This document shows positions 1 through 64,000 of a DNA stretch of 64,000 nucleotides, in pieces. The number at the start of each line of letters is the position of its first letter. The first letter of the stretch is position 1. The position numbers and the translations under genes are program-made. The notes under the pieces were generated by a model. That model saw only the letters and a program-made list of their open reading frames with translations, did not search any database and had not been told where the DNA came from. The stretch is from Natrinema thermotolerans DSM 11552 (lineage in GTDB: Archaea > Halobacteriota > Halobacteria > Halobacteriales > Natrialbaceae), in the NCBI GenBank assembly GCA_000337115.1, contig AOIR01000042.1:31852-95851 (forward strand), in the 5' to 3' direction.

Positions 1-37
1 CCTCCCTCGCGCCATCAGAGATGTGTATAAGAGACAG
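1..37. other. Sequencing adapter left on the contig end
   Basis: These bases are not genomic. Positions 1-18 match the 454 primer-A tail (CCTCCCTCGCGCCATCAG) and 19-37 are the Nextera transposon mosaic end (AGATGTGTATAAGAGACAG). Translated, the second part gives the familiar artefact peptide MCIRDR. The genome starts at about 38. Confidence 0.97.
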
Positions 38-38
38 G

Positions 39-755
39 TCGCGTGCGAGTACGTCGCCGAGTACGGACAACCGGGGCGCTCGCGTCCGCACCGAACCCGC
101 CTCGGGCGAGGGCTCGATCGACGCCGCGGCGTCGGTCCGGTCGGCTGCCGCCCGTGGGGAGTCCCGCGTTGGCGAGGACGACCTCCGGCAGTCGGTCCGC
201 ACCGGCGACACCTCGGTGACGATCGTCTTCGCCGTCGACGCCAGCGCCTCGATGCGACCCGCCATGCGTACCGCGAAAGGCGTCGTCCTCGAGCTGTTGC
301 GGGACAGCTACGAACACCGCGATCGGGTCGCGTTCGTCGCCTTCGCCGGCGAGGACGCCGACGTCTTGCTCCCACCGACCGACAGCGTCTCGCTGGCCGC
401 CCGTCATCTCAAGGACCTCCCCTCCGGCGACCGGACGCCGCTGCCGGCCGGCCTCGAGACCTCGCGCCGAGTCATAGAACGGGCCGAGACCGACGCCTCG
501 GTGGTCGTCCTCGTCACGGACGGCCGGGCGAACGTCGCCGACGGGAGCCCCACGGAGGCGACCCGGCGGGCCGCTCGAGCCCTCGGCGACGGCGACACTC
601 GCGTGGTCGTCGTCGACGCGGGGGACGACTCCCGGGCCGGCCTCTCCGAGTTAGTCGCCGGCGAGACCGAGGGGGAACTGGTCGATCTCGAGTCGCTGTC
701 GGTCGAGACGGTCCGAGCCGCTGCAGAGACGGCGGCCGACGAGACGCGGCGATAG
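39..755 (+). CDS. VWA-domain protein, ChlD/BchD-like C-terminal part (5' truncated)
   Basis: This is the C-terminal part of a von Willebrand factor A protein resembling the VWA half of magnesium-chelatase-like ChlD/CobT proteins. The MIDAS motif DASAS lies at about 237-251 and a second metal-site loop (VTDGRAN) at about 511-531. In this family the VWA half works with an AAA+ chelatase or MoxR-type ATPase, which would be upstream and is not in the window. The N-terminus is lost at the contig end; the apparent start codon at 21 belongs to the adapter. Confidence 0.8.
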   Translation, partial: SRASTSPSTDNRGARVRTEPASGEGSIDAAASVRSAAARGESRVGEDDLRQSVRTGDTSVTIVFAVDASASMRPAMRTAKGVVLELLRDSYEHRDRVAFVAFAGEDADVLLPPTDSVSLAARHLKDLPSGDRTPLPAGLETSRRVIERAETDASVVVLVTDGRANVADGSPTEATRRAARALGDGDTRVVVVDAGDDSRAGLSELVAGETEGELVDLESLSVETVRAAAETAADETRR

Positions 756-869
756 GGCGGGCTCGAGCGCGGTGCAGCGGACGGACGAATTGGGACGGGA
801 CGCCGACCCACAGCGGGACGGATATCAACACCCCTTTGAGCGCCCTCGCGCGTTATCCGACGAGAATCG

Positions 870-2423
870 ATGACGGGGGACGAGGCAGTCGCCGACGAGG
901 GCGTCGGCGACGACATCGAATACGGAATCGACGAACAGCCGCCGCTGGGCGAGTCGGTGGTGCTGGGGATCCAGCACTACCTGACGATGGTCGGCGCGAA
1001 CATCGCGGTCCCGCTGATACTGGCCGGGGCGATGGGAATGCCGGGCGACGTGACCGCGCGGTTCGTCGGGACCTTCTTCGTCGTCTCGGGGATCGCGACG
1101 CTGGCCCAGACGACGTTCGGGAACCGGTATCCGATCGTACAGGGCGCGCCGTTCTCGATGCTCGCGCCGGCGCTGGCGATCGTCGGCGTCGTCACCGCCG
1201 GTGGCGTCTCGGGCGGCTCGGGCTGGGAGACCGCACTGGTGCAGTTACAGGGGGCGATCATCGTCGCCGCGATCGTCGAGGTCGCGATGGGCTATTTCGG
1301 ACTGGTCGGGAAACTCCGCCGGTTCCTCTCGCCGGTCGTCGTCGCCCCGACGATCGCCCTGATCGGGCTCTCGCTGTTCAACGCGCCCCAGATCACGACG
1401 CCCGATCAGAGCTGGTGGCTGCTCGGACTCACGCTCGGCCTCATCCTGCTGTTCTCGCAGTATCTCGACGTCAAACACAAGGCGTTCCGCCTGTATCCCG
1501 TTATTCTGGCACTGGTCATCGCCTGGGTTGCCGCGGCCACGCTGTCGGTCGCCGGTATCATCGGCGGGAGCCATCCGGGCTACGTCGACCTCGGTCAGGT
1601 CGCGAACACGCGGCCGCTGCTGCCGATCTACCCCTTCCAGTGGGGCACGCCGCAGGTGACGACCGCGTTCGTCGTCGGGATGTTCGCCGGCGTGCTGGCA
1701 TCGATCGTCGAGAGCATCGGCGACTACTACGCGGTGGCCAACATCACCGGCTCGGGCGCGCCCAGCGAGCGCCGGATCAACCACGGCATCGGCATGGAGG
1801 GGTTGATGAACGTCTTCTCCGGCATCATGGGCACCGGCGGCTCGACCTCCTACTCCGAGAACATCGGCGCGATCGGGCTGACCGGCGTCGCCTCGCGGTA
1901 CGTCGTCCAGCTCGGGGCCGCGGTCATGCTCGTCGTCGGCTTCGTCGGCTACTTCGGCCAACTGATCGCGACGATCCCCGACCCGATCGTCGGCGGCCTC
2001 TTCATCGCCATGTTCGGCCAGATCGTCGCCGTCGGGATCTCGAACCTACGCCACGTCGATCTCGACTCCTCGCGCAACACCTTCGTCATCGGCTTCGCCC
2101 TGTTCGTCGGGCTGGCGATCCCGGCCTACATGGGCAACTTCGAGAGTACGATCGCGTTCCGCGAGGTCGTCGGCCTCGAGGCCTTCCTCGCGGAGGCGGG
2201 CGTCTCGACACCGATCGAAGCCGCCGCACAGGCCGTCGTCGACACCGTCTACATCATCGGCTCGACGGGCATGGCCGTCGGCGGCCTCGCCGCACTCATC
2301 TTGGACAACACCATCCCGGGTTCCCGTGAGGAACGCGGGCTCGCGGCGTGGGACCGCATCACCGAGGACGACGCCGACTTCGAATCGTTCCGGGACCGCT
2401 GGCTCGCCCGCAACGACGACTGA
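870..2423 (+). CDS. NCS2-family uracil/xanthine permease
   Basis: A 517-residue polytopic membrane protein of the nucleobase:cation symporter-2 family, which imports uracil, xanthine or uric acid with H+ or Na+. The QGAPFSMLAPALAI segment (about residues 93-106) and the signature SENIGAIGLTGVASR (about residues 327-341) are typical, and some 12-14 hydrophobic segments are visible. Length fits the family. Which nucleobase is carried cannot be read from the sequence. It is a single gene, with about 110 bp on either side. Confidence 0.9.
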   Translation: MTGDEAVADEGVGDDIEYGIDEQPPLGESVVLGIQHYLTMVGANIAVPLILAGAMGMPGDVTARFVGTFFVVSGIATLAQTTFGNRYPIVQGAPFSMLAPALAIVGVVTAGGVSGGSGWETALVQLQGAIIVAAIVEVAMGYFGLVGKLRRFLSPVVVAPTIALIGLSLFNAPQITTPDQSWWLLGLTLGLILLFSQYLDVKHKAFRLYPVILALVIAWVAAATLSVAGIIGGSHPGYVDLGQVANTRPLLPIYPFQWGTPQVTTAFVVGMFAGVLASIVESIGDYYAVANITGSGAPSERRINHGIGMEGLMNVFSGIMGTGGSTSYSENIGAIGLTGVASRYVVQLGAAVMLVVGFVGYFGQLIATIPDPIVGGLFIAMFGQIVAVGISNLRHVDLDSSRNTFVIGFALFVGLAIPAYMGNFESTIAFREVVGLEAFLAEAGVSTPIEAAAQAVVDTVYIIGSTGMAVGGLAALILDNTIPGSREERGLAAWDRITEDDADFESFRDRWLARNDD

Positions 2424-2534
2424 TCCGTCCGTCCGCGGACTGACCGCTCACCGTTTTCCCGGTTTTGGACCCCGTTCACAGCCCGTGCCAACGCAACCCG
2501 GCGTTCTAATAGCTGCCGAGCCCCAATGGGATGC

Positions 2535-3359
2535 ATGGCGGAACTCCGACTCGCAGACGGGGAGATCTGGTACGAAACGACGGGTGTGACCGACGGCGAC
2601 CCGCTGGTGTTCATCCACGGCGGCTGGATGACCGGCGACGCCTGGGCCCCCCAGATCGAGCGCTTCGCCGAGGACTACCGCGTCGTCACGCTCGACGTTC
2701 GGGGCCACGGCCGGACCGGCGCGACCGACGCCGACGAGTACTCGATCGAACTCTTCACCGACGATCTCGAGGCCTTGCTCGCCGCCCTCGAGATCGAGCG
2801 GCCGGTCCTCTGTGGGCTCTCGCTGGGGTCGATGGTCGTCCAGGAGTACATGGACCGCCATCCCGACGGCGCGAGGGCGGCGGTTCTCGGCGGCGCGGTC
2901 CGCTCGATGCCGCCGGTCGAGATCCCCGGCGGCCTGAAGTCGTTCTGGTCGCCGCTGCCGGCCCTGTCGGCGACGCTGTCGGTCTCCGGTTCGGCGGGGA
3001 CCTTCCGGTCGATGCTGTACTCGATTCGGGCGACGACCGGCGAGCAGTGGCTGTCGGTCGACGCCGAAACCAGGGCCGCGGCGATCGACGATGCCGGCGA
3101 GATCCCCGCCAGCGAGTTCAGCAAGATCTTCGACGCGCTCTATCGGTACGAACCGCCCGCGCTGACCGGCCTCGAGATTCCGACGCTCGTGGTCCACGGC
3201 GACCAGGAGGCCCCGCTCGTCAAACGACAGGGGGAACAGATCGTCTCGGCGGTCACCGACGGCGAGCGCCTGTTGCTGTCCGACTCGGGCCACCTCGTCA
3301 ATCAGGACCGCCCGGGTGCGTTCAACACGGCGACGGCCGAGTTCATTCCCGCCGCGTAG
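2535..3359 (+). CDS. Alpha/beta-hydrolase fold protein
   Basis: A 274-residue alpha/beta hydrolase. The oxyanion HGGW motif is near residue 27, the nucleophile elbow GLSLGS near residue 96, the acid in VVHGDQEAP near residue 220 and the catalytic His in SDSGHLVN near residue 255. It is probably an esterase or related hydrolase of unknown substrate. ATG 2526 is an alternative in-frame start three codons upstream; 2535 is preferred because MAELRLADG begins the fold directly. Confidence 0.85.
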   Translation: MAELRLADGEIWYETTGVTDGDPLVFIHGGWMTGDAWAPQIERFAEDYRVVTLDVRGHGRTGATDADEYSIELFTDDLEALLAALEIERPVLCGLSLGSMVVQEYMDRHPDGARAAVLGGAVRSMPPVEIPGGLKSFWSPLPALSATLSVSGSAGTFRSMLYSIRATTGEQWLSVDAETRAAAIDDAGEIPASEFSKIFDALYRYEPPALTGLEIPTLVVHGDQEAPLVKRQGEQIVSAVTDGERLLLSDSGHLVNQDRPGAFNTATAEFIPAA

Positions 3360-3506
3360 GTTCGATCGGTCGGGACGCCACGTCGACGGCCTCCACTGTC
3401 GGCGCCGGTTTCCCAACGTACTTTGGCGATACCCCGAAGGGGATCTCCGTTCTAGGTACGTCCGGAATCGACCGACCGACCGATCGGACCCCTGCTATCC
3501 AAACCA

Positions 3507-4160
3507 ATGAGTAGTCACCCTTCGGACGTCGACGACGCTCGCTCCGCCCCGCCGGACGACCACTGGTCCAGCGTCTCGAGACACGTTCTCAACAGCTACC
3601 GAGAGGCGAACAACGCATTGCTGGCCGCGATGGGCTTTCGGCCCACGGCCGGTTCGGACGCGGCGCGACCGGCCGCGGGCACGACGGTCGAAACCGCCGC
3701 CGCCGAGGTCGCGTTCGGCGACGAGGCCTGGGTCATGGAGCGCTCGACCGACGATCACGACTCGCTCGGTGTCGGCGACTACGTCCGCTTTAGCAAGCCG
3801 ATCGCCGACACCGACGTCACTGCCTTCGCGCAGGTCTCCGGCGATACCAACCGACTCCACCTCGAGAGCGAGTTTGCCGACGACACCCAGTTCGGCGGCC
3901 GGATCGCCCACGGGACCCTCGTCGCCGGGACGATCAGCGCCGCACTGGCCCGGCTCCCCGGACTGACCGTCTATCTCTCGCAGAACCTCGAGTTCACCGG
4001 CCCGGTCGAGATCGGCGAGACGGTCACCGCCGAGTGCGAGATCGTCGAGGACCTCGGGGGCGATCGCTACCGCCTGCACACGACGGTCGTCGACGAGGAC
4101 GACGACCCCGTCATCGACGGCGAGGCCGTCGTCATCATCAACGACCATCCCGACGAGTAG
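3507..4160 (+). CDS. MaoC-like (R)-enoyl-CoA hydratase
   Basis: A 217-residue protein with a C-terminal hot-dog hydratase domain. The MaoC/PhaJ signature appears as SGDTNRLHLESEFA followed by FGGRIAHGTL (about residues 112-138), containing the catalytic Asp and His. The first 75 residues form a charged, phasin-like extension. PhaJ-type enzymes turn enoyl-CoA into (R)-3-hydroxyacyl-CoA for polyhydroxyalkanoate synthesis. No PHA synthase is adjacent, so that role is inferred from the family. Confidence 0.85.
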   Translation: MSSHPSDVDDARSAPPDDHWSSVSRHVLNSYREANNALLAAMGFRPTAGSDAARPAAGTTVETAAAEVAFGDEAWVMERSTDDHDSLGVGDYVRFSKPIADTDVTAFAQVSGDTNRLHLESEFADDTQFGGRIAHGTLVAGTISAALARLPGLTVYLSQNLEFTGPVEIGETVTAECEIVEDLGGDRYRLHTTVVDEDDDPVIDGEAVVIINDHPDE

Positions 4161-4287
4161 TCGGGTCCGACGCATCGACGGTGGCGTCTCCCGGAGGGAC
4201 GTGACGGACGATCGGCATCGCCCGATAGCTCGATCGATACGTTTGCTAACACAAAACCTGTATCGCTCGAGCGCAAGCGTCGGGACG

Positions 4288-5613
4288 ATGACTGACGACT
4301 CGCACCCCGCCCGCGACCACCGCACGTACGGACGGCGCCGAGTACTGCGGACGGTCGGAGGCGCGACGGCGGCGACGATCGCACTCGCGGGCTGTCTCGG
4401 CGACGGCGAAGACGACCTGATTCCCGAGACGGAGACCGATCGCGAAGGGACCGTGCCGGACGGCGTCGCCCAGTTCAGACGCTCGCTCGAGCGGTGGGGC
4501 TACTATCCGGACGCGTCGGTTCCCGACGCCGTCGAGCAGGACTGGCGGCTCGACCGACTCAACACGGGCACCCACACCGCGGCCAAGGCCAGTGCCGCCC
4601 CCCTTCCCGACGGCGGCGTCGTCTTTCCGGGCGACACCGGCTATCTCGTGGCACTCGACGCAGACGGCGAGGAGCGATGGCGAACTGGGACCGACACCGG
4701 CCCCGATGCCCGGGGAATCCACGGGACGCCGGCGGTCGCCGACGGCCGAGTCTACGTTGGCGCGTACGACGGCGTCCTCTACGCCGTCGACGCCGAGACC
4801 GGCGACGTCGACTGGGAGACGAAACTCGGCGGTTCCATCGGCTCGAGCCCGCTCTATCACGACGGTCGACTCGTCATGGCGGTCGAATACCCCGATCCGG
4901 AAGGGAGTACCTTCGTCGTGAACGCGGAAGACGGCGAGATCGTCTGGGAGGACCCCGAGGGCCGGCCGACCGACCACCCACACTCGACGCCCGCCGTCGA
5001 CCTCGAGGCCGGCCGCCTCGTCTGTGGGTCGAACGACGGCATCCTCTACGGCTGGTCGTACCCCGGCCTCGAGTTCGAGTGGTCGTTCGAGACCGAGAGC
5101 AACGACAACGACGGCGAGATCAAGGGCCCGATCGCGACCTACGACGGCGGCGCGTACTTCGGCTCGTGGGATCACCACGTGTATCGGGTGAACCTCGAGG
5201 ACGGCAGCGAGGACTGGTCGTTCGAGACCGGCAGTCTGGTGATGTCCGGGCCCGCCATCGACCCGACGCTCGACACGGTCTTCGTCGGCAGCCACGACGG
5301 GAACCTGTACGCGCTCGACGCGGCCTCGGGTGACCGCCACTGGTCGTTCCCGACCGACCGCCCGATCACCGGCTGTCCGACGGTCTACGACGATCGCGTC
5401 CTCGTCGGCTCGAAGGACGGCGGCCTCTACGCGCTCGAGAAACGCAGCGGCGATCTCGTCTGGGAGGTCGACAACGACGGCGTAGTCACGAGTACGCCGC
5501 GGGTCATCGATGGGGCCATCTATTACGCCGAACGGGCACCGAACCCGGACCCGGAGGACGGCGAAGAGACCGACACCGACGGCGGCGGCTACAAGCTCGT
5601 CGCCGCCGAGTGA
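4288..5613 (+). CDS. Tat-exported lipoprotein with PQQ-like beta-propeller
   Basis: A 441-residue protein with a twin-arginine signal (GRRRVLRTVGG, residues 15-25) and lipobox LAGC (Cys36), so it should be exported folded and lipid-anchored. The rest is a series of PQQ/BamB-like blades such as GVLYAVDAETGDVDWE, GNLYALDAASGDRHW and GGLYALEKRSGDLVW. No enzyme active site is apparent. The start at 4288 places the Tat motif at the usual distance; the longer ORF from 4201 lacks it near its N-terminus. Confidence 0.88.
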   Translation: MTDDSHPARDHRTYGRRRVLRTVGGATAATIALAGCLGDGEDDLIPETETDREGTVPDGVAQFRRSLERWGYYPDASVPDAVEQDWRLDRLNTGTHTAAKASAAPLPDGGVVFPGDTGYLVALDADGEERWRTGTDTGPDARGIHGTPAVADGRVYVGAYDGVLYAVDAETGDVDWETKLGGSIGSSPLYHDGRLVMAVEYPDPEGSTFVVNAEDGEIVWEDPEGRPTDHPHSTPAVDLEAGRLVCGSNDGILYGWSYPGLEFEWSFETESNDNDGEIKGPIATYDGGAYFGSWDHHVYRVNLEDGSEDWSFETGSLVMSGPAIDPTLDTVFVGSHDGNLYALDAASGDRHWSFPTDRPITGCPTVYDDRVLVGSKDGGLYALEKRSGDLVWEVDNDGVVTSTPRVIDGAIYYAERAPNPDPEDGEETDTDGGGYKLVAAE

Positions 5614-5691
5614 TACGGTTTGCTGTACCGGTCCCGGTGGGACCGCAGAGCGGTCGCGGTCCCACCGGCAATGACGTACAGCAAACCGTAT
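5613..5691. repeat. 79-bp nested perfect inverted repeat
   Basis: Outer arms ATACGGTTTGCTGTAC (5613-5628) and its exact complement (5676-5691) enclose inner arms CGGTGGGACCGC (5635-5646) and complement (5656-5667). The structure begins at the propeller gene stop codon, so it could act as a terminator, but its length and perfection suggest a palindromic repeat of the kind dispersed in genomes. Confidence 0.85.
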
Positions 5692-5784
5692 GAGTGCCCG
5701 ACGATCGGTCGCTCGCCGATACCGTCCCGCAGCCGCGACTCCCATCAAACCTATTACGTCCGAACTCACACCCAGCGGTCGACG

Positions 5785-6096
5785 ATGACTGATCGACCGC
5801 CCTCGCCGCCGACCCCCACTCCCGCAAGCGACGATCCCCTCGAGGACCGCGTCGTCGCCACGACCGCACAGCTCTCCGAATCGATCGCGGACGCGCTCGG
5901 CTGTCGGCTCGCCGACGCCACCCTCGAGACGCTCCTGCTTGAACTGGACCGCCACGAGTTCGTCGACTGGGTGACCGTCACCCGAACCGGCGACTACGTC
6001 TGGGACCTCTCCGAGACGCCCGACCGCCTCGGCGACGCCATCGCCGACGCTCTCGTCGCTCGGCTCGAGGCCTGGCTCGCGTCGTCCGACGGGTGA
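5785..6096 (+). CDS. Conserved-looking hypothetical protein
   Basis: A 103-residue acidic protein with a proline-rich start and a helical middle (DPLEDRVVATTAQLSESIAD). I recognise no domain. Codon use, with many CTCGAG hexamers, matches the flanking chromosomal genes. ATG 5785 is preferred over upstream alternatives because the longer N-terminus would run through the hairpin at 5613-5691. Confidence 0.7.
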   Translation: MTDRPPSPPTPTPASDDPLEDRVVATTAQLSESIADALGCRLADATLETLLLELDRHEFVDWVTVTRTGDYVWDLSETPDRLGDAIADALVARLEAWLASSDG

Positions 6097-6222
6097 TGAC
6101 TGGCGCTGCCTCGAGCGAAGGGGACGGATGGAGAGTCCGGAATGGGACACACGGCTGATCGTGGGCCCGCCCCGCCGACGAGACGCCGGCAGTCTCCTCT
6201 GTCGCGACGGCACGGTCCCGGA

Positions 6223-6315
6223 CTATCGGTCGGCGATGAGTATCTCGTCGGACTCCTCGTCTTCCTCGAGTTCGTCGATCGCGTCGTTGACTTCTTCCTG
6301 TGTCGCTTCTTCCAT
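6223..6315 (-). CDS. Possible 30-aa acidic microprotein
   Basis: A minus-strand ORF encodes a 30-residue, strongly acidic helical peptide beginning MEEATQEEVNDAIDEL. A weak A/T-rich box lies about 40 bp upstream on its strand. It looks like authentic haloarchaeal coding sequence but is very short and could be chance. Confidence 0.4.
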   Translation of the reverse strand: MEEATQEEVNDAIDELEEDEESDEILIADR

Positions 6316-6390
6316 TCTCTCTTCTCAGCACAGCGTATGCGAGACGAGTCAGTAAAGTATCAACAGCGTATTCAGAGTTAGAAATCGCGT

Positions 6391-6748
6391 TTTCGATGCG
6401 ATATTTGGGTCTGTTTTCGGATCTTCGGAAACACCCGGCCACGCGGTCGGAAGCGACGAACGCGACGACGAGCAGGGCGACGATCCAGCCCACCGTCGGG
6501 ACGAGGTGTTCCACCGCGAGGTCGCCGTCCAGCACGGCGGCAGTGAACAGTTCGTGTGGGTGGAACAGCGGGACGAAGTCGGTCACGCCGACGTCGCCGA
6601 CGACCGGTAACGGGGTAGACGCCTCGATGGGGAAGAGACCCGACGAAAGAGCGTTGTCCATGTCGGCGAGGAACACGAGGACGATCTCGCCCTCGAGGGC
6701 GTCACCGCTGGCCTTCGGACTCTCGAGTTCCGACGCTCGAGAACTCAT
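6391..6748 (-). pseudogene. Probable fragment of a membrane protein gene
   Basis: From a minus-strand ATG at 6748 the reading frame gives about 120 protein-like residues with one clear membrane segment (PTVGWIVALLVVAFVASDRVAG). It then runs into A/T-richer sequence and on into the shadow of the gene at 5785, with no natural C-terminus. It resembles a detached end of a transporter permease. No intact partner is nearby, so a pseudogene is the best reading. Confidence 0.3.
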
Positions 6749-6989
6749 AGCGGACCCTCCCGCGCGTTCCGAACCGCGCGTACACTCGGCAGAGCCGGTG
6801 AAGCGCGTCGACGCGATCACTGCATCGTTCGCACTCGTCGGATTCGACGAGTCGGCTCATCGAGAATCATCGTCCTCATAGTTAGATCCTGTCGAGAGTG
6901 TCCAAGAGAAACGGAACGTCTCTCTATGACGGATTACCTGCGATTTCTCACAGGAATTAAAGGCAGATCCATCCCCAGAGTGGGATGGG

Positions 6990-7142
6990 GTGATCGCCTT
7001 GCACGACCACGATCGGTTTGTGGCCGTGTGCGTTCGCTGCGAATCAGTGTACGCAGCGAAACGGCTCTTGGACGGACGCATCCGTCCCATTGGAACAGCG
7101 GCCTGTTCCTGTGGGTCGGATGACTTCCGAGCGCTAAGGTGA
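6990..7142 (+). CDS. Small zinc-ribbon protein or remnant
   Basis: A GTG-started 50-residue ORF carries CVRC near residue 14 and CSCG near residue 39, a four-cysteine zinc-ribbon pattern. It may be an independent microprotein or the C-terminal end of a decayed gene; the preceding 150 bp show no coding continuity. Confidence 0.45.
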   Translation: MIALHDHDRFVAVCVRCESVYAAKRLLDGRIRPIGTAACSCGSDDFRALR

Positions 7143-7321
7143 ATCGGGCCGATTGCAACTAATCCGGCCGCCCCTTTTCCGAGCGAAAGTAGCCGTTGGT
7201 CCGTTTTCTCCCCTGAGATAGGCCCGTTCTGGCGGATGATATGTTGTGAGGATAATCTAGACAGCCAATACACTGGGGCCGCAGATTGATCCGACGCTGG
7301 TAGCTAGAAACCAGTCGCCGG

Positions 7322-7450
7322 ATGTTGGCTCGCTGCCCTAATTGTGATGACGGGCTGGGAGAGCGGGTCGCAAAGTATGCAACCGGGGGAGAGGCCGTCG
7401 CAGACTTCATCTGTACGGATTGCGACCACGAATGGTCGCTCCCGCTCTGA
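7322..7450 (+). CDS. 42-aa zinc-ribbon microprotein
   Basis: This ATG-started ORF encodes CPNC near its start and CTDC about 25 residues later, ending in HEWSLPL. Paired CxxC knuckles in tiny proteins are common in haloarchaea. Function unknown. Confidence 0.5.
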   Translation: MLARCPNCDDGLGERVAKYATGGEAVADFICTDCDHEWSLPL

Positions 7451-7513
7451 TCCGGCCAAATTTCGTTTTTCTTTTGAATACGAGGAGGAATATCGGTCTG
7501 AAGGGATCCCCTA

Positions 7514-7894
7514 TCAGCCCGAACCTCGCGATCCTCGAGCGCCCGGCGAACGTCGGCGTCGTTCGCTTGATGGGCCGGATGGGCTATGGGCGTCCGACTC
7601 TCGACATCGTACAGCCGATTTGCACGGACGAACTCGTCCATCATCGCTGCACCTCCCCACCGTCGGTGAGCGCCGGAGCGACCCGCTCTGTACCCGTTCG
7701 TTCCATCCGTCGCGGACAGCCCCGTTTGGACCCGGCCTCCGAATGTCCGTCAGTGAGTCGCGTACAGCGGCTCTGACACTCCGGGCATTCGAACTCTCGA
7801 GGGACTGCGGACGGGGATGCTGCTTGATCCGACGCTGTAGTTCGTCCCCGTCGATCTCGCTCAGAAGATCCTCGAGCGATTTCACGCGGACCAC
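7514..7894 (-). pseudogene. Frameshifted small zinc-protein gene
   Basis: The minus strand begins well with MVRVKSLEDLLSEIDGDELQ from 7894. After the KQH codons the plausible continuation, PSAVPREFECPECQSRC, lies in a different frame, so a single-base slip near 7815 splits the gene. Downstream frames decay toward 7514. The intact ancestor was probably a short CPxC zinc-ribbon protein. A sequencing error at this spot is the alternative. Confidence 0.45.
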
Positions 7895-8058
7895 CCCGCG
7901 TTTGTGAAGCTAATCGCCCGACAGAGCGGGGCCGCAACAGGCCACCGCTTTGTATCCGATTTGGAGGGGCTACCTCGTCTAACCGAATCGGTCGAAAACG
8001 CTGCTACTGAACCGTCTACTGTCGGTTCGGTATTAGTCCCAAAACGGGCAGGAACAGG

Positions 8059-8072
8059 ATGGGCGCTGCAGG
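8059..8072. other. attL, displaced tRNA-Arg 3' end
   Basis: ATGGGCGCTGCAGG repeats exactly the 3' end of the tRNA-Arg gene (acceptor strand plus part of the T stem, complement strand) found at 60034-60047. It is 289 bp upstream of the integrase. This is the tRNA fragment pushed to the far side when the element restored the tRNA with its own copy. Confidence 0.88.
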
Positions 8073-8360
8073 CTCCCCAGCGTTTCGGCCGATTTCGCGG
8101 TTCCTGCCGGGCGTGCGGCCTGTCGGCCGTTCCGGGCGGGCTTCCACCTGAACCCTTGCGTCCTCGCCGTCGCCGGCAAACCGCACCGGCGACGGCTGCG
8201 GGCGACCAGCGCTGCCGCGGGCCGGTTTCGCGGTTCTCGGCGACGACAACCCGCGTCGTCGCCTGCGCTTCCACCCCGACTGGGTCCGTCGGTTCTCACG
8301 CATCTTGTCCAGACGACCCGCTCCCGACCCGCAGGGCACCGGTTCCAAGACTTACCAACC
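8073..8360. promoter_or_regulatory. Integrase upstream region with hairpin
   Basis: No gene is visible here. A perfect inverted repeat GCCGTCGCCGG (8166-8176) / CCGGCGACGGC (8186-8196) and a direct repeat TTTCGCGGTTC (about 8092 and 8227) lie between attL and the integrase. They are candidates for integrase or excisionase binding. The first NTACYAAY motif (8352) directly abuts the integrase start. Confidence 0.5.
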
Positions 8361-9452
8361 ATGACCCGACGACCAAACGACTTGGAACCAATCGACCCTC
8401 AAGACGCGCTCGACCTGTATATCCAAACCATCGAAGGCGACAAATCCCAAGCCACGATCTACAGCCACTCCTCACGGTTAGGGCACTTCGTCAGATGGTG
8501 CAACGGAACCAAGAACGACGCCGACGAAAACGGAGCAGAAACCGAAGAAGACGCAGACGAACCACGCGTTACCAACCTGAACAACATAACCGGGCGCGAC
8601 CTCCACCGATACCGACTCTGGCGACGCGACGACGGCGACCTGAACACCGTCTCGGAGAAAACACAGATGGACACGCTCAGAGTGTTCATCCGGTTCTGCG
8701 AGAGCATTGACGCCGTCCGTCCGGACCTTGCGACGAAAGTCGTGTCACCCACGCTCGACACCGGCGAGAACGCCCGCGACGTCATGCTCGACCCGGACGT
8801 CGCACACGGCATCCTTGACTGGCTCAACCAGTACCGTTACGCGTCCACGGTGCACGTCACGCTCGCGCTCGCATGGCGCTGCCACCTACGACGCGGCGGG
8901 CTGCGAGCGCTGGACGTGGACGACTACAACGCCGACGAGAAGTACTTAGACGTCCAACACCGCCCCGAGACGGATACTCCGTTGAAGAACAAGGACGCGG
9001 GGGAACGGTTCGTGGCGTTACGGGACGACACCGCGCAGCTGCTGGATGATTACCTCAACAGTCCGGACCGGCACGACACGGCTGACGACCACGGCCGCGA
9101 CCCCTTGTTAACAACGAGTCACGGGCGACCGCACGTCATGACGATCGCATCGTGGATATGGGGCGTCACTCGCCCGTGCGTGTCCACTGACGAGTGCCCG
9201 GAAGGTCGGGATATCGAGGAGTGCGACGCGGCCGCGCAACGACAAGCCGCGTCCGGGTGCCCAGTATCGGTGTCACCGCACGCAGTCAGGCGTGGCGCGA
9301 TCACGCACTGGTTATCCGAAGACGTGCCGCCGTCCGAGGTTGGGCAGCGAGCGAACGTGGACCCGGACACGATTGACAAGCATTACGATGAGCGTGGGAA
9401 GCAAGCACGAATGGAGCAACGCCGCCGGTTCTTGGACCGGTTCACAGAGTAA
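8361..9452 (+). CDS. Tyrosine recombinase (integrase)
   Basis: A 363-residue XerC/D-like integrase: an N-terminal SAM-like core-binding half (about 15-125) and a catalytic half with Arg near 178 (HLRRGGLRALD), HxxR at 307-310 (PHAVRRG) and the nucleophile Tyr342 (KHYDERG). Four cysteines between about 270 and 300 look like a zinc insert just before the HxxR box. It should catalyse integration and excision at tRNA-Arg, given its place beside attL. It has an ATG directly after TTACCAACC and appears intact, so the element may still be mobile. Confidence 0.92.
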   Translation: MTRRPNDLEPIDPQDALDLYIQTIEGDKSQATIYSHSSRLGHFVRWCNGTKNDADENGAETEEDADEPRVTNLNNITGRDLHRYRLWRRDDGDLNTVSEKTQMDTLRVFIRFCESIDAVRPDLATKVVSPTLDTGENARDVMLDPDVAHGILDWLNQYRYASTVHVTLALAWRCHLRRGGLRALDVDDYNADEKYLDVQHRPETDTPLKNKDAGERFVALRDDTAQLLDDYLNSPDRHDTADDHGRDPLLTTSHGRPHVMTIASWIWGVTRPCVSTDECPEGRDIEECDAAAQRQAASGCPVSVSPHAVRRGAITHWLSEDVPPSEVGQRANVDPDTIDKHYDERGKQARMEQRRRFLDRFTE

Positions 9453-9594
9453 CCGGTCTGCGGACGGTTTTGTGTGGGCTTGAGGGTAGGGTTCGCGTTA
9501 CTAATGACCGCTCCTCCGCCCTGCAGTGAACGCGTAACACGGGTTTCGAGTGACACCGGCACTTACCAACTATTGAGTGTAACCCGCGACCCGG

Positions 9595-9990
9595 TTACAC
9601 TGACCGCGTGGTCTCCTCGTCAGTGTGGACTACCAACGTGTAGGGGTGGTCGCGGGTCGTGTACTCGATGCGAGACGGGTACGCCGTTACACTGAGCGGT
9701 GTGTCCGTGTCGATGTTGAGCGTGTCAGCTGCTTCCGACGGAATGTTGATGTACAGGGAATCGCCTGCACCGAGGGTTTGGACGCTCCGGTCGGGGTGGT
9801 ACCATGTTAGCTGGTCGCCGTTGGGGTTGTGGAGTTCCACTCGGACGATATCTTCTTTCGTGATACCAACGGCGCGTCCGGCGGGTTTGGGGATGTTGAC
9901 GTAGAGTGACGGGCGGTCGGGCCGGTCGTGTGGGGTGCGTTCGCCGGTGTACACTGCCGGGTTACTAACGTTTGAGGTGTGGGTGCTCAC
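9595..9990 (-). CDS. Tandem SpoVT/AbrB-like regulator
   Basis: A 131-residue minus-strand protein with a GTG start. Two similar beta-strand units follow each other: SLYVNIPKPAGRAVGITKED and SLYINIPSEAADTLNIDTDT, each resembling the AbrB/MazE swapped-hairpin DNA-binding fold. One chain could therefore form the two-unit barrel that AbrB normally makes as a dimer. It is divergent from the structural operon at 10114, so it is a likely regulator of it. Confidence 0.7.
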   Translation of the reverse strand: MSTHTSNVSNPAVYTGERTPHDRPDRPSLYVNIPKPAGRAVGITKEDIVRVELHNPNGDQLTWYHPDRSVQTLGAGDSLYINIPSEAADTLNIDTDTPLSVTAYPSRIEYTTRDHPYTLVVHTDEETTRSV

Positions 9991-10113
9991 GTTGCCGGGT
10001 ATGCCGGTGGTCGGGTTGGGTGCCGGATACGCCGCCCGGTGTTTGTGTCCGTGTTTGTGTTCTTGTTTGTGTTCTGACGCGAGTTAACCGGATCTACGAC
10101 ATACACCCGTCCA
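9991..10113 (+). promoter_or_regulatory. Divergent control region of the structural operon
   Basis: The 123 bp between the AbrB-like gene and the first structural gene include a T/G-rich near-repeat of TGTTTGTG units at about 10037-10072 and no obvious TATA box. A GTTACTAAC motif lies just inside the AbrB-like gene at 9961. The region should hold the operon promoter and regulator sites. Confidence 0.45.
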
Positions 10114-13100
10114 ATGGGTACCCGAAAAGCACCACGTCCCGAGGGAGGGAGTCGCTCTCACTCCCAGAACGGACGCGTACAATCGCTGTACGACTGGCTC
10201 ACCAGCACGTTACCAACACCGAACCGTGCAGCCGCACGGTCGCTGTTCTTCGTCGCGTTGTTACTCGTATCGATGGTCGCACCGTTCGCCGGATTCACCG
10301 GCAGCGCCGCCGCCGCAAGCACCGGTGAAGTCGCTTCAATCGGTGTAGGGAGCTCGTCCGGAGCGTCCTACACACTGTATGATATCGACGGGAACGTCAT
10401 CGAATCGCGTGACAACGTAGGGACCGGTACAACGTTAGGACATGCGACTCAAGTGGACTCGAACACGTTTTACGCAACTTCTGACGCTAACGAACTAATC
10501 GAGATCGACACCAAGACCGGGGATTACACAGTCCACCAATCGCAAATTTCGGGCGGCGGTACTGTAATCGACGGTCCTGCCGGTGTCGCATACGAAGTCG
10601 GTCATAACGGTAACATCAGCAAAATAAACACTGACACTGGCAGTGTTGACTGGACACGCGAACACACCGGTCTCGTAAACACTGGGGTGGATTACTCGGA
10701 GGAAACCGGCACGCTGTACGCCTCGCTCGGGGACAGTACGGTCTACACGATCGACCAATCGAACGGTGACATTTCGGAGTCTTTCGACACTGCTACGGAT
10801 CAAATAACCGGTGGAGAGGTTGTTAACGCGCTCTCTGCATCAGGTGGGTCGTTGTACGTCGGGTCCTCTTCCGGGAACCTGTACGGGTACGATAACCCTG
10901 GCGAAAACGCGTTTGCTGCTGACTTAGCCGCAGGGGACACTCAGGCGGTTACGATGCTGGATTCCGGCGGTGGTGTTGTAGGCGCTACTGTTGGAGAGAC
11001 GTTACACGTATTCGATGAGGATGGTGGGAAAATAACTGAAAAATCCCCGGACTCGTCGGTATCGAGTTACGTGTCCGTGTCCGGTGACGGGCAGCAGATT
11101 TACCGGTCGTCGGGAAGTGGCAGTGAAGTTGCGTACGATTCGACTGGTTCTGAACTGTGGTCTGGTAGTGCGGGGCACTCGTTCGTGGCCAGTGTTGACT
11201 GGTACAAGAGCCTTGACGGTCCCGACGGTGACGTGACCGGAACCGTCGTGAACCAAGACGGAGCCGTCGTCCCGGGTGCATCAGTCGAAGTGTGGAGCGT
11301 GAACAAGACAACGTTCGACTCCACGGACAAGTACGACGAACGAATCCAGGAACTCCGGGACATGGCGGAGAACCCGCTCCCGGACGCATGGAAGAACCAA
11401 GGTGGCACGTCATTCGACGTGTTGCAGAGTTACGAAGGCAGCAGCGGTGTCTACCCGCTCGTGCACCACAAAACCGCTTGGGACCGGTCCACGTCCACTC
11501 CACTCCCAGTTGACGGAGGCGGTGAACTGAGCACACCAGCAGTCCGTGTCGTCCCCGGGGAACCGTACCGCGTCTCGATGTGGGATATCAACAAGGACGA
11601 CGCTGGCGGGTGGACGTTCGACGACCCATACGACCAGCAACTCCCCGGCGCGTCAGCGAGCGGTGAATTCCGCGTTGAACGCCTCTCCGCGTCAGGTGAC
11701 GTTATCGAGTCCTACACCGCAGAAACCTCCCCGACGCACGAGACCAAGCGAGCGATTGGCGGAACCGTGAAGGAACACGAAACGGCGTCTGTCGCGTTCA
11801 AAACCGGCGTGTACCGTATCACTGCGACAGACTCCGGGGCATCGTACTACGTGATATCCGGTGACCCGGACACAGTCGCATCGGCGTTCCGCACACAGTT
11901 AGAGACTGAGGCCGGGCAACTCACCGACCGCGCGGAAACGCTGCAGCAACGCATCGAGAACTCGATGTTCGATCGGGAGGTCGTTCAGGCAGACGCGAAC
12001 GGAGAGTTCAACGTCTCAGTCCCTCCGGCGCACGAGGTTGTGCGGGTGCAGGCGTACTCCGCGACAGGTGACGTCGTGTCTGACCAGCAACTAATCAACA
12101 TGACGTTGGACGACCTTCGGTCGGCGTACGAGACCGCGGATTACAACGGGTCGATTTACCTGCCGGGTGGTATCGTTGAGGCGAACCCGCCAGCGACCGG
12201 CGTGACGGTGCCGGTGCAGGAAGTCCCGAACCCGGCGACAACGCTTGCGAACCTCCCGGACAGGCTGCAGGACATCCGGGACTTCATCGACAGCGAACAC
12301 TTCGAAGACCTGGAATCGTTCTTCGGTGACCCGACAGAGACCGTTGACGACTCAGAACTCGTGGAACGGTACAACGCCACGGTTGTCCGGCTCATCGAAG
12401 GCACAGCGTTAGAGGAACCGTTCAAGAAGCTCGCTGAGTCGCAGGGTGTGACCGGTGAGATCTCACAGGACCTCTCCCGTGCGGAGATGGAGCAGCAAAT
12501 CCAGATCGCGCAGACAGTGATTAACCAGCAGACGAACGGTGAGAACAACAACGACCTGATTCCGAACCCGTTCGCCGGTGACGGCGACGGGTTATCCATC
12601 GAGAAAGGCGAGAACGGCACCGTGACAGTGTCACTGTCCGGTGAGAACCTTAACAACGAGTCAGTCACGTTCACCGTCGCTCAGCCGGACGGGTCCACGG
12701 ACGTCGTTGACCCGGCGAACATCACGGTGGACGAAGGGATGTTGTCTGATGAACTGCAGGCAGACATCCAGTTGAACGAGTCCGCGTTAGCGTCGGAAAT
12801 CGAGATGATCCGAACGACCGGGGACGGTGACGTGATCCGTGAGACACGGGTGGTTCGGAACCCGGCGACTGACGGGACGATGCCGGCCATTGAGTCGATT
12901 AACGTTGACTCTCTCCGCCCCGGAGTCGGGTCGCCCGTGACGGCGTCCGTGACCGGCGGGGACGGGTTCCAGTCGCTCGGGAACGCGACGGTGTACACCC
13001 CGAGCGGGGCAGAGCAGACGCTGACCGTGTCCGACAGCGGTGACGTGTCGTTCACCCCGAATACGGCGGGGACGTACACGCTGCAACTCCCGCTCGAATC

Positions 13101-13752
13101 CACGTCCGGGCACACCGTGACGGAGACGGTCCGTTTCGAAGTGGTGTCTGAGCGGACGGAAATGCCGCCAACGGTCAAGGTGACGTCCGGCCCGTCCGGG
13201 ACGTACGCGATTGCCGCTGACGGTGTAGATTCGGCGACGATATCGGAGGACACGGGCGGGTCGCAGACGGCTGTCACCGCGCGGTTCGATGGTGGTGACG
13301 TGCCGTCTGAGACGCTGCACGTGTACACCGGGGCGGCGGAGTACTCACTGCAGCAGTACACTGTTCGCGTGGCGGATGCGTCCGGGTCGCTCGTACAGGA
13401 ACCTGTTCGCGTGGCGATCCACGCGCTCGGGATGCCGGATGGTGCGCACGTGAAGGCGAACGGTGCACCGGTGACGTTCGGAGCGGCGAACGGTGCGGGT
13501 GAGGTGACGCGCGAAGGCGCTGGGACGGTTATCAAGACGGTGACGTCTGACGGGTCGGCGCAGGTGAACGTGAACGGGGATCCTGGCTGGTTGGAGCAAC
13601 TGTGGTGGGGGATTCAGACGAACCTGCCGGACATCCCGAATCCGTTCGGGTTCATCCAACCGGTGACTGGCACGCTCACCGTTCTCGCTGAGACGCCCGT
13701 GACGGCGTTCTCAGCGGATGCCGGTGTCACGGGGGTGATGGGCCATGCGTAA
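10114..13752 (+). CDS. Large secreted multidomain surface protein
   Basis: A 1212-residue protein with a cytoplasmic tail and a Sec-type signal (LFFVALLLVSMVAPFAGF, about residues 48-65). It continues into a beta-propeller of PQQ/YncE-like repeats (IEIDTKTGDY, KINTDTGSVDWT; residues 80-365), a carboxypeptidase regulatory-like Ig domain (GTVVNQDGAVVPGASVEV, about 376), a helical region and several Ig-like segments. There is no C-terminal membrane anchor; instead it ends with an aromatic stretch (WLEQLWWGIQTNLPDIPNPF). It heads the operon and overlaps the subtilase gene by 8 bp. Adhesin, spike or surface receptor role is inferred. Confidence 0.75.
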   Translation: MGTRKAPRPEGGSRSHSQNGRVQSLYDWLTSTLPTPNRAAARSLFFVALLLVSMVAPFAGFTGSAAAASTGEVASIGVGSSSGASYTLYDIDGNVIESRDNVGTGTTLGHATQVDSNTFYATSDANELIEIDTKTGDYTVHQSQISGGGTVIDGPAGVAYEVGHNGNISKINTDTGSVDWTREHTGLVNTGVDYSEETGTLYASLGDSTVYTIDQSNGDISESFDTATDQITGGEVVNALSASGGSLYVGSSSGNLYGYDNPGENAFAADLAAGDTQAVTMLDSGGGVVGATVGETLHVFDEDGGKITEKSPDSSVSSYVSVSGDGQQIYRSSGSGSEVAYDSTGSELWSGSAGHSFVASVDWYKSLDGPDGDVTGTVVNQDGAVVPGASVEVWSVNKTTFDSTDKYDERIQELRDMAENPLPDAWKNQGGTSFDVLQSYEGSSGVYPLVHHKTAWDRSTSTPLPVDGGGELSTPAVRVVPGEPYRVSMWDINKDDAGGWTFDDPYDQQLPGASASGEFRVERLSASGDVIESYTAETSPTHETKRAIGGTVKEHETASVAFKTGVYRITATDSGASYYVISGDPDTVASAFRTQLETEAGQLTDRAETLQQRIENSMFDREVVQADANGEFNVSVPPAHEVVRVQAYSATGDVVSDQQLINMTLDDLRSAYETADYNGSIYLPGGIVEANPPATGVTVPVQEVPNPATTLANLPDRLQDIRDFIDSEHFEDLESFFGDPTETVDDSELVERYNATVVRLIEGTALEEPFKKLAESQGVTGEISQDLSRAEMEQQIQIAQTVINQQTNGENNNDLIPNPFAGDGDGLSIEKGENGTVTVSLSGENLNNESVTFTVAQPDGSTDVVDPANITVDEGMLSDELQADIQLNESALASEIEMIRTTGDGDVIRETRVVRNPATDGTMPAIESINVDSLRPGVGSPVTASVTGGDGFQSLGNATVYTPSGAEQTLTVSDSGDVSFTPNTAGTYTLQLPLESTSGHTVTETVRFEVVSERTEMPPTVKVTSGPSGTYAIAADGVDSATISEDTGGSQTAVTARFDGGDVPSETLHVYTGAAEYSLQQYTVRVADASGSLVQEPVRVAIHALGMPDGAHVKANGAPVTFGAANGAGEVTREGAGTVIKTVTSDGSAQVNVNGDPGWLEQLWWGIQTNLPDIPNPFGFIQPVTGTLTVLAETPVTAFSADAGVTGVMGHA

Positions 13753-15427
13753 GGACGAACCGGCACAGCGACCAGCAGACGCCCGAGACGACGACGTGAG
13801 TAGTGACGGGGGCGGTGACGGTGACGGGGGGTCGCGTGACACGCCGCACAGCGACGTCTCACGCCGCGCATTCCTCAAAGGCACTGGTGTCGTCGCGGGG
13901 ACCGCAGTCACTGCTACGACGCCTGCTGCCGCGGACATGCCGTGGGACTCCACGCCCGCCGCGGTCAGCGCGTACGTCACGCACTCGACCGGGTGGCTCG
14001 GTGACGTGACCTTCCCGTCCGGCGCGGTGAAGCAGCACGAGACAGGTGACGTGGAGTGGATCATCGAGTACAACGGTACAACGTACGGTGATTGGCTGGG
14101 TGACTGGGTGTCCGCAGCGAGTAACCGCGTGGAACTCCGGCATAACACGGCGGAGAAACGGTTACTAATCGCTGCCCCGACCGGCGCGGTCGTCCCCACC
14201 AGCACGTTCGACCTCGGTGTGCTCGGCGGCGGAGACACGCTCGCGGAACGGTCCGGGATTGACCTCGTCGCTCCGAACCGGGTGCTTACCAACACGACAC
14301 CGCTCACCGAATCCGACTTGATATCCCCGGGCGCGTGGGAATCACCCGGGACGGACATCGAGAATACCATCATCGGGGCACTCCCTTCGTCCGGTGCGCG
14401 ATTCAACGGTGAGGCAGGGCCGTACGACTTGCAGACCGCCGTTACACGGACACGAGCGGACGAAACCGGGGAGTCCGGCGGTGGTGTCACGGTCGGTATC
14501 GTAGACACTGGACTCAACTACAACCAGGACCTGTACGGTGACCGCGTCACCGCCGCGAAGAACACGATCTCCGGTGAGGAAATCGACCCGGCTGCAGGGG
14601 ATTACGCTGCCGTCGTAGACGGGAACGGGCACGGGTCCTGGTGCGCGACGGCAGCCGCCGGGAATGGGGACGCTACCAACGGGACTGGTGCCGCAGTGTC
14701 TGCGACGCTGGTACCGGTGAAAGCCCTCGCAGACGACGGAAGCGGTGCGACAACGGACATCGTGGAAGGTATCGAGTACTGCGCAGCGCAAGGGTGCGAC
14801 GTAATCAACCTCTCACTGGGCGCGCCGGTCACGTCCGACCCAGTCGTCAACGCCGTTGAGAAAGCGCTTGAGAACGGTGTCACGGCGGTCGTAACGGCTG
14901 CTGGGAACGCCCGCATGACCACTCACTACATGGGGAGTCCAGCGTCCGCTGACCCGACAATCCCAGTTGCTTCAATCGACTCGGAACCCGCGGCAGAGTC
15001 ACTGTCAGCGTACTACTCGTCCACGGGCCCGAACCCGCAGACTGGGGAATCGATGGGCGTGGCGGCCGGCGGGCACCGTGTCACTGCGACCGTTGCCGAC
15101 ACGGACGGTACACTGAACGAGAACACGTTGTCCGGGACGTCGATGGCCGCGCCGATCGTGTCCGGGGTCGTCGCTCAGATGCTCGCAGCTGACTCGTCGC
15201 TCATCGGGGCCGCGGAAACCGTGCGAGAACGGTTGCGAGCGGCGGCGGAACCGCTGCCGAAATGCGGTGTCACGGAGGTTGGTGCGGGGCGTGTGGATGC
15301 CGTTCGAGCGGTGAACGGGACGGCGTCGGAGTCCACGCAGAAAGCCGCGCGGGCGTCTGAGGCGCAGACCCGCGACGCTCTGAACAAGAACCTGATTGAG
15401 ACGAACTGGTTGACTGGGTGGCTGTAA
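13745..15427 (+). CDS. Tat-secreted subtilisin-like protease (S8)
   Basis: A 560-residue subtilase with Tat motif SRRAFLKG (about residues 38-45), so exported folded. The catalytic triad is Asp in GIVDTGLN (about 254), His in GNGHGSW (about 295) and Ser in GTSMAAP (about 465); the oxyanion Asn is in AAGNARM (about 387). About 230 residues precede the catalytic domain and may be a propeptide or binding domain. Placed inside the structural operon, it could process the secreted proteins or host S-layer. Start overlaps the previous gene by 8 bp. Confidence 0.9.
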   Translation: MRKDEPAQRPADARDDDVSSDGGGDGDGGSRDTPHSDVSRRAFLKGTGVVAGTAVTATTPAAADMPWDSTPAAVSAYVTHSTGWLGDVTFPSGAVKQHETGDVEWIIEYNGTTYGDWLGDWVSAASNRVELRHNTAEKRLLIAAPTGAVVPTSTFDLGVLGGGDTLAERSGIDLVAPNRVLTNTTPLTESDLISPGAWESPGTDIENTIIGALPSSGARFNGEAGPYDLQTAVTRTRADETGESGGGVTVGIVDTGLNYNQDLYGDRVTAAKNTISGEEIDPAAGDYAAVVDGNGHGSWCATAAAGNGDATNGTGAAVSATLVPVKALADDGSGATTDIVEGIEYCAAQGCDVINLSLGAPVTSDPVVNAVEKALENGVTAVVTAAGNARMTTHYMGSPASADPTIPVASIDSEPAAESLSAYYSSTGPNPQTGESMGVAAGGHRVTATVADTDGTLNENTLSGTSMAAPIVSGVVAQMLAADSSLIGAAETVRERLRAAAEPLPKCGVTEVGAGRVDAVRAVNGTASESTQKAARASEAQTRDALNKNLIETNWLTGWL

Positions 15428-16245
15428 TGCCGGGTGACACGCCGCGTGACGGGGATTCGGAGTGTAACGGGTCGCGTAGCGGTGTGTCTCGTCGGGAGTT
15501 CCTTCGAACGTCGGGCGTGGCAGCGGCGACCGTTGTCGGCGGGACGAGTACCGCATCGGCGGCTACCAACGACGGCACGGAAGCGTACTGGGACGCCCAG
15601 CCGGAACACGTCACAGTTAGCTTTGACCGCGCAGCGATTGAGGCTTACCAACCACGGTTACTGTGGGACCGGTACGACGTCGCAGACCCGATTTCGTACA
15701 CCGCGTTGTACGCTGAATCGCCGGAATGGGACACGGACGTCGTCGCCGGGTTCCACGAGTACGCACAACAGGAAGGTGCGACTGCGCAGGACTCGCACGC
15801 TGGCGACCACGAACCCTCGTACGTCTTCATCAATTCGGACACCGGGGACGTGCAGCGCGTCGTCTACAGCGGGTATCACTGGTTCCAAGCGTCCGTGACA
15901 CGCGACCAAATCCGACTCGTCCAGAACGACGCGGGCGGCGAGAATCCAGTGTTACGGCGTGTTCCGCCGTGGAATCACCACTTACCAACCGCGTCGGGAA
16001 TCGACCGGACCGGACGCGCGTTCCCCGTCGAATCCATGCTCGATTCGCTGGACGCGTGGCTGGTGAACGGGATGTCCGGGAGCCTCCGCGTTGACCAGCC
16101 GCTCAACCCGTGGAAGATGCTGAACGCGCACGACTGGTGGCAAGACGACGCCATGTCCACCATCGAGATCTGGATGCAGCAACTGTACGTCCAATTCGGA
16201 TTCGGGAACGTCCCGAATCCCGGCGAGACGGGGTGGTCAGAATGA
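15427..16245 (+). CDS. Tat-secreted protein of unknown function
   Basis: A 272-residue protein with Tat motif SRREFLRT (about residues 22-29) followed by an Ala-rich h-region and no lipobox. The mature part is rich in Trp and Tyr and ends with an amphipathic IWMQQLYVQFGFGNVPNP segment recalling the tails of the neighbouring secreted proteins. Its ATG overlaps the subtilase stop (TAATG), suggesting coupled translation and perhaps a substrate or partner of the protease. Confidence 0.7.
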   Translation: MPGDTPRDGDSECNGSRSGVSRREFLRTSGVAAATVVGGTSTASAATNDGTEAYWDAQPEHVTVSFDRAAIEAYQPRLLWDRYDVADPISYTALYAESPEWDTDVVAGFHEYAQQEGATAQDSHAGDHEPSYVFINSDTGDVQRVVYSGYHWFQASVTRDQIRLVQNDAGGENPVLRRVPPWNHHLPTASGIDRTGRAFPVESMLDSLDAWLVNGMSGSLRVDQPLNPWKMLNAHDWWQDDAMSTIEIWMQQLYVQFGFGNVPNPGETGWSE

Positions 16246-16272
16246 CACGACTCACACGCCCCGTTACACCGG

Positions 16273-16309
16273 CGTATCTGTCACCTACCCCTCCCGGCGG
16301 GTTACACTC
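16273..16309 (+). promoter_or_regulatory. Element-type promoter copy (variant)
   Basis: CGTATCTGTCACC is followed 27 bp after TATCT by TTACACTC, a variant of TTACYAAY. The next start (16412) is unusually far, 137 bp away, leaving a long leader. Confidence 0.5.
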
Positions 16310-16411
16310 ACCGTACAGGTTCAGCGGGATCCCGCCCCCTTCACCACAGGGGTCGCACGGCGGGGGAACAGGCAGTGAAACACGCGGAAACCAGCAGTAA
16401 CCAACACACAA

Positions 16412-17398
16412 ATGCAATTCAACCTCAGCAAGGCCACGTCGCTGTTCGTCGCCGCACTCCTCGTTATGAGTGTGTTCGCCGGCAGCGCCGCGGCCTGGTC
16501 GGCCGGGAGCGACGTTACAAGTTCAACGTCGCAAATCCAGGTCGATTTCGACGGTAACGGGAGTATCAACGTAGCAATCAACGACACAGAAGCCAGCAGC
16601 CCAGAAGACGTCGGGGTGCGTATCCACGGGTACGGGCAGATGCAGGACGCCACGTTCACCGGGATTGACGTGTACTCTGACGACGGCGCAACGCACGACA
16701 GCACCGCCGGTGAGTACGAGTGGGATATCAACCACACCGAACTCGCCGACGCACCAGGTAACAACGGGATGTACGGCGTTATCGTTGAGGTCGTGAACCT
16801 GAACGACAACACCACTCTGTACAGTCAATCTGTCGCTCTCTCGGACGCTGACAGCGGTGTCAGTAACGCGTACGTCGGTGACGTCGGTGCGCCGTCCGGG
16901 TTCGACGCCGCGAAGGCCCCGCTCGTCGCTGACAGTGTCAGCATCGAGAGTAAGAGCGACGGTGGGGTCCTCGGACTCGGTCTGTTCGGCGCATCGAACA
17001 CGACCACCCTGGACTCGCAAGGCTACAGCACCATCAACGGGACGGACTCAGTGCTTAACCTGCAGCTGACCGGTGACGCCGCGGACGCCATGAGCACCGC
17101 CGCGTCCGGCACGTCGGAAGGCGATCTCGTCCCTGCGACGATGATGGTTAACAACCAGCCTGTGCTCGTGTACAACAGCGAAGCACCGTCCGCCATGGAC
17201 AACCACACCGTCGCCACGTACGACGAAGCGACCGACACCGTGTCGGTCGAATTCGGCGAGGAACACGCTGACGTGTCCACCGTCACGTACGACATTTCGA
17301 CGGTGAACGGCGGGTTCGGATTCGGGACGCTCTCGGATGAGCTCGGTATCTGGTCCGCGTTCAGTAACGCGCTCCCGGATATCTCCCTCCCCTTCTAA
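16412..17398 (+). CDS. Secreted structural protein, unknown fold
   Basis: A 328-residue protein with a clear Sec signal (LFVAALLVMSVFAGSAAA, residues 11-28). The mature chain is acidic and beta-rich with little helix until the C-terminus, where an amphipathic segment (ELGIWSAFSNALPDISLPF) resembles the tail of the 1212-aa protein (LPDIPNPF). No known domain recognised. It has its own upstream element-type promoter copy, so it may be made in larger amount, as expected for a major particle or surface protein. Confidence 0.65.
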   Translation: MQFNLSKATSLFVAALLVMSVFAGSAAAWSAGSDVTSSTSQIQVDFDGNGSINVAINDTEASSPEDVGVRIHGYGQMQDATFTGIDVYSDDGATHDSTAGEYEWDINHTELADAPGNNGMYGVIVEVVNLNDNTTLYSQSVALSDADSGVSNAYVGDVGAPSGFDAAKAPLVADSVSIESKSDGGVLGLGLFGASNTTTLDSQGYSTINGTDSVLNLQLTGDAADAMSTAASGTSEGDLVPATMMVNNQPVLVYNSEAPSAMDNHTVATYDEATDTVSVEFGEEHADVSTVTYDISTVNGGFGFGTLSDELGIWSAFSNALPDISLPF

Positions 17399-17544
17399 CG
17401 AAGGGTAACACGACTCTCCACGCATATTTCGAGTTTCCACGAAACCAGTGACTCAGTAAAAACTGCACCGGGCGACCCGGCACGACAGAACCGCTTGATA
17501 AGGAACACACGACACTGAACACGCGAATACACGACACACAACAC

Positions 17545-18255
17545 ATGACATTACGAATGGAATCCCCGCGCTTGGTCGCGGTTGGCGTCGCACTCCTCCT
17601 CGTCTCCGCGGGGCTGTTCGGAGTGGCGACGACCCCGGTCGCGGCCGATCATCAGGAAGGCGGGATTACGGACGGTCTGATTACCAGCGAGTCGGATAAC
17701 TCGTCGGACGGGTGGCTGCCCGGCTGGGTGCCGGATGCCCCGTCGATGGATGTAACGCAAGCGGCCGCGTCCGGGTGGATGGACCGTGTTACGCACTCTA
17801 CCACGAGTTTTCTCGGGTTAGGGGGGTCCGGCCCGTCTGCTGAGGAAGTGGCTACCAACGTCGCAGACGAGTACAACAACAACTCTGCAGCGTACGAGTC
17901 CTGGGCGGACGAGCACGCAGGCGTGTACGCCGGGCACGACACCGTTGAAATCACGTTCAAAACGGGCGGTGACACCGCGACGCGGTACTTGACCGCGGAT
18001 ATCGTCACGGAGAACGGGTCGGAAACGTATGCGAACTCGTCAGTCGTCAAGTCCATCCCGGACGACCGGACTGTTGACGAAACCGTCACGGTGAGCGGGT
18101 TAGCGGCCGAGAACGCCGCGTCAGAACTCGAAACGCTGCGCACGGAGTACATCGAGACTGGTGAAACGATCCAGCGGAACGACGCGACGGTCGTGAAGAT
18201 GTGGGCAACGTACAGCGGTGACATCGAAGCGTCCATCCTGGGAGGTGACCTGTAA
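17545..18255 (+). CDS. Secreted protein with signal peptide
   Basis: A 236-residue protein with a Sec signal (LVAVGVALLLVSAGLFGV), then a low-complexity linker, a Trp/Gly-rich amphipathic piece (about residues 50-95) and a folded acidic domain (about 98-230). It stops in TAATG with the next membrane-protein gene, so the two are probably translated together and may interact. Function unknown. Confidence 0.65.
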   Translation: MTLRMESPRLVAVGVALLLVSAGLFGVATTPVAADHQEGGITDGLITSESDNSSDGWLPGWVPDAPSMDVTQAAASGWMDRVTHSTTSFLGLGGSGPSAEEVATNVADEYNNNSAAYESWADEHAGVYAGHDTVEITFKTGGDTATRYLTADIVTENGSETYANSSVVKSIPDDRTVDETVTVSGLAAENAASELETLRTEYIETGETIQRNDATVVKMWATYSGDIEASILGGDL

Positions 18256-18692
18256 TGCGACAGGCACTCGCAGCAGCGTGGGATGCGTGTACGCGCGGTG
18301 CAGCGGGTGCAGCGCGTCTCTCAGTTAAAGCGGTGACGTGGCCGGTCGGGCAGGCCCGCGGATTCGCTACGAACGTGTGGGGGTTGGTCGGTGACCGTGA
18401 GCGAATCTTACCAACACCGGTCCAGCAGACGTGGCAGCAAATCAAAGGCGCGCTCCCGGAAGCCCTCGGGTTCAAAGGGGACGCGCAGGACCAAATCGTC
18501 GCGTCTGTCCTCCTCGCAGTGTTAGCGTACGCATCCAGTGTCGTGACCGCCGGGCTCACGATCGCACTCGGTGTCCTGTTCACCATCACCGCGCTCATCG
18601 GTGTACTCCGGATGATTCCAGCGGTCGGCGACCGGTTCACAGACGCCCGAAGAAACGGGGGTGATCGGTCGTGGGACGTCCGACGACGGTAA
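18255..18692 (+). CDS. Small membrane protein
   Basis: A 145-residue basic protein. An amphipathic first half is followed by a long hydrophobic stretch (residues about 78-118, SVLLAVLAYASSVVTAG onward) enough for two membrane helices, and a basic tail. It overlaps its neighbours on both sides (1 bp and 22 bp). Likely membrane component of the same assembly as the secreted proteins. Confidence 0.65.
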   Translation: MRQALAAAWDACTRGAAGAARLSVKAVTWPVGQARGFATNVWGLVGDRERILPTPVQQTWQQIKGALPEALGFKGDAQDQIVASVLLAVLAYASSVVTAGLTIALGVLFTITALIGVLRMIPAVGDRFTDARRNGGDRSWDVRRR

Positions 18693-19585
18693 TCCTCACG
18701 TTCGCTGTCGTGCTCGCCAGCATCGCCGGTGTCGTGTTACTAACACCGGCAGCAGCCGGTGCCAGTAGTGACTGTGTCACCGTGACACACGACCTCCGGT
18801 CCGGAGAGTACGCTACGCACTTCAACGACACGGGCTCAGTCGTGTCGTCGCAGGATAACACGGACGTAACGATAACAGACGCGACAGGGTTCGTCCGCAT
18901 TGAATCCGTGAACAACAACGGGTACTGCACGAACCTGATTGTGGACATCCCATCGAGCATGGTGAGCGTGTCCGAATTAGGTGACGTGGACGCCGAAGCC
19001 GGCGCTGACGTGACCGCGCAGTGGACCGCGCAGCAAGACCTCTCGACTGGTGAGCACTACACCAGAGTCATAATCGACCTCCCGGCAGGCGCGGAGACAA
19101 CGCACGCACCATCAGACGCTCGTATCATCAGTTTAGCATGGACAGACTCGGCGAAGGACACCGCGAACAGTATCCAAGACCGCGTCACGTCCTGGTTTGA
19201 CGACGGTTTAGAACAGAATCAGTACACCGTCACCGCGCCAGGGAACGGGTCTGACAGAGTCACCGTATCTCTCACTGACCCCAATGGGTCCCGTACAGTC
19301 CAATCGTGGCACGCCATGTACAGGACTAACGAAACCGGGTGGTCGCCGGTCGGCACGGACGCAGACGCTCCAGTGTACTACACGGAATCCGGTGACTCGG
19401 TAGAGTTCGCGTTCAACGACCCGGCCGCAGAAGTCCGGTTCACAGCGAACCCGGACGCGCTCGATCAAGTCCAGTACCGCATCGACTCGTACGTCAGTGG
19501 GTGGCAGGAAATCGCTGACGCGTTCGGCGGGCTACCGTTCGCGTCAGTGAAAACCGGCGCAATATCCGGGGTGTTACCCGTATGA
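18671..19585 (+). CDS. Secreted beta-rich protein
   Basis: A 304-residue protein starting at GTG 18671, with a Sec signal (FAVVLASIAGVVLLTPAAAGA). The mature domain has two early cysteines (DCVTV and GYCTN) that could form a disulfide, an acidic beta-rich body with NGS sequons, and a hydrophobic C-terminus. No family recognised. The 22-bp overlap with the previous gene supports the GTG start. Confidence 0.65.
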   Translation: MGRPTTVILTFAVVLASIAGVVLLTPAAAGASSDCVTVTHDLRSGEYATHFNDTGSVVSSQDNTDVTITDATGFVRIESVNNNGYCTNLIVDIPSSMVSVSELGDVDAEAGADVTAQWTAQQDLSTGEHYTRVIIDLPAGAETTHAPSDARIISLAWTDSAKDTANSIQDRVTSWFDDGLEQNQYTVTAPGNGSDRVTVSLTDPNGSRTVQSWHAMYRTNETGWSPVGTDADAPVYYTESGDSVEFAFNDPAAEVRFTANPDALDQVQYRIDSYVSGWQEIADAFGGLPFASVKTGAISGVLPV

Positions 19586-19848
19586 GAGTGATGCGCGCGG
19601 CGTTCTGGGTTGTCGTAGCAGTCGTCGCACTCCCAGTCGTACTGAACCCAGCCGCGTTACCAACAGCCGCGCTCCTCGTCGGTGTCCTCCTCGTGGCACG
19701 CTGGGTGCTGCGAGAGTGGTTGGATTTGAAGAAAAGCCGGGAGTTCGGTCGGGCGTCGCAGCATAACCCGCTCGATCTCGCTGACCGTGACACGTTGAAC
19801 GACCGGATGGACGGCACGCGAAGCGGTAACGACGGTGATTCGGAATAA
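19582..19848 (+). CDS. Small membrane protein with cytoplasmic tail
   Basis: An 88-residue protein with two hydrophobic segments (residues 7-22 and 27-43), the second ending in basic residues, followed by a hydrophilic 40-residue tail (ending GTRSGNDGDSE). It overlaps both neighbours by 1-4 bp. Unknown role within the membrane complex. Confidence 0.65.
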   Translation: MRVMRAAFWVVVAVVALPVVLNPAALPTAALLVGVLLVARWVLREWLDLKKSREFGRASQHNPLDLADRDTLNDRMDGTRSGNDGDSE

Positions 19849-20114
19849 TGGCAGCGTGGTTCATCGTCGGTGTAATCGCAGCTGCGGTCCTCGCCGGGAC
19901 AGCCGCGCATATGCGTCTCGGCAGCATGTCAGACACGATCTACACGACGTGGAGAGTCATTATGAGTGTCATGTGGCTCACGTCCGGGATCGCGCTCATC
20001 GTCGGCGGGTACGTCGTCGTTGGCGCTCTCGTTGTCGCGCTGTTCTGGTTCGTGCTCATCGGCGGGGTAGCGGACTTGTGGGGTACGGACTTCCGCCGGA
20101 AGCTCAACGGGTGA
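19848..20114 (+). CDS. Three-helix membrane protein
   Basis: An 88-residue very hydrophobic protein with about three membrane helices (residues 2-20, 36-55, 57-78). Its ATG overlaps the previous stop (TAATG). Unknown function; part of the structural operon. Confidence 0.65.
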   Translation: MAAWFIVGVIAAAVLAGTAAHMRLGSMSDTIYTTWRVIMSVMWLTSGIALIVGGYVVVGALVVALFWFVLIGGVADLWGTDFRRKLNG

Positions 20115-20124
20115 TTTTCTGAGT

Positions 20125-20235
20125 ATGAAACACGCACACAACGGGCTGGTGGCAGAGATTTACAAGATAGTTGTAACGCCCCCGGTGAATCTTACCAACC
20201 GCGGCGAGCGGCAGTGTTACGGGGTGTTACCGTGA
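20125..20235 (+). CDS. Possible 36-aa peptide
   Basis: A short ORF (MKHAHNGLVAEIYKIV...) whose TGA overlaps the GTG start of the following gene by four bases, the same arrangement seen throughout this operon. It includes the TTACCAAC motif at 20192. No homology can be claimed. Confidence 0.45.
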   Translation: MKHAHNGLVAEIYKIVVTPPVNLTNRGERQCYGVLP

Positions 20236-20462
20236 CACGGCGCGTCACGACGTCCGTGCAAACCGTCGGGGGGGAGGACTACCAGCAACTGTACCTGCCC
20301 GCCCGACTCTGCCGGGATTCGACTTACCCGCTCGCACCGGGTGGCGACGTGACCGTCGCAGTCGTGGCGGGTGTGCTGGTCGCCGGCCCGCAGCACGCCA
20401 TCGATGCGGTGGTTGACGCGGCGCGAGACGCCGCTCGGAACGCTGCAGGTGATAGCACATGA
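20232..20462 (+). CDS. Small AbrB-like beta protein
   Basis: A 76-residue protein from GTG 20232. The central LYLPARLCRDSTYPLAPGGD segment followed by a second beta pair resembles one AbrB/SpoVT unit, suggesting a DNA-binding or dimerising beta-barrel. It lies between membrane-protein genes with 4-bp overlaps. The assignment is tentative. Confidence 0.5.
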   Translation: MTRRVTTSVQTVGGEDYQQLYLPARLCRDSTYPLAPGGDVTVAVVAGVLVAGPQHAIDAVVDAARDAARNAAGDST

Positions 20463-21040
20463 CCACAGACAGAAACCGTTCAGACGGACGCACAGGCACG
20501 CAGACACCGCCGGGCGAATCACCGCACGGCTCCACAGTCGCGTACATCCGCTCGGAGCTCATCGAGACGCAGTTACTAATTCGAGACGACGATCTCCGTG
20601 ACCGCGTTGAGGCGTGGGTGCAAGAATCGTACGACGTCACGGAAGCCGACACAGCCGCCGAATACGTTGGTTCACGCCTCAACGGGTTACTGGCAGAGAA
20701 CGACATGTACCACTCCCCAGAAGTACGGCGGGGAGAGGACGCATTCCCCGCCGACTGCGAAGGCTGCCCGCATTACGGCAGTAGCTGCCCTGTCCTCCTC
20801 GATAACAACCGCGTCAAAGCACGCGAACGCCGGTTAACAGACGCTGATACGGAACGTGACGCTCGGGAGGTATTCCAGCGACAGGCGCGAGAGACCGGGT
20901 GTGTCGTAATCCCAGCACTCCTCGAAGAATGGGAGGCAAAACACTCAGACATGGTTCGGGAAGGGCACGAGTTACTAACCGAAGTGTCCGACCTGATCCA
21001 CACGACCGACGAAAACAGTGAGAACGGGGGTGAAGTGTAA
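20459..21040 (+). CDS. Cytoplasmic protein with zinc-knuckle-like cysteines
   Basis: A 193-residue acidic, mostly helical protein. A central CEGCPHYGSSC cluster (about residues 100-110) could bind zinc or an iron-sulfur centre with other residues. No signal or membrane segment. It overlaps both neighbours and may be a soluble partner of the membrane assembly. Confidence 0.6.
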   Translation: MTTDRNRSDGRTGTQTPPGESPHGSTVAYIRSELIETQLLIRDDDLRDRVEAWVQESYDVTEADTAAEYVGSRLNGLLAENDMYHSPEVRRGEDAFPADCEGCPHYGSSCPVLLDNNRVKARERRLTDADTERDAREVFQRQARETGCVVIPALLEEWEAKHSDMVREGHELLTEVSDLIHTTDENSENGGEV

Positions 21041-22065
21041 TGGTAGATGTACTGCAAATCACGCTTGCAATCGCTGTAATCGTCATTGTTGGCGTGAGCG
21101 TGTACGCCGCCGCTCGATGGGGTGTATTCCGCCCGAACGATACCAACGAACAGAGTGGGGAAGAACGGCACGAACTTTCCGTTCAAGACCGCCGGAAACA
21201 ATTCCGGATCCCGCTCCGCGGCCGGTACAAAGCCTACCCGCTCCCGTACCGCTTAGCTCTCACGGCGATCCTCGGTCTCGTTGGGCTCTTCGTGTTCTTG
21301 ACGCACCAGATGCTGCGCGTCGGTGCGGACCCGACCTCGTACCTCACCGTGGAGACGTACATCGTCGGTGCTGCGTTCGGCGGGATTATCGCAGGTGTGC
21401 GGGTGAAGCAGTGGTCTGACCGGCGTGTGCAGTGGTTGACGGTGATTTACGACGACGAAGTCGGTGACGAAGTTGTCGAACGGATCCCGTACATGGACAG
21501 CCGGACGAGCGTGTCTGACGGGCAACCGATAATCAAGGAATGCCATAAACAACGGTTCCTCGGGCTGTTCTGGCGGTTCCGACAAATCGCCGAACGCCGC
21601 GAATTACGTGGCGCGCGGAAAATCCCGGAAGACGTTATTGAACACCAAATCCCGGAACACGCCGTCACCGTCCCGTCCGGGTACGTCGTCCAAACGTCAC
21701 CGGACGGCGATCGTGTTATCGAGGGGCCAGGGAACCCGGAGATTACGTACAAATCACAGAATCAGCTGTCGAACGAGCGCGCGCAACAAATCCGCCGGAA
21801 AAACAACCAGTTGCAGACACGGATGGACGCGACGCAAGCGGAGAACGCGGAACTGCAGCGTGAGCTTGACAGGATGTACGAGAAGGTGCAGAACCGGGAG
21901 TACAACGAGCGTGAGGACTTCAAACAGGATTGGTTGACTGTTCTGAATTCCGCGCAAGGAATCGCCGGCGGCCCTGCCCCTGGCGCGGGTGGTGGGCAAC
22001 TCGGGCCCGGTGACGTCGAACCAGGCGACGATCAGCAGGACGGCAGTGGAGGTGAGTCACGATAA
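21040..22065 (+). CDS. Membrane-anchored coiled-coil protein
   Basis: A 341-residue protein with an N-terminal membrane helix (residues 4-25) and a second hydrophobic pair near residues 68-110, then a soluble domain and a coiled coil (about 250-300, QQIRRKNNQLQTRMDATQAE onward). The Gly/Pro/Asp-rich tail is probably disordered. The topology suits a scaffold linking the membrane to cytoplasmic factors such as the ATPase at 25001. Confidence 0.65.
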   Translation: MVDVLQITLAIAVIVIVGVSVYAAARWGVFRPNDTNEQSGEERHELSVQDRRKQFRIPLRGRYKAYPLPYRLALTAILGLVGLFVFLTHQMLRVGADPTSYLTVETYIVGAAFGGIIAGVRVKQWSDRRVQWLTVIYDDEVGDEVVERIPYMDSRTSVSDGQPIIKECHKQRFLGLFWRFRQIAERRELRGARKIPEDVIEHQIPEHAVTVPSGYVVQTSPDGDRVIEGPGNPEITYKSQNQLSNERAQQIRRKNNQLQTRMDATQAENAELQRELDRMYEKVQNREYNEREDFKQDWLTVLNSAQGIAGGPAPGAGGGQLGPGDVEPGDDQQDGSGGESR

Positions 22066-22067
22066 CA

Positions 22068-23399
22068 ATGCTAAACGTTACTAACGGTGGTCGGGTGCCG
22101 CGTGCAGCGGCCGTGTTCGTCGCAGCACTCCTCGTGCTGACGGCGATTGCAGGCGGTGCAGGCGTCGCTGCAGCCGCTCCCGACAACACCACGACCACGA
22201 CACCGGACGAGAACAGCACGACAACAACACCGGCCGATGGAAGCGATAACGAGACGAGTACACCGGCAACAGGGAACGAGACGAACGCTACCAACGTCAC
22301 GGACGATGGGACAGTAATCCGGCTCTTCCCCGTCAGTCTAGGCGAGGACTGGCTAACCGTCGAGCAAGCCAGTGAAACAACGTACAACACGAGCGGTCCG
22401 TTCGTCGTCTTCGAAACCCCGGACCCGGTGAAGCACGTTTCGATCCGGCAACCAGGCGCGTCAGCGGAGGTTGTCGGTGACCGAAGCATCCGCGTTGAAT
22501 ACCAAGACGACGCCGCACCCCCAGGGAAACAGTCGCTGTACACGATGGAAATCGTGCTGCAGAACGGGAAGAGCGGTGTCGTGGACCTGTACGCCGAGAA
22601 AACATCCGTCACCGTCTCTGACGGAGACATGCAGCAGTACCGCGGGATTATCCTGCGGATGCTTGACGACGCAGAGTCGAGCGGGTACGAACGGTCTCCG
22701 GACGGCTTGCAGAACCGGTGGGACGACCTGCTGAACAAGGAGGAAGTGTACGAGTCCCTGTTCATGGAACAGGCACAACGCGCGGTTATGTGGGTTGTTG
22801 CCGGTGCGACGAACCCGGTCGTGATTGGTGGTGTGCTCCTCTTCCTCATCACCGGTAGCGCGTGGCTCCTCCGGAAATACGGCGCTATGCTGCGTGTCCT
22901 GTCCGAAGACCCCGGACGCGTCCGGCGAATGCGGCGGGAAATGAACGCGTCGTACAATGAAGACCAGCGAACCGCTGCAGACACGAAGCTCCGTGAAATC
23001 GATGGGATCGGGCTCATGGGTGAAGTGTACTGGAAGGACGCGTACGGCGTCACAACGCTCGTTGAGCTCGCTGAACTCTTCCGTGGAGAGTTACCAACGC
23101 AGGCGCAGAACGGTGACATTGAGAAAATCGGCGGGACTGGCGGGTTAGAAGCCGCGACAATCGAGCAATCGTGGCTCGAACGCGTCGCACGACCCGGACG
23201 TCTACCAAGCGTGGATATCGCACTCAGCCACGGTGAGAAAGCCATGCATCGCCTCATGACCGAACACGGCATGGGGCACATCTACCGCGACACGTACGAC
23301 GACATCGACCGTATGTTGGACGAACTGGACGAATCCAAACAGTTCGGTGGACTGCAAGGAGGCGGTGCAGGTGGCGCGGCAGTCGGAGGTGACGACTAA
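22068..23399 (+). CDS. Type-I-like membrane protein with HhH-like cytoplasmic domain
   Basis: A 443-residue protein: signal peptide (VFVAALLVLTAIAGGAGVAA), a Thr/Asn-rich stalk likely to be glycosylated, an extracellular domain (about 85-235), one membrane helix (about 244-268) and a cytoplasmic half. That half contains LREIDGIGLMGEVYWKDAY, resembling a helix-hairpin-helix. A protein with an outside domain and an inside nucleic-acid-like domain would suit coupling of DNA to an envelope or export complex; this is inference. Confidence 0.65.
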   Translation: MLNVTNGGRVPRAAAVFVAALLVLTAIAGGAGVAAAAPDNTTTTTPDENSTTTTPADGSDNETSTPATGNETNATNVTDDGTVIRLFPVSLGEDWLTVEQASETTYNTSGPFVVFETPDPVKHVSIRQPGASAEVVGDRSIRVEYQDDAAPPGKQSLYTMEIVLQNGKSGVVDLYAEKTSVTVSDGDMQQYRGIILRMLDDAESSGYERSPDGLQNRWDDLLNKEEVYESLFMEQAQRAVMWVVAGATNPVVIGGVLLFLITGSAWLLRKYGAMLRVLSEDPGRVRRMRREMNASYNEDQRTAADTKLREIDGIGLMGEVYWKDAYGVTTLVELAELFRGELPTQAQNGDIEKIGGTGGLEAATIEQSWLERVARPGRLPSVDIALSHGEKAMHRLMTEHGMGHIYRDTYDDIDRMLDELDESKQFGGLQGGGAGGAAVGGDD

Positions 23400-23401
23400 C
23401 C

Positions 23402-24934
23402 ATGCCACGACTCACGAGACTCGCTGAGACAGTGTTATCACTCGTTCCCGGCCGCGTCCGGCGGTGGGTTATCGGGCGTGGGCCGGGACGGCAGACGGAA
23501 GGTGTGTTGTGGTTACTAATCGCCGGGAGTGCAGGCGCGGCAGTCGCGGCCGCGATTGCAGTCCTCACCGGTGGCATCAACCCGCAAGCGTCACCGTCAC
23601 CGATCGTTCGATTTGGCTTGGAGGTCACGACGTCCACGTGGACGTACGTCGTCGTGTTACTGGTCGTCGGGAAGTTCGTTCTGACCGGGCGTGACCGGCT
23701 GAAAGCGAAGAAAGCGGAATCCGTGACGGGCGTGCCAGCGCAGACGGTCCTTCGATTGGCCGCGGAGGTGCGGACGCCCGCGGATGCAGCGCGAGCGGTC
23801 GTTCGAAGTGACGACGACGTACAGGATGCGCGTGAAGCAATCGACCGGACTATCGAGGCCGGGGAAGACGATGTTGTGGGCGTGAACCCCGGGGTAAACG
23901 ACGATACTGACGAAGGAAAAACCGGGTTTGAGTGGGGTCACGATACCGTGAACCCGGAACCCGTCGAAAACAATGGTGACGGCGAAAACGCTACCAACGA
24001 CACGGACGACGGTGAGGAACTCGGGTTCATTGAGCTCTTCAAAATGTGGCGGATGGACACCGCCGCCGCGCTCAACAAGGACGATTGGGCGTGGCACTTC
24101 GCCGTGCCGGTCGTGGCGATCGTCGCGGCGGCTGTCGTCGCCCTGCAACTCTGGCTGCACCCCATCGTGTATGTCGGACTGGCCGGTCTCGGTGCGTTCG
24201 TCGGGGGTCTCAACCTGATCCGCGTGCGCCGGAAGCGACTGCGGCGGCTTGATTCCCTGCGGACGGAACGCACGACCCCGTCCGTGGACATGGTGTCCGT
24301 GCTGGTGAAGACGGTGGACACGCGGTCCATGACGCTGTACGTCGCGTGGGTTGGCGGGCACCGGTACGCGTCCACTGACCGAGCAGAATTCGTTGACGGT
24401 GTCGCTAAACGCGGTCTGCAGTACGCTCGCGGTGACGACGTCGCCCCGTCGATTATGGAGCACTACGTGGAGGAGCTCGCGTCACTCCGCCCGGACCTCG
24501 CGGCGTACCGGGATTTCGAGGAGTACCGGACGGCGCAGGACCTCGTGGACGTGGTGCGTGAGAACGGCCTGGTTCCGCGTGAGAAACTCATCGAGGAGAC
24601 CGTCCAGTACGGCTCCGGCGGGCGGCTGTGGGACCCCGAACAGGCGTTCGGACATGACCCGTCAATCGTGACGGATATGTACCTGATGCTCGTGCCGGAA
24701 GTGCTCGTGCAGGAATCAGTCGAAATTACCAACACGCAAGGTGAGACGCGTGACGTTCCGGCTGTTCGGATGCGTGACGACCCGCTCCCGCACGACTTAG
24801 CAGACGTTCGAGCGCGGTTCAGCAGCGTGTACTCGAACTATAACACCGGGGGAGAACGGTACAACGTCCCGGACCCGGAGACGCCGGACGGCCCGGCTGT
24901 CCGCGTGTCACAAGCCACCGTCTCAGACGACTAA
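23402..24934 (+). CDS. Polytopic membrane protein with large cytoplasmic domain
   Basis: A 510-residue protein with two membrane segments near residues 36-60 and 78-97, an acidic cytoplasmic loop, another pair near 235-275, and a C-terminal soluble domain of about 235 residues. Last gene of the structural operon, 66 bp before the ATPase. No family recognised. It could be the membrane platform on which the ATPase works. Confidence 0.65.
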   Translation: MPRLTRLAETVLSLVPGRVRRWVIGRGPGRQTEGVLWLLIAGSAGAAVAAAIAVLTGGINPQASPSPIVRFGLEVTTSTWTYVVVLLVVGKFVLTGRDRLKAKKAESVTGVPAQTVLRLAAEVRTPADAARAVVRSDDDVQDAREAIDRTIEAGEDDVVGVNPGVNDDTDEGKTGFEWGHDTVNPEPVENNGDGENATNDTDDGEELGFIELFKMWRMDTAAALNKDDWAWHFAVPVVAIVAAAVVALQLWLHPIVYVGLAGLGAFVGGLNLIRVRRKRLRRLDSLRTERTTPSVDMVSVLVKTVDTRSMTLYVAWVGGHRYASTDRAEFVDGVAKRGLQYARGDDVAPSIMEHYVEELASLRPDLAAYRDFEEYRTAQDLVDVVRENGLVPREKLIEETVQYGSGGRLWDPEQAFGHDPSIVTDMYLMLVPEVLVQESVEITNTQGETRDVPAVRMRDDPLPHDLADVRARFSSVYSNYNTGGERYNVPDPETPDGPAVRVSQATVSDD

Positions 24935-24954
24935 CCCCTCGTTTTCACGACGAA

Positions 24955-24992
24955 CGTATCTCTCACCCACCCGTCAGGGCGGTGTTACTGTA
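24955..24992 (+). promoter_or_regulatory. Element-type promoter copy before the ATPase
   Basis: CGTATCTCTCACCCAC with TTACTGTA 28 bp after TATCT; the GTG start at 25001 is 44 bp away. A slightly diverged copy of the repeated promoter module. Confidence 0.55.
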
Positions 24993-25000
24993 ATTACACT

Positions 25001-27397
25001 GTGAGTTACGACCACCTACAACCCGACGACAACGACCCGACTGAGGAAGTGGCGCGGAACAGCATCGAGAAACGGGTACGTGACGTAGAACTTGACCGTG
25101 AACGGCAGCGTGAGGCGCGAATCAACGATCTCGTCAAGCAAATCGAGGTAGCGCTCGGTGGGAACACGTCGGCGGAAGCGGAAGCAACAGACGGTGACGA
25201 GAACGACGGGGAACTCTGGGGTGACAAGAACGCCGCAGAGTTACTAACAGAACTCGGTGCGCTCCTCGATGAGATTGACGACGTGAAAACCGTCGTTCGC
25301 GGCGGAGGTGTCACGCAACACGTCGCTATACTCTGGCAACAATACCGTCGACGCCGCCGACGCGGGATGCAAGTCGCCGACCTCGTCCAAGAACACGGAG
25401 TGTACTCCGCAGTCGCGGGTGCTGTCGGTGTCTTCGGGTCATACGGCGACCAGTCCGGGTACGCCCCGGTACGGTTAGAAGCATTGGATATCCCTGGCGC
25501 ATCCAGCCGCGTGGCAGACGGCGAGCAAACCGAGATCGCACGGCGACGTGTCGGTGCAAGCGACCCAACCGATCTGGAAGACCGTGCAGTCACACTCCCA
25601 CTCCGCGACGCCCGGCACATACTCGTTGTCGCTGACCCCAGGCAGGGGAAGGATTCCACGATATGCCGAATCGCCGGGAATCTCAAAGATGAGCACGGGT
25701 ACAAGTGGATTAGCCTGTACGACGACGGGCGGAACGAGAACCGGATGATCCACATCCCATCAGACGACGAGAACATCCACGACTCACTCGACCAATTCAA
25801 CCAGGCACCGAAAGGGTACGAAACAGACGTATTCGTCCCTGCGACCGACCTGCCCGACGAACTCCCCGACAATCACACGCCGTTCAGCGTGTCTGTAGAC
25901 GACCTCACACCGGATATCCTATCCTGGCTCGCAGGCATCAAACCAGGCGGGCAAACCGAACAACGCTTGTCACAAGCCCTGCAAGCCGTGCAGAACGGAA
26001 CCGGGGAGGTAAGCGAGCTCATCACGCAACTCAGAACGTACGCTGAGGAAACAACCGCCCGCGTCACTGTCAGCGAACCCGCGCAGTCACCCGAAGATGG
26101 GAGTGACGATGTTGAGTACGAAGAGTACGAAATGAGCGAGGACACGGTGTTGGAAAACATCGTGGAATCACTCACAATCGCTGCAGGACAAGGCATCATC
26201 CGTGACCGTGGCGCGGGAACCAACATCGACATGCATGATGTGCTCGCGGACCAGGACCGCGTCGCCGCTCTGAACGCGAATCACGTCGATGACGGGTTGA
26301 AACACTTGTGCGTGCTGGTTTGGTTAGCGTTAATCTGGGACGCACGGGGTGACGACCCGTCGCTCCCCCGGGTCGCTGTCGAATGCCGTGAAATCAAAGC
26401 GCTTGCGCCGTCCAAAAACAAGAACAGCCGGTACTCGTCAATCACTAACGGTCTACATCAAGTCCTGTATTTGTACACGACACAAGGCTCAGCCCGCCGG
26501 ATTATGCTTCTCGCGTCAGTGCAGAAAGTCACTGATTTCGAAAAGAGCCTCCGGTCGAACATGGATATCAACATCCTGTTGAAAATCAAAGGTGAGAAAA
26601 TCAATGCGATTCAATGGTCGTTCACCCCCGACGAACGGCATAAACTCCGGAATATGCCGACTGGATGGGGGATGATCGCCGGTGGCGGGGAGGAAGACGG
26701 ACGCCCAGAGAAAGTCTACCCGATCAATTTCTGCGGTGCGCGCTGCGGGCTCTCCTACGGTGACTTGACGTGGAAAGACCGGTATGGAGTCGCGTCCGGG
26801 TGGCGCGTCGCATACCGTGGTGAAAACGACATGGATGAACTCCCCCGAGCGTACGACGACCCACCAACAGGTGGGGAAGATGAACTGACTGAGTACATCA
26901 ACGGGCACGGGGACCGTGTCACGGCCGATGAGAACCCGTTAGAACCGGGGGACTGGTACCTGACGCCTGGGGATGTTACCGGGTACGATTCGGTAGACGA
27001 CGCACTCAGCGACCGTATGCGGGATGGGATGCCTGGGGTTGTGAAGCTCCACGACCCGGGTGAAGGCGTTGAAGAAGTGTCCTTCGACCTATTGAGTCAA
27101 GCAGAACGTGAGGAACGCCAGTTAGACGACGTGGACATCCCTGCCGCGCTCGAAACGTGGCTGGAGCACGAAGACAAAATCGAACGCTGGGTGACTGTCC
27201 TCTCCACGATCGAGGACGACCACCCGTCAAGTCTCCGCGACCTGTCTGATGCAGCTGGTGTCGCCCGGTCTACCATCACGGACGACGCAGACCGGCCTGT
27301 CGGCGCGTGCTGGCAGAAGCGGGACGGGGAGTACACATTGACGGCGCTCGGACGGAAGGCCTTAGAACAGGACTGGACGGCCCTTACGCGGGCGTGA
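25001..27397 (+). CDS. FtsK/HerA-like DNA-translocase ATPase with winged-helix tail
   Basis: A 798-residue protein from GTG 25001. Walker A is DPRQGKDST (about residues 211-219); a Walker-B-like strand is PRVAVECREI (about 452) and a sensor-like MLLASVQK follows (about 502), the order seen in FtsK/HerA/VirD4 ATPases. The N-terminal 100 residues are helical. The last 70 residues look like a winged helix (SLRDLSDAAGVARSTI then EYTLTALGRKAL). Family members pump DNA in packaging, conjugation or segregation. Placed right after the membrane operon, it is the best candidate for moving the element DNA. Confidence 0.75.
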   Translation: MSYDHLQPDDNDPTEEVARNSIEKRVRDVELDRERQREARINDLVKQIEVALGGNTSAEAEATDGDENDGELWGDKNAAELLTELGALLDEIDDVKTVVRGGGVTQHVAILWQQYRRRRRRGMQVADLVQEHGVYSAVAGAVGVFGSYGDQSGYAPVRLEALDIPGASSRVADGEQTEIARRRVGASDPTDLEDRAVTLPLRDARHILVVADPRQGKDSTICRIAGNLKDEHGYKWISLYDDGRNENRMIHIPSDDENIHDSLDQFNQAPKGYETDVFVPATDLPDELPDNHTPFSVSVDDLTPDILSWLAGIKPGGQTEQRLSQALQAVQNGTGEVSELITQLRTYAEETTARVTVSEPAQSPEDGSDDVEYEEYEMSEDTVLENIVESLTIAAGQGIIRDRGAGTNIDMHDVLADQDRVAALNANHVDDGLKHLCVLVWLALIWDARGDDPSLPRVAVECREIKALAPSKNKNSRYSSITNGLHQVLYLYTTQGSARRIMLLASVQKVTDFEKSLRSNMDINILLKIKGEKINAIQWSFTPDERHKLRNMPTGWGMIAGGGEEDGRPEKVYPINFCGARCGLSYGDLTWKDRYGVASGWRVAYRGENDMDELPRAYDDPPTGGEDELTEYINGHGDRVTADENPLEPGDWYLTPGDVTGYDSVDDALSDRMRDGMPGVVKLHDPGEGVEEVSFDLLSQAEREERQLDDVDIPAALETWLEHEDKIERWVTVLSTIEDDHPSSLRDLSDAAGVARSTITDDADRPVGACWQKRDGEYTLTALGRKALEQDWTALTRA

Positions 27398-27650
27398 CCC
27401 TTCGGCCGGACACCCCGGAACCGTTGAACCGGAGTGGCTTAGCAGGGTGACTCGCCGAATCGCCGCGCTCCCGAATCAAATTTTACAGCTGGGATTTTGA
27501 ACCGCGCCAACGCACGCGCGCGTACCCTACTGCTTACGTCGTACACCGCACTCCCGTTCGGACGCGGACACGCAGTGGCAAAACCCGGTGACAGCGTAGG
27601 GATTCACGGTGTCCGGACGCCGCGGACACGCCTCGGACGCTCGGACACGC
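27398..27650. other. Intergenic, no gene seen
   Basis: The gap between the convergent ATPase and repressor genes. It contains one T-rich stretch (AAATTTTAC, about 27478) that could help terminate either transcript. ORFs here are shadows. Confidence 0.5.
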
Positions 27651-27905
27651 TCACTCCTCTTCGACTGCAGCGATCCCATCAGGTGTTATCTCGTACAATC
27701 CACGAGCGAGTTTTCGAACGTGACCGCCGGCCTGCAGGACGTTCAACCGGTCAATCACATGCTGTCCGCTGTAATCCGTCCGGTCGGCGACCCGGCTCGG
27801 ATTGTCACGGCCCCACGGCTCACCTTGCTCGCGCCCATCGAGCAACGCGTTCAGGATTGCTTCATCAACCGGGCGTAAGCGTTCTTCATCATTGTCTGCG
27901 GGCAT
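27651..27905 (-). CDS. PhiH1-repressor-like winged-helix protein
   Basis: An 84-residue protein with a winged helix: DEAILNALLDGREQG, VADRTDYSGQHVIDRLNVLQ (recognition helix) and a wing ending LARGLYEITPDG. This matches the phage-phiH1-repressor-like family common in haloarchaea. An A/T-rich TATA box (ATATAA, about 27931-27937) lies 28-30 bp before the ATG, implying a leaderless mRNA. It faces the palindromic repeat at 27981, a possible operator. Confidence 0.75.
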   Translation of the reverse strand: MPADNDEERLRPVDEAILNALLDGREQGEPWGRDNPSRVADRTDYSGQHVIDRLNVLQAGGHVRKLARGLYEITPDGIAAVEEE

Positions 27906-27980
27906 ACTCCTATGTACGTGTGTTGGACAGTTATATCTGATTAAACTCGGACGTCGGCCTACACCAATCGTTCTTGTCTC

Positions 27981-28143
27981 TTTTTCGTACTGTGTAATAC
28001 GGGTTCTGAGTTTTTTCGGAGAGACACCCTACACACCTTTATATGTTTTAAGTGAGGGTGGGTAGAGATGCACTTAAAGAATAAAAAGGGGTGTAGGGTG
28101 GGTTCGGCTCAATTCTGAGAACCCGTATTAGAGTATAGACCGG
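27981..28143. repeat. 163-bp inverted-arm repeat, copy 1
   Basis: Nearly identical to 52048-52210. Each copy has two inverted arms of about 60 bp, running from TAATACGGGTTCT at the ends through CACCCTACAC to TTTAAGTG at the centre. Each arm contains an A/T-rich box, giving a symmetric structure that could serve as two facing promoters, an origin or a non-autonomous transposable element (MITE). Confidence 0.85.
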
Positions 28144-28153
28144 AACCACGCTG

Positions 28154-28195
28154 AGTATCTGTCACCGACCACGCCCCACGCAGTACGTTGAGGTA
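28154..28195 (+). promoter_or_regulatory. Element-type promoter, partial copy
   Basis: TATCTGTCACC at 28156 is 39 bp before the ATG at 28195, the standard spacing, but no TTACYAAY box lies between. Confidence 0.55.
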
Positions 28196-28353
28196 TGCAA
28201 TTCGACGCGACCGTAACGTGGGCGTTAATCGGAGTGATTGTGACTGTGATGTTGCTGATTGGCGCGGTTTTCGCTGTGATGGTGTTGCAAGCAGCGCAGG
28301 ACGTGTCTTTGACACCAGGGACGGCAGCGACGTTGGGTTCAGGACTTGTCTGA
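28195..28353 (+). CDS. 52-aa single-span membrane protein
   Basis: An ORF giving one strong membrane helix (residues 9-32, WALIGVIVTVMLLIGAVF) with a short acidic tail. The ATG is 39 bp downstream of a TATCTGTCACC box, the element spacing, which supports it being a real gene. Function unknown. Confidence 0.6.
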   Translation: MQFDATVTWALIGVIVTVMLLIGAVFAVMVLQAAQDVSLTPGTAATLGSGLV

Positions 28354-28403
28354 GAGAGTTGGCTTGGATAAAGATTAATACCCTTCAACCGTTACTGTGA
28401 GAC

Positions 28404-28784
28404 ATGAGCACACACGCTCCGAACGACGCAACGCTCGATAACCAACCTCCGGGTAACACTGACGTGAACCCACAGCCAGCGCCTGAATCGTCGCCGGTGA
28501 CGTCCACTGCGACAACGCTCGATCTGTCAGCGCGTGAGGCAGCTGCAGTCCGCGCAGCGTTAGAGGAGAGTCGCGCACACCACGCCCGACACCCCGGTGA
28601 CGATCGTGACCCGTGGAGAGACGATTCGTTCACCTGGATCAAGCTCAAAGTGCAACGGTCGCGTGGCCGGCCGGTCGAGCTCACCGGTGAAGAAGTGGAG
28701 TTCCTCCGGCTATGCCTATCGGCGCAGTGTGACGTGTCGAACGGGCCAACGAGTGCGGCGGAGGCTGTTCTCAATCGATTGTAG
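28404..28784 (+). CDS. Hypothetical protein
   Basis: A 126-residue soluble protein: a disordered Pro/Thr-rich start, then helices containing AREAAAVRAALEESRAHH and ELTGEEVEFLRLCLSAQC. No domain recognised. An A/T-rich box (GATTAATAC, about 28373) is about 28 bp before the ATG, so the mRNA is probably leaderless. Confidence 0.65.
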   Translation: MSTHAPNDATLDNQPPGNTDVNPQPAPESSPVTSTATTLDLSAREAAAVRAALEESRAHHARHPGDDRDPWRDDSFTWIKLKVQRSRGRPVELTGEEVEFLRLCLSAQCDVSNGPTSAAEAVLNRL

Positions 28785-29626
28785 TGTTATGCCGTGGCCC
28801 TCCACGGCGTACACGTGCGGGTTCCTCTGGGTGTTACATAACACCCGTACTGACTCATGTCAATGTTCGTAAGTTTCGGGTGTGGGATAAACTCGACGGA
28901 GTGGTTCCGGGCCCGCCGGGTGGTTTTCGAGACAGTGTTACGCAAATCAATTACTTCACACCGGAATACCCGGTGAATGAACCGCATGCAGGTGGTTTCA
29001 AGCGGTGCATTGACGGATTACATTACAGTTCTTACCAACCGTTCGAGGATCCGTCCGCATGATGGTGGTTTCGAGCGGCGCATTGGGTGATTCAATTGGT
29101 TTTAAACAGATTTCGAGGGGGTCGCAACCCCCCGAAATAGAAGCCAGGGTGCTGCGGGTACTTAGAGGTGCTTTAATTCGCTTAGAATTCGTGAACGGGG
29201 GTGGTTAAAGAGATTAATAGGCCGATTTCGTCCGAAAATGGTGTTTGGTGTGGTAGGGTCTTTAACCCCTAAGTGGAGTCTCCGTGTGGTTGGTGGGCGC
29301 AGTCGCTGCCCGGGCTCTCTCGTGTGGTTCTCTCAACACGTTGAGTCGTTGTTTTCTTCTCAGGTTGTTGATATTCGTCAGTGTGAGTGTAACGGTTCTC
29401 TGTTGGGCTCTTACCAACCGCGACCCTGCCGGGGTCAACGCAAGCCCATCGGGTCACTCACCACCGGGTTCGTTTTACCAACCGTCCGGGTCGGTGTTCT
29501 TCCCTCGTGGTAACGACGACCGAGTATAGCGTTCAGTGACAGTTACTAATGCGAGCGGGGTCGGGTTGTGCAGTCGCCGCTGGCTCACGGGAAGGAACTG
29601 GAAAAAAGAGAACGTGAAGCGGGGTG
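28785..29626. other. 840-bp non-coding region rich in repeats
   Basis: No convincing gene. It holds the palindrome GGGTGTTACATAACACCC (28829-28846), an imperfect direct repeat of about 31 bp (CCGCATG..GGTGGTTTC.AGCGG.GCATTG, starting at about 28982 and 29055), a hairpin GGGGGTCGCAACCCCC (about 29118-29133), A/T-rich stretches near 29095 and 29205, and four NTACYAAY motifs (29032, 29411, 29475, 29543). This is the longest gene-free stretch of the element and a candidate replication or transfer origin. Confidence 0.6.
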
Positions 29627-29974
29627 TTACGGGCCGAGTGTGACGCCGCCGCAGCTGCGGCATGGTCGCGGGTGGTAGTCGGTTTCTCGCCAGTCGGGTT
29701 TGACGGGGTCGTCGAACGTGTGCTTGCAGTTGATGCAGCGGAAGTCGGGTGATTTGGTTTCGCGGTGGTAGATGGACTTAGCGCCGCATCCTGGGCAGTA
29801 GCAGCACGTGCAGTCGGTGACGTCGTCGGTGCAGGGGTCAGGCTTACTGATGGTTTCGAGGCGGTTCCCGAGTCGCCGTGACCCGCAGTGAGTGCAGCGT
29901 TCTGGGTCGTGGTAGTGGTCTTCGCCGTTCTGTTCTTCGCTGCCGAGATCGTACTTGTCGAGTGGGTGTGGCAT
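29627..29974 (-). CDS. Multi-zinc-ribbon protein
   Basis: A 115-residue protein with at least four CxxC knuckles (CTHC, CPGC, CINC, CRSC) plus CTCCYC, enough for two zinc ribbons. It is acidic and lacks a membrane segment. Proteins like this often bind nucleic acid or bridge transcription factors; here the function is unknown. It is divergent from the 30090 gene. Confidence 0.7.
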   Translation of the reverse strand: MPHPLDKYDLGSEEQNGEDHYHDPERCTHCGSRRLGNRLETISKPDPCTDDVTDCTCCYCPGCGAKSIYHRETKSPDFRCINCKHTFDDPVKPDWRETDYHPRPCRSCGGVTLGP

Positions 29975-30030
29975 CGTTACGTGTGGTGTTTCCGCTACTG
30001 TACGTAAATAACCTTGCCGGGTACAAGTCT

Positions 30031-30089
30031 AATCTTCTTGTGCTGGACGAGGTTTTATGTGTAACTGAGGGGAAGGTGTGAGTGTAACA
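30031..30089 (+). promoter_or_regulatory. TTTTAT-type promoter, copy 1
   Basis: GGTTTTATGTGTAAC (30051-30065) and the following GGTGTGAGTGTAACA closely match the region 34805-34861 before another gene. TTTTAT is a canonical haloarchaeal TATA box about 37 bp before the start at 30090. Confidence 0.65.
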
Positions 30090-30233
30090 ATGCGACGACG
30101 AAACACGTACCCGCCGAAGGGCCGCGGGTCGAACTACGAGCGGGAGAAGTACTGTCACCGGTGCCAGACACGAACGACGCACCTGTACGATCACGGGCAG
30201 GATATGCACGTCTGCCAGGAGTGTGAGCTATGA
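30090..30233 (+). CDS. 47-aa zinc-finger microprotein
   Basis: A basic N-terminus (MRRRNTYPPKGRG) is followed by CHRC and CQEC knuckles forming one zinc finger. Its TGA overlaps the ATG of the next microprotein (ATGA). A duplicated canonical promoter stands upstream. Small basic zinc proteins of this type may bind nucleic acid. Confidence 0.65.
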   Translation: MRRRNTYPPKGRGSNYEREKYCHRCQTRTTHLYDHGQDMHVCQECEL

Positions 30234-30340
30234 CACAGCGAGGGGGTGACGGTGGGCGTGAGCTGACGTGCTGTGCGTGCGGTGTGCGGGAGGTTGAGGA
30301 GATCGGTGAGTTGTGTGGTGTCTGCAGCGATAAACTGTAA
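30230..30340 (+). CDS. 36-aa zinc-finger microprotein
   Basis: An ORF overlapping the previous stop by 4 bp, with CCAC and CGVC knuckles. The coupled start supports translation. Function unknown. Confidence 0.55.
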   Translation: MTQRGGDGGRELTCCACGVREVEEIGELCGVCSDKL

Positions 30341-30369
30341 CGCAGACTCTGCACCGCCTGTTTCTACGT

Positions 30370-30412
30370 GGTATCTGTCGTGGTTGTCGGTTCGCGTGGT
30401 AGTGTTACGTGG
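30370..30412 (+). promoter_or_regulatory. Element-type promoter, diverged copy
   Basis: GGTATCTGTCG with TATCT at 30372, 44 bp before the ATG at 30416. The downstream box has decayed to TTACGTGG. Confidence 0.45.
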
Positions 30413-30415
30413 ATT

Positions 30416-30697
30416 ATGACTGGTGATACCAACGACCGCCGGACTGGGGATCCTACGAACATCGAGGATATCCCTGAGCACGAGCGCGACGTGTTACTAA
30501 CGCCGCGTGAGTACATCCTCGCTAAACTCAAAATCGCTCGCATGGAAGGTGAGCTCGGTGGATTCCCAGCAGAGGAGTCCAGTACAGCGGACGCGGGAGA
30601 GTCTACCAACGACACGCCAGTGCTGCCTGCAGAGGACGATACTGGTGAGCGGTACTTCGTGAGTGATTCCGGGGTGTCGCTGGACGACTGGCGATAA
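30416..30697 (+). CDS. Hypothetical acidic protein
   Basis: A 93-residue protein (MTGDTNDRRTGDP...) with a short helical core (TPREYILAKLKIARMEGELG) in otherwise disordered acidic sequence. It contains three NTACYAAY motifs (30426, 30494, 30603) in 282 bp. The start at 30416 is chosen from the promoter copy upstream; the longer GTG form would start before it. Confidence 0.6.
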   Translation: MTGDTNDRRTGDPTNIEDIPEHERDVLLTPREYILAKLKIARMEGELGGFPAEESSTADAGESTNDTPVLPAEDDTGERYFVSDSGVSLDDWR

Positions 30698-30754
30698 CCG
30701 TTCTCAGTATGGTTTTCACTTGGTGTTCTGAGTTCCCGGATTGGTGTTACTACC

Positions 30755-30902
30755 GAGTGCCCGTGACACTGGACGGGCGCGTGACGGCTTGTACCCCGTG
30801 CCTGCTACCGTTTGGTTGCGTGGGCGGTGTTGCGTTACACTGTGTTGTTAGCATGATTGTGCGTTGTGTTAGAGATGATTGCGTGACGGCAAACGTTTAT
30901 TA
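30755..30902 (+). promoter_or_regulatory. Duplicated intergenic leader and GCAAACGTTTATTA promoter
   Basis: About 110 bp (30755-30862) are repeated imperfectly at 34685-34785, including CCGTTTGGTTGCGTGG and GTTGCGTTACACTGTGTTG. The promoter box GCAAACGTTTATTA (30889-30902) also occurs at 53539 and 57208. The TATA-like TTTATTA is about 36 bp before the ATG at 30932. Confidence 0.6.
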
Positions 30903-30931
30903 GGAACGGGGGGTGATGTATGGATGTAACA

Positions 30932-31597
30932 ATGGTAGCAACAACCGACGACACGAACGGAGAACAGGACGATACGAATTACGACGCTCTCCCGGTGATG
31001 TTCGGGGACGAAATCGCGCACGCGATCCCGACGGACGTCGTGGAGACAGTCGCCCGGTACCACAACGTACACACACCGCGGCTGCACGGTGTGTTGAACG
31101 CGATTGACGCGGCACTCCCTGACGCCCACGGCTCGCGGATGGATAACTTGGAATTGTACATGGACCAGCAGGACACGCACGTCGGACTGACGCAGGATGA
31201 AGCACTCATCCTGAACGACACAGCGTTCCAGACGCTCGCGGGTGAAGCCGGGTTCGACAGGTCCGAGCGGTTGTTCATTGCGGCGCGGGACGCTCACGAC
31301 ACGTACGCGACTGACGTGACTGGTGACTCGTGGCACGCTGCGACCGCGGTCGTGCTCCGGAGAACAACGGAGGCGGTTGATGTCCCGTCGTGTGAGTGCG
31401 GTGCGGACCTGGTCGAGACCGCGGAACTCACGGAAGCACGGGGTACTACGGCGGACCTGCGCGACCCAACGACCGTTCCCGTTCCGGAGGCGGAGTGCGG
31501 TGAGTGCGAGGCGTCTGTCGGCGCGCTGTACGGCATGGAGGTAGTTGTTGAGTTGTTCGAAGCGCGCGGTGTTGACCTGCCCGGCGACGACGAGTAA
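30932..31597 (+). CDS. Hypothetical protein with C-terminal zinc motif
   Basis: A 221-residue acidic protein. The first 140 residues are helical; the last 75 include CECG and CGEC knuckles that can make a zinc ribbon. Its start (MVATTDDT) resembles the starts at 31673 (MVATTQDD), 34862 (MVRATQAD) and 57248 (MVADSTTD), suggesting duplicated promoter and start regions. ATG 30932 is chosen by distance from the TATA box; 30920 is an alternative. Confidence 0.65.
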   Translation: MVATTDDTNGEQDDTNYDALPVMFGDEIAHAIPTDVVETVARYHNVHTPRLHGVLNAIDAALPDAHGSRMDNLELYMDQQDTHVGLTQDEALILNDTAFQTLAGEAGFDRSERLFIAARDAHDTYATDVTGDSWHAATAVVLRRTTEAVDVPSCECGADLVETAELTEARGTTADLRDPTTVPVPEAECGECEASVGALYGMEVVVELFEARGVDLPGDDE

Positions 31598-31618
31598 CGG
31601 TAGGCGTGACGGCGGTAG

Positions 31619-31662
31619 CCCGGTCTCTGGTGAGGGTAACGCGGTTCGATCCCGCGACCGGG
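31619..31662 (+). ncRNA. tRNA-like minihelix 1 (acceptor plus T arm)
   Basis: CCCGGTC (31619-31625) pairs with GACCGGG (31656-31662), and between them CGCGG-TTCGATC-CCGCG (31640-31656) is a canonical tRNA T arm. About 14 unpaired bases replace the D and anticodon arms. It ends 10 bp before the ATG at 31673. This is a structural prediction only. Confidence 0.4.
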
Positions 31663-31672
31663 TCTGAGGACA

Positions 31673-32209
31673 ATGGTAGCAACAACACAAGACGACGTGA
31701 GCGGAGAACAGAACACGACAGTCAGCCGCGGAGACCACGTCAACGTAGCCCGGGGCGGCCACACCAGCGTTCAAGGTGTCGTGCAAGGTGTGACGGACGC
31801 CGGCATGATTGCAGTAGAGACGTTCAACGGTGAACGAATCGCTGCACGACCGGGTGCGGTGACGGTAATCAGCGAGGCGTTCCGGTCAGCGAGCGCGCTC
31901 GCGCCGGACGTCGAAGACGGCGAGTTCATCGTTGTTCCCGGGTGCAGTACAGTACGCTCAGGGCATGTTACGGGTGTTGACGGGACCCGCGTCACGGTGG
32001 CGGTGAGCGATCCGCACAACCCCAGTGATCAGCGGGAGTTCGCCGTTCCGATGGGAGATATTGACACGTGCAAGAACCCGTTGTGCGGGTCGCTGGTCGT
32101 ACTCGGGCAATCGTCGCTCGGACCGTCGAAGTACAGGCGACGGTTCTGCTGCGGTGGCTGTGCCGACCACGATGAAGTCGTGGCCGGGAACCTCGGTGGT
32201 GCGCTGTAA
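31673..32209 (+). CDS. Hypothetical beta-rich protein with zinc cysteines
   Basis: A 178-residue protein. Two SH3/KOW-like beta segments (SRGDHVNVARGGHTSVQGVV and VVPGCSTVRSGHVTGVDG) precede a C-terminal cluster of CKNPLC and CCGGC. The pattern suggests a nucleic-acid-associated protein; no family can be named. It sits between two tRNA-like leaders in an apparent operon with the C5 methylase. Confidence 0.6.
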   Translation: MVATTQDDVSGEQNTTVSRGDHVNVARGGHTSVQGVVQGVTDAGMIAVETFNGERIAARPGAVTVISEAFRSASALAPDVEDGEFIVVPGCSTVRSGHVTGVDGTRVTVAVSDPHNPSDQREFAVPMGDIDTCKNPLCGSLVVLGQSSLGPSKYRRRFCCGGCADHDEVVAGNLGGAL

Positions 32210-32227
32210 CGCGGTTTGACGGGCGGT

Positions 32228-32274
32228 GACTGCCTCTACGGCGTGATGCCGGCGCTCGAACCGCTGGGGTGGTC
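32228..32274 (+). ncRNA. tRNA-like minihelix 2
   Basis: GACTGCC (32228-32234) pairs with GGTGGTC (32268-32274) with two G-U pairs. Between them CGGCG-CTCGAAC-CGCTG (32250-32266) resembles a T arm. It lies 9 bp before the methylase start and shares the downstream TTGAGGACAATG context with minihelix 1. Confidence 0.33.
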
Positions 32275-32283
32275 TTGAGGACA

Positions 32284-33060
32284 ATGTCACAGAACGCAAC
32301 CACAGCACAGAACACTGACGACGGGCGTGTATCCGTCTCGAACACGGATACCAACGACACCGGCGAGAAGCAGTGCGTGGACTTGTTCGCCGGGATCGGC
32401 GGGTTCTCGCAAGCGTTCGAAGAACACCCGGACTGGGAGGTGACGACGGTGGACATCGACCCGGAGTTGGAACCGGACGTCGTCGCGGACATCCACGACT
32501 TGCAGCCGTCCGACGCTCGATTACCAACCGGACCGGGCGTCGTCTTGGCATCCCCGCCGTGCACGCAGTTCAGCAAGGCAGGGAACCATGACTCGTGGGA
32601 TTTTGAGGACGGGATACCAACGAGCGACGATGCACGCGACGCAATCGCGTTAGCGCATCACACCGTCGGGCTCATTAAAGCCCTGAACCCGGATTACTGG
32701 TTCCTCGAAAATCCGCGTGGGCGGCTGCGCTGGTCGTTCAGAGACCCGGTTGCCACGGTTACGTACTGTCAGTACGGGAAAGGGTATCAGAAACCGACTG
32801 ACTTGTGGGGGCGTCACCCGGCGGGAATGACGTACAAGTCGTGCAGCCCGGGCGCTGACTGTCACAACAGTAACACTGAGGACGACGGGTACTCCGCGGT
32901 CGCATCGATGCCAAGCGGGTACGGTGAGCGAGCGGCTGTCCCGTACGGGCTTTCGGAAGCGATTCTGGACGCGGTTGAAGGGGAGACGGAACAGCAGCGA
33001 ATCGCGCACACCACGCCAGGGCACACGGACGCGGTCAGTAACTGGGGTGGGCGGTCGTGA
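32284..33060 (+). CDS. DNA (cytosine-5) methyltransferase
   Basis: A 258-residue C5 methylase. Motif I is DLFAGIGGF (about residues 32-40), motif IV with the catalytic Cys is SPPCTQFS (about 93-100) and motif VI is ENPRGRLRW (about 140-148). The chain is short, with a compact target-recognition region (RHPAGMTYKSCSPGADC). It overlaps the HNH-like gene by 4 bp. It could protect the element from host restriction or form a methylase-nuclease pair with the HNH protein. Confidence 0.88.
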   Translation: MSQNATTAQNTDDGRVSVSNTDTNDTGEKQCVDLFAGIGGFSQAFEEHPDWEVTTVDIDPELEPDVVADIHDLQPSDARLPTGPGVVLASPPCTQFSKAGNHDSWDFEDGIPTSDDARDAIALAHHTVGLIKALNPDYWFLENPRGRLRWSFRDPVATVTYCQYGKGYQKPTDLWGRHPAGMTYKSCSPGADCHNSNTEDDGYSAVASMPSGYGERAAVPYGLSEAILDAVEGETEQQRIAHTTPGHTDAVSNWGGRS

Positions 33061-33380
33061 CACGCCGAGCATGCCCGCTCTGCCGGTCGCGCGAGCATGA
33101 GGGGCTGGACTACCATCACTGGACGTACGCCCCGTCACGCGGTGTAGAGCTCTGTAGACAGTGTCACGACCAGCTGCACGGCGGCGGGGATGTCCGGCCG
33201 TCGCGTAACACTGACTGGTTAGAGACTGCTATTCGCACGCTCGTAGAGTTAGACGTAGAACACCACGGGCGGCGGCGAACGGTGTCGGAAATCCGGGACC
33301 GGTACGGTATCCCGGAGTCGCTGGGGATCCTGGTCTCAATGGCGTTGGACGACCGGTTCCCCGACCGTGTGCCGACGTAA
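33057..33380 (+). CDS. HNH-nuclease-like small protein
   Basis: A 107-residue protein from GTG 33057. CPLC, a HH pair (DYHHW) and CRQCHDQLH have the order of a zinc-stabilised HNH/beta-beta-alpha-metal nuclease; the C-terminal 45 residues resemble a helical DNA-binding tail. The GTGA overlap with the C5 methylase suggests they act together, as a nuclease guided by or restrained by methylation. Confidence 0.65.
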   Translation: MTRRACPLCRSREHEGLDYHHWTYAPSRGVELCRQCHDQLHGGGDVRPSRNTDWLETAIRTLVELDVEHHGRRRTVSEIRDRYGIPESLGILVSMALDDRFPDRVPT

Positions 33381-33511
33381 CCCCGGGGTTCGCGTTACTA
33401 ATGAGCGTTCCTCCGGTGTTGTGTGCCCGGTGACGTTTGGTTGCGTGGATGGTTTTTCTTCACCAGAGATGGACGGGGTGTGTCCGGAACTTTTCGGCAG
33501 TGTGACCGGGT

Positions 33512-33548
33512 CGTATCTGCCTGTTTCCCCGTGGTGCGTGTTACTAAC
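33512..33548 (+). promoter_or_regulatory. Element-type promoter
   Basis: CGTATCTGCC; TATCT at 33514, TTACTAAC exactly 27 bp later at 33541, ATG at 33554. Preceded by GACGGGGTGTGTCCGGAACT (from about 33471), also seen at about 36779 and, slightly changed, at 44388. Confidence 0.75.
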
Positions 33549-33553
33549 GTACG

Positions 33554-33748
33554 ATGCTCGAACCTGTCTTGGAACTCACGCAGCAGAACGTGTTCGTGAC
33601 GATTGACTGCCCGTTGTGCGGGGGGACCGCTCGCGCGGAGGTCCCTGAGCGGTGGGGTGAGTCGCCTGGCCTGTTGACGTGTGACGAGGACCGTGGTGGT
33701 TGTGGTGGTTCGTTTGAACTGTCAGTGACTATTCGAGATCCCGCGTAA
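33554..33748 (+). CDS. 64-aa zinc-ribbon protein
   Basis: Contains CPLCGG and, 23 residues on, CDEDRGGCGG, a zinc ribbon similar to those in other microproteins of the element. The ATG is 40 bp after the TATCT box of a complete element-type promoter. Function unknown. Confidence 0.65.
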   Translation: MLEPVLELTQQNVFVTIDCPLCGGTARAEVPERWGESPGLLTCDEDRGGCGGSFELSVTIRDPA

Positions 33749-33834
33749 CACGTCCCCGTCGCGCGGTTACCAACGATTCATTGAACTGGGTAGTTTTCCA
33801 GAGTTATAAGTCAATAAGTTCACTGTCAAACCAC

Positions 33835-34506
33835 ATGCACTACACGAACCCTGCCAACGACCACAACCCGCTCGATGGACCGGTCGGGACGGGCGGTGCG
33901 GTCGCGTTAGACATCGAATGCATCAATCTCGTAGAACCCCCGGACCTGGATTTTCAAGACCCGACGCACTGGTCCGTGTTCGCCGTGCCGCTCGGGCACC
34001 GCCCAGATGACAGTGACACCGTTCAGACTGACGTGCTGTTCCGCCGCGGATCCACAGTTTGCGACGAATTGGAGCTCATCGAGCGCGTAACCGCTTGGGT
34101 CCGTGACCGTGACCCGGACCGCCTCGTCACGTTTAACGGTGACTCGTACGATCTGCCGATTCTCCGCCACAGGTCAAGTGTTACTGCGCACGAGTGCCCC
34201 GGGTCACACCCCGTACGAGATAACGTAGATCTCGTGCTCGCTACACTGGACCACAACGACCTGTTCACTGCTGTGAAGGAGGATGCAGGGTACAACGTCC
34301 CGTTGGATTCTGCGCTCGATTACCACGACATACCAACGCCCGACGTAACACTGGGCGGGGAGGAAGTGACCGGTGAAGACATGCCGGGCCTCGGACTCCG
34401 AGTGTTGAGTGGGGACGTAACGGATGAAGAGCTCAAAGCGGTTCGGGATTACGCTGAGTCCGACGTCGAACCGTTGTTCCGCTTGTTCGATTCCGTGACT
34501 GCGTGA
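33835..34506 (+). CDS. PolB-type 3'-5' exonuclease
   Basis: A 223-residue DEDD exonuclease like the proofreading domain of family B polymerases without the polymerase. Exo I is ALDIECIN (about residues 24-31), Exo II FNGDSYDLP (about 100-108) and Exo III YAESDVEPLF (about 206-215). ATG 33835 is chosen because TTATAA (33804-33809) lies about 29 bp upstream, giving a leaderless mRNA; the longer TTG form would start upstream of that box. It may trim replication or recombination intermediates of the element. Confidence 0.8.
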   Translation: MHYTNPANDHNPLDGPVGTGGAVALDIECINLVEPPDLDFQDPTHWSVFAVPLGHRPDDSDTVQTDVLFRRGSTVCDELELIERVTAWVRDRDPDRLVTFNGDSYDLPILRHRSSVTAHECPGSHPVRDNVDLVLATLDHNDLFTAVKEDAGYNVPLDSALDYHDIPTPDVTLGGEEVTGEDMPGLGLRVLSGDVTDEELKAVRDYAESDVEPLFRLFDSVTA

Positions 34507-34861
34507 CACTGCCGAATGAGTGTTTTCGTTTGGGATGCGGTCAACCGGTACTCGGAGTGTTTTCCGAGTGCAGTCGGGTGGTTTTTCATTTGGTTTCTAC
34601 GGTGTCGGTGGTGAGTTACGGTAGTTCTTAGTGTGTTTCTGAGACTACGTCGTGTTCTTGGATTGTTTTTCGTGGGCGTCGTCTCGTGGCACTGGAACGG
34701 GCGCTTAGTGGGCTTGTACCTCGTGTCTGACACCGTTTGGTTGCGTGGTCGGTGTTGCGTTACACTGTGTTGTTGGTGTGGTTTGCTCGGAGAATTGTGT
34801 GGTGTTCTTGTACGGGACAAGGTTTTATACGTAACCCGGGGTAATGTGTGAGTGTAGTAAG
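34507..34861 (+). promoter_or_regulatory. Gene-free stretch with duplicated leader and promoter
   Basis: No gene seen. 34685-34785 is the second copy of the intergenic leader at 30755-30862. 34805-34861 is the second copy of the 30031 promoter, with TTTTATACGTAAC at about 34823-34835. Confidence 0.6.
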
Positions 34862-35548
34862 ATGGTACGAGCAACCCAGGCCGACGACACGACCGACGCA
34901 CAGACTATGGAAGACAAACTTGCAGCACTCGACCCCAGCGACCGTGCCGTTCTCATCTCCGACTCGGACGGCCCGGGAGCGACCGATAAGCTCGCGGAAG
35001 TTGACGGTGACTACGTCCGTTACACGACGTGGGCGAAACCCGGCGGTGAGAAGGGCGTCTCCATCAAAGACCGCGGCACGAACATCAACATCGAACCGGT
35101 CATGCTCAATGTCGAAGAGATGGCGGTGACAATTGAGGACACTGCGGACGAACTCGCAGCGGAGTGCACCGGCAGCGACGACGTGGACGCAGCGATGGCG
35201 TGGGCAGTCGTCCGACGGCACGCTGACGACCTCGCAGCAAACCTCCTCTCACGGTGGCAGGCAGCAGCGACTGAGGTCGCCGGCATCGAGATCCACGACG
35301 GTCACCCTGGGCTTGACGGTCGTGTAGTGTGGACTGCGCACGGTGAGGAGGCCCTGTACCGTGAAGTGCGGAACACCGTTGAGGGGATTGCAGGCGGGGA
35401 GAACGCGTACGACTACCACATCAGCGACGGTGAGATGGCGGTCATCAAGGACGAACTCTACGGTGTACTCCGTGACGCGCTCCACTGGGCTGAGACGCCC
35501 GGAATGAGCAACATTGACTACGCCGTCACGATCGAACTGCAAGACTAA
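34862..35548 (+). CDS. Hypothetical acidic protein
   Basis: A 228-residue acidic, helix-rich soluble protein. It opens with MVRATQADDTTDAQ, similar to the starts at 30932 and 31673, although the rest is unrelated. The middle contains VRRHADDLAANLLSRWQAAA. No domain recognised. The start is set by the TTTTATA box about 37 bp upstream. Confidence 0.65.
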   Translation: MVRATQADDTTDAQTMEDKLAALDPSDRAVLISDSDGPGATDKLAEVDGDYVRYTTWAKPGGEKGVSIKDRGTNINIEPVMLNVEEMAVTIEDTADELAAECTGSDDVDAAMAWAVVRRHADDLAANLLSRWQAAATEVAGIEIHDGHPGLDGRVVWTAHGEEALYREVRNTVEGIAGGENAYDYHISDGEMAVIKDELYGVLRDALHWAETPGMSNIDYAVTIELQD

Positions 35549-35572
35549 TCTTCAGAGGCTCTGCAGGCGGTC

Positions 35573-35617
35573 GCACGCGTTGGCGCATCTTCACGAGGTT
35601 CGATTCCCCGGGTGTGC
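35573..35617 (+). ncRNA. tRNA-like minihelix 3
   Basis: GCACGC (35573-35578) pairs with GTGTGC (35612-35617). Between them CGAGG-TTCGATT-CCCCG (35594-35610) forms a T-arm-like stem with one mismatch and a canonical T loop. It precedes the ATG at 35633 by 15 bp. It shares its layout with the two examples at 31619 and 32228. Confidence 0.33.
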
Positions 35618-35632
35618 TTCAGGGAACAACTG

Positions 35633-35764
35633 ATGATAGACCAAACTACTGATTGTCCGGACTGGCACGCAAAACACCACCAAACCGTCATCGAGAACGG
35701 GATCGTCAAAATCCTGTGTGAACGATGCGCACTGGACGCTGCAGAAGCATCCGCGGGGATCTAA
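35633..35764 (+). CDS. 43-aa cysteine-containing microprotein
   Basis: Short ORF with DCPDWH and CERC, a possible single zinc site using two cysteines plus Cys/His. It follows the tRNA-like leader and ends 9 bp before the next gene, so it is probably the first gene of a small operon. Confidence 0.55.
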   Translation: MIDQTTDCPDWHAKHHQTVIENGIVKILCERCALDAAEASAGI

Positions 35765-35773
35765 GAGAGTCCA

Positions 35774-36088
35774 ATGCGACAAACAACCTTCGACGACATC
35801 AACACCGGCACTGACAGTACGGATATCGTCGATGTTCTCGATGAACTGCAGCGCGGTGACAGGATCCTGGTGAACGGTGAGACGGAGATCCGCGTGCACA
35901 AGAACGGAGATTACTTCGGACCGATTGAAATCGAAGCGAAGCACCCGGGCGGTGCGAGGGCGAACATCGGGGTTCGGGACGGTGAAGCGTGGTTCGACGC
36001 GTCTCAATTACGGAACTTCGAATCGCAGAAACACAACATGACTCGGATCCGGGAGTGGGAGTTCATCGAACGAGGCGACGGTCGATGA
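35774..36088 (+). CDS. Hypothetical protein
   Basis: A 104-residue protein of likely alpha/beta structure; MRQTTFDDINTGTD begins a segment leading to VLDELQRGDRILVNGE and a beta-rich half. No family recognised. Convergent with the HTH gene at 36094, 5 bp apart. Confidence 0.6.
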   Translation: MRQTTFDDINTGTDSTDIVDVLDELQRGDRILVNGETEIRVHKNGDYFGPIEIEAKHPGGARANIGVRDGEAWFDASQLRNFESQKHNMTRIREWEFIERGDGR

Positions 36089-36093
36089 GCGGG

Positions 36094-36717
36094 TTACACT
36101 GACGTGGAATCCGGTTCAAGCAACTCCGCCATGTTCGCTTGCAACTCGTCGTACCCCTCAAACGTGAATAATTCCGGGATACGAGTCGTTGCCTGCGCTT
36201 TTTCCACTTTCTCCCTCGCCCGCCCAACATGACTCCGTACGGTCCCAGTCTTCACACCGAGCCGGTCAGCAATCACGTGCTCGTTCTTCTTCGCTTCCCG
36301 CATCACGTACGCCATGAACTGCTGCTTCGTCAGACTGGACTCCTCGAACAACTCCCGGTACAGTCCACGGTACGCTTCGTAGTAGTCGCGGGAGAACTCC
36401 CCGGCGACAGTGAACCCACCACCAGGTGCTAAGTCACCGAGAACGCCCGGGCCTTTGTTCGGACCGGCGTAGAACTCCTCTCGTTCGGCATCCCATTTGA
36501 TTTCCGGGTGGACGAAATCGACGTCCATCGGGGACTCGCGGAGGAATTCGAGTTTCTCGGCTTTCACCGGGTCGTCCTCCCATTCTTCGACGGTGTCTTC
36601 GAGCGCCATGCGGCTGATATTCGCGCCGAGTGCTGGTTGACCGTCTTCGATGAGGATGGCGACGTCGTAGTCGGTGATCGTATCGTCGTCGGTCGTGTCG
36701 TTCGGGTTCGTGGGCAT
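36094..36717 (-). CDS. HTH regulator with sigma-70-region-4-like domain
   Basis: A 207-residue protein. The first 110 residues are acidic and unassigned; residues about 125-180 form a helix-turn-helix of the sigma-4/LuxR kind (KKNEHVIADRLGVKTGTVRS). In haloarchaea such domains occur in activators rather than sigma factors. A TATA box (ATATAAA, about 36750) lies about 33 bp before ATG 36717 on the minus strand; the longer form from 36741 would begin too close to it. Confidence 0.65.
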   Translation of the reverse strand: MPTNPNDTTDDDTITDYDVAILIEDGQPALGANISRMALEDTVEEWEDDPVKAEKLEFLRESPMDVDFVHPEIKWDAEREEFYAGPNKGPGVLGDLAPGGGFTVAGEFSRDYYEAYRGLYRELFEESSLTKQQFMAYVMREAKKNEHVIADRLGVKTGTVRSHVGRAREKVEKAQATTRIPELFTFEGYDELQANMAELLEPDSTSV

Positions 36718-36784
36718 TGTGATTACGATAACGGTAATCAAGCATCACATTTATATTTTAGGCCGGTTGGGCGTGTTGGACGGG

Positions 36785-36928
36785 GTGTGTCCGGAACCCT
36801 CAACCCGCGTCACCAACGCTCGGTACGCGTGGGATTTCGCGTTCGACGTAACGAATCCTGGTCTTCGGGTCCGGTTTGCTGCGAGCGCAGAACAGCTTGA
36901 CCGGCTCTTCGAGGAGACCACTCACTGA
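36785..36928 (+). CDS. Possible 47-aa ORF or gene remnant
   Basis: From a GTG the frame reads ARYAWDFAFDVTNPGLRVRF and EQLDRLFEETTH, which looks protein-like, but its start overlaps the conserved GACGGGGTGTGTCCGGAAC sequence seen before other promoters. It may be a remnant C-terminus. Confidence 0.3.
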   Translation: MCPEPSTRVTNARYAWDFAFDVTNPGLRVRFAASAEQLDRLFEETTH

Positions 36929-36949
36929 CCCTTCGCGGTTCTACGCGAG

Positions 36950-36986
36950 CGTATCTGCCGGTCTTCCCTTCCTATGCGTTACTAAT
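36950..36986 (+). promoter_or_regulatory. Element-type promoter
   Basis: TATCT at 36952, TTACTAAT exactly 27 bp later at 36979, ATG 36991 at 39 bp. Confidence 0.75.
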
Positions 36987-36990
36987 GAGT

Positions 36991-37284
36991 ATGGGAGATG
37001 CACCAACAGCGGAGGAAGTAGCTGATTCCACCGGTGCTGAATTAGAGATGTTACAGCAGGCGCGGGAAGCTGCCGACAACCGCGTGAACGAGTCGGAAGG
37101 GTCGAGCGACAACTTGACCGAAGAAGACAAACTGATCATCAGTTGGGCCGGGTTCCTCGCCGGAACCGTCGCGGGGTCCGTGTTCGATTCGTGGCCGGCG
37201 CGTCTCGCTGCAGGGTTCGTGCTGTGGATGCTGTCGGCGTTCGTGGCTGGGTCGCTCAACGACCACGTTACACGTACTGAGTAA
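36991..37284 (+). CDS. Small membrane protein with helical cytoplasmic part
   Basis: A 97-residue protein: a soluble helical first half (LEMLQQAREAADNRVNES) and two membrane segments in the second (ISWAGFLAGTVAGSVF and LAAGFVLWMLSAFVAG). ATG 36991 fits the 39-bp promoter spacing; ATG 36985, within the TTACTAATG box, is the alternative. Confidence 0.6.
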   Translation: MGDAPTAEEVADSTGAELEMLQQAREAADNRVNESEGSSDNLTEEDKLIISWAGFLAGTVAGSVFDSWPARLAAGFVLWMLSAFVAGSLNDHVTRTE

Positions 37285-37286
37285 CG

Positions 37287-37394
37287 ATGCACGGGGCGTA
37301 CATCCTCTTAGTTTGCTTTTGCATCCTGTTCTTCTCCCTCGCCGTGTATGTGGTCGTCCGGGCAGCGTTCAGCGCGGTGACGGTCAGTAACTGA
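37287..37394 (+). CDS. 35-aa single-span membrane peptide
   Basis: A short ORF that is one hydrophobic helix (YILLVCFCILFFSLAVYVVV) with a short polar tail. It starts 2 bp after the previous membrane-protein stop, so the two are likely co-translated. Confidence 0.5.
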   Translation: MHGAYILLVCFCILFFSLAVYVVVRAAFSAVTVSN

Positions 37395-37552
37395 CGCGTG
37401 GGGTGAGTGCCCGCCAACCGTTCTCACTCACTGTGCTCACGCAGTGTTATCGCTCACAGTTACCGCGGAATGTTATCGGTGTGTGCGTTGCACCTGTGTG
37501 ACCGCACAGACTGTGCGTTCCTGCAGTCCTTTACTTTGAGACGTGGTGTGTG

Positions 37553-37589
37553 GGTATCTGTCACCCTAACTCCGGCACGGGTTACTAAC
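37553..37589 (+). promoter_or_regulatory. Element-type promoter
   Basis: TATCTGTCACCC at 37555, TTACTAAC exactly 27 bp later at 37582, ATG 37594 at 39 bp. Confidence 0.75.
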
Positions 37590-37593
37590 GGGT

Positions 37594-37809
37594 ATGGTAG
37601 AAGAACCGCGGTTCGATGGAATCGTGACCGACGTGATTTACTCGATGTTCGGGAAAGGAATCGACGCCGTCCACTGTGACGAGTGTGGGAGTGCTATCAT
37701 CCTTACCAACCGTTCGGGTATGACTGTCCTTGACGACGACACCGATGAGAACGGTTTGATTCTAACGTGCGATTGTCAGTACTACCCGATTGACGACCTG
37801 CCACCGTAG
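37594..37809 (+). CDS. 71-aa zinc-binding protein
   Basis: HCDEC near residue 29 and CDC near residue 60 provide up to four cysteine ligands; the protein is acidic and ends DDLPP. It has a complete element-type promoter. Function unknown. Confidence 0.65.
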   Translation: MVEEPRFDGIVTDVIYSMFGKGIDAVHCDECGSAIILTNRSGMTVLDDDTDENGLILTCDCQYYPIDDLPP

Positions 37810-37859
37810 CCCGTGATTAGGTGTGTCTGTTCCCGGGGCACCTGACACAGCTCAGGGAC

Positions 37860-37909
37860 GTATCTGTTCTTTATTAGTGTATAACACATAGTATAACACA
37901 TAATAGAAC
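37860..37909 (+). promoter_or_regulatory. A/T-rich promoter with short tandem repeat
   Basis: TATCTGTTC is followed by TATAACACATAGTATAACACA and an ATAATAG stretch, a partial repeat of TATAACACATA. It directly precedes the AbrB-like gene at 37910 and could hold its autoregulatory site. Confidence 0.45.
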
Positions 37910-38119
37910 ATGCCCGAAAACTTCGGATTCACCACGAAATTGTGGCAACGATCCACAAACTCGTACGCCAGCACCATCCCGAGAGAAATCCTCGCAATCA
38001 CCAACGCACCGACCGGCGACGACGCACGAGTGAAGTGGTCAATCAACACCGACCCTGACTCAGACGCAGATGTCGAAGTGCGATTCGTCACAGAAGACGA
38101 CGAAGGTGAGAGCAAATGA
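37910..38119 (+). CDS. AbrB/MazE-like DNA-binding protein
   Basis: A 69-residue protein with KLWQRSTNSYASTIPREILA near the start, the typical AbrB/SpoVT strand-turn-strand, followed by a beta-rich acidic tail. It heads an operon of two membrane proteins and a serine recombinase joined by 4-bp overlaps, so it probably controls them. No adjacent toxin is evident. Confidence 0.65.
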   Translation: MPENFGFTTKLWQRSTNSYASTIPREILAITNAPTGDDARVKWSINTDPDSDADVEVRFVTEDDEGESK

Positions 38120-38331
38120 GAGAACTCGGGTGGGAAGTAGAACGGTTCGCTTGGTACACGGCATTCACGTGCACTACGGTCGTGCTCTTGTGGATTATCC
38201 GCTACGTGTCCGGTGTGATGCTCATCCCACGAAACGACCTGTTGTGGCTGTTGGCGATGTTCCTACTCAGCGTAGTCTGGTGGGGTACATCCCGCGAAGC
38301 AACCGAACTCCGACGGGGTGGCAACGCGTGA
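38116..38331 (+). CDS. Small membrane protein
   Basis: A 71-residue protein with two membrane helices (residues 12-36 and 41-56). It overlaps the AbrB-like gene by 4 bp and the next gene by 4 bp. Unknown function. Confidence 0.6.
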   Translation: MRELGWEVERFAWYTAFTCTTVVLLWIIRYVSGVMLIPRNDLLWLLAMFLLSVVWWGTSREATELRRGGNA

Positions 38332-38555
38332 CACGACCGGATAAATGGGACCTGGCCCTCGCCACAGTCTGGGCGGCCCCATGGATTGCCCTATGCGTAC
38401 TGTTCGCACTCGGTGGGGAATGGGGTGGTGTTGCTGTAACCTCCGTACCACTCGCATTCTTGTTCCTCATCTTCAGGAGAGGAGGGTACTACGACGTACC
38501 GGGTGAACAGACGACGCTGACAGACTCCGACCAGTGGGGAGGTGACGGCGCGTGA
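38328..38555 (+). CDS. Small membrane protein
   Basis: A 75-residue protein from GTG 38328, with two membrane helices (residues 8-26 and 33-48). Both ends overlap neighbours by 4 bp, supporting GTG rather than the longer frame. Unknown function. Confidence 0.6.
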   Translation: MTRPDKWDLALATVWAAPWIALCVLFALGGEWGGVAVTSVPLAFLFLIFRRGGYYDVPGEQTTLTDSDQWGGDGA

Positions 38556-39277
38556 CACGAGCGCTGTACGTCGTTCGGCAGTCGCAAGGGGAAGACGACG
38601 ACACGGCCAGCCTGCGACTGCAGCGGAAGGTCGTCCCGCGGCTCGCACGGAACCTTACCAGCGACTGGAACGCAGTGGACGCCGTAGACCTCGGAGTGCA
38701 CACCGGGTTCAGCATCCACTCACGCGACCGTGACGCGTCTCGCATCGATGCCAACCCCAACGTCACGGACGCCGTTCAACGCGTGGAGGACGGCGAGTAC
38801 GACTACATAGTGGCGTGGGACGACACGCGTCTTGCCCGTGACGATTACTTCGCAGCGTGGAAGGGCGCGGCGAAGTTCGGTGGGGCGGAGTTCGCGTTCG
38901 TTGAGGAAGCTGATGTCGGGTCGCTTACGCACGGTGTCCGGCGGAAGGTTGAGGAGCACGTGAAGAAGGATGAGCTCAAGAAAGCGCTGGCTGCTTGGAC
39001 TGATCGTGAGGAGGAGGGGAAGTGGAACTACCCGGCCCCGACTGGGTTGGAGTACGACGACCAGCGGGACTACTTGCAGCCGGGTGAGGGGTTCTACGCG
39101 TGTCTGCAAGTGATTACGATGCGTGAGGCGGGTGAGTCGTGGACGACGATCGCGGATCGGGCTGGTGTCGCGCGTTCGACCGCTCGGAACATCTACGACC
39201 GGGAGCCCGTGTACACGGCGTTCGTGGATAGGGGCGGGGTCGTCGATTCGCCGCAACCAGTGCCTGCGAACGCCTGA
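38552..39277 (+). CDS. Serine recombinase (resolvase/invertase type)
   Basis: A 241-residue protein from GTG 38552. The resolvase fold starts YVVRQS with Arg9 and nucleophile Ser11, followed by DYIVAWDDTRLARDD (about 85-99, DRLxR-like). A helix-turn-helix (WTTIADRAGVARSTARNIYD) ends the protein. It could resolve element multimers, invert a segment or act in transfer. It is separate from the tyrosine integrase, so the element has two recombination systems. Confidence 0.82.
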   Translation: MTRALYVVRQSQGEDDDTASLRLQRKVVPRLARNLTSDWNAVDAVDLGVHTGFSIHSRDRDASRIDANPNVTDAVQRVEDGEYDYIVAWDDTRLARDDYFAAWKGAAKFGGAEFAFVEEADVGSLTHGVRRKVEEHVKKDELKKALAAWTDREEEGKWNYPAPTGLEYDDQRDYLQPGEGFYACLQVITMREAGESWTTIADRAGVARSTARNIYDREPVYTAFVDRGGVVDSPQPVPANA

Positions 39278-39382
39278 ACTTACCAACTCTTACTGCGCCA
39301 CACCAGGGGTTCGCGGTGACGTGAGCGTGTTCTCCGCTCTTGCATAGACACCGGTCTACTGAAACGCGTCCTCCGGTGAGCA

Positions 39383-39419
39383 CGTATCCTTATCCTACCC
39401 CGCCCGACAACTTACCAAC
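39383..39419 (+). promoter_or_regulatory. Element-type promoter
   Basis: TATCC at 39385, TTACCAAC exactly 27 bp later at 39412, ATG 39424 at 39 bp. Confidence 0.7.
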
Positions 39420-39423
39420 ACGC

Positions 39424-39570
39424 ATGCCATACCCTGAACCCGTCCCACGACTCTCCCGTGAGGAATACCGGGCGTTCCTGGAAGAACTGGACGCGTTCGA
39501 ATCCCCGGAGGACATGGAAACGAGCATCGACCGGCACCGAGAAGCCCTCAGAAACAACGCGGACGAGTAA
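39424..39570 (+). CDS. 48-aa helical microprotein
   Basis: MPYPEPVPRLSREEYRAFLE begins a short acidic helical protein without cysteines. It is preceded at the standard spacing by an element-type promoter and ends 38 bp before the next gene. Function unknown. Confidence 0.6.
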   Translation: MPYPEPVPRLSREEYRAFLEELDAFESPEDMETSIDRHREALRNNADE

Positions 39571-39608
39571 CAGAACGATTTACCTTACCAACGACACACG
39601 ACCCGAGT

Positions 39609-39836
39609 GTGAAACACGTAGGCGAGGGAGACCGCGTCCGGATTGACATCCCCGACGAAGCAGACGTGGACCACGATCTGCACGGTGAGCATGGTGAGGT
39701 CGTGACGGTGCTGCGTGACGACGCCGCGTCCGTGACGGGAGTGGATGCAGACGGTCGGCTGTATCGAGTGCAGTTGGATTCTGGGCGGACGGTGGACATC
39801 CGGGGGCGTGACGTGCGCCCGCCGATAGACGACTAA
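39609..39836 (+). CDS. SH3/KOW-like small protein
   Basis: A 75-residue protein from GTG 39609. Beta segments VGEGDRVRIDIPDEADV, GEHGEVVTVL and YRVQLDSGRTVDI resemble a KOW/SH3-like barrel, as found in nucleic-acid-associated proteins. TTACCAAC (39585) lies 24 bp before the start. Confidence 0.6.
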   Translation: MKHVGEGDRVRIDIPDEADVDHDLHGEHGEVVTVLRDDAASVTGVDADGRLYRVQLDSGRTVDIRGRDVRPPIDD

Positions 39837-39958
39837 CCCTCGCGTGCAGCCCAGTTTCCGAAGGGTTACACGCCCTCGCACCAGGGGTTCGTGCCGACGT
39901 GAGCCGGTTTAGACGCCCTGCAGTAACACCGTTCGGCTGCGTGGGTGTTCTCTACCGT
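39837..39958. repeat. Intergenic repeat before the TBP terminus
   Basis: CGCACCAGGGGTTCGTGCCGACGTGAGC (as a whole similar to the stretch at about 39298-39325) plus GTTCGGCTGCGTGGG, related to the leader at 30790. Repeated intergenic sequence with no gene. Confidence 0.4.
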
Positions 39959-40513
39959 TTAGTCTACGGACAGTAATTCAGTAATCTCAGAACTGACAGA
40001 CTCGAACACGTCGGACGCGTGTTCGTATGTCGTGATACCAGTGATAACGACTTTCCCGGATCCGAAAACCAGTACGACCGCATCGAGCCCTTCCGGTCGG
40101 TACACCAGCCCGGGGAACTGCTCCGGTTCGTACTCGGTGTGTTCAAGCCCGAATCCGATTGCGATTGCGTTCAGATTCACAGCCCGTCCGAAGTCCCCGG
40201 TGCACACGATATTCCGGACACCGAACTCGTCGCTGTCCGGGTTGAATTGGATGTCGAGCGCTTGTAACCGCTCGATGAATTCTTCCCGGGCGTCCGCTAA
40301 CCCGGCTACTGATGCAATCCCGACGATGTGGTAACTCCCGGTCCGGTACAGTGTTACCAACGCTCCGTTGTTGAGGCGGATGTGCATCCCTGTGTGCCCG
40401 TCCGGGTCGTACTCCGCTACGTCGCCTAAATCACGGGCAAGGACCGTTAAATCGAGTTCTAAGTCGAACTCCCCGGACCCGACGACGTTAACGATCTCTA
40501 ACCCCTCGCTCAT
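39959..40513 (-). CDS. tbp: Element-encoded TATA-binding protein (divergent TBP)
   Basis: A 184-residue TBP of normal archaeal length with the two-repeat saddle. The second repeat is canonical: RNIVCTGDFGRAVNLNAIA, then EYEPEQFPGLVYR and VVLVFGSGK, with both DNA-kinking Phe residues. The first repeat is unusual: the FPGLVYR position reads HTGMHIRL and the FxSGK position reads TLYRTGSY, so one Phe pair is missing. That predicts altered TATA recognition. ATG 40513 overlaps the stop of the upstream Type IIG gene (TGATG), so the two are probably translationally coupled. Confidence 0.92.
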   Translation of the reverse strand: MSEGLEIVNVVGSGEFDLELDLTVLARDLGDVAEYDPDGHTGMHIRLNNGALVTLYRTGSYHIVGIASVAGLADAREEFIERLQALDIQFNPDSDEFGVRNIVCTGDFGRAVNLNAIAIGFGLEHTEYEPEQFPGLVYRPEGLDAVVLVFGSGKVVITGITTYEHASDVFESVSSEITELLSVD

Positions 40514-43500
40514 CACTTAATCACTTTCAGGAAACTATCCAAGTACTCTTCAATCTCTTCCCTGTGATCCGTTACACCGTAGAGCTCGTACACCGCTTCG
40601 TTCAACGCGTCCACTTCCGCGTCAATCCGGGCTTCCAGGTCGTTGATTGCAGCGTCCAGGTCACTGTGTTCGTCAGCGAACTCGTCCAGACGCTCCGGTA
40701 ATTCCAGGTTCCGGAGTTTATCCCCGGCTATGTACTCGTTCCCGTACTCTTCAAGGAATTCAGTGAGCGCAGCGGCTTCGTGCGTGCTGTGCATCTTCAC
40801 CGTGTAATGCGTGTTGAGACTCACTTCCGTCCCGTCTTGTTCGACAGAGAACGTCCTGATGTTGTAGTCACGTGAGTCTTCGACCGACCGGATTTTCGAC
40901 CGGAACGACACCGTGCGACCGTCGTCTTGGAACGAGTCGAATAGCGTCTCGCGTTCATGCCGGAGTTTCTTCACCTCGCGTTTGGCTTCGTGGATTGTTT
41001 TGGAGTGGTCGGCGATCGTCTCTCGCGTCTCATCATCCGGGAGTTTGATGGGTGCATGGTGCAGGTGTGATGGGCGTACTCGGACCGCGGGTGCGTGACG
41101 GAAGCTCAAGTGCTCGTAGTACGCTTTGTAATAGAAGTCCAGTAGGTTACTGTTCAGCAGGCCAGCAATGTAGTGCGGGTCGAGTGCCGCGCTCGATTCG
41201 CTGAATTCGGCTAATCCGCCGTCGTTCTGCAGCTGCAGGAAGTACGCTGTCTTATTGTAGAATTTCGGGTCTTCGTCCGCGGCGTCTACGACGAACGTTA
41301 GTTCCGGAGCGGTCTCACGGTACGCGATTTTGTCCTTCCCGAACGCTTCCATCTTGTTACTGGACACGTCAGTGTCCTCGTCCGCTTCAACAGCGTCAAG
41401 ATCGATGTACTCCTCAACGTCACCCGGTGCGTCACCCAAGTAGAATTGTTCGAGATTCCTCCCACCGACAACAGGCGTGTCATGATCGTCGTCTTCGGTT
41501 TCGGACGTGTACGGACGGAAGAACCGGGGTTCCTCACCGCGAGAGACCGGTCCACCGCGCCCACCACCGTCCATTTTGCACAAGTCGTTCAGCGGTACGC
41601 ACTCGTCACCGTCTTCCAAGTCTGTTGCCACGCCCCAGAGCTCGTCCGTGATTTGGAAGTTCAACGTGAGCCGGTCAGACCAGTCACTCCACTCATCAAT
41701 GAACCTGTTTTGACTGACCGTGTACCGGTCGTACGTGTCCTCCGTAGTGATTCCGGGGTACTCGTCGCTTTCAAAGTCCGTTTCGAAGTCGTAGTCGGGT
41801 TCGTCACGCCAATCGAGTAGGTCTACCGCGGCGTGGTCTAATGCGTACCCCCATTCGTTCCCGTCAGCGCCTTTCGGGAACACTTTCACGACCTCAGTTT
41901 CGTTCTCTTTCCGGGCGTCTTCGTTGTCTTCCCCTGCGCGTTTCGTCAGTACGATGAGGATCGGGAACGTGTTGACGTCTATACCGAATATCTTGCACCG
42001 TGTAAGGTCAGCGACAAGGTCAATGGTCGCGTTGTCACGGATGTACTTCATAGCGGGTTCCGACGGGTCAGTCACCAACAACGCGTTCGAGACAACGAAT
42101 GCCAGCTGCCCGCCCGGTTCTAACCAGTCCAGTCCCTGTTCGATGAACGCGGTGAAGATGTCCGCTTGGTCTTCGCCGAACACGTCGTGCAGGCGTTCGT
42201 ATTCGTCGATGCGGTGCTGGTCCTGGTTTTCCGCTCGGACGTACGGCGGGTTACCAATCACCCACGTGTAATCATCCTGCTTCGCTTCGATGATCTCGTC
42301 CAAGTCTTCTGCGTTGTCCTCTCTCGCTCGGTAGAACCGGTCGATGCTCGTGGTTTCCGAGCCTTTCGCGGTTAACAACGAGTCCGTGTCGAACGTGGAG
42401 AACGACGGGAGTTCCAAGTGCGCGTCGTCACCAGCGCTACGGCGTTCCTGCAGAACACGGATGAGGAGGTTGGACTGCGCGAGTTGAATGGCGAACGGGT
42501 CAACGTCAAAACCGCGGATCTTCTCGTTTACCAACTCAACCGCGTCCAGTAAGTCGTCGTCCCGTGTCAAATCGTACCCGGAGTCCTTCAACGCGTCAAT
42601 CACACGGCTCATGGCCGCTAAGACGAACGTTCCGCTGCCGCATGCCGGGTCAAGGACGGGTTCGTCGCGTTGTTTGATGTTCCGTTCGTGCGGGGTGAAT
42701 GACGAGTAATCCAGTAGGAATTCGACGGCGGTCGGTGGCGTGTAGTACGCTCCGAGTCGTTTTCGTTTCTCACTGTCCAAGCACTGCTGGTACATCTCCC
42801 CGAAAATGTCACGGTCGATTTCACGGAAATTGAAGTTATCGAACCGTCTGAGAACGGTTTTCAGCACGTCTTCTTCGTAGTGGTACCAGTCGTGCGGGGT
42901 GTCTCTCCGGAACAGCGGGGAGTACACTTCTTCTGCCTGCCGGGACGCGGTGCTCAACGGTTCGAGGAACTTGTTATCTCGGAGTTGGACTTTTTCGTCG
43001 TAGAATTTGATGAACCCGTTACTAATCACCTGCCCGATGATCCCCATATCTTCGAACGTTCGGATGAGCAGTAACCGGTTGTACAGCGTGTTTAGCGTCT
43101 GTAACTGGAACGTTTCACGGATGTCTTCTTTATCCGATTTGTTAGCGGACTCGTAGTCTTTTCCGGTGAGGATTAACCACGACTGCCACTTGTCGTGCCA
43201 TGCACGGGCTTCCTCGTACTCCGCTTCTTTACTGGACAGTTGATTCCGGAGTCCGAGTAGTTCCTCACGGAACTCTGCCACTTCGTCAATCCACCGGTCC
43301 TCGTCAAGATTCCCGGACGCAGCACCGGACAAGTGGTCTCCGTAATCGTATTGCAGATCGTCTGCGACACGGTCAATCGCTTCCTTGTACGGTTCCCAGT
43401 CGATGTGTTCGCGGTACTGTTCACGGAGTTCTTCGCGTTCCGTTTCTATCTCCGCTCGTTCTTCTTCGAACTGTTCGTACTGGTCTTCATATACTTCGAA

Positions 43501-44115
43501 TAACCGTTCGATGCTCGGGAGTAGGTCGTCGTTGAGTGCAGCGCGTGACGCTTCGATGAATTCCTCGAATATCTCCGGGTCGCTGATATCGCGTTGGCTG
43601 GGTTCATCGTTCCATTCCCCGTCGTATGTCCCGGTGATGCGTGTTTTGAGTTGCGCTGCGGTCTGTTCGACGTCGTCGTCGCTTGGGTCGTTGAAAACGC
43701 TGAGTAAGTCGAGTTCGAGTTCTACTGGCGGGTCTTCGTATTCGTTGCTGAAGAAGATGTACCGACCGTCGGTTGCGAGGATGTATTTGAGGCGGAGTTG
43801 GTCGTTGTAGACGCGGGCTTCGCTGATCGCTTGCTCGATTTTGTACCGGGGTTCAGCGTCGCTATGTTCTTCGTCCCACGGTTTCTTGAACTCGCCAACG
43901 ATTCGTGTGACGCCGTCTTTGTCTTCCCAAACGAAGTCTGGCCGGTCGCCGGATTCGATGATTTCTTCGTAGTCGGCGTGTTCTAACCCGAGTTCTTTCA
44001 GGATTGGGACGCCGTAGTTTTTCGCTGCTGTTTCTTCGCCGTGGTCCGGGTCTGTGACTTTCTCGTCAAAGTCGTCGGGGAGGTGTTCTACGAGAGATTC
44101 CGTGAGACCGCTCAT
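40513..44115 (-). CDS. Type IIG restriction-modification enzyme
   Basis: A 1200-residue fused nuclease-methylase (Eco57I-like). A PD-(D/E)xK nuclease lies N-terminally (RPDFVWEDKDG then VGEFKKPW; Asp60, Glu75, Lys77). The N6-adenine methylase has motif I DPACGSGTF (about 487-495) and motif IV NPPY (about 620). A C-terminal target-recognition region (about 820-1160) follows. It would both methylate and cut one DNA site, stabilising the element. A TATA box (TTATAA, about 44143) lies about 28 bp before the ATG. It forms an operon with tbp. Confidence 0.9.
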   Translation of the reverse strand: MSGLTESLVEHLPDDFDEKVTDPDHGEETAAKNYGVPILKELGLEHADYEEIIESGDRPDFVWEDKDGVTRIVGEFKKPWDEEHSDAEPRYKIEQAISEARVYNDQLRLKYILATDGRYIFFSNEYEDPPVELELDLLSVFNDPSDDDVEQTAAQLKTRITGTYDGEWNDEPSQRDISDPEIFEEFIEASRAALNDDLLPSIERLFEVYEDQYEQFEEERAEIETEREELREQYREHIDWEPYKEAIDRVADDLQYDYGDHLSGAASGNLDEDRWIDEVAEFREELLGLRNQLSSKEAEYEEARAWHDKWQSWLILTGKDYESANKSDKEDIRETFQLQTLNTLYNRLLLIRTFEDMGIIGQVISNGFIKFYDEKVQLRDNKFLEPLSTASRQAEEVYSPLFRRDTPHDWYHYEEDVLKTVLRRFDNFNFREIDRDIFGEMYQQCLDSEKRKRLGAYYTPPTAVEFLLDYSSFTPHERNIKQRDEPVLDPACGSGTFVLAAMSRVIDALKDSGYDLTRDDDLLDAVELVNEKIRGFDVDPFAIQLAQSNLLIRVLQERRSAGDDAHLELPSFSTFDTDSLLTAKGSETTSIDRFYRAREDNAEDLDEIIEAKQDDYTWVIGNPPYVRAENQDQHRIDEYERLHDVFGEDQADIFTAFIEQGLDWLEPGGQLAFVVSNALLVTDPSEPAMKYIRDNATIDLVADLTRCKIFGIDVNTFPILIVLTKRAGEDNEDARKENETEVVKVFPKGADGNEWGYALDHAAVDLLDWRDEPDYDFETDFESDEYPGITTEDTYDRYTVSQNRFIDEWSDWSDRLTLNFQITDELWGVATDLEDGDECVPLNDLCKMDGGGRGGPVSRGEEPRFFRPYTSETEDDDHDTPVVGGRNLEQFYLGDAPGDVEEYIDLDAVEADEDTDVSSNKMEAFGKDKIAYRETAPELTFVVDAADEDPKFYNKTAYFLQLQNDGGLAEFSESSAALDPHYIAGLLNSNLLDFYYKAYYEHLSFRHAPAVRVRPSHLHHAPIKLPDDETRETIADHSKTIHEAKREVKKLRHERETLFDSFQDDGRTVSFRSKIRSVEDSRDYNIRTFSVEQDGTEVSLNTHYTVKMHSTHEAAALTEFLEEYGNEYIAGDKLRNLELPERLDEFADEHSDLDAAINDLEARIDAEVDALNEAVYELYGVTDHREEIEEYLDSFLKVIK

Positions 44116-44168
44116 TGATGAGAGATTCTTCTCACGTTCACGTTATAAGTGTGCGTCCTTCGTTTGGC

Positions 44169-44205
44169 TGTATCTCTCACCCTTCTCTCCCGAGGGTGTA
44201 CTGTG
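44169..44205 (+). promoter_or_regulatory. Element-type promoter, diverged copy
   Basis: TGTATCTCTCACCC; TATCT at 44171, the TTACYAAY position has decayed to GTACTGTG, and the GTG start at 44210 lies 39 bp away. Confidence 0.5.
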
Positions 44206-44209
44206 TCGT

Positions 44210-44389
44210 GTGGTCAAGGATACCAACGAGAACACCCGAAATGGGGAGTGGCGGCCGGACTGCCCGCACTGCGGACAACCGTGCGCGAAGGTCCGCGTGT
44301 CGGAGAACGTCACGCGGTACGAGTGCAGTGACTGCCACCAAACACCTGGTCTCATCGAGCGCATCACGGCGTTCTTCGGAGTGTCGTGA
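44210..44389 (+). CDS. 59-aa zinc-ribbon protein
   Basis: From GTG 44210 the protein carries CPHCGQPC and CSDCHQ, a zinc ribbon, and ends in a helix (LIERITAFFGVS). The start fits the 39-bp promoter spacing. Function unknown. Confidence 0.65.
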   Translation: MVKDTNENTRNGEWRPDCPHCGQPCAKVRVSENVTRYECSDCHQTPGLIERITAFFGVS

Positions 44390-44428
44390 CGGGGGGGTGT
44401 CCGGAACTTTTCAGGCGGTTCACCCGGC

Positions 44429-44465
44429 CGTATCTGTCGCCCATCCCGGTCTACGTGTTACTAAT
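44429..44465 (+). promoter_or_regulatory. Element-type promoter
   Basis: CGTATCTGTCGCCCATCC; TATCT at 44431, TTACTAAT exactly 27 bp later at 44458. The ATG is part of the TTACTAATG box (44464, 33 bp). The nearly consensus copy. Confidence 0.8.
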
Positions 44466-44766
44466 GAGTACACTCATGAGCAGCATCCCAACCATCGAGG
44501 ACGTGATCGTGTTCGCCGCGGTGCTCGCAATCCTCACCGCCGGCACGTTCGCCGCGGTCGTCGCAATCCACCCTGACGCGTACGTGTCCGTCTCCGACGG
44601 TGACGCCAGCATCGTACTCTGCGAGGAAACCATCCCAGAACCGTTACAGAACGCGACAGAAACGACACCGGCCGAGCACGCACCGCTCATCCCGTTCGTT
44701 GACGTGGAGGGTGACTGTGTAATCGTCGGTGAACTCAACCTCACACCGGGCACTGGCGAGGTATGA
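44464..44766 (+). CDS. Membrane-anchored exported protein
   Basis: A 100-residue protein with one N-terminal membrane helix (residues 15-37, VIVFAAVLAILTAGTFAAVV) followed by an acidic extracytoplasmic domain holding two cysteines (LCEE and GDCV) that may form a disulfide. It overlaps the next gene by 4 bp. Confidence 0.6.
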   Translation: MSTLMSSIPTIEDVIVFAAVLAILTAGTFAAVVAIHPDAYVSVSDGDASIVLCEETIPEPLQNATETTPAEHAPLIPFVDVEGDCVIVGELNLTPGTGEV

Positions 44767-44924
44767 TGTGGTTCGGGTACGGTGATGCGCTGTTCGTTGC
44801 AGGTTTCGTGTTCTACCTCGTAGAAAATGGCGCGTCGCCCGTTGAGATATGGGTTCTCGGGTTTGTGGTTACGTTCATTGAAGCGTTTGCTCGCGGGTTC
44901 ATCGAAGCCGCGAGGGAAGCATGA
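44763..44924 (+). CDS. 53-aa membrane protein
   Basis: Two hydrophobic segments (LFVAGFVFYLV and WVLGFVVTFIEAFA). ATGA overlaps on both sides mark it as the middle gene of a three-gene operon. Unknown function. Confidence 0.6.
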   Translation: MMWFGYGDALFVAGFVFYLVENGASPVEIWVLGFVVTFIEAFARGFIEAAREA

Positions 44925-45154
44925 CCGTCCGTGAACGGGTGCGTGGGTTGGTTGTGAAGTGGCGTCGGTGGCGTCTTCTGCGTGCGTACATGCGCGTAGC
45001 TCACCAGCGGCGGGTCGGGGACGGCCGGTCGAGCGTTCGCGGCGGGTTCGTGAATCACTTAATTGCTCTCGAATCAATGGAGCGTGACGGTCTCATCGAG
45101 ATCCACGACATCGACGGTGCGAGGGTGTACGAGTGGCGCTGGCCTGACCAGTAA
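44921..45154 (+). CDS. Basic helical small protein
   Basis: A 77-residue protein with a strongly basic first half (VVKWRRWRLLRAYMRVAHQR) and an acidic end. It is coupled to the upstream membrane genes by a 4-bp overlap. It may bind nucleic acid or phospholipid; unknown. Confidence 0.6.
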   Translation: MTVRERVRGLVVKWRRWRLLRAYMRVAHQRRVGDGRSSVRGGFVNHLIALESMERDGLIEIHDIDGARVYEWRWPDQ

Positions 45155-45168
45155 CACTCCTACTCGGG

Positions 45169-45205
45169 CGTATCTGGCCGTGTTACCCGTCCACGTGTTA
45201 CCTAC
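45169..45205 (+). promoter_or_regulatory. Element-type promoter
   Basis: CGTATCTGG; TATCT at 45171, TTACCTAC exactly 27 bp later at 45198, ATG 45215 at 44 bp. Confidence 0.65.
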
Positions 45206-45214
45206 GAGTACATC

Positions 45215-45415
45215 ATGACACCAGAAAACCTCTCCCGCGCCGTCCAACGCGAAGCACGCGACCAACTTACCAACACCGGCGGTGACGACCCGCCGTCACG
45301 CGCCGAATGCCGGCAAGCGGTCCGGGACGCACTCTCACTCTGGGGTGACACGGGACTCGCAGCTGAGGCGTGGATTGACGAACAAACCGCAGAACTCCGT
45401 AGGAACGCCCCGTGA
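45215..45415 (+). CDS. Hypothetical helical protein
   Basis: A 66-residue helical acidic protein (LSRAVQREARDQLTN, then AAEAWIDEQTAELRR) with a single Cys. It overlaps the following membrane-protein gene by 4 bp. No family recognised. Confidence 0.6.
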   Translation: MTPENLSRAVQREARDQLTNTGGDDPPSRAECRQAVRDALSLWGDTGLAAEAWIDEQTAELRRNAP

Positions 45416-45741
45416 CACCCGACCAGCGCCGGACGTTTTTGCTCGCGGCGGTTGGTGTAACGCATGGGTCGCTCGACCTTGTCACGACGCACTGGGCACT
45501 CTCACTCACCGGGCGATCGTCGGAAGCGAACCCGGTGATGCGTGCCGTGCTTACCAACGCTCCAGGATGGGCGTTCCACGTGACCGTGTTCACCGGTATC
45601 GCAGTGATTGCAGCGTGCGTGTTCTGCATTGACCACGTCTACGGGTACCAACGAGTCGGGACGGGTGTACTCTCCGCGCTCACAGTCGCGGGATGCTTGC
45701 TCGTGGCGAATAACCTTGCGTGGGTAGTTGTCGCTGCGTGA
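45412..45741 (+). CDS. DUF5658-like membrane protein
   Basis: A 109-residue protein from GTG 45412 with three to four membrane helices. The motif LVTTHWAL...SSEANPVM (about residues 22-43) resembles the DxxxTxxxL...EANPxM pattern of DUF5658 membrane proteins. Biochemical role unknown. Confidence 0.6.
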   Translation: MTPDQRRTFLLAAVGVTHGSLDLVTTHWALSLTGRSSEANPVMRAVLTNAPGWAFHVTVFTGIAVIAACVFCIDHVYGYQRVGTGVLSALTVAGCLLVANNLAWVVVAA

Positions 45742-45745
45742 CCGG

Positions 45746-45782
45746 CGTATCTGTCACTTATCCCGGTGCCCGGTCTACGTGT
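45746..45782 (+). promoter_or_regulatory. Element-type promoter, orphan copy
   Basis: CGTATCTGTCACTTATCC; TATCT at 45748. No convincing start codon or TTACYAAY box follows at the expected place; it looks like a decayed or displaced duplicate in the 220-bp gap before the methylase. Confidence 0.5.
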
Positions 45783-45920
45783 AATCGGGAGGAGCACTCC
45801 AACGTCAGACTACGTCTGCTTGGGTTGCTACCATCAACCGCTCCTCCCACACGCCCTTACCCCTACCCGTTCACTGCTTTTCCGGTACGTCCAGTGTTAC
45901 GCGAATACTATCCATCATGA

Positions 45921-45957
45921 CGTATCTCTCAGTGTTACCCGGGCACGGGTTACCAAC
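45921..45957 (+). promoter_or_regulatory. Element-type promoter
   Basis: CGTATCTCTCAG; TATCT at 45923, TTACCAAC exactly 27 bp later at 45950, ATG 45962 at 39 bp. Confidence 0.75.
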
Positions 45958-45961
45958 GCGC

Positions 45962-46543
45962 ATGACGTTCGAAGCTGTCGGGCACGTGTACGAAGAGGGA
46001 GACGACAAACACGACACACCGGTTGAGTTCGTCGCACCGCTCATCGAAGCGGTCGGCGGATTCGATTTAGACCCGTCCGCGTCGCAGTCGTCGGACCTCG
46101 CGGAACGGAACGTTACCAAAGACGAGGACGGTCTGTCTACCCCGTGGCACGGTGACGTGTGGCTAAACCCGCCGTACTCCGGTGTTAGTGACTGGTTAGA
46201 GTACGGTCGTGATGAGTACTATCGAGGTGCTGTGGACTCGATTATCGCGCTCGTGTTCGCCAGGACGAGCACGCAGTGGTTCCACAACCACGCGACGACA
46301 GCGGATTTAGCGTGTTTCGTGGAAGGTAGATTGTCGTTCGCCGGGTCGGATCACTCCGCTCCTGCACCGTCGGTCGTGCTCGTGTGGGGTGACGCCGCAG
46401 GGAACCCGGACGTGGTGGAGTACTTAGATTCGCAGGGGTTCCTCGTTGAGCTCCGGGACCGGGACGTGGGCGCGCAGGACAGGTTGGACTCGTTCGCGCC
46501 CGGGGTGAACGCGAGAGAGATCCCGGGATCCTCGGCTGACTGA
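45962..46543 (+). CDS. Dam-like phage N6-adenine methyltransferase
   Basis: A 193-residue methylase of the small phage Dam-like family. DTPVEFVAPLIEAV (about residues 18-31) and GFDLDPSAS (about 33-41, SAM-binding) precede DVWLNPPYSG (about 61-70, catalytic NPPY). It methylates adenine, probably for protection from restriction or for regulation. ATG 45962 fits the 39-bp promoter spacing; the longer frame (45917) would start before TATCT. Confidence 0.85.
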   Translation: MTFEAVGHVYEEGDDKHDTPVEFVAPLIEAVGGFDLDPSASQSSDLAERNVTKDEDGLSTPWHGDVWLNPPYSGVSDWLEYGRDEYYRGAVDSIIALVFARTSTQWFHNHATTADLACFVEGRLSFAGSDHSAPAPSVVLVWGDAAGNPDVVEYLDSQGFLVELRDRDVGAQDRLDSFAPGVNAREIPGSSAD

Positions 46544-46571
46544 CCCGGCTACCGCGAAGGGTTCTCCGCGA

Positions 46572-46608
46572 CGTATCTGTCGCTCACACCGGTCTCTGTG
46601 TTACTAAT
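46572..46608 (+). promoter_or_regulatory. Element-type promoter
   Basis: CGTATCTGTCGC; TATCT at 46574, TTACTAAT exactly 27 bp later at 46601, ATG 46616 at 42 bp. Confidence 0.75.
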
Positions 46609-46615
46609 ACGTGTA

Positions 46616-47956
46616 ATGGCATCCATCGTAGAGAAGACCGTGGACGGGTACGGCCCGTACTTATACAAGGTCACGTACAACGCAAGCACCGGGAAGCAGC
46701 ACTGGGAATTCCTCGGAAAAGCGGGGTCGGTTGACGAGGACCCCGGCCCGGTCGCGGACGATTACCAACCGGACACGGCACGCTCCGTGAACGGCGTTAC
46801 ACGGTCGCGTGTGGACGACCCGGCAGCCGCCGCACTCCTTGACCGACTCGGTGACGAAGGCACTGCAGGCACGTACGAAGACCTCGTAGACGCCCTCGCA
46901 GTCGAAGGCAGCAAAGCATACGACTCCGGCGACATGCGGTCACTCCTCAACCTGATGGACACCGACGATGAGGAGCTCACAGACGCCATCGACACAATCC
47001 AAACCGAACGTCGGTCGAACTCGTTCGGAACGACCACCAGAACGAGCGAGTACATCCCAGCGGACGAAGACGAAGTCCGTGAAGCTCTCGATACGATTGA
47101 AGCGAAAATCGGTGTACGGCCCGGTGAGATTGATGAAGACGACGAGTACAGTGTCACGCTCACTAACACGGATATCCGGATGCCGACCGACGCGGACGCT
47201 GCCGCTGACCTCGTGAACGGTGTCGTGGGATCCGTGACGGATTCGTGGCGCGTGGCAGAACCGGACCAGCAAGCGAGCGTGCAAGCAGTGTTAGAGGACA
47301 CAGTCGGCGTCGACGCAGTCCGGGAAGCGAAGCGAAACGCGGGCGACCCGGACGCACTCGGATTCGCGCACCCGGACACGATACCAACGAACGCCAACGA
47401 TGAGGGGAAAACACCGGTCACAGACCTGTACGGCATCGGCCCCGCGACCGCGAGAGAAAACCACCCGAACGGCGACGAGATCGCGTTAGAAGACTACGGT
47501 GAGTTATCCAGCCTGCAGCGAGAGCGCGTTGCCGTGGACGTGGACATTAGAGAGCACCCGGACGAGTTCCGTGACGTTGTTGATCGCGTCTCAGACCGGG
47601 CGTCGGACCCGACGACGACCATTATCGGTGCGCTGCAAATGACTGATTCGCAGATAGAAGACTTGTACGCGTCAGATCAGGGTGACACGGTGTCGGTCGG
47701 CGCGACCGGTGAGGACTGGGGCGGGATAAGCCAGGATGAAATGTCACGCGTGGAGTCCGTCGAACACCGCGAAGACGAGGTGCACGTGGAGACAGCGAGC
47801 GGTGGGGAGTCGCGGTACTCAAGCATGTACTGGGAATTACTCGACCCTGTGCTGCCGGAGGACGCGGTGATGCGGTCCGGGGACGACGACACGCACCCGC
47901 TCGAAATCGAGCTCGGGAACGGGGACTCGGTTGTCCTCGCACCGAAGGTCGAATAA
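46616..47956 (+). CDS. GPY-LGKAG family protein 1 with HhH motif
   Basis: A 446-residue acidic protein. Its first 45 residues (GYGPYLYKVTY then WEFLGKAGSVDEDPGPV) form a module shared with the genes at 49318 and 50342. A helix-hairpin-helix-like segment (PVTDLYGIGPATARENHPNG) is near residue 270, and the C-terminal 60 residues are beta-rich (VETASGGESRYSSMY). It also shares whole-length similarity with the 50342 protein. HhH suggests DNA contact; biochemical role unknown. Confidence 0.65.
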   Translation: MASIVEKTVDGYGPYLYKVTYNASTGKQHWEFLGKAGSVDEDPGPVADDYQPDTARSVNGVTRSRVDDPAAAALLDRLGDEGTAGTYEDLVDALAVEGSKAYDSGDMRSLLNLMDTDDEELTDAIDTIQTERRSNSFGTTTRTSEYIPADEDEVREALDTIEAKIGVRPGEIDEDDEYSVTLTNTDIRMPTDADAAADLVNGVVGSVTDSWRVAEPDQQASVQAVLEDTVGVDAVREAKRNAGDPDALGFAHPDTIPTNANDEGKTPVTDLYGIGPATARENHPNGDEIALEDYGELSSLQRERVAVDVDIREHPDEFRDVVDRVSDRASDPTTTIIGALQMTDSQIEDLYASDQGDTVSVGATGEDWGGISQDEMSRVESVEHREDEVHVETASGGESRYSSMYWELLDPVLPEDAVMRSGDDDTHPLEIELGNGDSVVLAPKVE

Positions 47957-47975
47957 CACGCTCTCACGGTTACTA

Positions 47976-48179
47976 ATGAAGGAGTTACACGCTCAGTCGC
48001 AGGCACTCGTCTTAACCGTGACACTGCACACCCCCATTACAATCAAGGAGCTTACCGCCCGGACTGGTGTTACGCAACTCACTGTCCGAGCGGTCCTCCC
48101 ACGACTCGTAGCTAAAGAGTACATCGACAGGGACGGTGACACTCTCACGCCCGGTGTGAACGCCCCAGAACCCGCGTGA
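47976..48179 (+). CDS. Small winged-helix protein
   Basis: A 67-residue protein with a winged helix: ITIKELTARTGVTQLTVRAV (helix-turn-helix) followed by the wing YIDRDGDTLTPG. Its ATG lies inside TTACTAATG. It is convergent with tfb (6 bp apart) and may regulate local transcription. Confidence 0.65.
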   Translation: MKELHAQSQALVLTVTLHTPITIKELTARTGVTQLTVRAVLPRLVAKEYIDRDGDTLTPGVNAPEPA

Positions 48180-48185
48180 CACGGG

Positions 48186-49184
48186 TTATGCGGAGTCCGG
48201 GACACCGTACGCGTCCAAGATTTCCGGGTACCGGTGCCGAACCGTGACGACGGACGCGTCAGTTGCTTGCGCGACGTCTACTTGCGTGACACCGTCAATG
48301 TGAATCACGGTCGCGGCGTACACCGCGCCGGCTGCGAGCGCGGTCGGCGCGCGCCCGGAATGCACGTTCTCTTTCTCGGCTGCGTCAAGCATGTCCACAG
48401 CGGTCCCTCGGACGGCTGCCGGGTCGTCTACGTCCAGGTTATCAACGTATCCTGGCACGTATTCGCGCGGGTCTGCAGGCGCAGCTTCCACGCCGAGTTC
48501 ACGTGCGACGTACCGGACGTCTGAGTCCACGCGTGACGGGTCCTGTAACCGTGACACGTCGTACACGTCACCCGGCTGTCGCGGAGTCCCGCATTGCCGT
48601 GCAGCGAGCGTGATGCACGCGGTCGCCATGCCTTCAATCGACCGACCGCGCATCAAATCCCGGTCAACACACTGCTTGAACATGACGCACGCCGTCTCTT
48701 CAACGTGGCCCGGGAGACCGAGCGCGGACGTCATGCGCTGCACTTCCGCTAACCCGGTTTTCTTCGTGCGTTCGCTTCGCGTGGACGCCTTACTACGCGT
48801 GTTCCACGTTCTGAGGCGTTCCATCTGTTGCTGCTTCGCGTCCGATAACGTGTTCCCGGATGCGTCGCGGTTCTTCCAGTCGATGTTCGTGGAGAGCCCC
48901 TTATCGTGGATTTTGTCCGTGGTGGGTGCGCCGACGCGGCTTTTCTCCTCGCGTTCCGTCGCGTTGTACGCTCGCCATTCCGGGCCGCGGTCAATGACCT
49001 GGCCGTCTGTTACTAACCCGCAGTCCTCGCACACTGTCTCCCCAGTGTCTTGGGTGAGATTACCGCCGCATTCGTCGCACGTTTGCTGGGGTGTCGTGCC
49101 CTCGTCGGCGTCGGTGGTTTGTTCACTGTTTGTACGCGTTTCACCGTTTTCACGGGTTCTAAAGCGTGTAGGAGTACCTGTCAT
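48186..49184 (-). CDS. tfb: Element-encoded transcription factor B (TFB)
   Basis: A 332-residue TFB of full length. N-terminal zinc ribbon CDECGG...CEDCG (about residues 35-56), B-reader/linker with EWRAYNATEREEKSRVG, then two cyclin repeats (about 130-225 and 235-330); the second ends APTALAAGAVYAATVI and DASVVTVRHRYPEILD, the BRE-reading helix-turn-helix. TFB recruits RNA polymerase to TBP-bound promoters and sets BRE preference. With the element TBP it could form a dedicated initiation pair. Confidence 0.93.
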   Translation of the reverse strand: MTGTPTRFRTRENGETRTNSEQTTDADEGTTPQQTCDECGGNLTQDTGETVCEDCGLVTDGQVIDRGPEWRAYNATEREEKSRVGAPTTDKIHDKGLSTNIDWKNRDASGNTLSDAKQQQMERLRTWNTRSKASTRSERTKKTGLAEVQRMTSALGLPGHVEETACVMFKQCVDRDLMRGRSIEGMATACITLAARQCGTPRQPGDVYDVSRLQDPSRVDSDVRYVARELGVEAAPADPREYVPGYVDNLDVDDPAAVRGTAVDMLDAAEKENVHSGRAPTALAAGAVYAATVIHIDGVTQVDVAQATDASVVTVRHRYPEILDAYGVPDSA

Positions 49185-49276
49185 TGTTGATTATGCATAG
49201 TGCCCCCATGACCAAGGGTGACGGATACGCCGCGTTACTAACGGGGGTGCAGGCGTGGTGTCCTGCGGTTCAAGCC

Positions 49277-49313
49277 GGTATCTCTCGCTCTCCCCTGCCT
49301 GTGCCCTGCGTCT
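49277..49313 (+). promoter_or_regulatory. Element-type promoter, diverged copy
   Basis: GGTATCTCTCGC; TATCT at 49279 and ATG 49318 at 39 bp; the second box has decayed to CTGCGTCT. Confidence 0.55.
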
Positions 49314-49317
49314 GAGT

Positions 49318-50295
49318 ATGACGACGATCGTCCACAAGAGAATCAACGGGTACGGACCGTACGCGTACCGAGTTACCTACGAGGGAGGGGAGCATCACTG
49401 GAAGTACTTAGGGAAAGCCGGGGAGGTAGACACGGCACCCGGCCCGGTCACTGGCGACGGTCGAGGCGGCCGTGACACCGGTACTGACGCCCCCGAAACC
49501 GACGACGACCACACGGACTCGGGTGGCGACGAGACGCGTGTAACGCACGCTGACGCCCCACGTGACCGCGCACACTACGACGACACACTCGACCGGATCC
49601 TCGAAGGAGAATCCTACGGTGACGCGGACGACTGGTACGACTCAGAAGCTCGGTGGGCAGTCGATCAAATCACAGAACACTACCACGAACACGACATCCG
49701 AGTCTCACTTACCAACATCGAAGACATAGACCGGCTGCGTGACACTGTCGCGGACATCGAAGAACTCCGGGACGCCGGTGTACTGGACGGGATCTACAAA
49801 ATCACGACCACCCCGGGAGAGAACCTCGCAGACAAACACGGCGGGGTGTCCGGTGTGAACGCTGAATACGAACCTGAACCGCAGGACATCGTCGGGAACA
49901 GCCTTGGTTACCAACCCACGATAACACTGAACGGTGACACGTACCGGAACGGCGACGACGACACGGTGACGTCGTACGGAACGGAGATCGAGGACACCCG
50001 GCACGCCCTCTGGCACGAATCCGCGCACCACGTTCACTTACGAGATTACCACGCCGAAGGCGTGGATATCGAGTCCGTCATGGATGCGGAGGACGGCGGT
50101 GTATGGGACCGCATGCACGCCGCTATGGAACCGTACCGCGACACAATTAACAACGAGTACGGGCACGGGTTAGACCACGACCCGATCGAGTTCTACGCAG
50201 AAGCGAAGGCGCGGGAGATGCGCGGTGACGACTTACCAACCGACGTCCGGGAAGCTATGCACGCCGTCGAAGCCGATAACATCCTCACAGAGTAA
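49318..50295 (+). CDS. GPY-LGKAG family protein 2, HExxH metallopeptidase-like
   Basis: A 325-residue protein with the shared N-terminal module (GYGPYAYRVTYEGG then WKYLGKAGEVD, residues 11-39) but a different C-terminal half. That half holds ALWHESAHHVHLRDYH, a HExxH zinc site at residues 233-237, and a possible third ligand Glu in PIEFYAEAKA (about 291). It is therefore a candidate gluzincin-type metallopeptidase. The start at 49318 is set by the 39-bp promoter spacing and by the module start. Confidence 0.65.
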   Translation: MTTIVHKRINGYGPYAYRVTYEGGEHHWKYLGKAGEVDTAPGPVTGDGRGGRDTGTDAPETDDDHTDSGGDETRVTHADAPRDRAHYDDTLDRILEGESYGDADDWYDSEARWAVDQITEHYHEHDIRVSLTNIEDIDRLRDTVADIEELRDAGVLDGIYKITTTPGENLADKHGGVSGVNAEYEPEPQDIVGNSLGYQPTITLNGDTYRNGDDDTVTSYGTEIEDTRHALWHESAHHVHLRDYHAEGVDIESVMDAEDGGVWDRMHAAMEPYRDTINNEYGHGLDHDPIEFYAEAKAREMRGDDLPTDVREAMHAVEADNILTE

Positions 50296-50332
50296 CGTAT
50301 CCGTCGTGCATCCCGTCCCGTGTTCTACCAAC
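50296..50332 (+). promoter_or_regulatory. Element-type promoter
   Basis: CGTATCCGTCG; TATCC at 50298, CTACCAAC exactly 27 bp later at 50325, ATG 50342 at 44 bp. Confidence 0.7.
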
Positions 50333-50341
50333 GCGTAGAGC

Positions 50342-51706
50342 ATGGCAACTATCGTAAAGAAAACCATCGACGGTGCAGGCCCGTACCTGTACTTCGTCAC
50401 GTACAACGGCGGGCAGCACGACTGGAAATACCTCGGGAAAAGCGGTGCAGTGGACGAAACCCCTGGTCAAGTCCCGGATTCGTACGAACCCGACACCGAA
50501 TACGAACACGGCCCTCGCAGCACGCTCACAGCGTCACTGGACGACCCCGGACTGCAAGCCGTCGCCAGCGAAGCCACCACCGACGAACTCGAAAATGCAG
50601 TCGAAGAGTTCACCGACGAGAAAGACATCCTGCAAGCCGTTAAACAAGTCACCGACGACAACCGCCTCGAAACCGCAATCGAGGACATCAACGGGTTCAC
50701 ACCCGACCTCAACGCCGACGTCACACGCGAACAAGCCGATTACATCGAAGAACAACTCGGGTTCCGACCGTTCGATCTCACACTCACCGACCCGGACAAC
50801 GAACACCAGGACCCGATGATCCACTTAGAAGTGGACGACGTGTGGCTCACCGAGAACACCGACCTGAACGCTGCCCTGCTCGAACACGCCGTCTCGGAGC
50901 ACACCGAAGACCTGTACGACCACGCGTACGATGTCGCACAGTACGGCGACTACGCTACCAACGAAGCCGCCGTGCAGCACCGACTCATGAAAGACTGGGC
51001 GGACGTCGTCGGCGAAGGGACCATTCACGACATCAAGAAAACCGTGAGCGACCCGGACGCCCTCGGATTCGCCATCCCGTCCGACGTCCCCGCAACCGGC
51101 GAAGACCCCGGACGGACACCGCTCACCGACATTCCGTACGTCGGGGAATCCACCGCGAAAGACATCCACCCGAACGATGACGTCATGGCTCTCGAAGACC
51201 TGCACACCCTGTCCGAACGGCAGTCCGAGCTCATCGACATGGATGCCATGGACGGTATGGACTCGATGGACGCGCAAATCCCGACCGGAATCGCATCCAC
51301 GGTCCCCGCCGTAGACGAAGAACACACAACCGACACGGTCGGGCGTCTCCTCGGGCTGAAAGACCGACGTGATGCCGACTCAGGAACGGCGTGGACGAAC
51401 CCTCGGAACGATTTCGGTGTGGACGACAACGGTGCTATGCGTGACAGTGTAGCCGAGAACACTGACCTTTCACGCATTACTAACGCAGAGGAGTCGGTAG
51501 AAACGACACGCGGGCACGACTACACGCGAGCGGAGACAGCGAACGGTGACACGACGTACATTAAGGATGAGTACTGGACGTTCCTGGCGAACGTCCGTGA
51601 TGCGACCGGTGGTGACATCGTCGCTGGTGACGACGCGCCAGCGTTCGTAGAACTCCCGGACGGCGGGCATGTCGTTGCTGCACCGCGAACACCACGCGAC
51701 GACTAA
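50342..51706 (+). CDS. GPY-LGKAG family protein 3 with HhH motif
   Basis: A 454-residue acidic protein. The N-terminal module is GAGPYLYFVTYNGG then WKYLGKSGAVDETPGQV. The HhH-like segment reads PLTDIPYVGESTAKDIHPND (near residue 263), and the C-terminal part (ETANGDTTYIKDEYW) matches that of the 46616 protein, so these two are full-length paralogues and the 49318 protein shares only the module. Function unknown; DNA binding is suggested by the HhH. Confidence 0.65.
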   Translation: MATIVKKTIDGAGPYLYFVTYNGGQHDWKYLGKSGAVDETPGQVPDSYEPDTEYEHGPRSTLTASLDDPGLQAVASEATTDELENAVEEFTDEKDILQAVKQVTDDNRLETAIEDINGFTPDLNADVTREQADYIEEQLGFRPFDLTLTDPDNEHQDPMIHLEVDDVWLTENTDLNAALLEHAVSEHTEDLYDHAYDVAQYGDYATNEAAVQHRLMKDWADVVGEGTIHDIKKTVSDPDALGFAIPSDVPATGEDPGRTPLTDIPYVGESTAKDIHPNDDVMALEDLHTLSERQSELIDMDAMDGMDSMDAQIPTGIASTVPAVDEEHTTDTVGRLLGLKDRRDADSGTAWTNPRNDFGVDDNGAMRDSVAENTDLSRITNAEESVETTRGHDYTRAETANGDTTYIKDEYWTFLANVRDATGGDIVAGDDAPAFVELPDGGHVVAAPRTPRDD

Positions 51707-52047
51707 CGGTGAACGAAGAGGCTTATAACGACTGAGTGACTGGCGTTTTTCGACGGGGTGGTGGCCCACCACGACCACCACGATCACCGCTCCGTCAACG
51801 CGGGTCGGGTGACACGCACCCGGCACTCTCTCTTACCGTGACCGCCGCATTCAATCGCGGCGGCACGTCGACGCTTCCCGACTGGTCACTTATATTCTGG
51901 GTATCTTACTGACAGGACGGACCGCTGGCAGTCGTGGGTGAGCGGGTCGCGTAACACGTTCCCAGCAGTCGGTTACTAATGACCGGGCGTGGTGGCCGGT
52001 TATTCATCCAACGTTCGTTCTTCCTTGTGTTCTGTTTCCTGGGGTGA
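51707..52047. other. Gene-free stretch with hairpin
   Basis: No gene seen. The perfect inverted repeat CCGCCGC (51842-51848) / GCGGCGG (51857-51863) may terminate or regulate. TTACTAAT at 51973. The region leads into the 163-bp repeat. Confidence 0.45.
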
Positions 52048-52210
52048 TTTTTCGTACTGTGTAATACGGGTTCTGAGTTTTTTCGGAGAGGCACCCTACA
52101 CACCTTTATATGTTTTAAGTGGGGGTAGATATGGTTAACACTTAAAGAATAAAAAGGGGTGTAGGGTGGGTTCGGTTTAATCCTGAGAACCCGTATTAGA
52201 GTATAGGCCG
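52048..52210. repeat. 163-bp inverted-arm repeat, copy 2
   Basis: Second copy of the repeat at 27981-28143, in the same orientation, with most differences in the central spacer. It ends 30 bp before the TATCT box of the TFB-like gene. Confidence 0.85.
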
Positions 52211-52238
52211 GTTCGGCGGGGGGGCAATCACTGAGTAA

Positions 52239-52275
52239 CGTATCTGTAAGTTATCCCCATAGGGAGAGTACGTGT
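52239..52275 (+). promoter_or_regulatory. Element-type promoter, partial copy
   Basis: CGTATCTGTAAG; TATCT at 52241 and ATG 52280 at 39 bp. No TTACYAAY box at the usual place. Confidence 0.55.
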
Positions 52276-52279
52276 GAGT

Positions 52280-52711
52280 ATGAGCGCAGACACGATTACG
52301 ACCCCGGACCACCTTGACCCAGTCCAGTACTTACCAACCGCTGCCGACGCCCGTGAGCGCGGTATTCCGGAACGAGCGCTCGATCTCGCAGAGGACATCC
52401 TGAACGCAACGTTCCCAGCTGCGAAGTACGCAGGCGCGCGCCGGTCAGCGCTCGCAGGCGCGGCGCTGTACGCCGCCACAGCAGCGTTTGTCGGGCGTGA
52501 CGTGTCACAGGACACCGTCGGCGACGCGACCGGCACAACGCCTGTCTCGATACGGTCGTGGATGCACGACATGGCCGCGCTCGCGGTAGAAGAGGAGTCG
52601 GTGGACGTGGCGGTGTACTGTGAGTCGGTGGGTGAGTTACGCGGTGTGTGGGAGCGCCTGCAGTACTTGACGGGTGGTGGTGGTATCCCGGGTCTGCCAG
52701 TTGACGCATGA
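52280..52711 (+). CDS. Truncated TFB-like protein (one cyclin repeat)
   Basis: A 143-residue protein resembling only the C-terminal cyclin repeat of TFB: RRSALAGAALYAATAAFVGR then DTVGDATGTTPVSIRSWMHD align with the matching part of the TFB at 48186. It lacks the zinc ribbon and first repeat, so it cannot recruit polymerase in the normal way; it might bind BRE or compete with TFB. ATG 52280 fits the 39-bp spacing; GTG 52274 is the alternative. Confidence 0.75.
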   Translation: MSADTITTPDHLDPVQYLPTAADARERGIPERALDLAEDILNATFPAAKYAGARRSALAGAALYAATAAFVGRDVSQDTVGDATGTTPVSIRSWMHDMAALAVEEESVDVAVYCESVGELRGVWERLQYLTGGGGIPGLPVDA

Positions 52712-52734
52712 CACTGGCGGGTGTGGTTACTAAT

Positions 52735-53451
52735 CTACGTGTCGGGGAGGAGTTCGGCGCGTGCCACGCCGTGTTGCAGGACCGATGGGTCGGGGTTTTG
52801 GTTTACCAACTGCCGGCCGGCGTCGGTGATGGAGTAGGCTTCCATGCCCTCTCGCCGATCGGCTAACCCGTAGAAGTACAACGTGTAGAGGCTGTCTGCG
52901 GCGTCTCCGGCGGACGCCATGTTACCATCGTCTGTGGGTGGGAGACGCTCGCGGAAATCGGTGGGGATAGTGACGCCGTCGATATCAGAGAGTGTTTTGA
53001 GGGCGTCGTAGACGTGCCGGTAGAGTTGGAGGAGTGTCGTGTCGGTCTCCGCGCAGGGGTCGGGTGCGGGTTGGGTTTCGCGGTCTTCTTCGGGGATGTT
53101 GTCGGGGTAGGCGTGTTCTGGGGTGGGTTGCGATCCGCAGGCGCGGGTGACGAGTCGGTGGAAGAGTTCGTCGTATTGCCGTTCGTGGCGGTCGATGTGC
53201 GCGGTGGCGTAGCGGCCCCACGTGGTGATTTCGTACATGCCGCTGCGGTCGGCGGGGCCTGGGCTGTGGGTGTAGCCTCGGAGTTCGAGTTTGCGGAGGC
53301 GGTTGGCGGTGTAGTTCTGTGATGTGTCTTTGAGTTGTGCTGCGAGGTTGGTTGGTGTTTCTCGTCTGCCGTGTGTGAGGCCGGTGAGGATTTTGGCGTC
53401 TGTGGGCATGACGAGGGGTTCGAGGGTTGGTTCGGTGGTTTCGGGGGTCAT
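52735..53451 (-). CDS. PhiH1-like regulator with two winged helices
   Basis: A 238-residue protein. An N-terminal winged helix (AKILTGLTHGRRETPTNLAA, ENRLRKLE-like recognition, GMYEITTWGRY wing) matches the phiH1-repressor-like type. The C-terminal half has a second wing-like end (SLYTLYFYGLADRREGMEAY then SITDAGRQL). It lies next to the TFB-like gene and opposite to the replication genes, which it may control. Confidence 0.7.
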   Translation of the reverse strand: MTPETTEPTLEPLVMPTDAKILTGLTHGRRETPTNLAAQLKDTSQNYTANRLRKLELRGYTHSPGPADRSGMYEITTWGRYATAHIDRHERQYDELFHRLVTRACGSQPTPEHAYPDNIPEEDRETQPAPDPCAETDTTLLQLYRHVYDALKTLSDIDGVTIPTDFRERLPPTDDGNMASAGDAADSLYTLYFYGLADRREGMEAYSITDAGRQLVNQNPDPSVLQHGVARAELLPDT

Positions 53452-53771
53452 GGTGTTATGTTACCAACGTTGTCTTACCCCTTAATGGTTAGTGTTTGAT
53501 GCCGGGTTCTTGATGGTGTTTTCCGGCGTTGTACCTCAGCAAACGTTTATTACCCTCCCCTTCTAATTATGGAGTAACCCCTGACGGAGAACGTAGATAC
53601 CGTCGCAAAATCCGTGGCGGAGAACCCTGCCAGGTCGCGCCGCCACGGAGGGGCCGAGAATCAAACCATGACCCGGCCAACCTCATGTGACCGTACGGGA
53701 CGAATCGCCTTAAAAACACCGGAAACTCCGGCGCACGCCGCCGTGAACGCAGGAATCGCAGGTGAACAGTA
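53452..53771 (+). promoter_or_regulatory. Promoter and long structured leader of the replication operon
   Basis: GCAAACGTTTATTA (53539-53552) is the same box found before 30932 and 57248. If it drives 53772, the leader is about 200 nt, unusual in haloarchaea. It contains a perfect inverted repeat CCGTGGCGG (53612-53620) / CCGCCACGG (53640-53648). No gene is seen. Confidence 0.55.
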
Positions 53772-54968
53772 ATGCCAGAAGACGAGTACACTTACACGAT
53801 TGAAACCGAAGACGACGACAGTCCGAACCTGTACAAGCAAGCAGCCAACGAAGCCGACAACAAGTACGGAGAAGAAGTGATCGCTGTCCGCAACCTCCTC
53901 ACCAGCCAGCTGAAAGGCAAAGGAGAGTTCGACGGTGCCAGTGAATGCGCAGACGCCGGTCACGCACTCGCAGCAATCGCCCGGCAACACGGGAAAGGCG
54001 CACACCTCGCGGGAAAAATCGACAAGGTCGCCGGGAAAGTCGCAGGCGACTCCTCCTACAACGGCCAGAAAGACGGTGTGCTGGGCGGTATCGAAGCGCC
54101 AGTAGTCGAAGTGGCGCGTGAACAGGAAGAGCAGGAACTCGAAGACCTAGCCGGCAACGGGCACGCGTACACGCTCGACCGCGGAGTCGGGTTAGACGAG
54201 TACGTCGAGGGGCACCTCGTCCGCGTGGTGAAACTGTCGAACACAGACTACGTGTCCGACTACACGTACGAATTCGAATTCGATGACGGAACCAGCGTAG
54301 AATTCGAGGATAACGACCACCGGAACCCGAACGAATTCTACGACCAGATAAGCGTGGCCGCACCGGTCCGCGTCCGCGACCGATTCGCGTCCAACAAGGC
54401 GCGAGAGGACATTAGCGGCGACACGTCCGAGGATGACTGGGCGGAAGAGAAGTACCGTGAACTGTCACTCGGCCCGGAAGAACGGCCGTGGGGCCTGGAC
54501 TGGAACGAGGTAATCACGCACCTCGAACACGCCGAAGGTGAAGACATGGCGGAACCGCCAGCCGGCCCGCGAACGGACGCATGGGAGTCGCTGCAGCGGT
54601 CCATCAAGAACGGGCGCGCGGCGCACGACCGGCAGTCAGTCATTGACGCTGCGGACGGCGCTGTCCACTACAACGAAAACCACGACGAAGTCTGGGTGCC
54701 TACCTCGATGGTGGACGCGGCGTGCGAGGACTACGCGACGAATCGTGAGAAACTCGTTCGGGAACTGGACGCTCGCGGTGTCACGACCGACGAAATCAGC
54801 GGTGTCGGGTGCTCGCAGTCACAAGACGGTGTCCGGTGGTGGCGGTTGAAGGCGTCGGCGGTTGAGATGCCGCGAATCGTGCAGTCGATTGACGAAGCCG
54901 ATACGTTCGCATCCGCTGGGAAAGCGGCGGCTGACGGCGGGACAACCGAGTTCGGAGGTGACGAGTAA
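53772..54968 (+). CDS. Hypothetical protein of the replication module
   Basis: A 398-residue acidic protein with three visible parts: a helical N-terminus (about 15-120), a beta-rich middle (TYEFEFDDGTSVEFEDND) and a C-terminal helical region including VWVPTSMVDAACEDYATNRE and DGVRWWRLK that resembles a winged-helix DNA-binding domain. Its stop overlaps the helicase start (TAATG). It is probably a helicase loader, origin-binding or accessory protein; no family is recognised. Confidence 0.6.
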   Translation: MPEDEYTYTIETEDDDSPNLYKQAANEADNKYGEEVIAVRNLLTSQLKGKGEFDGASECADAGHALAAIARQHGKGAHLAGKIDKVAGKVAGDSSYNGQKDGVLGGIEAPVVEVAREQEEQELEDLAGNGHAYTLDRGVGLDEYVEGHLVRVVKLSNTDYVSDYTYEFEFDDGTSVEFEDNDHRNPNEFYDQISVAAPVRVRDRFASNKAREDISGDTSEDDWAEEKYRELSLGPEERPWGLDWNEVITHLEHAEGEDMAEPPAGPRTDAWESLQRSIKNGRAAHDRQSVIDAADGAVHYNENHDEVWVPTSMVDAACEDYATNREKLVRELDARGVTTDEISGVGCSQSQDGVRWWRLKASAVEMPRIVQSIDEADTFASAGKAAADGGTTEFGGDE

Positions 54969-57055
54969 TGCCCCCGGGCGTGAGTGAGACACCGTTCGAG
55001 GACGTCGTCAGTAGCGGCGTGTACCGGGGGCTGGATGCGGGCCTGCAAGACGGGTCAGTGCACGGGTTAGACACTGCGTCAGTGGACGACTCAGTGTTGC
55101 TGTGGGGGCCGCCGGGCGCGGGGAAGACGACGGAAAGCCTCGCGCGTGTCGCGGGGTACGTGGACGAGCATGAGGACGTCTCACCGCGGGACGTGACGGT
55201 CGTGACGTACCGTGGGAAGCTCGCGGAGTCCATCAAGACTCGGGCGAAGGACTGGGATATATTCCCGTTCGTTGACGATCTGGAAAAGCCGTACGAGTAC
55301 TGGGGGACGGGGCACGCGGTCGCTACGCGTGTCACCGACTTCCTCGGGCACATTGACGGGGACTCCCCCGGTCACGCAGGGATGGTTGACGGGTCGGCAG
55401 CGCGTGCGTTCTGCGACGAACACGGCATCGAGTACCGGACTGGTGTCAAGTGGCAGGACTCACAGTGGGACGTGTTCCACGACCTGTACTGCTACTGTAA
55501 GCAGAACTTGTTGGACGTCGGGTCGTGGCGGCACATCACCGACGACGACCTCCTCGGGACGGTACGGACGAACACGATCGCGTACCGGAAACTGCAGGCG
55601 TTCCACGACAAGTGGGGTAGTTCGTCGTCGTTCGAACGTGCTGTGCAGGCGTGGGAAGCGTGGAAGCGAGACCAGCAGTGTTACGACTTCTACGAGCAGT
55701 TAGAAGCCGGTCTCGCGGCCGGGCTACCGGGCGACGAGTTCGTTGTGATTGACGAACTACACGACGCGTACCCGCTCATGACGATGCTGTTCGAGCAGTG
55801 GATTGACGCGGCCGGGACAGCGGTCGCGGCCGGTGACCCGGACCAGGTGTGTAACGCGTTTAGCGGTGCGTCACGGGAGATATTCCAAGGACTACCGGCC
55901 CGCGTGGACACGGAAATCCCAACGGTGAAACTCCCGAAGAGCCACCGGGTCCCGGACGAGCACTTCGAAGCCGCCGCGTCAATCCTGTCCCGGCACCACA
56001 CCCCGCCGGAACTCGAAACGGCTGGGGGAGGCAAGATTTACCGGCACACGACGGACATGTCCATGGAACACGACACGCAGGACGGGTGGCGGACGTTCCC
56101 CGCGACTGCGTCGCAGTCCCCACTCCGTCTCCACGAAACGTACGGAGCGGACATGATCCACGCGGCGCGGACGCAGACGCTCGTTGACGGGATCGGCGCG
56201 TGCTTGGACGAAGGTGGTGTCGTGTACCAGTCACAGGACGGCGTTGCTGGGGACTGGGCACGGCGTTTGAGATTACTGCACGTGCTGCGGACGGTCCGCG
56301 GTGTGCGGCCGGCGCAGCAAGTGTCTGTCGTGGGTGACGGTGACGAGTACGGTCGTGACAGTAACACTGACCGTGACGTGTCGGTGACGACACCAGATGC
56401 GGCTGACGTGTCACTGTCACCGGAACAGGCGCGTGTGCTCCTCAAACACACTGACGAGGGGTATTTGGACGTGTCGAGATCGGACGCGTTGGAACGTGTG
56501 AACGAGCGAGAGATGGAGCAGAACAGGCTCTCTCGCGTGACTATGCCGGTGCTTGCGGACATGGTGTCACGGGAATGGTGGGCGGTCTACGGGCAAGGCG
56601 TGGAGTCCATCGAGAACCTCGTGTACCTGAACGCTCGCGCCGGGTTCACCGGGAACCGGGACCGTGACGTGACGGCCATGCGGGCAGCGTGGGACCGGTA
56701 CGGTGACGACCTCCCGGAGACACCGTCGGACGTAGAGACGCGGCTGTGGACGTTACACGCGGCGAAGGGCGACGAAGCGGAGCACGCGGTCGTGTACACG
56801 GGTGTGACCGGGAAAGTCCGTGACGGTGTCCGTGAGGATGAACGGCAGGCGGCGAACGAATCACGGACGTGGTACGTCGGCATGACACGCGCGACGGACG
56901 GGCTGCACATCGTTCGTGACGCGTTCGACATGACGTGCGATAACTTCGAAGTCGTGCCGGGCGACTTGGAACCAGAGGCGGTCAAGGCGGCGCGTGAGCG
57001 GCGGCGCGAGCGTCGTGAGGGTGACGGCCCCGGTGAGGGGACGGCGGCGGGCTGA
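54968..57055 (+). CDS. Superfamily 1 (UvrD/Rep-like) DNA helicase
   Basis: A 695-residue SF1A helicase. Walker A GPPGAGKTT (about 47-55), motif Ia VVTYRGKLAESI, motif II VVIDELH (about 259-265), motif III GDPDQVCNAFSG (about 287-298), motif V TLHAAKGDEAEH (about 596-607) and motif VI YVGMTRAT (about 636-643). It unwinds DNA 3' to 5' in replication or repair. Coupled with the upstream gene and followed by a primase-like gene, it is the likely replicative helicase of the element. Confidence 0.9.
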   Translation: MPPGVSETPFEDVVSSGVYRGLDAGLQDGSVHGLDTASVDDSVLLWGPPGAGKTTESLARVAGYVDEHEDVSPRDVTVVTYRGKLAESIKTRAKDWDIFPFVDDLEKPYEYWGTGHAVATRVTDFLGHIDGDSPGHAGMVDGSAARAFCDEHGIEYRTGVKWQDSQWDVFHDLYCYCKQNLLDVGSWRHITDDDLLGTVRTNTIAYRKLQAFHDKWGSSSSFERAVQAWEAWKRDQQCYDFYEQLEAGLAAGLPGDEFVVIDELHDAYPLMTMLFEQWIDAAGTAVAAGDPDQVCNAFSGASREIFQGLPARVDTEIPTVKLPKSHRVPDEHFEAAASILSRHHTPPELETAGGGKIYRHTTDMSMEHDTQDGWRTFPATASQSPLRLHETYGADMIHAARTQTLVDGIGACLDEGGVVYQSQDGVAGDWARRLRLLHVLRTVRGVRPAQQVSVVGDGDEYGRDSNTDRDVSVTTPDAADVSLSPEQARVLLKHTDEGYLDVSRSDALERVNEREMEQNRLSRVTMPVLADMVSREWWAVYGQGVESIENLVYLNARAGFTGNRDRDVTAMRAAWDRYGDDLPETPSDVETRLWTLHAAKGDEAEHAVVYTGVTGKVRDGVREDERQAANESRTWYVGMTRATDGLHIVRDAFDMTCDNFEVVPGDLEPEAVKAARERRRERREGDGPGEGTAAG

Positions 57056-57207
57056 CGGGCGTCTGCGGCGTTCCTCGTGGTTGTGGTGTCCTCCCTTCGC
57101 TCGTGTTCTGGAAGGGGCGTTACACTGGTGGTTCTGGTTACTAATCCGGTGCGGGGTGCCGGTGTTTTGAGTGTGGTTTTGATAGTGTTATCCGGCGTTG
57201 TGTAACG

Positions 57208-57221
57208 GCAAACGTTTATTA
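57208..57221 (+). promoter_or_regulatory. GCAAACGTTTATTA promoter box
   Basis: Third copy of this box (others at 30889 and 53539). TTTATTA at 57215 is 33 bp before ATG 57248, a near-leaderless spacing. Confidence 0.65.
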
Positions 57222-57247
57222 GGCACGGGGTGGTAATACCATGTACG

Positions 57248-58984
57248 ATGGTAGCAGACTCAACCACAGACGAACAAAACAACGCCCGGTTCGGCGCGTA
57301 CACGGACACCGATTTCACCGCCCCGGGTCCGCGAGCGTACCCGGACGTTCTCAACGATAACGAACGATGGATGGGGGCCCTCGCCGGGTCGAAGAACCCG
57401 TACGCACCGTGGGGAGACAAGAACGCCCCCGCGGAGTGCAACACCGGTGACTGTCCCGCTGACCGGGCTGATTCATCAGAATGTGACTGCGACGCCCGTT
57501 ACAAATGGGGGTATGACGGTCACTACCGGACCGGTGACAAAGTAGACATGTGCATACCGGGGATCGTCAAGCACCGAGCGTACATCTTCTCCGAGAACGA
57601 TGTGTTCCTGTTCGTTGACGCTGACGACGTCCGATGTCCCGTGACTGGTGCCGTGCACCCTGTGTTCCTTGCGCTCATGGCCGTGCTTGGCTTGACATGG
57701 TGCGAAGTGTCAGTGTCAGGATCCGGTGTACACGCCGTGTTCCGTGGGTCTCTGCCCGAGAACGCAGTGAAGGAACCAGTCCTCCAGTTAGACGATGAAC
57801 CGTGGGGTGAGAACGACGGCGGTGACCTCCCGGAAATCGAGATTTACCCAACGAAGCACGTTGGTGTGCTGACTGGGCGTCATGTCCCCGGAACCCCGGT
57901 TGAAGTCCGAGGTGTTAACGAATCAGGGCTCAGTAAGATACTCGATGCGCACGGGAAGACGAAAGATCCGAGGAAGAACACCACTCAGAACGTTCCAGAG
58001 TTGACGGGCGGGGGCTCAGAAGGCGGCGTGGACGCGGACGTTGTGACGGACATGGACGACGTGTTCGACGCAGTAGACGCGTTAGATGCCCGGGACGTAG
58101 CCGACCAAACGATCGTGCAGTCCTGGTCTGACCCGGCCGGGACGGAGTGCCGAGCGTTCCTTCCGACCTGGGGGTCGTCGTCTGACGGCGGGACGGCGAA
58201 CATCGTCACGGAAGACATGTGGGAGGATAGAGGGAATGACTCAGGGCTTGGCGGTCCGATTGTCATGGCGGCGATTGACAAGAGGATCCTTTCCCACAAC
58301 GGTGCTGCACCCGGTGACGTGACCGGGCGAGACGTTCACCGGTGCCTTGACCATCTCCGCGGGCTCGGATTCGATATCCCGGAGTACGTGGCGTCGGGTG
58401 ACACGTCGGACCTGTACATGGACGTGCTCGGGGAGTACAAGGACGCAGGGACGAATCCGTGGGAGAACCCGGACGCGTGCCTCGTAGCGTCTATTGAGGC
58501 GCGTGAAGATGGTGCGGTGACTCCGGAAGCTGATGCGCCGACCCTCGCGCTGCACGCTATCATCGAGGACGTGCTGGGCGTGTCGGCGGATTCGCACGCT
58601 GTCACGGACCGGACGTACGGCACGGCGCAGGCGGTGTTTGACGACATGGAAGTGGCCGACGCGCGGGACGTAACGGACCTTCCCAGTAACACTGACTCGG
58701 ACGGTGACGGTGACAGTAACACTTCCACTGAAGCGGATTCCGACGCGGTGACAGACGATATCACCCTCCCGGACGGATTCGACAGTGACACTGACACGAC
58801 CACCGGGCGCGGAACGCCGACCACCAACGACGCCGGCACGGTCCCGGAAACCACCGCTGACGCGACCGACGACCGGACGTACGACGCGTTCCGGGAAGCG
58901 GACCTCACGGCAGAAGCAACCACCAACGACACGCCCAGCAACGGGGTGTCGGGCGGCGCTGACGAGTGGTCGAGCGGACAGTAA
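57248..58984 (+). CDS. Primase/polymerase-like replication protein
   Basis: A 578-residue protein with an archaeo-eukaryotic primase-like core: a metal-binding acidic motif VFLFVDADDVRC (about 117-128), SVSGSGVHAVFRG (about 153-165, SxH-like) and IEIYPTKHVGVLTGRHVPG (about 196-214). This arrangement is typical of phage and plasmid prim-pol proteins. The central part is helical and the last 120 residues are acidic, low-complexity and probably disordered. It probably starts element DNA synthesis together with the helicase. ATG 57248 fits the TATA spacing; ATG 57241 is out of frame. Confidence 0.8.
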   Translation: MVADSTTDEQNNARFGAYTDTDFTAPGPRAYPDVLNDNERWMGALAGSKNPYAPWGDKNAPAECNTGDCPADRADSSECDCDARYKWGYDGHYRTGDKVDMCIPGIVKHRAYIFSENDVFLFVDADDVRCPVTGAVHPVFLALMAVLGLTWCEVSVSGSGVHAVFRGSLPENAVKEPVLQLDDEPWGENDGGDLPEIEIYPTKHVGVLTGRHVPGTPVEVRGVNESGLSKILDAHGKTKDPRKNTTQNVPELTGGGSEGGVDADVVTDMDDVFDAVDALDARDVADQTIVQSWSDPAGTECRAFLPTWGSSSDGGTANIVTEDMWEDRGNDSGLGGPIVMAAIDKRILSHNGAAPGDVTGRDVHRCLDHLRGLGFDIPEYVASGDTSDLYMDVLGEYKDAGTNPWENPDACLVASIEAREDGAVTPEADAPTLALHAIIEDVLGVSADSHAVTDRTYGTAQAVFDDMEVADARDVTDLPSNTDSDGDGDSNTSTEADSDAVTDDITLPDGFDSDTDTTTGRGTPTTNDAGTVPETTADATDDRTYDAFREADLTAEATTNDTPSNGVSGGADEWSSGQ

Positions 58985-59011
58985 CACGATTCAGAGAGGG
59001 TTACTAACACA

Positions 59012-59827
59012 ATGGCACTGAAACAATGGGTACGGGCGAATTGGACGGACGTCATGGGGATCCCGCGGCACGACGCGGGCCCGTGGATGCTTCGAGACAC
59101 ACCACTACCGCTATCGACATTAGCGAAGTTCAAAACGGGGCGGTATGATGGCGCGCGCGGTCCTGTGGACCGCGTGCCGAACCCGTCCGGTGGGCCGAAC
59201 ACGCACGTCATGGCGTCGCGGACGAAGCCTGAGACGGCTCAGCAACGGTATGAGACGGGCGGCGGGTCGTGGGACCGGTCGGTGCTGTCTACGCTCGCTG
59301 ATGCTGCGCCTGCGCCGATCGGTCGGGCGGAGGTGGAGGCGTTCGCAGCTGACCCGGGCGCGGACCTGTACGTAGTGGAGGTGTTCCCGGCTGATGCGGT
59401 TACTAACGACGTGGAAGCGTTACGGGAGGATTACGGGCTCAACGTGCAACTGGTCGGGGTTGGAGAGTCGGAGCCGGACGGGTATCCGGGCGCGTTCATC
59501 GAGGCTGACCGTGACGCGCTCAGTGACCCGGAGTCTGTGGTGATGCGCGCGGTTCCGTCGGCGGACCTGCTGGTGATGTCGCCTGGTATCGAGTACGCGG
59601 GCGTGGCGACGCGCATGGTCGAGCGGTGTGAACCGCGCGCAGCGGCGGTGAATCCGGGCGGTGGTGGTGTGGTTGACGTGGTTGAGTCGGCGTTACTGCT
59701 TACCAACGACGCGGACGACGCGGATGACGTGTGCGGGGATTCGCGGCAGTTTTCACTGGATGCGTTCGCGTCGGCGACGGGGGATGCGGCGCAGTTGTCG
59801 TTACGGTCAGCGTTCGCTCGCGCGTGA
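59012..59827 (+). CDS. Hypothetical protein at the right end
   Basis: A 271-residue soluble protein. TTACTAAC lies 11 bp before its ATG. The first 85 residues contain a basic segment; the rest is alpha/beta with an acidic tail (TNDADDADDVCGDS). It is the last clear gene before attR. No domain recognised. Confidence 0.6.
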   Translation: MALKQWVRANWTDVMGIPRHDAGPWMLRDTPLPLSTLAKFKTGRYDGARGPVDRVPNPSGGPNTHVMASRTKPETAQQRYETGGGSWDRSVLSTLADAAPAPIGRAEVEAFAADPGADLYVVEVFPADAVTNDVEALREDYGLNVQLVGVGESEPDGYPGAFIEADRDALSDPESVVMRAVPSADLLVMSPGIEYAGVATRMVERCEPRAAAVNPGGGGVVDVVESALLLTNDADDADDVCGDSRQFSLDAFASATGDAAQLSLRSAFARA

Positions 59828-60033
59828 CTGACGGCCAGGACGGGTGCGTTCGGGTGGACTCTCAAGCCAGTGTGGGCGCTGGTTTTATATCCAAGTCCCG
59901 AGTTTGTATTCGCGGAATCCGGTGACTGCACCGGGACGGTAACGATGGTGACTTGAGATGCTCGGAGAAACGACCCTCGGGGTTTATGTGAAGGTTACTG
60001 CCTTCTTGCGACTCCTCAGCAAGTTGATTTCAC
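59828..60033. other. Right end of the element, no clear gene
   Basis: A TATA-like TTTTATAT (about 59883) is followed by a possible 31-codon ORF (59958-60053) that would run across attR, so it is probably not a gene. Nothing else is visible. Confidence 0.45.
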
Positions 60034-60047
60034 ATGGGCGCTGCAGG
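60034..60047. other. attR, within the 3' end of tRNA-Arg
   Basis: ATGGGCGCTGCAGG, identical to attL at 8059-8072. It covers the 3' acceptor strand and the end of the T stem of the tRNA gene, so integration leaves the tRNA intact. Confidence 0.88.
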
Positions 60048-60109
60048 ATTTGAACCCGCGGCAGCTTGGTCCGAAGCCAAGTACTCTGTCCAGGCTGAGC
60101 TAAGCGCCC
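60036..60109 (-). tRNA. tRNA-Arg(UCG)
   Basis: On the minus strand a 74-nt cloverleaf. Acceptor GGGCGCT pairs with AGCGCCC; the anticodon stem CTTGG/CCAAG holds the loop CTTCGGA with anticodon UCG (Arg); the T stem GCGGG/CCTGC has loop TTCAAAT. CCA is not encoded, as usual here. It is the integration target. Confidence 0.95.
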
Positions 60110-60133
60110 GCACGAGTTCATTTCCGATGTGTC

Positions 60134-60142
60134 CATATAAGT
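60134..60142 (-). promoter_or_regulatory. TATA box of tRNA-Arg
   Basis: TTATATGG on the minus strand about 27-30 bp upstream of the tRNA 5' end, a normal archaeal spacing. Confidence 0.65.
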
Positions 60143-60258
60143 CACTCGATTCAGGCCGGTTTCGATAGACACCACCACGCTCGCCGCTCGAGAGTTTTCA
60201 GTCGGTGACAATCAGCGGCGGGGGTCTTTGTTTTGTAGCTGCAACGGCTACGTATAGC

Positions 60259-60441
60259 ATGAGCGAGACCGAAGCCCCCGTCCCAGACGAGGTCGAATCC
60301 GGCGCGACGCCCCTCGAGTTACTCTCGGACGACGAGGGGAGCTGGACGGCCGTGCCGGCCGACGCGAGCGGCGACGACCGGGTGAGCAAATGGCTCGAGA
60401 TCGATGCTGACGTCCTCTGTGATCTCGAGGAGTGGCGCTGA
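60259..60441 (+). CDS. Small haloarchaeal protein (DUF7511-like)
   Basis: A 60-residue acidic protein starting MSETEAPVPDEVE. It contains PLELLSDDEGSWTAVPADAS and ends DVLCDLEEWR, a pattern I associate with the haloarchaeal DUF7511 family. Function unknown. Codon use, with CTCGAG hexamers, is again chromosomal. Confidence 0.65.
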   Translation: MSETEAPVPDEVESGATPLELLSDDEGSWTAVPADASGDDRVSKWLEIDADVLCDLEEWR

Positions 60442-60568
60442 GACGCGAGCCGCGACGCCTTCTCTCCCGTCACCGATCGCGTGAGCGATGCGTGCGATCG
60501 TCTCCGGGATGATCCGTCGCCGGGACCGGACCGTACCGTTTAACCAGCCCGCATGACCACTCGAGCGT

Positions 60569-61423
60569 ATGACTGTCGGTGAGACGGGTCGCGGGTTGCT
60601 CGAGTTGACGCGGCCGGTAAACGTGATCGCGGCGAGTGCCCTGACGTTCATCGGAGCGTTCGTCGCCAGTGGGGTGGCGGAGGAGCCGCTCGCGGTCGCT
60701 GCGGCGGTCGCGGCCACGGGGCTGGCGGTCGGTGCGGGAAACGCGATCAACGACTACTTCGATCGAGAGATCGACCGAATCAACCAGCCCGGGCGGGCGA
60801 TCCCCCGTGGTGCGGTGAGCCCGCGTGGTGCGCTCGCGTTCAGTGGCCTGCTCTTTGCCGGCGCGGTCGCGCTCGCGGTGACGCTTCCGGCGACGGCGAT
60901 CGCCATCGCGGGCGTTAACCTCCTCGCGTTGGTCGCATACACCGAGTTCTTCAAGGGGCTGCCGGGTCTCGGGAACGCGCTCGTCGCTTATCTCGTCGGA
61001 AGCACGTTCCTCTTCGGCGCTGCGGCAGTCGGCGAGATCGCACCGGCCGTGGTTCTCTTCGTATTGGCGGCGATCGCCACGCTGACTCGCGAGATCATCA
61101 AAGACGTCGAGGACATCGAAGGAGACCGTGAGGAGGGGTTGAACACGCTCCCGATCGCGATCGGGGAGCGGAAGGCGTTGATCGTCGCCGCCGTCCTGCT
61201 GGTCGTCGCCGTCGTCGCCAGCCCGATTCCGTTCCTCCGTGGCTACTTCGGCGTCGCGTACCTGCTCGTCGTCGCACCGGCCGATGCCGTCATGCTGCTT
61301 GCCGCCTACGAAAGTTTCGCGAATCCGACGATCGGCCAGTCGCGTCTCAAGTACGGGATGTTCTTGGCCGCGCTGGCGTTTATCGTCGGTCGAGCCGCCC
61401 TCGAGGTCCCCCTGTTGGTGTAG
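60569..61423 (+). CDS. UbiA prenyltransferase, likely DGGGP synthase
   Basis: A 284-residue polytopic UbiA-family enzyme with seven to nine membrane helices. The first Asp-rich motif is NAINDYFDREID (about residues 66-77) and the second is EIIKDVEDIEGD (about 180-191). The length and the LTRPVNVIAA start fit geranylgeranylglycerol-phosphate geranylgeranyltransferase, which attaches the second C20 chain in archaeal lipids. No operon partner is apparent. Confidence 0.85.
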   Translation: MTVGETGRGLLELTRPVNVIAASALTFIGAFVASGVAEEPLAVAAAVAATGLAVGAGNAINDYFDREIDRINQPGRAIPRGAVSPRGALAFSGLLFAGAVALAVTLPATAIAIAGVNLLALVAYTEFFKGLPGLGNALVAYLVGSTFLFGAAAVGEIAPAVVLFVLAAIATLTREIIKDVEDIEGDREEGLNTLPIAIGERKALIVAAVLLVVAVVASPIPFLRGYFGVAYLLVVAPADAVMLLAAYESFANPTIGQSRLKYGMFLAALAFIVGRAALEVPLLV

Positions 61424-61700
61424 GACACGCCGACGGTATCGAGCAGCGCGCTGTAGTCGCGGCCGGCGGGCCGTCGGATACACATCGCAGACACGGGCCG
61501 ATTGACCGGAGCCGGTTCGCCCAGTGAGGGTGGGACCGACCCGTCGACGGCCCCGTTCAGCGTGCGAAGACAGTGCGAGACGCCAGCTACGTTATCAAAA
61601 GTACTATAAGCTGCTTCGCGTATCTTCATACCATACGCCGGCAGTCGGAGTGGGCTGTGGTACCAGCTCGTCGTTACGGCGATGGATGTGAGTATTCCGT

Positions 61701-62333
61701 ATGTATGACCTCGCAGATGTCCTTCCGGACGTCGAAATCGATCCGGGAACGAACGTACTCGTCGCGGGTCCGCCACTGACGGGGAAACGGCGGATCGCCT
61801 TCGATATCCTCGCGAGCGGTGCGGCCCGTGGTGACGGTTCGATCGTCGTCACTACCAAAGACAGTGCCGACAAGGTCCTCGAGAGCCTCGACGACCACGT
61901 CGGCGAAGGCGTCGAACCGGATATCGGCGTCGTCGACTGTGTCACCAAACAACGCGGTATCGGAACGATCGACGACGACCCACGGATCAAGTACGCCTCC
62001 TCCCCGGTCGATATGACCGGCATCGGGATCAAGCTCTCGGAGTTCCTGCAGGACTTCTACGAGACCCGCAGGCTGACTCGGAATCGCGTCCTCTTGCACT
62101 CGGTGTCGACACTGCTGATGTACTCCGATCTCCAGACGGTCTTTCGGTTCCTCCACGTCTTCACGGGCCGGATCCAGAGTGCCGACGCAATGGGCGTCTA
62201 CGTCATCGACTCGACTGCCCACGACGACCAGACCATGAACACGCTCAAACAGCTGTTCGACGCCGTCATCGAACTCGAGGAGACGGCCGACGGCGAGGAG
62301 CCCGAGATCCGGACCGCCGGTTTCTCGGCGTAA
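61701..62333 (+). CDS. RecA/KaiC-superfamily ATPase-like protein
   Basis: A 210-residue RecA-like P-loop protein: VLVAGPPLTGKRRIAFD (about residues 19-35) with a Walker A of GPPLTGKR lacking the usual Ser/Thr after Lys, and a second strand RVLLHSVSTLLMY near 130. It resembles the single-domain RAD55/GvpD-like haloarchaeal family, often linked to signalling. ATP hydrolysis may be weak. Role unknown. Confidence 0.75.
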   Translation: MYDLADVLPDVEIDPGTNVLVAGPPLTGKRRIAFDILASGAARGDGSIVVTTKDSADKVLESLDDHVGEGVEPDIGVVDCVTKQRGIGTIDDDPRIKYASSPVDMTGIGIKLSEFLQDFYETRRLTRNRVLLHSVSTLLMYSDLQTVFRFLHVFTGRIQSADAMGVYVIDSTAHDDQTMNTLKQLFDAVIELEETADGEEPEIRTAGFSA

Positions 62334-62468
62334 CCGGTTCCGAACTCCCGGCTCCGTTCGCGTCCACTGGCTTCGGTTTTCCGTGACGATCGATCGACTC
62401 GAGTCCGGTCGGTCCCCAACCGATCGACCCCGAAACGTTTCAGCGAGGACCGCGTATCTTCGGGTACC

Positions 62469-62879
62469 ATGCCAGTCGACACCGCAGCGGAGATCGAGGA
62501 GATCCTGGAGTCCGACACCATCGCCGTCGTCGGCTGCTCGAGTACGCCCGGCAAGGCGGCCCACGACGTGCCGAAGTACCTGCTGGATCACGGCTACGAC
62601 GTGATCCCGGTCAACCCCTACGCCGAGGAGATCTTCGGCCGCGAGGTCTCCGACTCGCTGGCCGACATCGAGGACGAGATCGACGTCGTCTGTATCTTCC
62701 GGCCCAGCGAGGAGGTAAGTGGGATCGTCGACGCGGCCCTCGAGCGCGACGACGTCGACGTCATCTGGACGCAGCAGGGAATCCGCGACGACGAGGCGGC
62801 GGCCCGCGCGGAGACGGCGGGTCGAGCCGTCGTCCAGGATCGGTGTATGAAGGTTCAGCACCGCCGGCTCGTCGCCTGA
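62469..62879 (+). CDS. CoA-binding protein (YccU-like)
   Basis: A 136-residue Rossmann-fold protein of the CoA_binding_2 type. IAVVGCSSTPGKAAHDVPKY (about residues 18-37) is the nucleotide loop, with YDVIPVNPYAEEIFGR and FRPSEEV following. Such proteins bind CoA but their role is unknown. Length is typical. Confidence 0.85.
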   Translation: MPVDTAAEIEEILESDTIAVVGCSSTPGKAAHDVPKYLLDHGYDVIPVNPYAEEIFGREVSDSLADIEDEIDVVCIFRPSEEVSGIVDAALERDDVDVIWTQQGIRDDEAAARAETAGRAVVQDRCMKVQHRRLVA

Positions 62880-62899
62880 GCCGACGGTTGAGTGGGTCC

Positions 62900-64000
62900 T
62901 TACGAGGCCGGCGTCGATGCAGTACGAAGGTCCGCGAGCGCGTCCTCGACCGTCGTATGCATGCGGTCGTCGACGACTGACTCGAGGTGTTCGAGTCGGA
63001 TCGCCGTCCGGACGAGCGGTTCGTCGGGGAGGCCGGCGAGGGTTCCCGCGATCGCGTCGGGCTCGATCGCGACGGGGGCGTCGGCGGCACGCTCGGCGAC
63101 GAACTGCCGCGTCGACGCCTCCCCACCGGATACCCCCTCGCGGATCGCCTCACGACGGGTCTGCGGGACCGTCTCGGCGACCGGGACCGAACAGACCGTC
63201 TCGCAGTACCACTGGAGCGCGAGTGCGGCGGCCTCGAGCAGTGCCTCATCGGAGTAGTCGAGCGACGCGTGGAGGTCGGTAGCCGCCGCATCGATCGCGG
63301 CCCGGCGACGGTCGACGAGGGCCTCGAGCCGGTCGGGAACGTCGGACGCGAGGAGATCGTCGACCAGGGCGGTCGTCGACCGGTACGCGTCGGGATCGCC
63401 TTCGAACAGGACGACCGGAAGCGTCGCGACGCCGTTGTCGACGTCCTCCGGGAGATCCGCCAGATCGTCGATGACGGTCAACACGAACAGGCCGTCCGTC
63501 GCGATGGTTCGGATCGACGCGAGTTGTGCGGCCGTGTAGCCGCCGGGGGCCGCGACGAGTTCGACCGCGAGATCGCCCCAGCGGCCGCCGCGTTCGTCGA
63601 CTCGCGCGATCGCGTCGTCGACGGTCGCCGCCGCGGCGTCGAACGACTCCTCGGCGAGCTGGCCCGCGCCGATCTCGCGGACGGTCTCGAGGGCGTGGCC
63701 TAGATCGACGTCGGCCGGCGCATCGGCGACGGCGGCGGCGACGTTCGCGAAGACGAGGTCGCCGGTCGTGACGTGTTCGTTCAGCCGTCGCTTGCGATCG
63801 TCCCAGGCGTCGATCTCGTCGATCGCGTCGTCGTGGAGCGCGCTCGTCACGAACAGGTCCGTCGGGATCGACGCGAGCGTTTCTGCGAGGACCTCGTCGC
63901 GGGTCTCGAGATAGGTAAAGAAGTATGTGAACGCCCCGAGCAGTCCCCCCTGGTCGGCGTAGGCCTCGAGCGTCGGGTGGAGGGCCGACGGGAGTGCGTC
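62900..64000 (-). CDS. Hypothetical protein, truncated at contig end
   Basis: A minus-strand reading frame remains open from 62900 to the window edge, so the N-terminus is missing; the GTG at 63850 is internal because coding-like sequence continues upstream (AYADQGGLLGAFTYFFTYLE). The protein is helical and acidic. LFVLTVIDDLADLPEDVDNG (about 63409-63468) recalls polyprenyl-synthase-like acidic helices, but I cannot assign a family. Confidence 0.6.
   Translation of the reverse strand, partial: DALPSALHPTLEAYADQGGLLGAFTYFFTYLETRDEVLAETLASIPTDLFVTSALHDDAIDEIDAWDDRKRRLNEHVTTGDLVFANVAAAVADAPADVDLGHALETVREIGAGQLAEESFDAAAATVDDAIARVDERGGRWGDLAVELVAAPGGYTAAQLASIRTIATDGLFVLTVIDDLADLPEDVDNGVATLPVVLFEGDPDAYRSTTALVDDLLASDVPDRLEALVDRRRAAIDAAATDLHASLDYSDEALLEAAALALQWYCETVCSVPVAETVPQTRREAIREGVSGGEASTRQFVAERAADAPVAIEPDAIAGTLAGLPDEPLVRTAIRLEHLESVVDDRMHTTVEDALADLRTASTPAS

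Follow-up and report, generated by a model that had tools for sequence, protein, structure and literature searches.

Restriction-modification (RM) operons and mobile elements can encode a small transcription factor that sets their expression, as RM controller (C) proteins and alternative sigma factors do. The factor described here would differ from these in being a general initiation factor, a TATA-box-binding protein (TBP), and not an HTH protein or a sigma factor. The closest described TBPs are TbpC-like; they lack the N-terminal intercalating Phe pair and keep the C-terminal pair, and their function was left open, with loss of function considered for tbpC (PMC4230888). In Hbt. salinarum PHH1 tbpC was not transcribed under the conditions tested and was easily knocked out (PMC4230888), and tbpC, tbpD and tbpF are dispensable in Halobacterium, with toxicity unreported for tbpC (PMC2121645). 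Restriction is not mentioned in the TbpC paper (PMC4230888), and among the papers searched we found none connecting haloarchaeal TBPs with RM operons, an absence that is not proof of absence. TBP proteins are encoded alongside antiviral effectors in the TOTE/TALON conflict systems, of which they are listed components (PMC12458937, citing Aravind 2022). These systems, of which TALON is bacterial, also encode a TPR-cold-shock protein, whereas a Pfam scan of the larger neighbouring genes recognised no TPR-CSD partner for the TBP studied here. Lastly, pR1SE-like plasmid-vesicle elements (apHPVs) frequently bear defence systems, and TBP is not mentioned in the paper on them (PMC10818511).

The Integrated Element and Its Sister

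The window, which is the whole stretch of 64,000 nucleotides from Natrinema thermotolerans DSM 11552 that was analysed, belongs to a haloarchaeal contig and contains an integrated element of 52 kb (about 8061-60109) with a tRNA-Arg gene as target (Table 1). Genome G078 has a sister element whose alignment with the window runs from 8061 to 60109 and thus supports these borders; the integrases of the two elements are 92% identical. Relatives were sought using the element helicase and a 446-aa element protein as queries. One close relative only, the sister, was found in 292-391 genomes, plasmids, phages and viral contigs, none of which gave a relative with the promoter box described below and without TBP or TFB, and scanning the viral contigs with the window TBP and TFB gave zero relatives. 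In the left part of the element 12 genes (10273-27397) match the pR1SE core collinearly at 25-35% identity, two of the 12 weakly. pR1SE has no TBP or TFB match, whereas the window element has both; by its gene order the window element is likened to the apHPVs, which disseminate in plasmid vesicles.

The preliminary description placed a full-length TBP and a full-length TFB together on one small integrated element. Both proteins were confirmed, the TBP by two PF00352 matches and a predicted TBP saddle, with repeat 1 divergent, and the TFB by its zinc ribbon and two cyclin repeats. They do share one integrated element, which measures 52 kb and not 9 kb. Both genes lie on the minus strand, which corrects the earlier account. 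The host genome encodes one further TBP (contig C33) and several further TFBs.

Table 1. Features of the integrated element, in window coordinates.
Feature	Position	Strand	Basis
Left att core ATGGGCGCTGCAGG, 14 nt, common to tRNA-Arg 3' end	8058..8071	.	sequence repeat
Tyrosine recombinase (integrase), left element end, beside att core	8361..9452	+	weak PF00589 and XerC-like matches
GTATCT box, example of element promoter family	36951..36956	+	sequence
Further GTATCT boxes	24956, 30371, 37554, 37860, 44430, 45170, 45922, 46573, 49278, 52240		
GTATCC boxes	39384, 50297		
TBP, TbpC-like, 184 aa	39959..40513	-	PF00352 twice (125 bits), Phe alignment, predicted fold
Type IIG-like RM enzyme, 1200 aa, directly upstream of TBP gene	40513..44115	-	Eco57I, N6_Mtase, TaqI_C; PADLOC REase_MTase_IIG, MTase_II
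TTATAA, canonical TATA-like box of RM-TBP operon, about 31-36 nt before ATG	44146..44151	-	sequence
GTATCTCTCACCC box, preceding a putative Zn-ribbon ORF by 41 nt (GTG about 44211, stop 44389)	44170..44182	+	sequence
TFB, 332 aa	48186..49184	-	Pfam: zinc ribbon PF08271, two cyclin repeats PF00382
GTATCCGTCACCC box, about 45 nt before TFB start codon	49216..49228	-	sequence
Short protein, weak likeness to TFB cyclin repeat, GTATCT box present	52280..52711	+	profile/sequence matches
UvrD-like helicase, element backbone	54968..57055	+	Pfam scan
tRNA-Arg (TCG), right border and integration target, core repeated at 3' end	60035..60109	-	sister alignment

A TBP Coupled to a Restriction-Modification Enzyme

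Translational coupling links the window TBP to a type IIG-like RM enzyme. The stop codon of the enzyme gene and the start codon of the TBP gene, which is the final gene of the operon, overlap by 4 nt (TGATG). The enzyme combines an N6-adenine methylase (Eco57I, E=1e-20; N6_Mtase) and a specificity domain (TaqI_C) in one long chain; PD-(D/E)xK-like residues near its N terminus (PDFVW...EFKK) were recognised by eye only, with zero Pfam nuclease matches. Neither this coupling nor the loss of the repeat-1 Phe pair had been noticed in the preliminary description. The window gene order recurs on the mobile genome of virus HRTV-9, in which gp40 encodes a type IIG RM enzyme and gp39 a TBP that is 42% identical to that of the window. 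HRTV-9 differs from the window element in being a tailed virus without a TFB match and with few boxes of the kind described below. On the Halobacterium plasmids pHS4 and pNRC100 the order is MTase, helicase (DrmMI/DrmD-like) and TBP, with a 4-nt overlap; the pNRC100 MTase is annotated as two pieces with an ISH27 transposase in between. Halobacterium sp. DL1 has a gene annotated 'TATA-box-binding protein C' shortly downstream of a type I restriction R subunit.

The window TBP is full length with two TBP repeats and was predicted to fold as a TBP saddle (AlphaFold2 pLDDT 94; TM of about 0.8-0.9 against TBPs of archaea and eukaryotes). Repeat 1 is divergent, with GHTGMHIR...TLYRTGSY in place of QFPGLVYR...LIFRSGK, and His and Tyr stand where its intercalating Phe pair would be. 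Repeat 2 is intact, with both Phe residues (quartet HYFF) and the TFB-contact stirrup YEPEQFPGL. In TBP-TFB-DNA structures the repeat-2 stirrup touches TFB together with the upstream box half, the downstream half being touched by repeat 1. Since the repeat-1 Phe pair is gone while repeat 2 and the stirrup are kept, the window TBP resembles the TbpC-like proteins with their two repeats and is classified with them, although its repeat-1 change (GHTG) goes further than that of most members and the class is here tied to defence operons. In the tree it and the pHS4 TBP fall within one group of 42 rows (SH-aLRT 87), the window pair being on a long branch; a place beside Halobacterium tbpC is tentative.

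The loss of the Phe pair, like the loss of function considered for tbpC (PMC4230888), could mean that the gene is a decaying, non-functional copy carried along with RM genes. However, dN/dS of the TBP between the sister elements is 0.14, which indicates purifying selection, and the gene is therefore not decaying. Full-length open frames and a conserved repeat 2 are also kept in dozens of loci, and the same kind of replacement occurs throughout a diverse family, so that decay is barely credible.

Altered TBPs and Defence Genes in Haloarchaea

TBP matches were taken from 292 Halobacteria genomes, ranked solely by similarity to the window TBP, and scored at the four intercalating Phe positions (FFFF, n=15; altered quartet, n=78). 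Altered quartets are mostly YYFF, and three are altered in repeat 2 instead. The neighbours were classed by iterated profiles seeded from the RM-type enzymes of the window, HRTV-9 and Halobacterium, and MTase, Hsd and SNF2-helicase genes were counted as restriction/defence; these profiles recognise enzyme families, not proven defence activity. Contexts were built on open reading frames, as AT-rich RM genes escaped a simple gene caller based on codons.

As a family the altered TBPs are linked to restriction/defence operons, essentially without TFBs. Such a gene lies within 250 nt of 59 of the 78 altered TBPs and within 3.5 kb of 11 more (70/78), and none was found near the FFFF TBPs with the same profiles (0/15). 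With near-duplicates removed the counts are 61/69 and 0/13 (p=5e-10), in a sample that is enriched for window-like TBPs and contains related rows that are not independent. No gene matching these profiles was found in 400 kb of the host chromosome. Four of the 8 altered TBPs left over adjoin other defence genes (BrxC-PglZ, type II REase, TmtA-like, HmaC-like); one altered TBP without a restriction neighbour (L060) is on a 3-kb contig. Where the TBP gene is directly downstream of the enzyme gene, it overlaps or abuts it in 21 of 37 cases. All FFFF TBPs fall in a single clade (SH-aLRT 99), with the altered TBPs outside it. TFB matches among the fetched TBP loci are confined to the sister element, a flank of the same G078 genome and locus L082 (a 31% match).

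The partner systems comprise type IIG, type I hsdM-S-R, DrmMI with a DrmD/BrxHII-like helicase, BREX BrxC-PglZ and type II REase. Some operons contain two TBPs, with the orders tbp-hsdM-hsdS-hsdR-tbp (L074) and MTase-TBP-helicase-TBP; systems of DrmMI and a DrmD/BrxHII-like helicase have two TBPs at times (L132). Such tight coupling to the enzyme gene, recurring with several defence types and at times with two different TBPs, would suit a TBP that serves the restriction system structurally or in DNA recognition, bending or marking DNA (e.g. invader promoter regions) and not initiating transcription; the listing of TBPs among TOTE/TALON components (PMC12458937) points the same way. Against this, the stirrup YEPEQFPG for TFB contact is kept in 73 of 78 altered TBPs, and near-identical TBPs stand beside unrelated enzymes, which is hard to reconcile with a specific subunit: TBPs that are 85-91% identical adjoin a type I HsdR operon (L079) and a DrmD-like helicase (L073, L082). 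We regard a restriction component as unlikely, and because such similar TBPs accompany different enzymes we lean, with moderate confidence, towards a transcription factor that can be transferred rather than a subunit specific to one enzyme.

Our preferred reading, to which we give a probability of roughly 0.58, is that the window TBP is a defence-operon-encoded alternative initiation factor, TbpC-like, with one half of the saddle altered. The TBP would be made together with the RM enzyme from the host-type TTATAA promoter and would use its intact C-terminal half to bind a TFB. It would then load RNA polymerase at a limited group of promoters in which the downstream half-box does not resemble TATA. 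Defence or element genes could thereby be expressed on their own schedule, by a logic comparable to that of an alternative sigma factor or an RM controller protein. The TGATG coupling, the recurring RM-TBP order, the contrast of 61/69 with 0/13, the varied partners, the kept stirrup, the dN/dS of 0.14 and the GTATC box confined to the element pair argue for such a factor. Several observations count against it. Firstly, the two-TBP operons could mean a structural role. Secondly, the RM-TBP promoter is canonical, and HRTV-9 has a TBP yet few GTATC boxes. Thirdly, between the sister elements the RM gene is far closer than the TBP gene (dS 0.24 vs 1.0), so enzyme and TBP do not have one common recent history. 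Lastly, tbpC was silent in PHH1 under the tested conditions and easy to knock out (PMC4230888).

A kept TFB contact surface combined with an altered DNA contact is also the expected design of a competitor, and such TBPs are carried by viruses and mobile elements. The TBP might then act on the host, competing for host TFB or promoters and damping or redirecting host or rival-virus transcription during infection or element induction. However, this leaves the RM-adjacent operon position on chromosomes and megaplasmids unexplained, and tbpC is present and dispensable in Halobacterium with toxicity unreported (PMC2121645). Action on the host therefore seems very unlikely.

The GTATC Promoter Family and the Element TFB

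The element box is GTATC[T/C], about 40 nt before the start codon, with the consensus cGTATCTGTCac. GTATC occurs at -50 to -34 of start codons in 12 of 35 cases in the window element and 12 of 33 in the sister, compared with 2 of 299 in the host (400 kb of chromosome; Fisher p about 2e-11 for the window and 1e-11 for the sister). The same positions hold it in 2 of 48 cases in HRTV-9 and 0 of 16 in a TFB-bearing Halorubrum virus, which has no TBP match. The GTATC box is thus specific to the pair of window and sister element. The element promoters can also be written as GTATCTGTC promoters, with GTATC[T/C]GTC as the candidate target box. Two candidates were rejected. The GTATCTCTCACCC box at 44170 was considered as an RM operator; it sits 41 nt before the putative Zn-ribbon ORF, on the strand opposite to the RM gene. 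The composite GTATCT...GTTACTAA was considered as a single promoter unit; its GTTACYAA part is a separate strand-polar motif, present also within genes and antisense.

These counts bear out the repeated non-canonical promoter of the preliminary description, at the position of the TATA box. Its tight link of tbp and tfb to this promoter family holds in part: all three coexist here and in the sister, and the TFB gene has the box, but the RM-TBP operon lacks it and has the canonical TTATAA instead. Since the window RM-TBP promoter is canonical, no autoregulation via the GTATC box is visible. The comparison of related elements that had been proposed finds tbp, tfb and promoter together in the G078 sister, and TFBs are essentially lacking at the other fetched TBP loci. 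The suggestion of a co-evolved TBP-TFB pair was not upheld, as the TBP family travels with restriction/defence operons, essentially without TFBs. The shorter protein at 52280-52711, described as TFB-like, matches PF00382 (E=0.046), Cyclin_C (E=0.0059) and TFB chains (E=0.27), and its AlphaFold2 model is poor (pLDDT 51). With similarity this weak, the description as TFB-like is no more than plausible.

Among up to 391 genomes only two elements were found to combine TBP, TFB and box, and because these elements are related their joint presence is not independent evidence. Even so, both known elements have kept all three, the TFB gene itself bears the box, and a box that is normal in its upstream half and abnormal in its downstream half would go well with the altered repeat 1. 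TBP and TFB could then be a dedicated pair that drives the GTATC promoters independently of host factors, the RM gene being an incidental neighbour. The TBP gene lies, however, inside an RM operon with a canonical promoter, and its family is tied to restriction/defence operons almost everywhere without a TFB. We consider a dedicated pair doubtful. For the defence-operon factor the least certain step is its target and partner; the GTATC[T/C]GTC box is a candidate target and the element TFB, with the box before its own gene, a candidate partner, and we propose both tentatively, with the odds somewhat against them. As the RM-TBP operon uses TTATAA and the TFB gene has GTATCCGTCACCC, a possible order of expression would be host-driven RM-TBP first, followed by the GTATC promoters including that of TFB.

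A Proposed Role for TbpC-Like TBPs in Archaeal Immunity

The TBP of the window element is thus probably above all a factor of the defence operon; that it also makes up one half of a TBP-TFB pair dedicated to the element is only a possibility. Of wider reach is the defence-operon TBP family, whose mechanism we infer. It is close to an even bet, if not quite one, that a wide range of unrelated immune operons in haloarchaea (type I, II/IIG, DrmMI/DrmD-like, BREX) share one modular component, a single half-altered TBP or two of them, and so equip defence with its own initiation factor. If true, such a factor would express or arm defence, for example during infection, when ordinary transcription is subverted. 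Haloarchaea are known for their many TBP and TFB paralogs, and TbpC-like TBPs had been left as possibly dead or very specialised. Their link to restriction/defence operons offers a testable and likely role for this long-puzzling class, and suggests that a general transcription factor was co-opted as a regulator, or as a part, of archaeal immunity.

Architecture and Strand Polarity of the Element

The core of pR1SE, a plasmid of the plasmid vesicle type, is collinear with one module of the element (see table below). Judged by this shared gene order, the element resembles a vesicle-type element that has integrated. The module is absent from the sister element in haloarchaeal genome G078 (contig C2; loci L057 and L117-L120). 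The motif TTAC[CT]AA[CT] is found 62 times on the + strand of the element (8061-60109) and not once on the - strand. The sister element carries 42 and 3 copies on the + and - strands, 400 kb of host chromosome contains 4 copies on each strand, and pR1SE is almost devoid of the motif. Since it lies within genes in both sense and antisense orientation, it is not part of a promoter. It may be a strand-biased modification site, or a polar signal that guides a helicase, translocase or primase. The two repeat copies are 24 kb apart, and the repeat itself is an imperfect palindrome with an AT-rich centre; an origin, a bidirectional promoter and a recombination site are candidate functions.

Features of the element
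Feature	Position	Strand	Description
pR1SE-like module	10273-27397
Repeat pair	27981-28143, 52048-52211		160 nt, about 95% identical
Protein with sigma-70 region 4-like HTH match	36094-36717	-	207 aa; weak match (E=2.4e-5, under curated cut-off)
TBP gene	39959-40513	-
RM gene	40513-44115	-	Type IIG-like restriction-modification
Three paralogous proteins	46616-47956, 49318-50295, 50342-51706		Common N-terminal domain

A Possible Additional Regulator and TBP Diversity

The protein with the weak sigma-70 region 4-like match, whose gene has an AT-rich promoter, is a possible further regulator of the element. The three paralogues are almost restricted to this element family, and a Pfam scan of the first two gave a match for neither. 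DNA identity to the sister locus L057 is about 95% in the RM gene and drops to about 75% in the TBP gene, which is a sign of recombination close to the 3' end of the RM gene. Elsewhere, some restriction or defence operons (L098, L099, L105, L131, L132, L074 and L075) encode two different TBPs, and the altered positions among the four intercalating Phe often differ between the two. Such paired TBPs could possibly form a heterodimer or divide labour.
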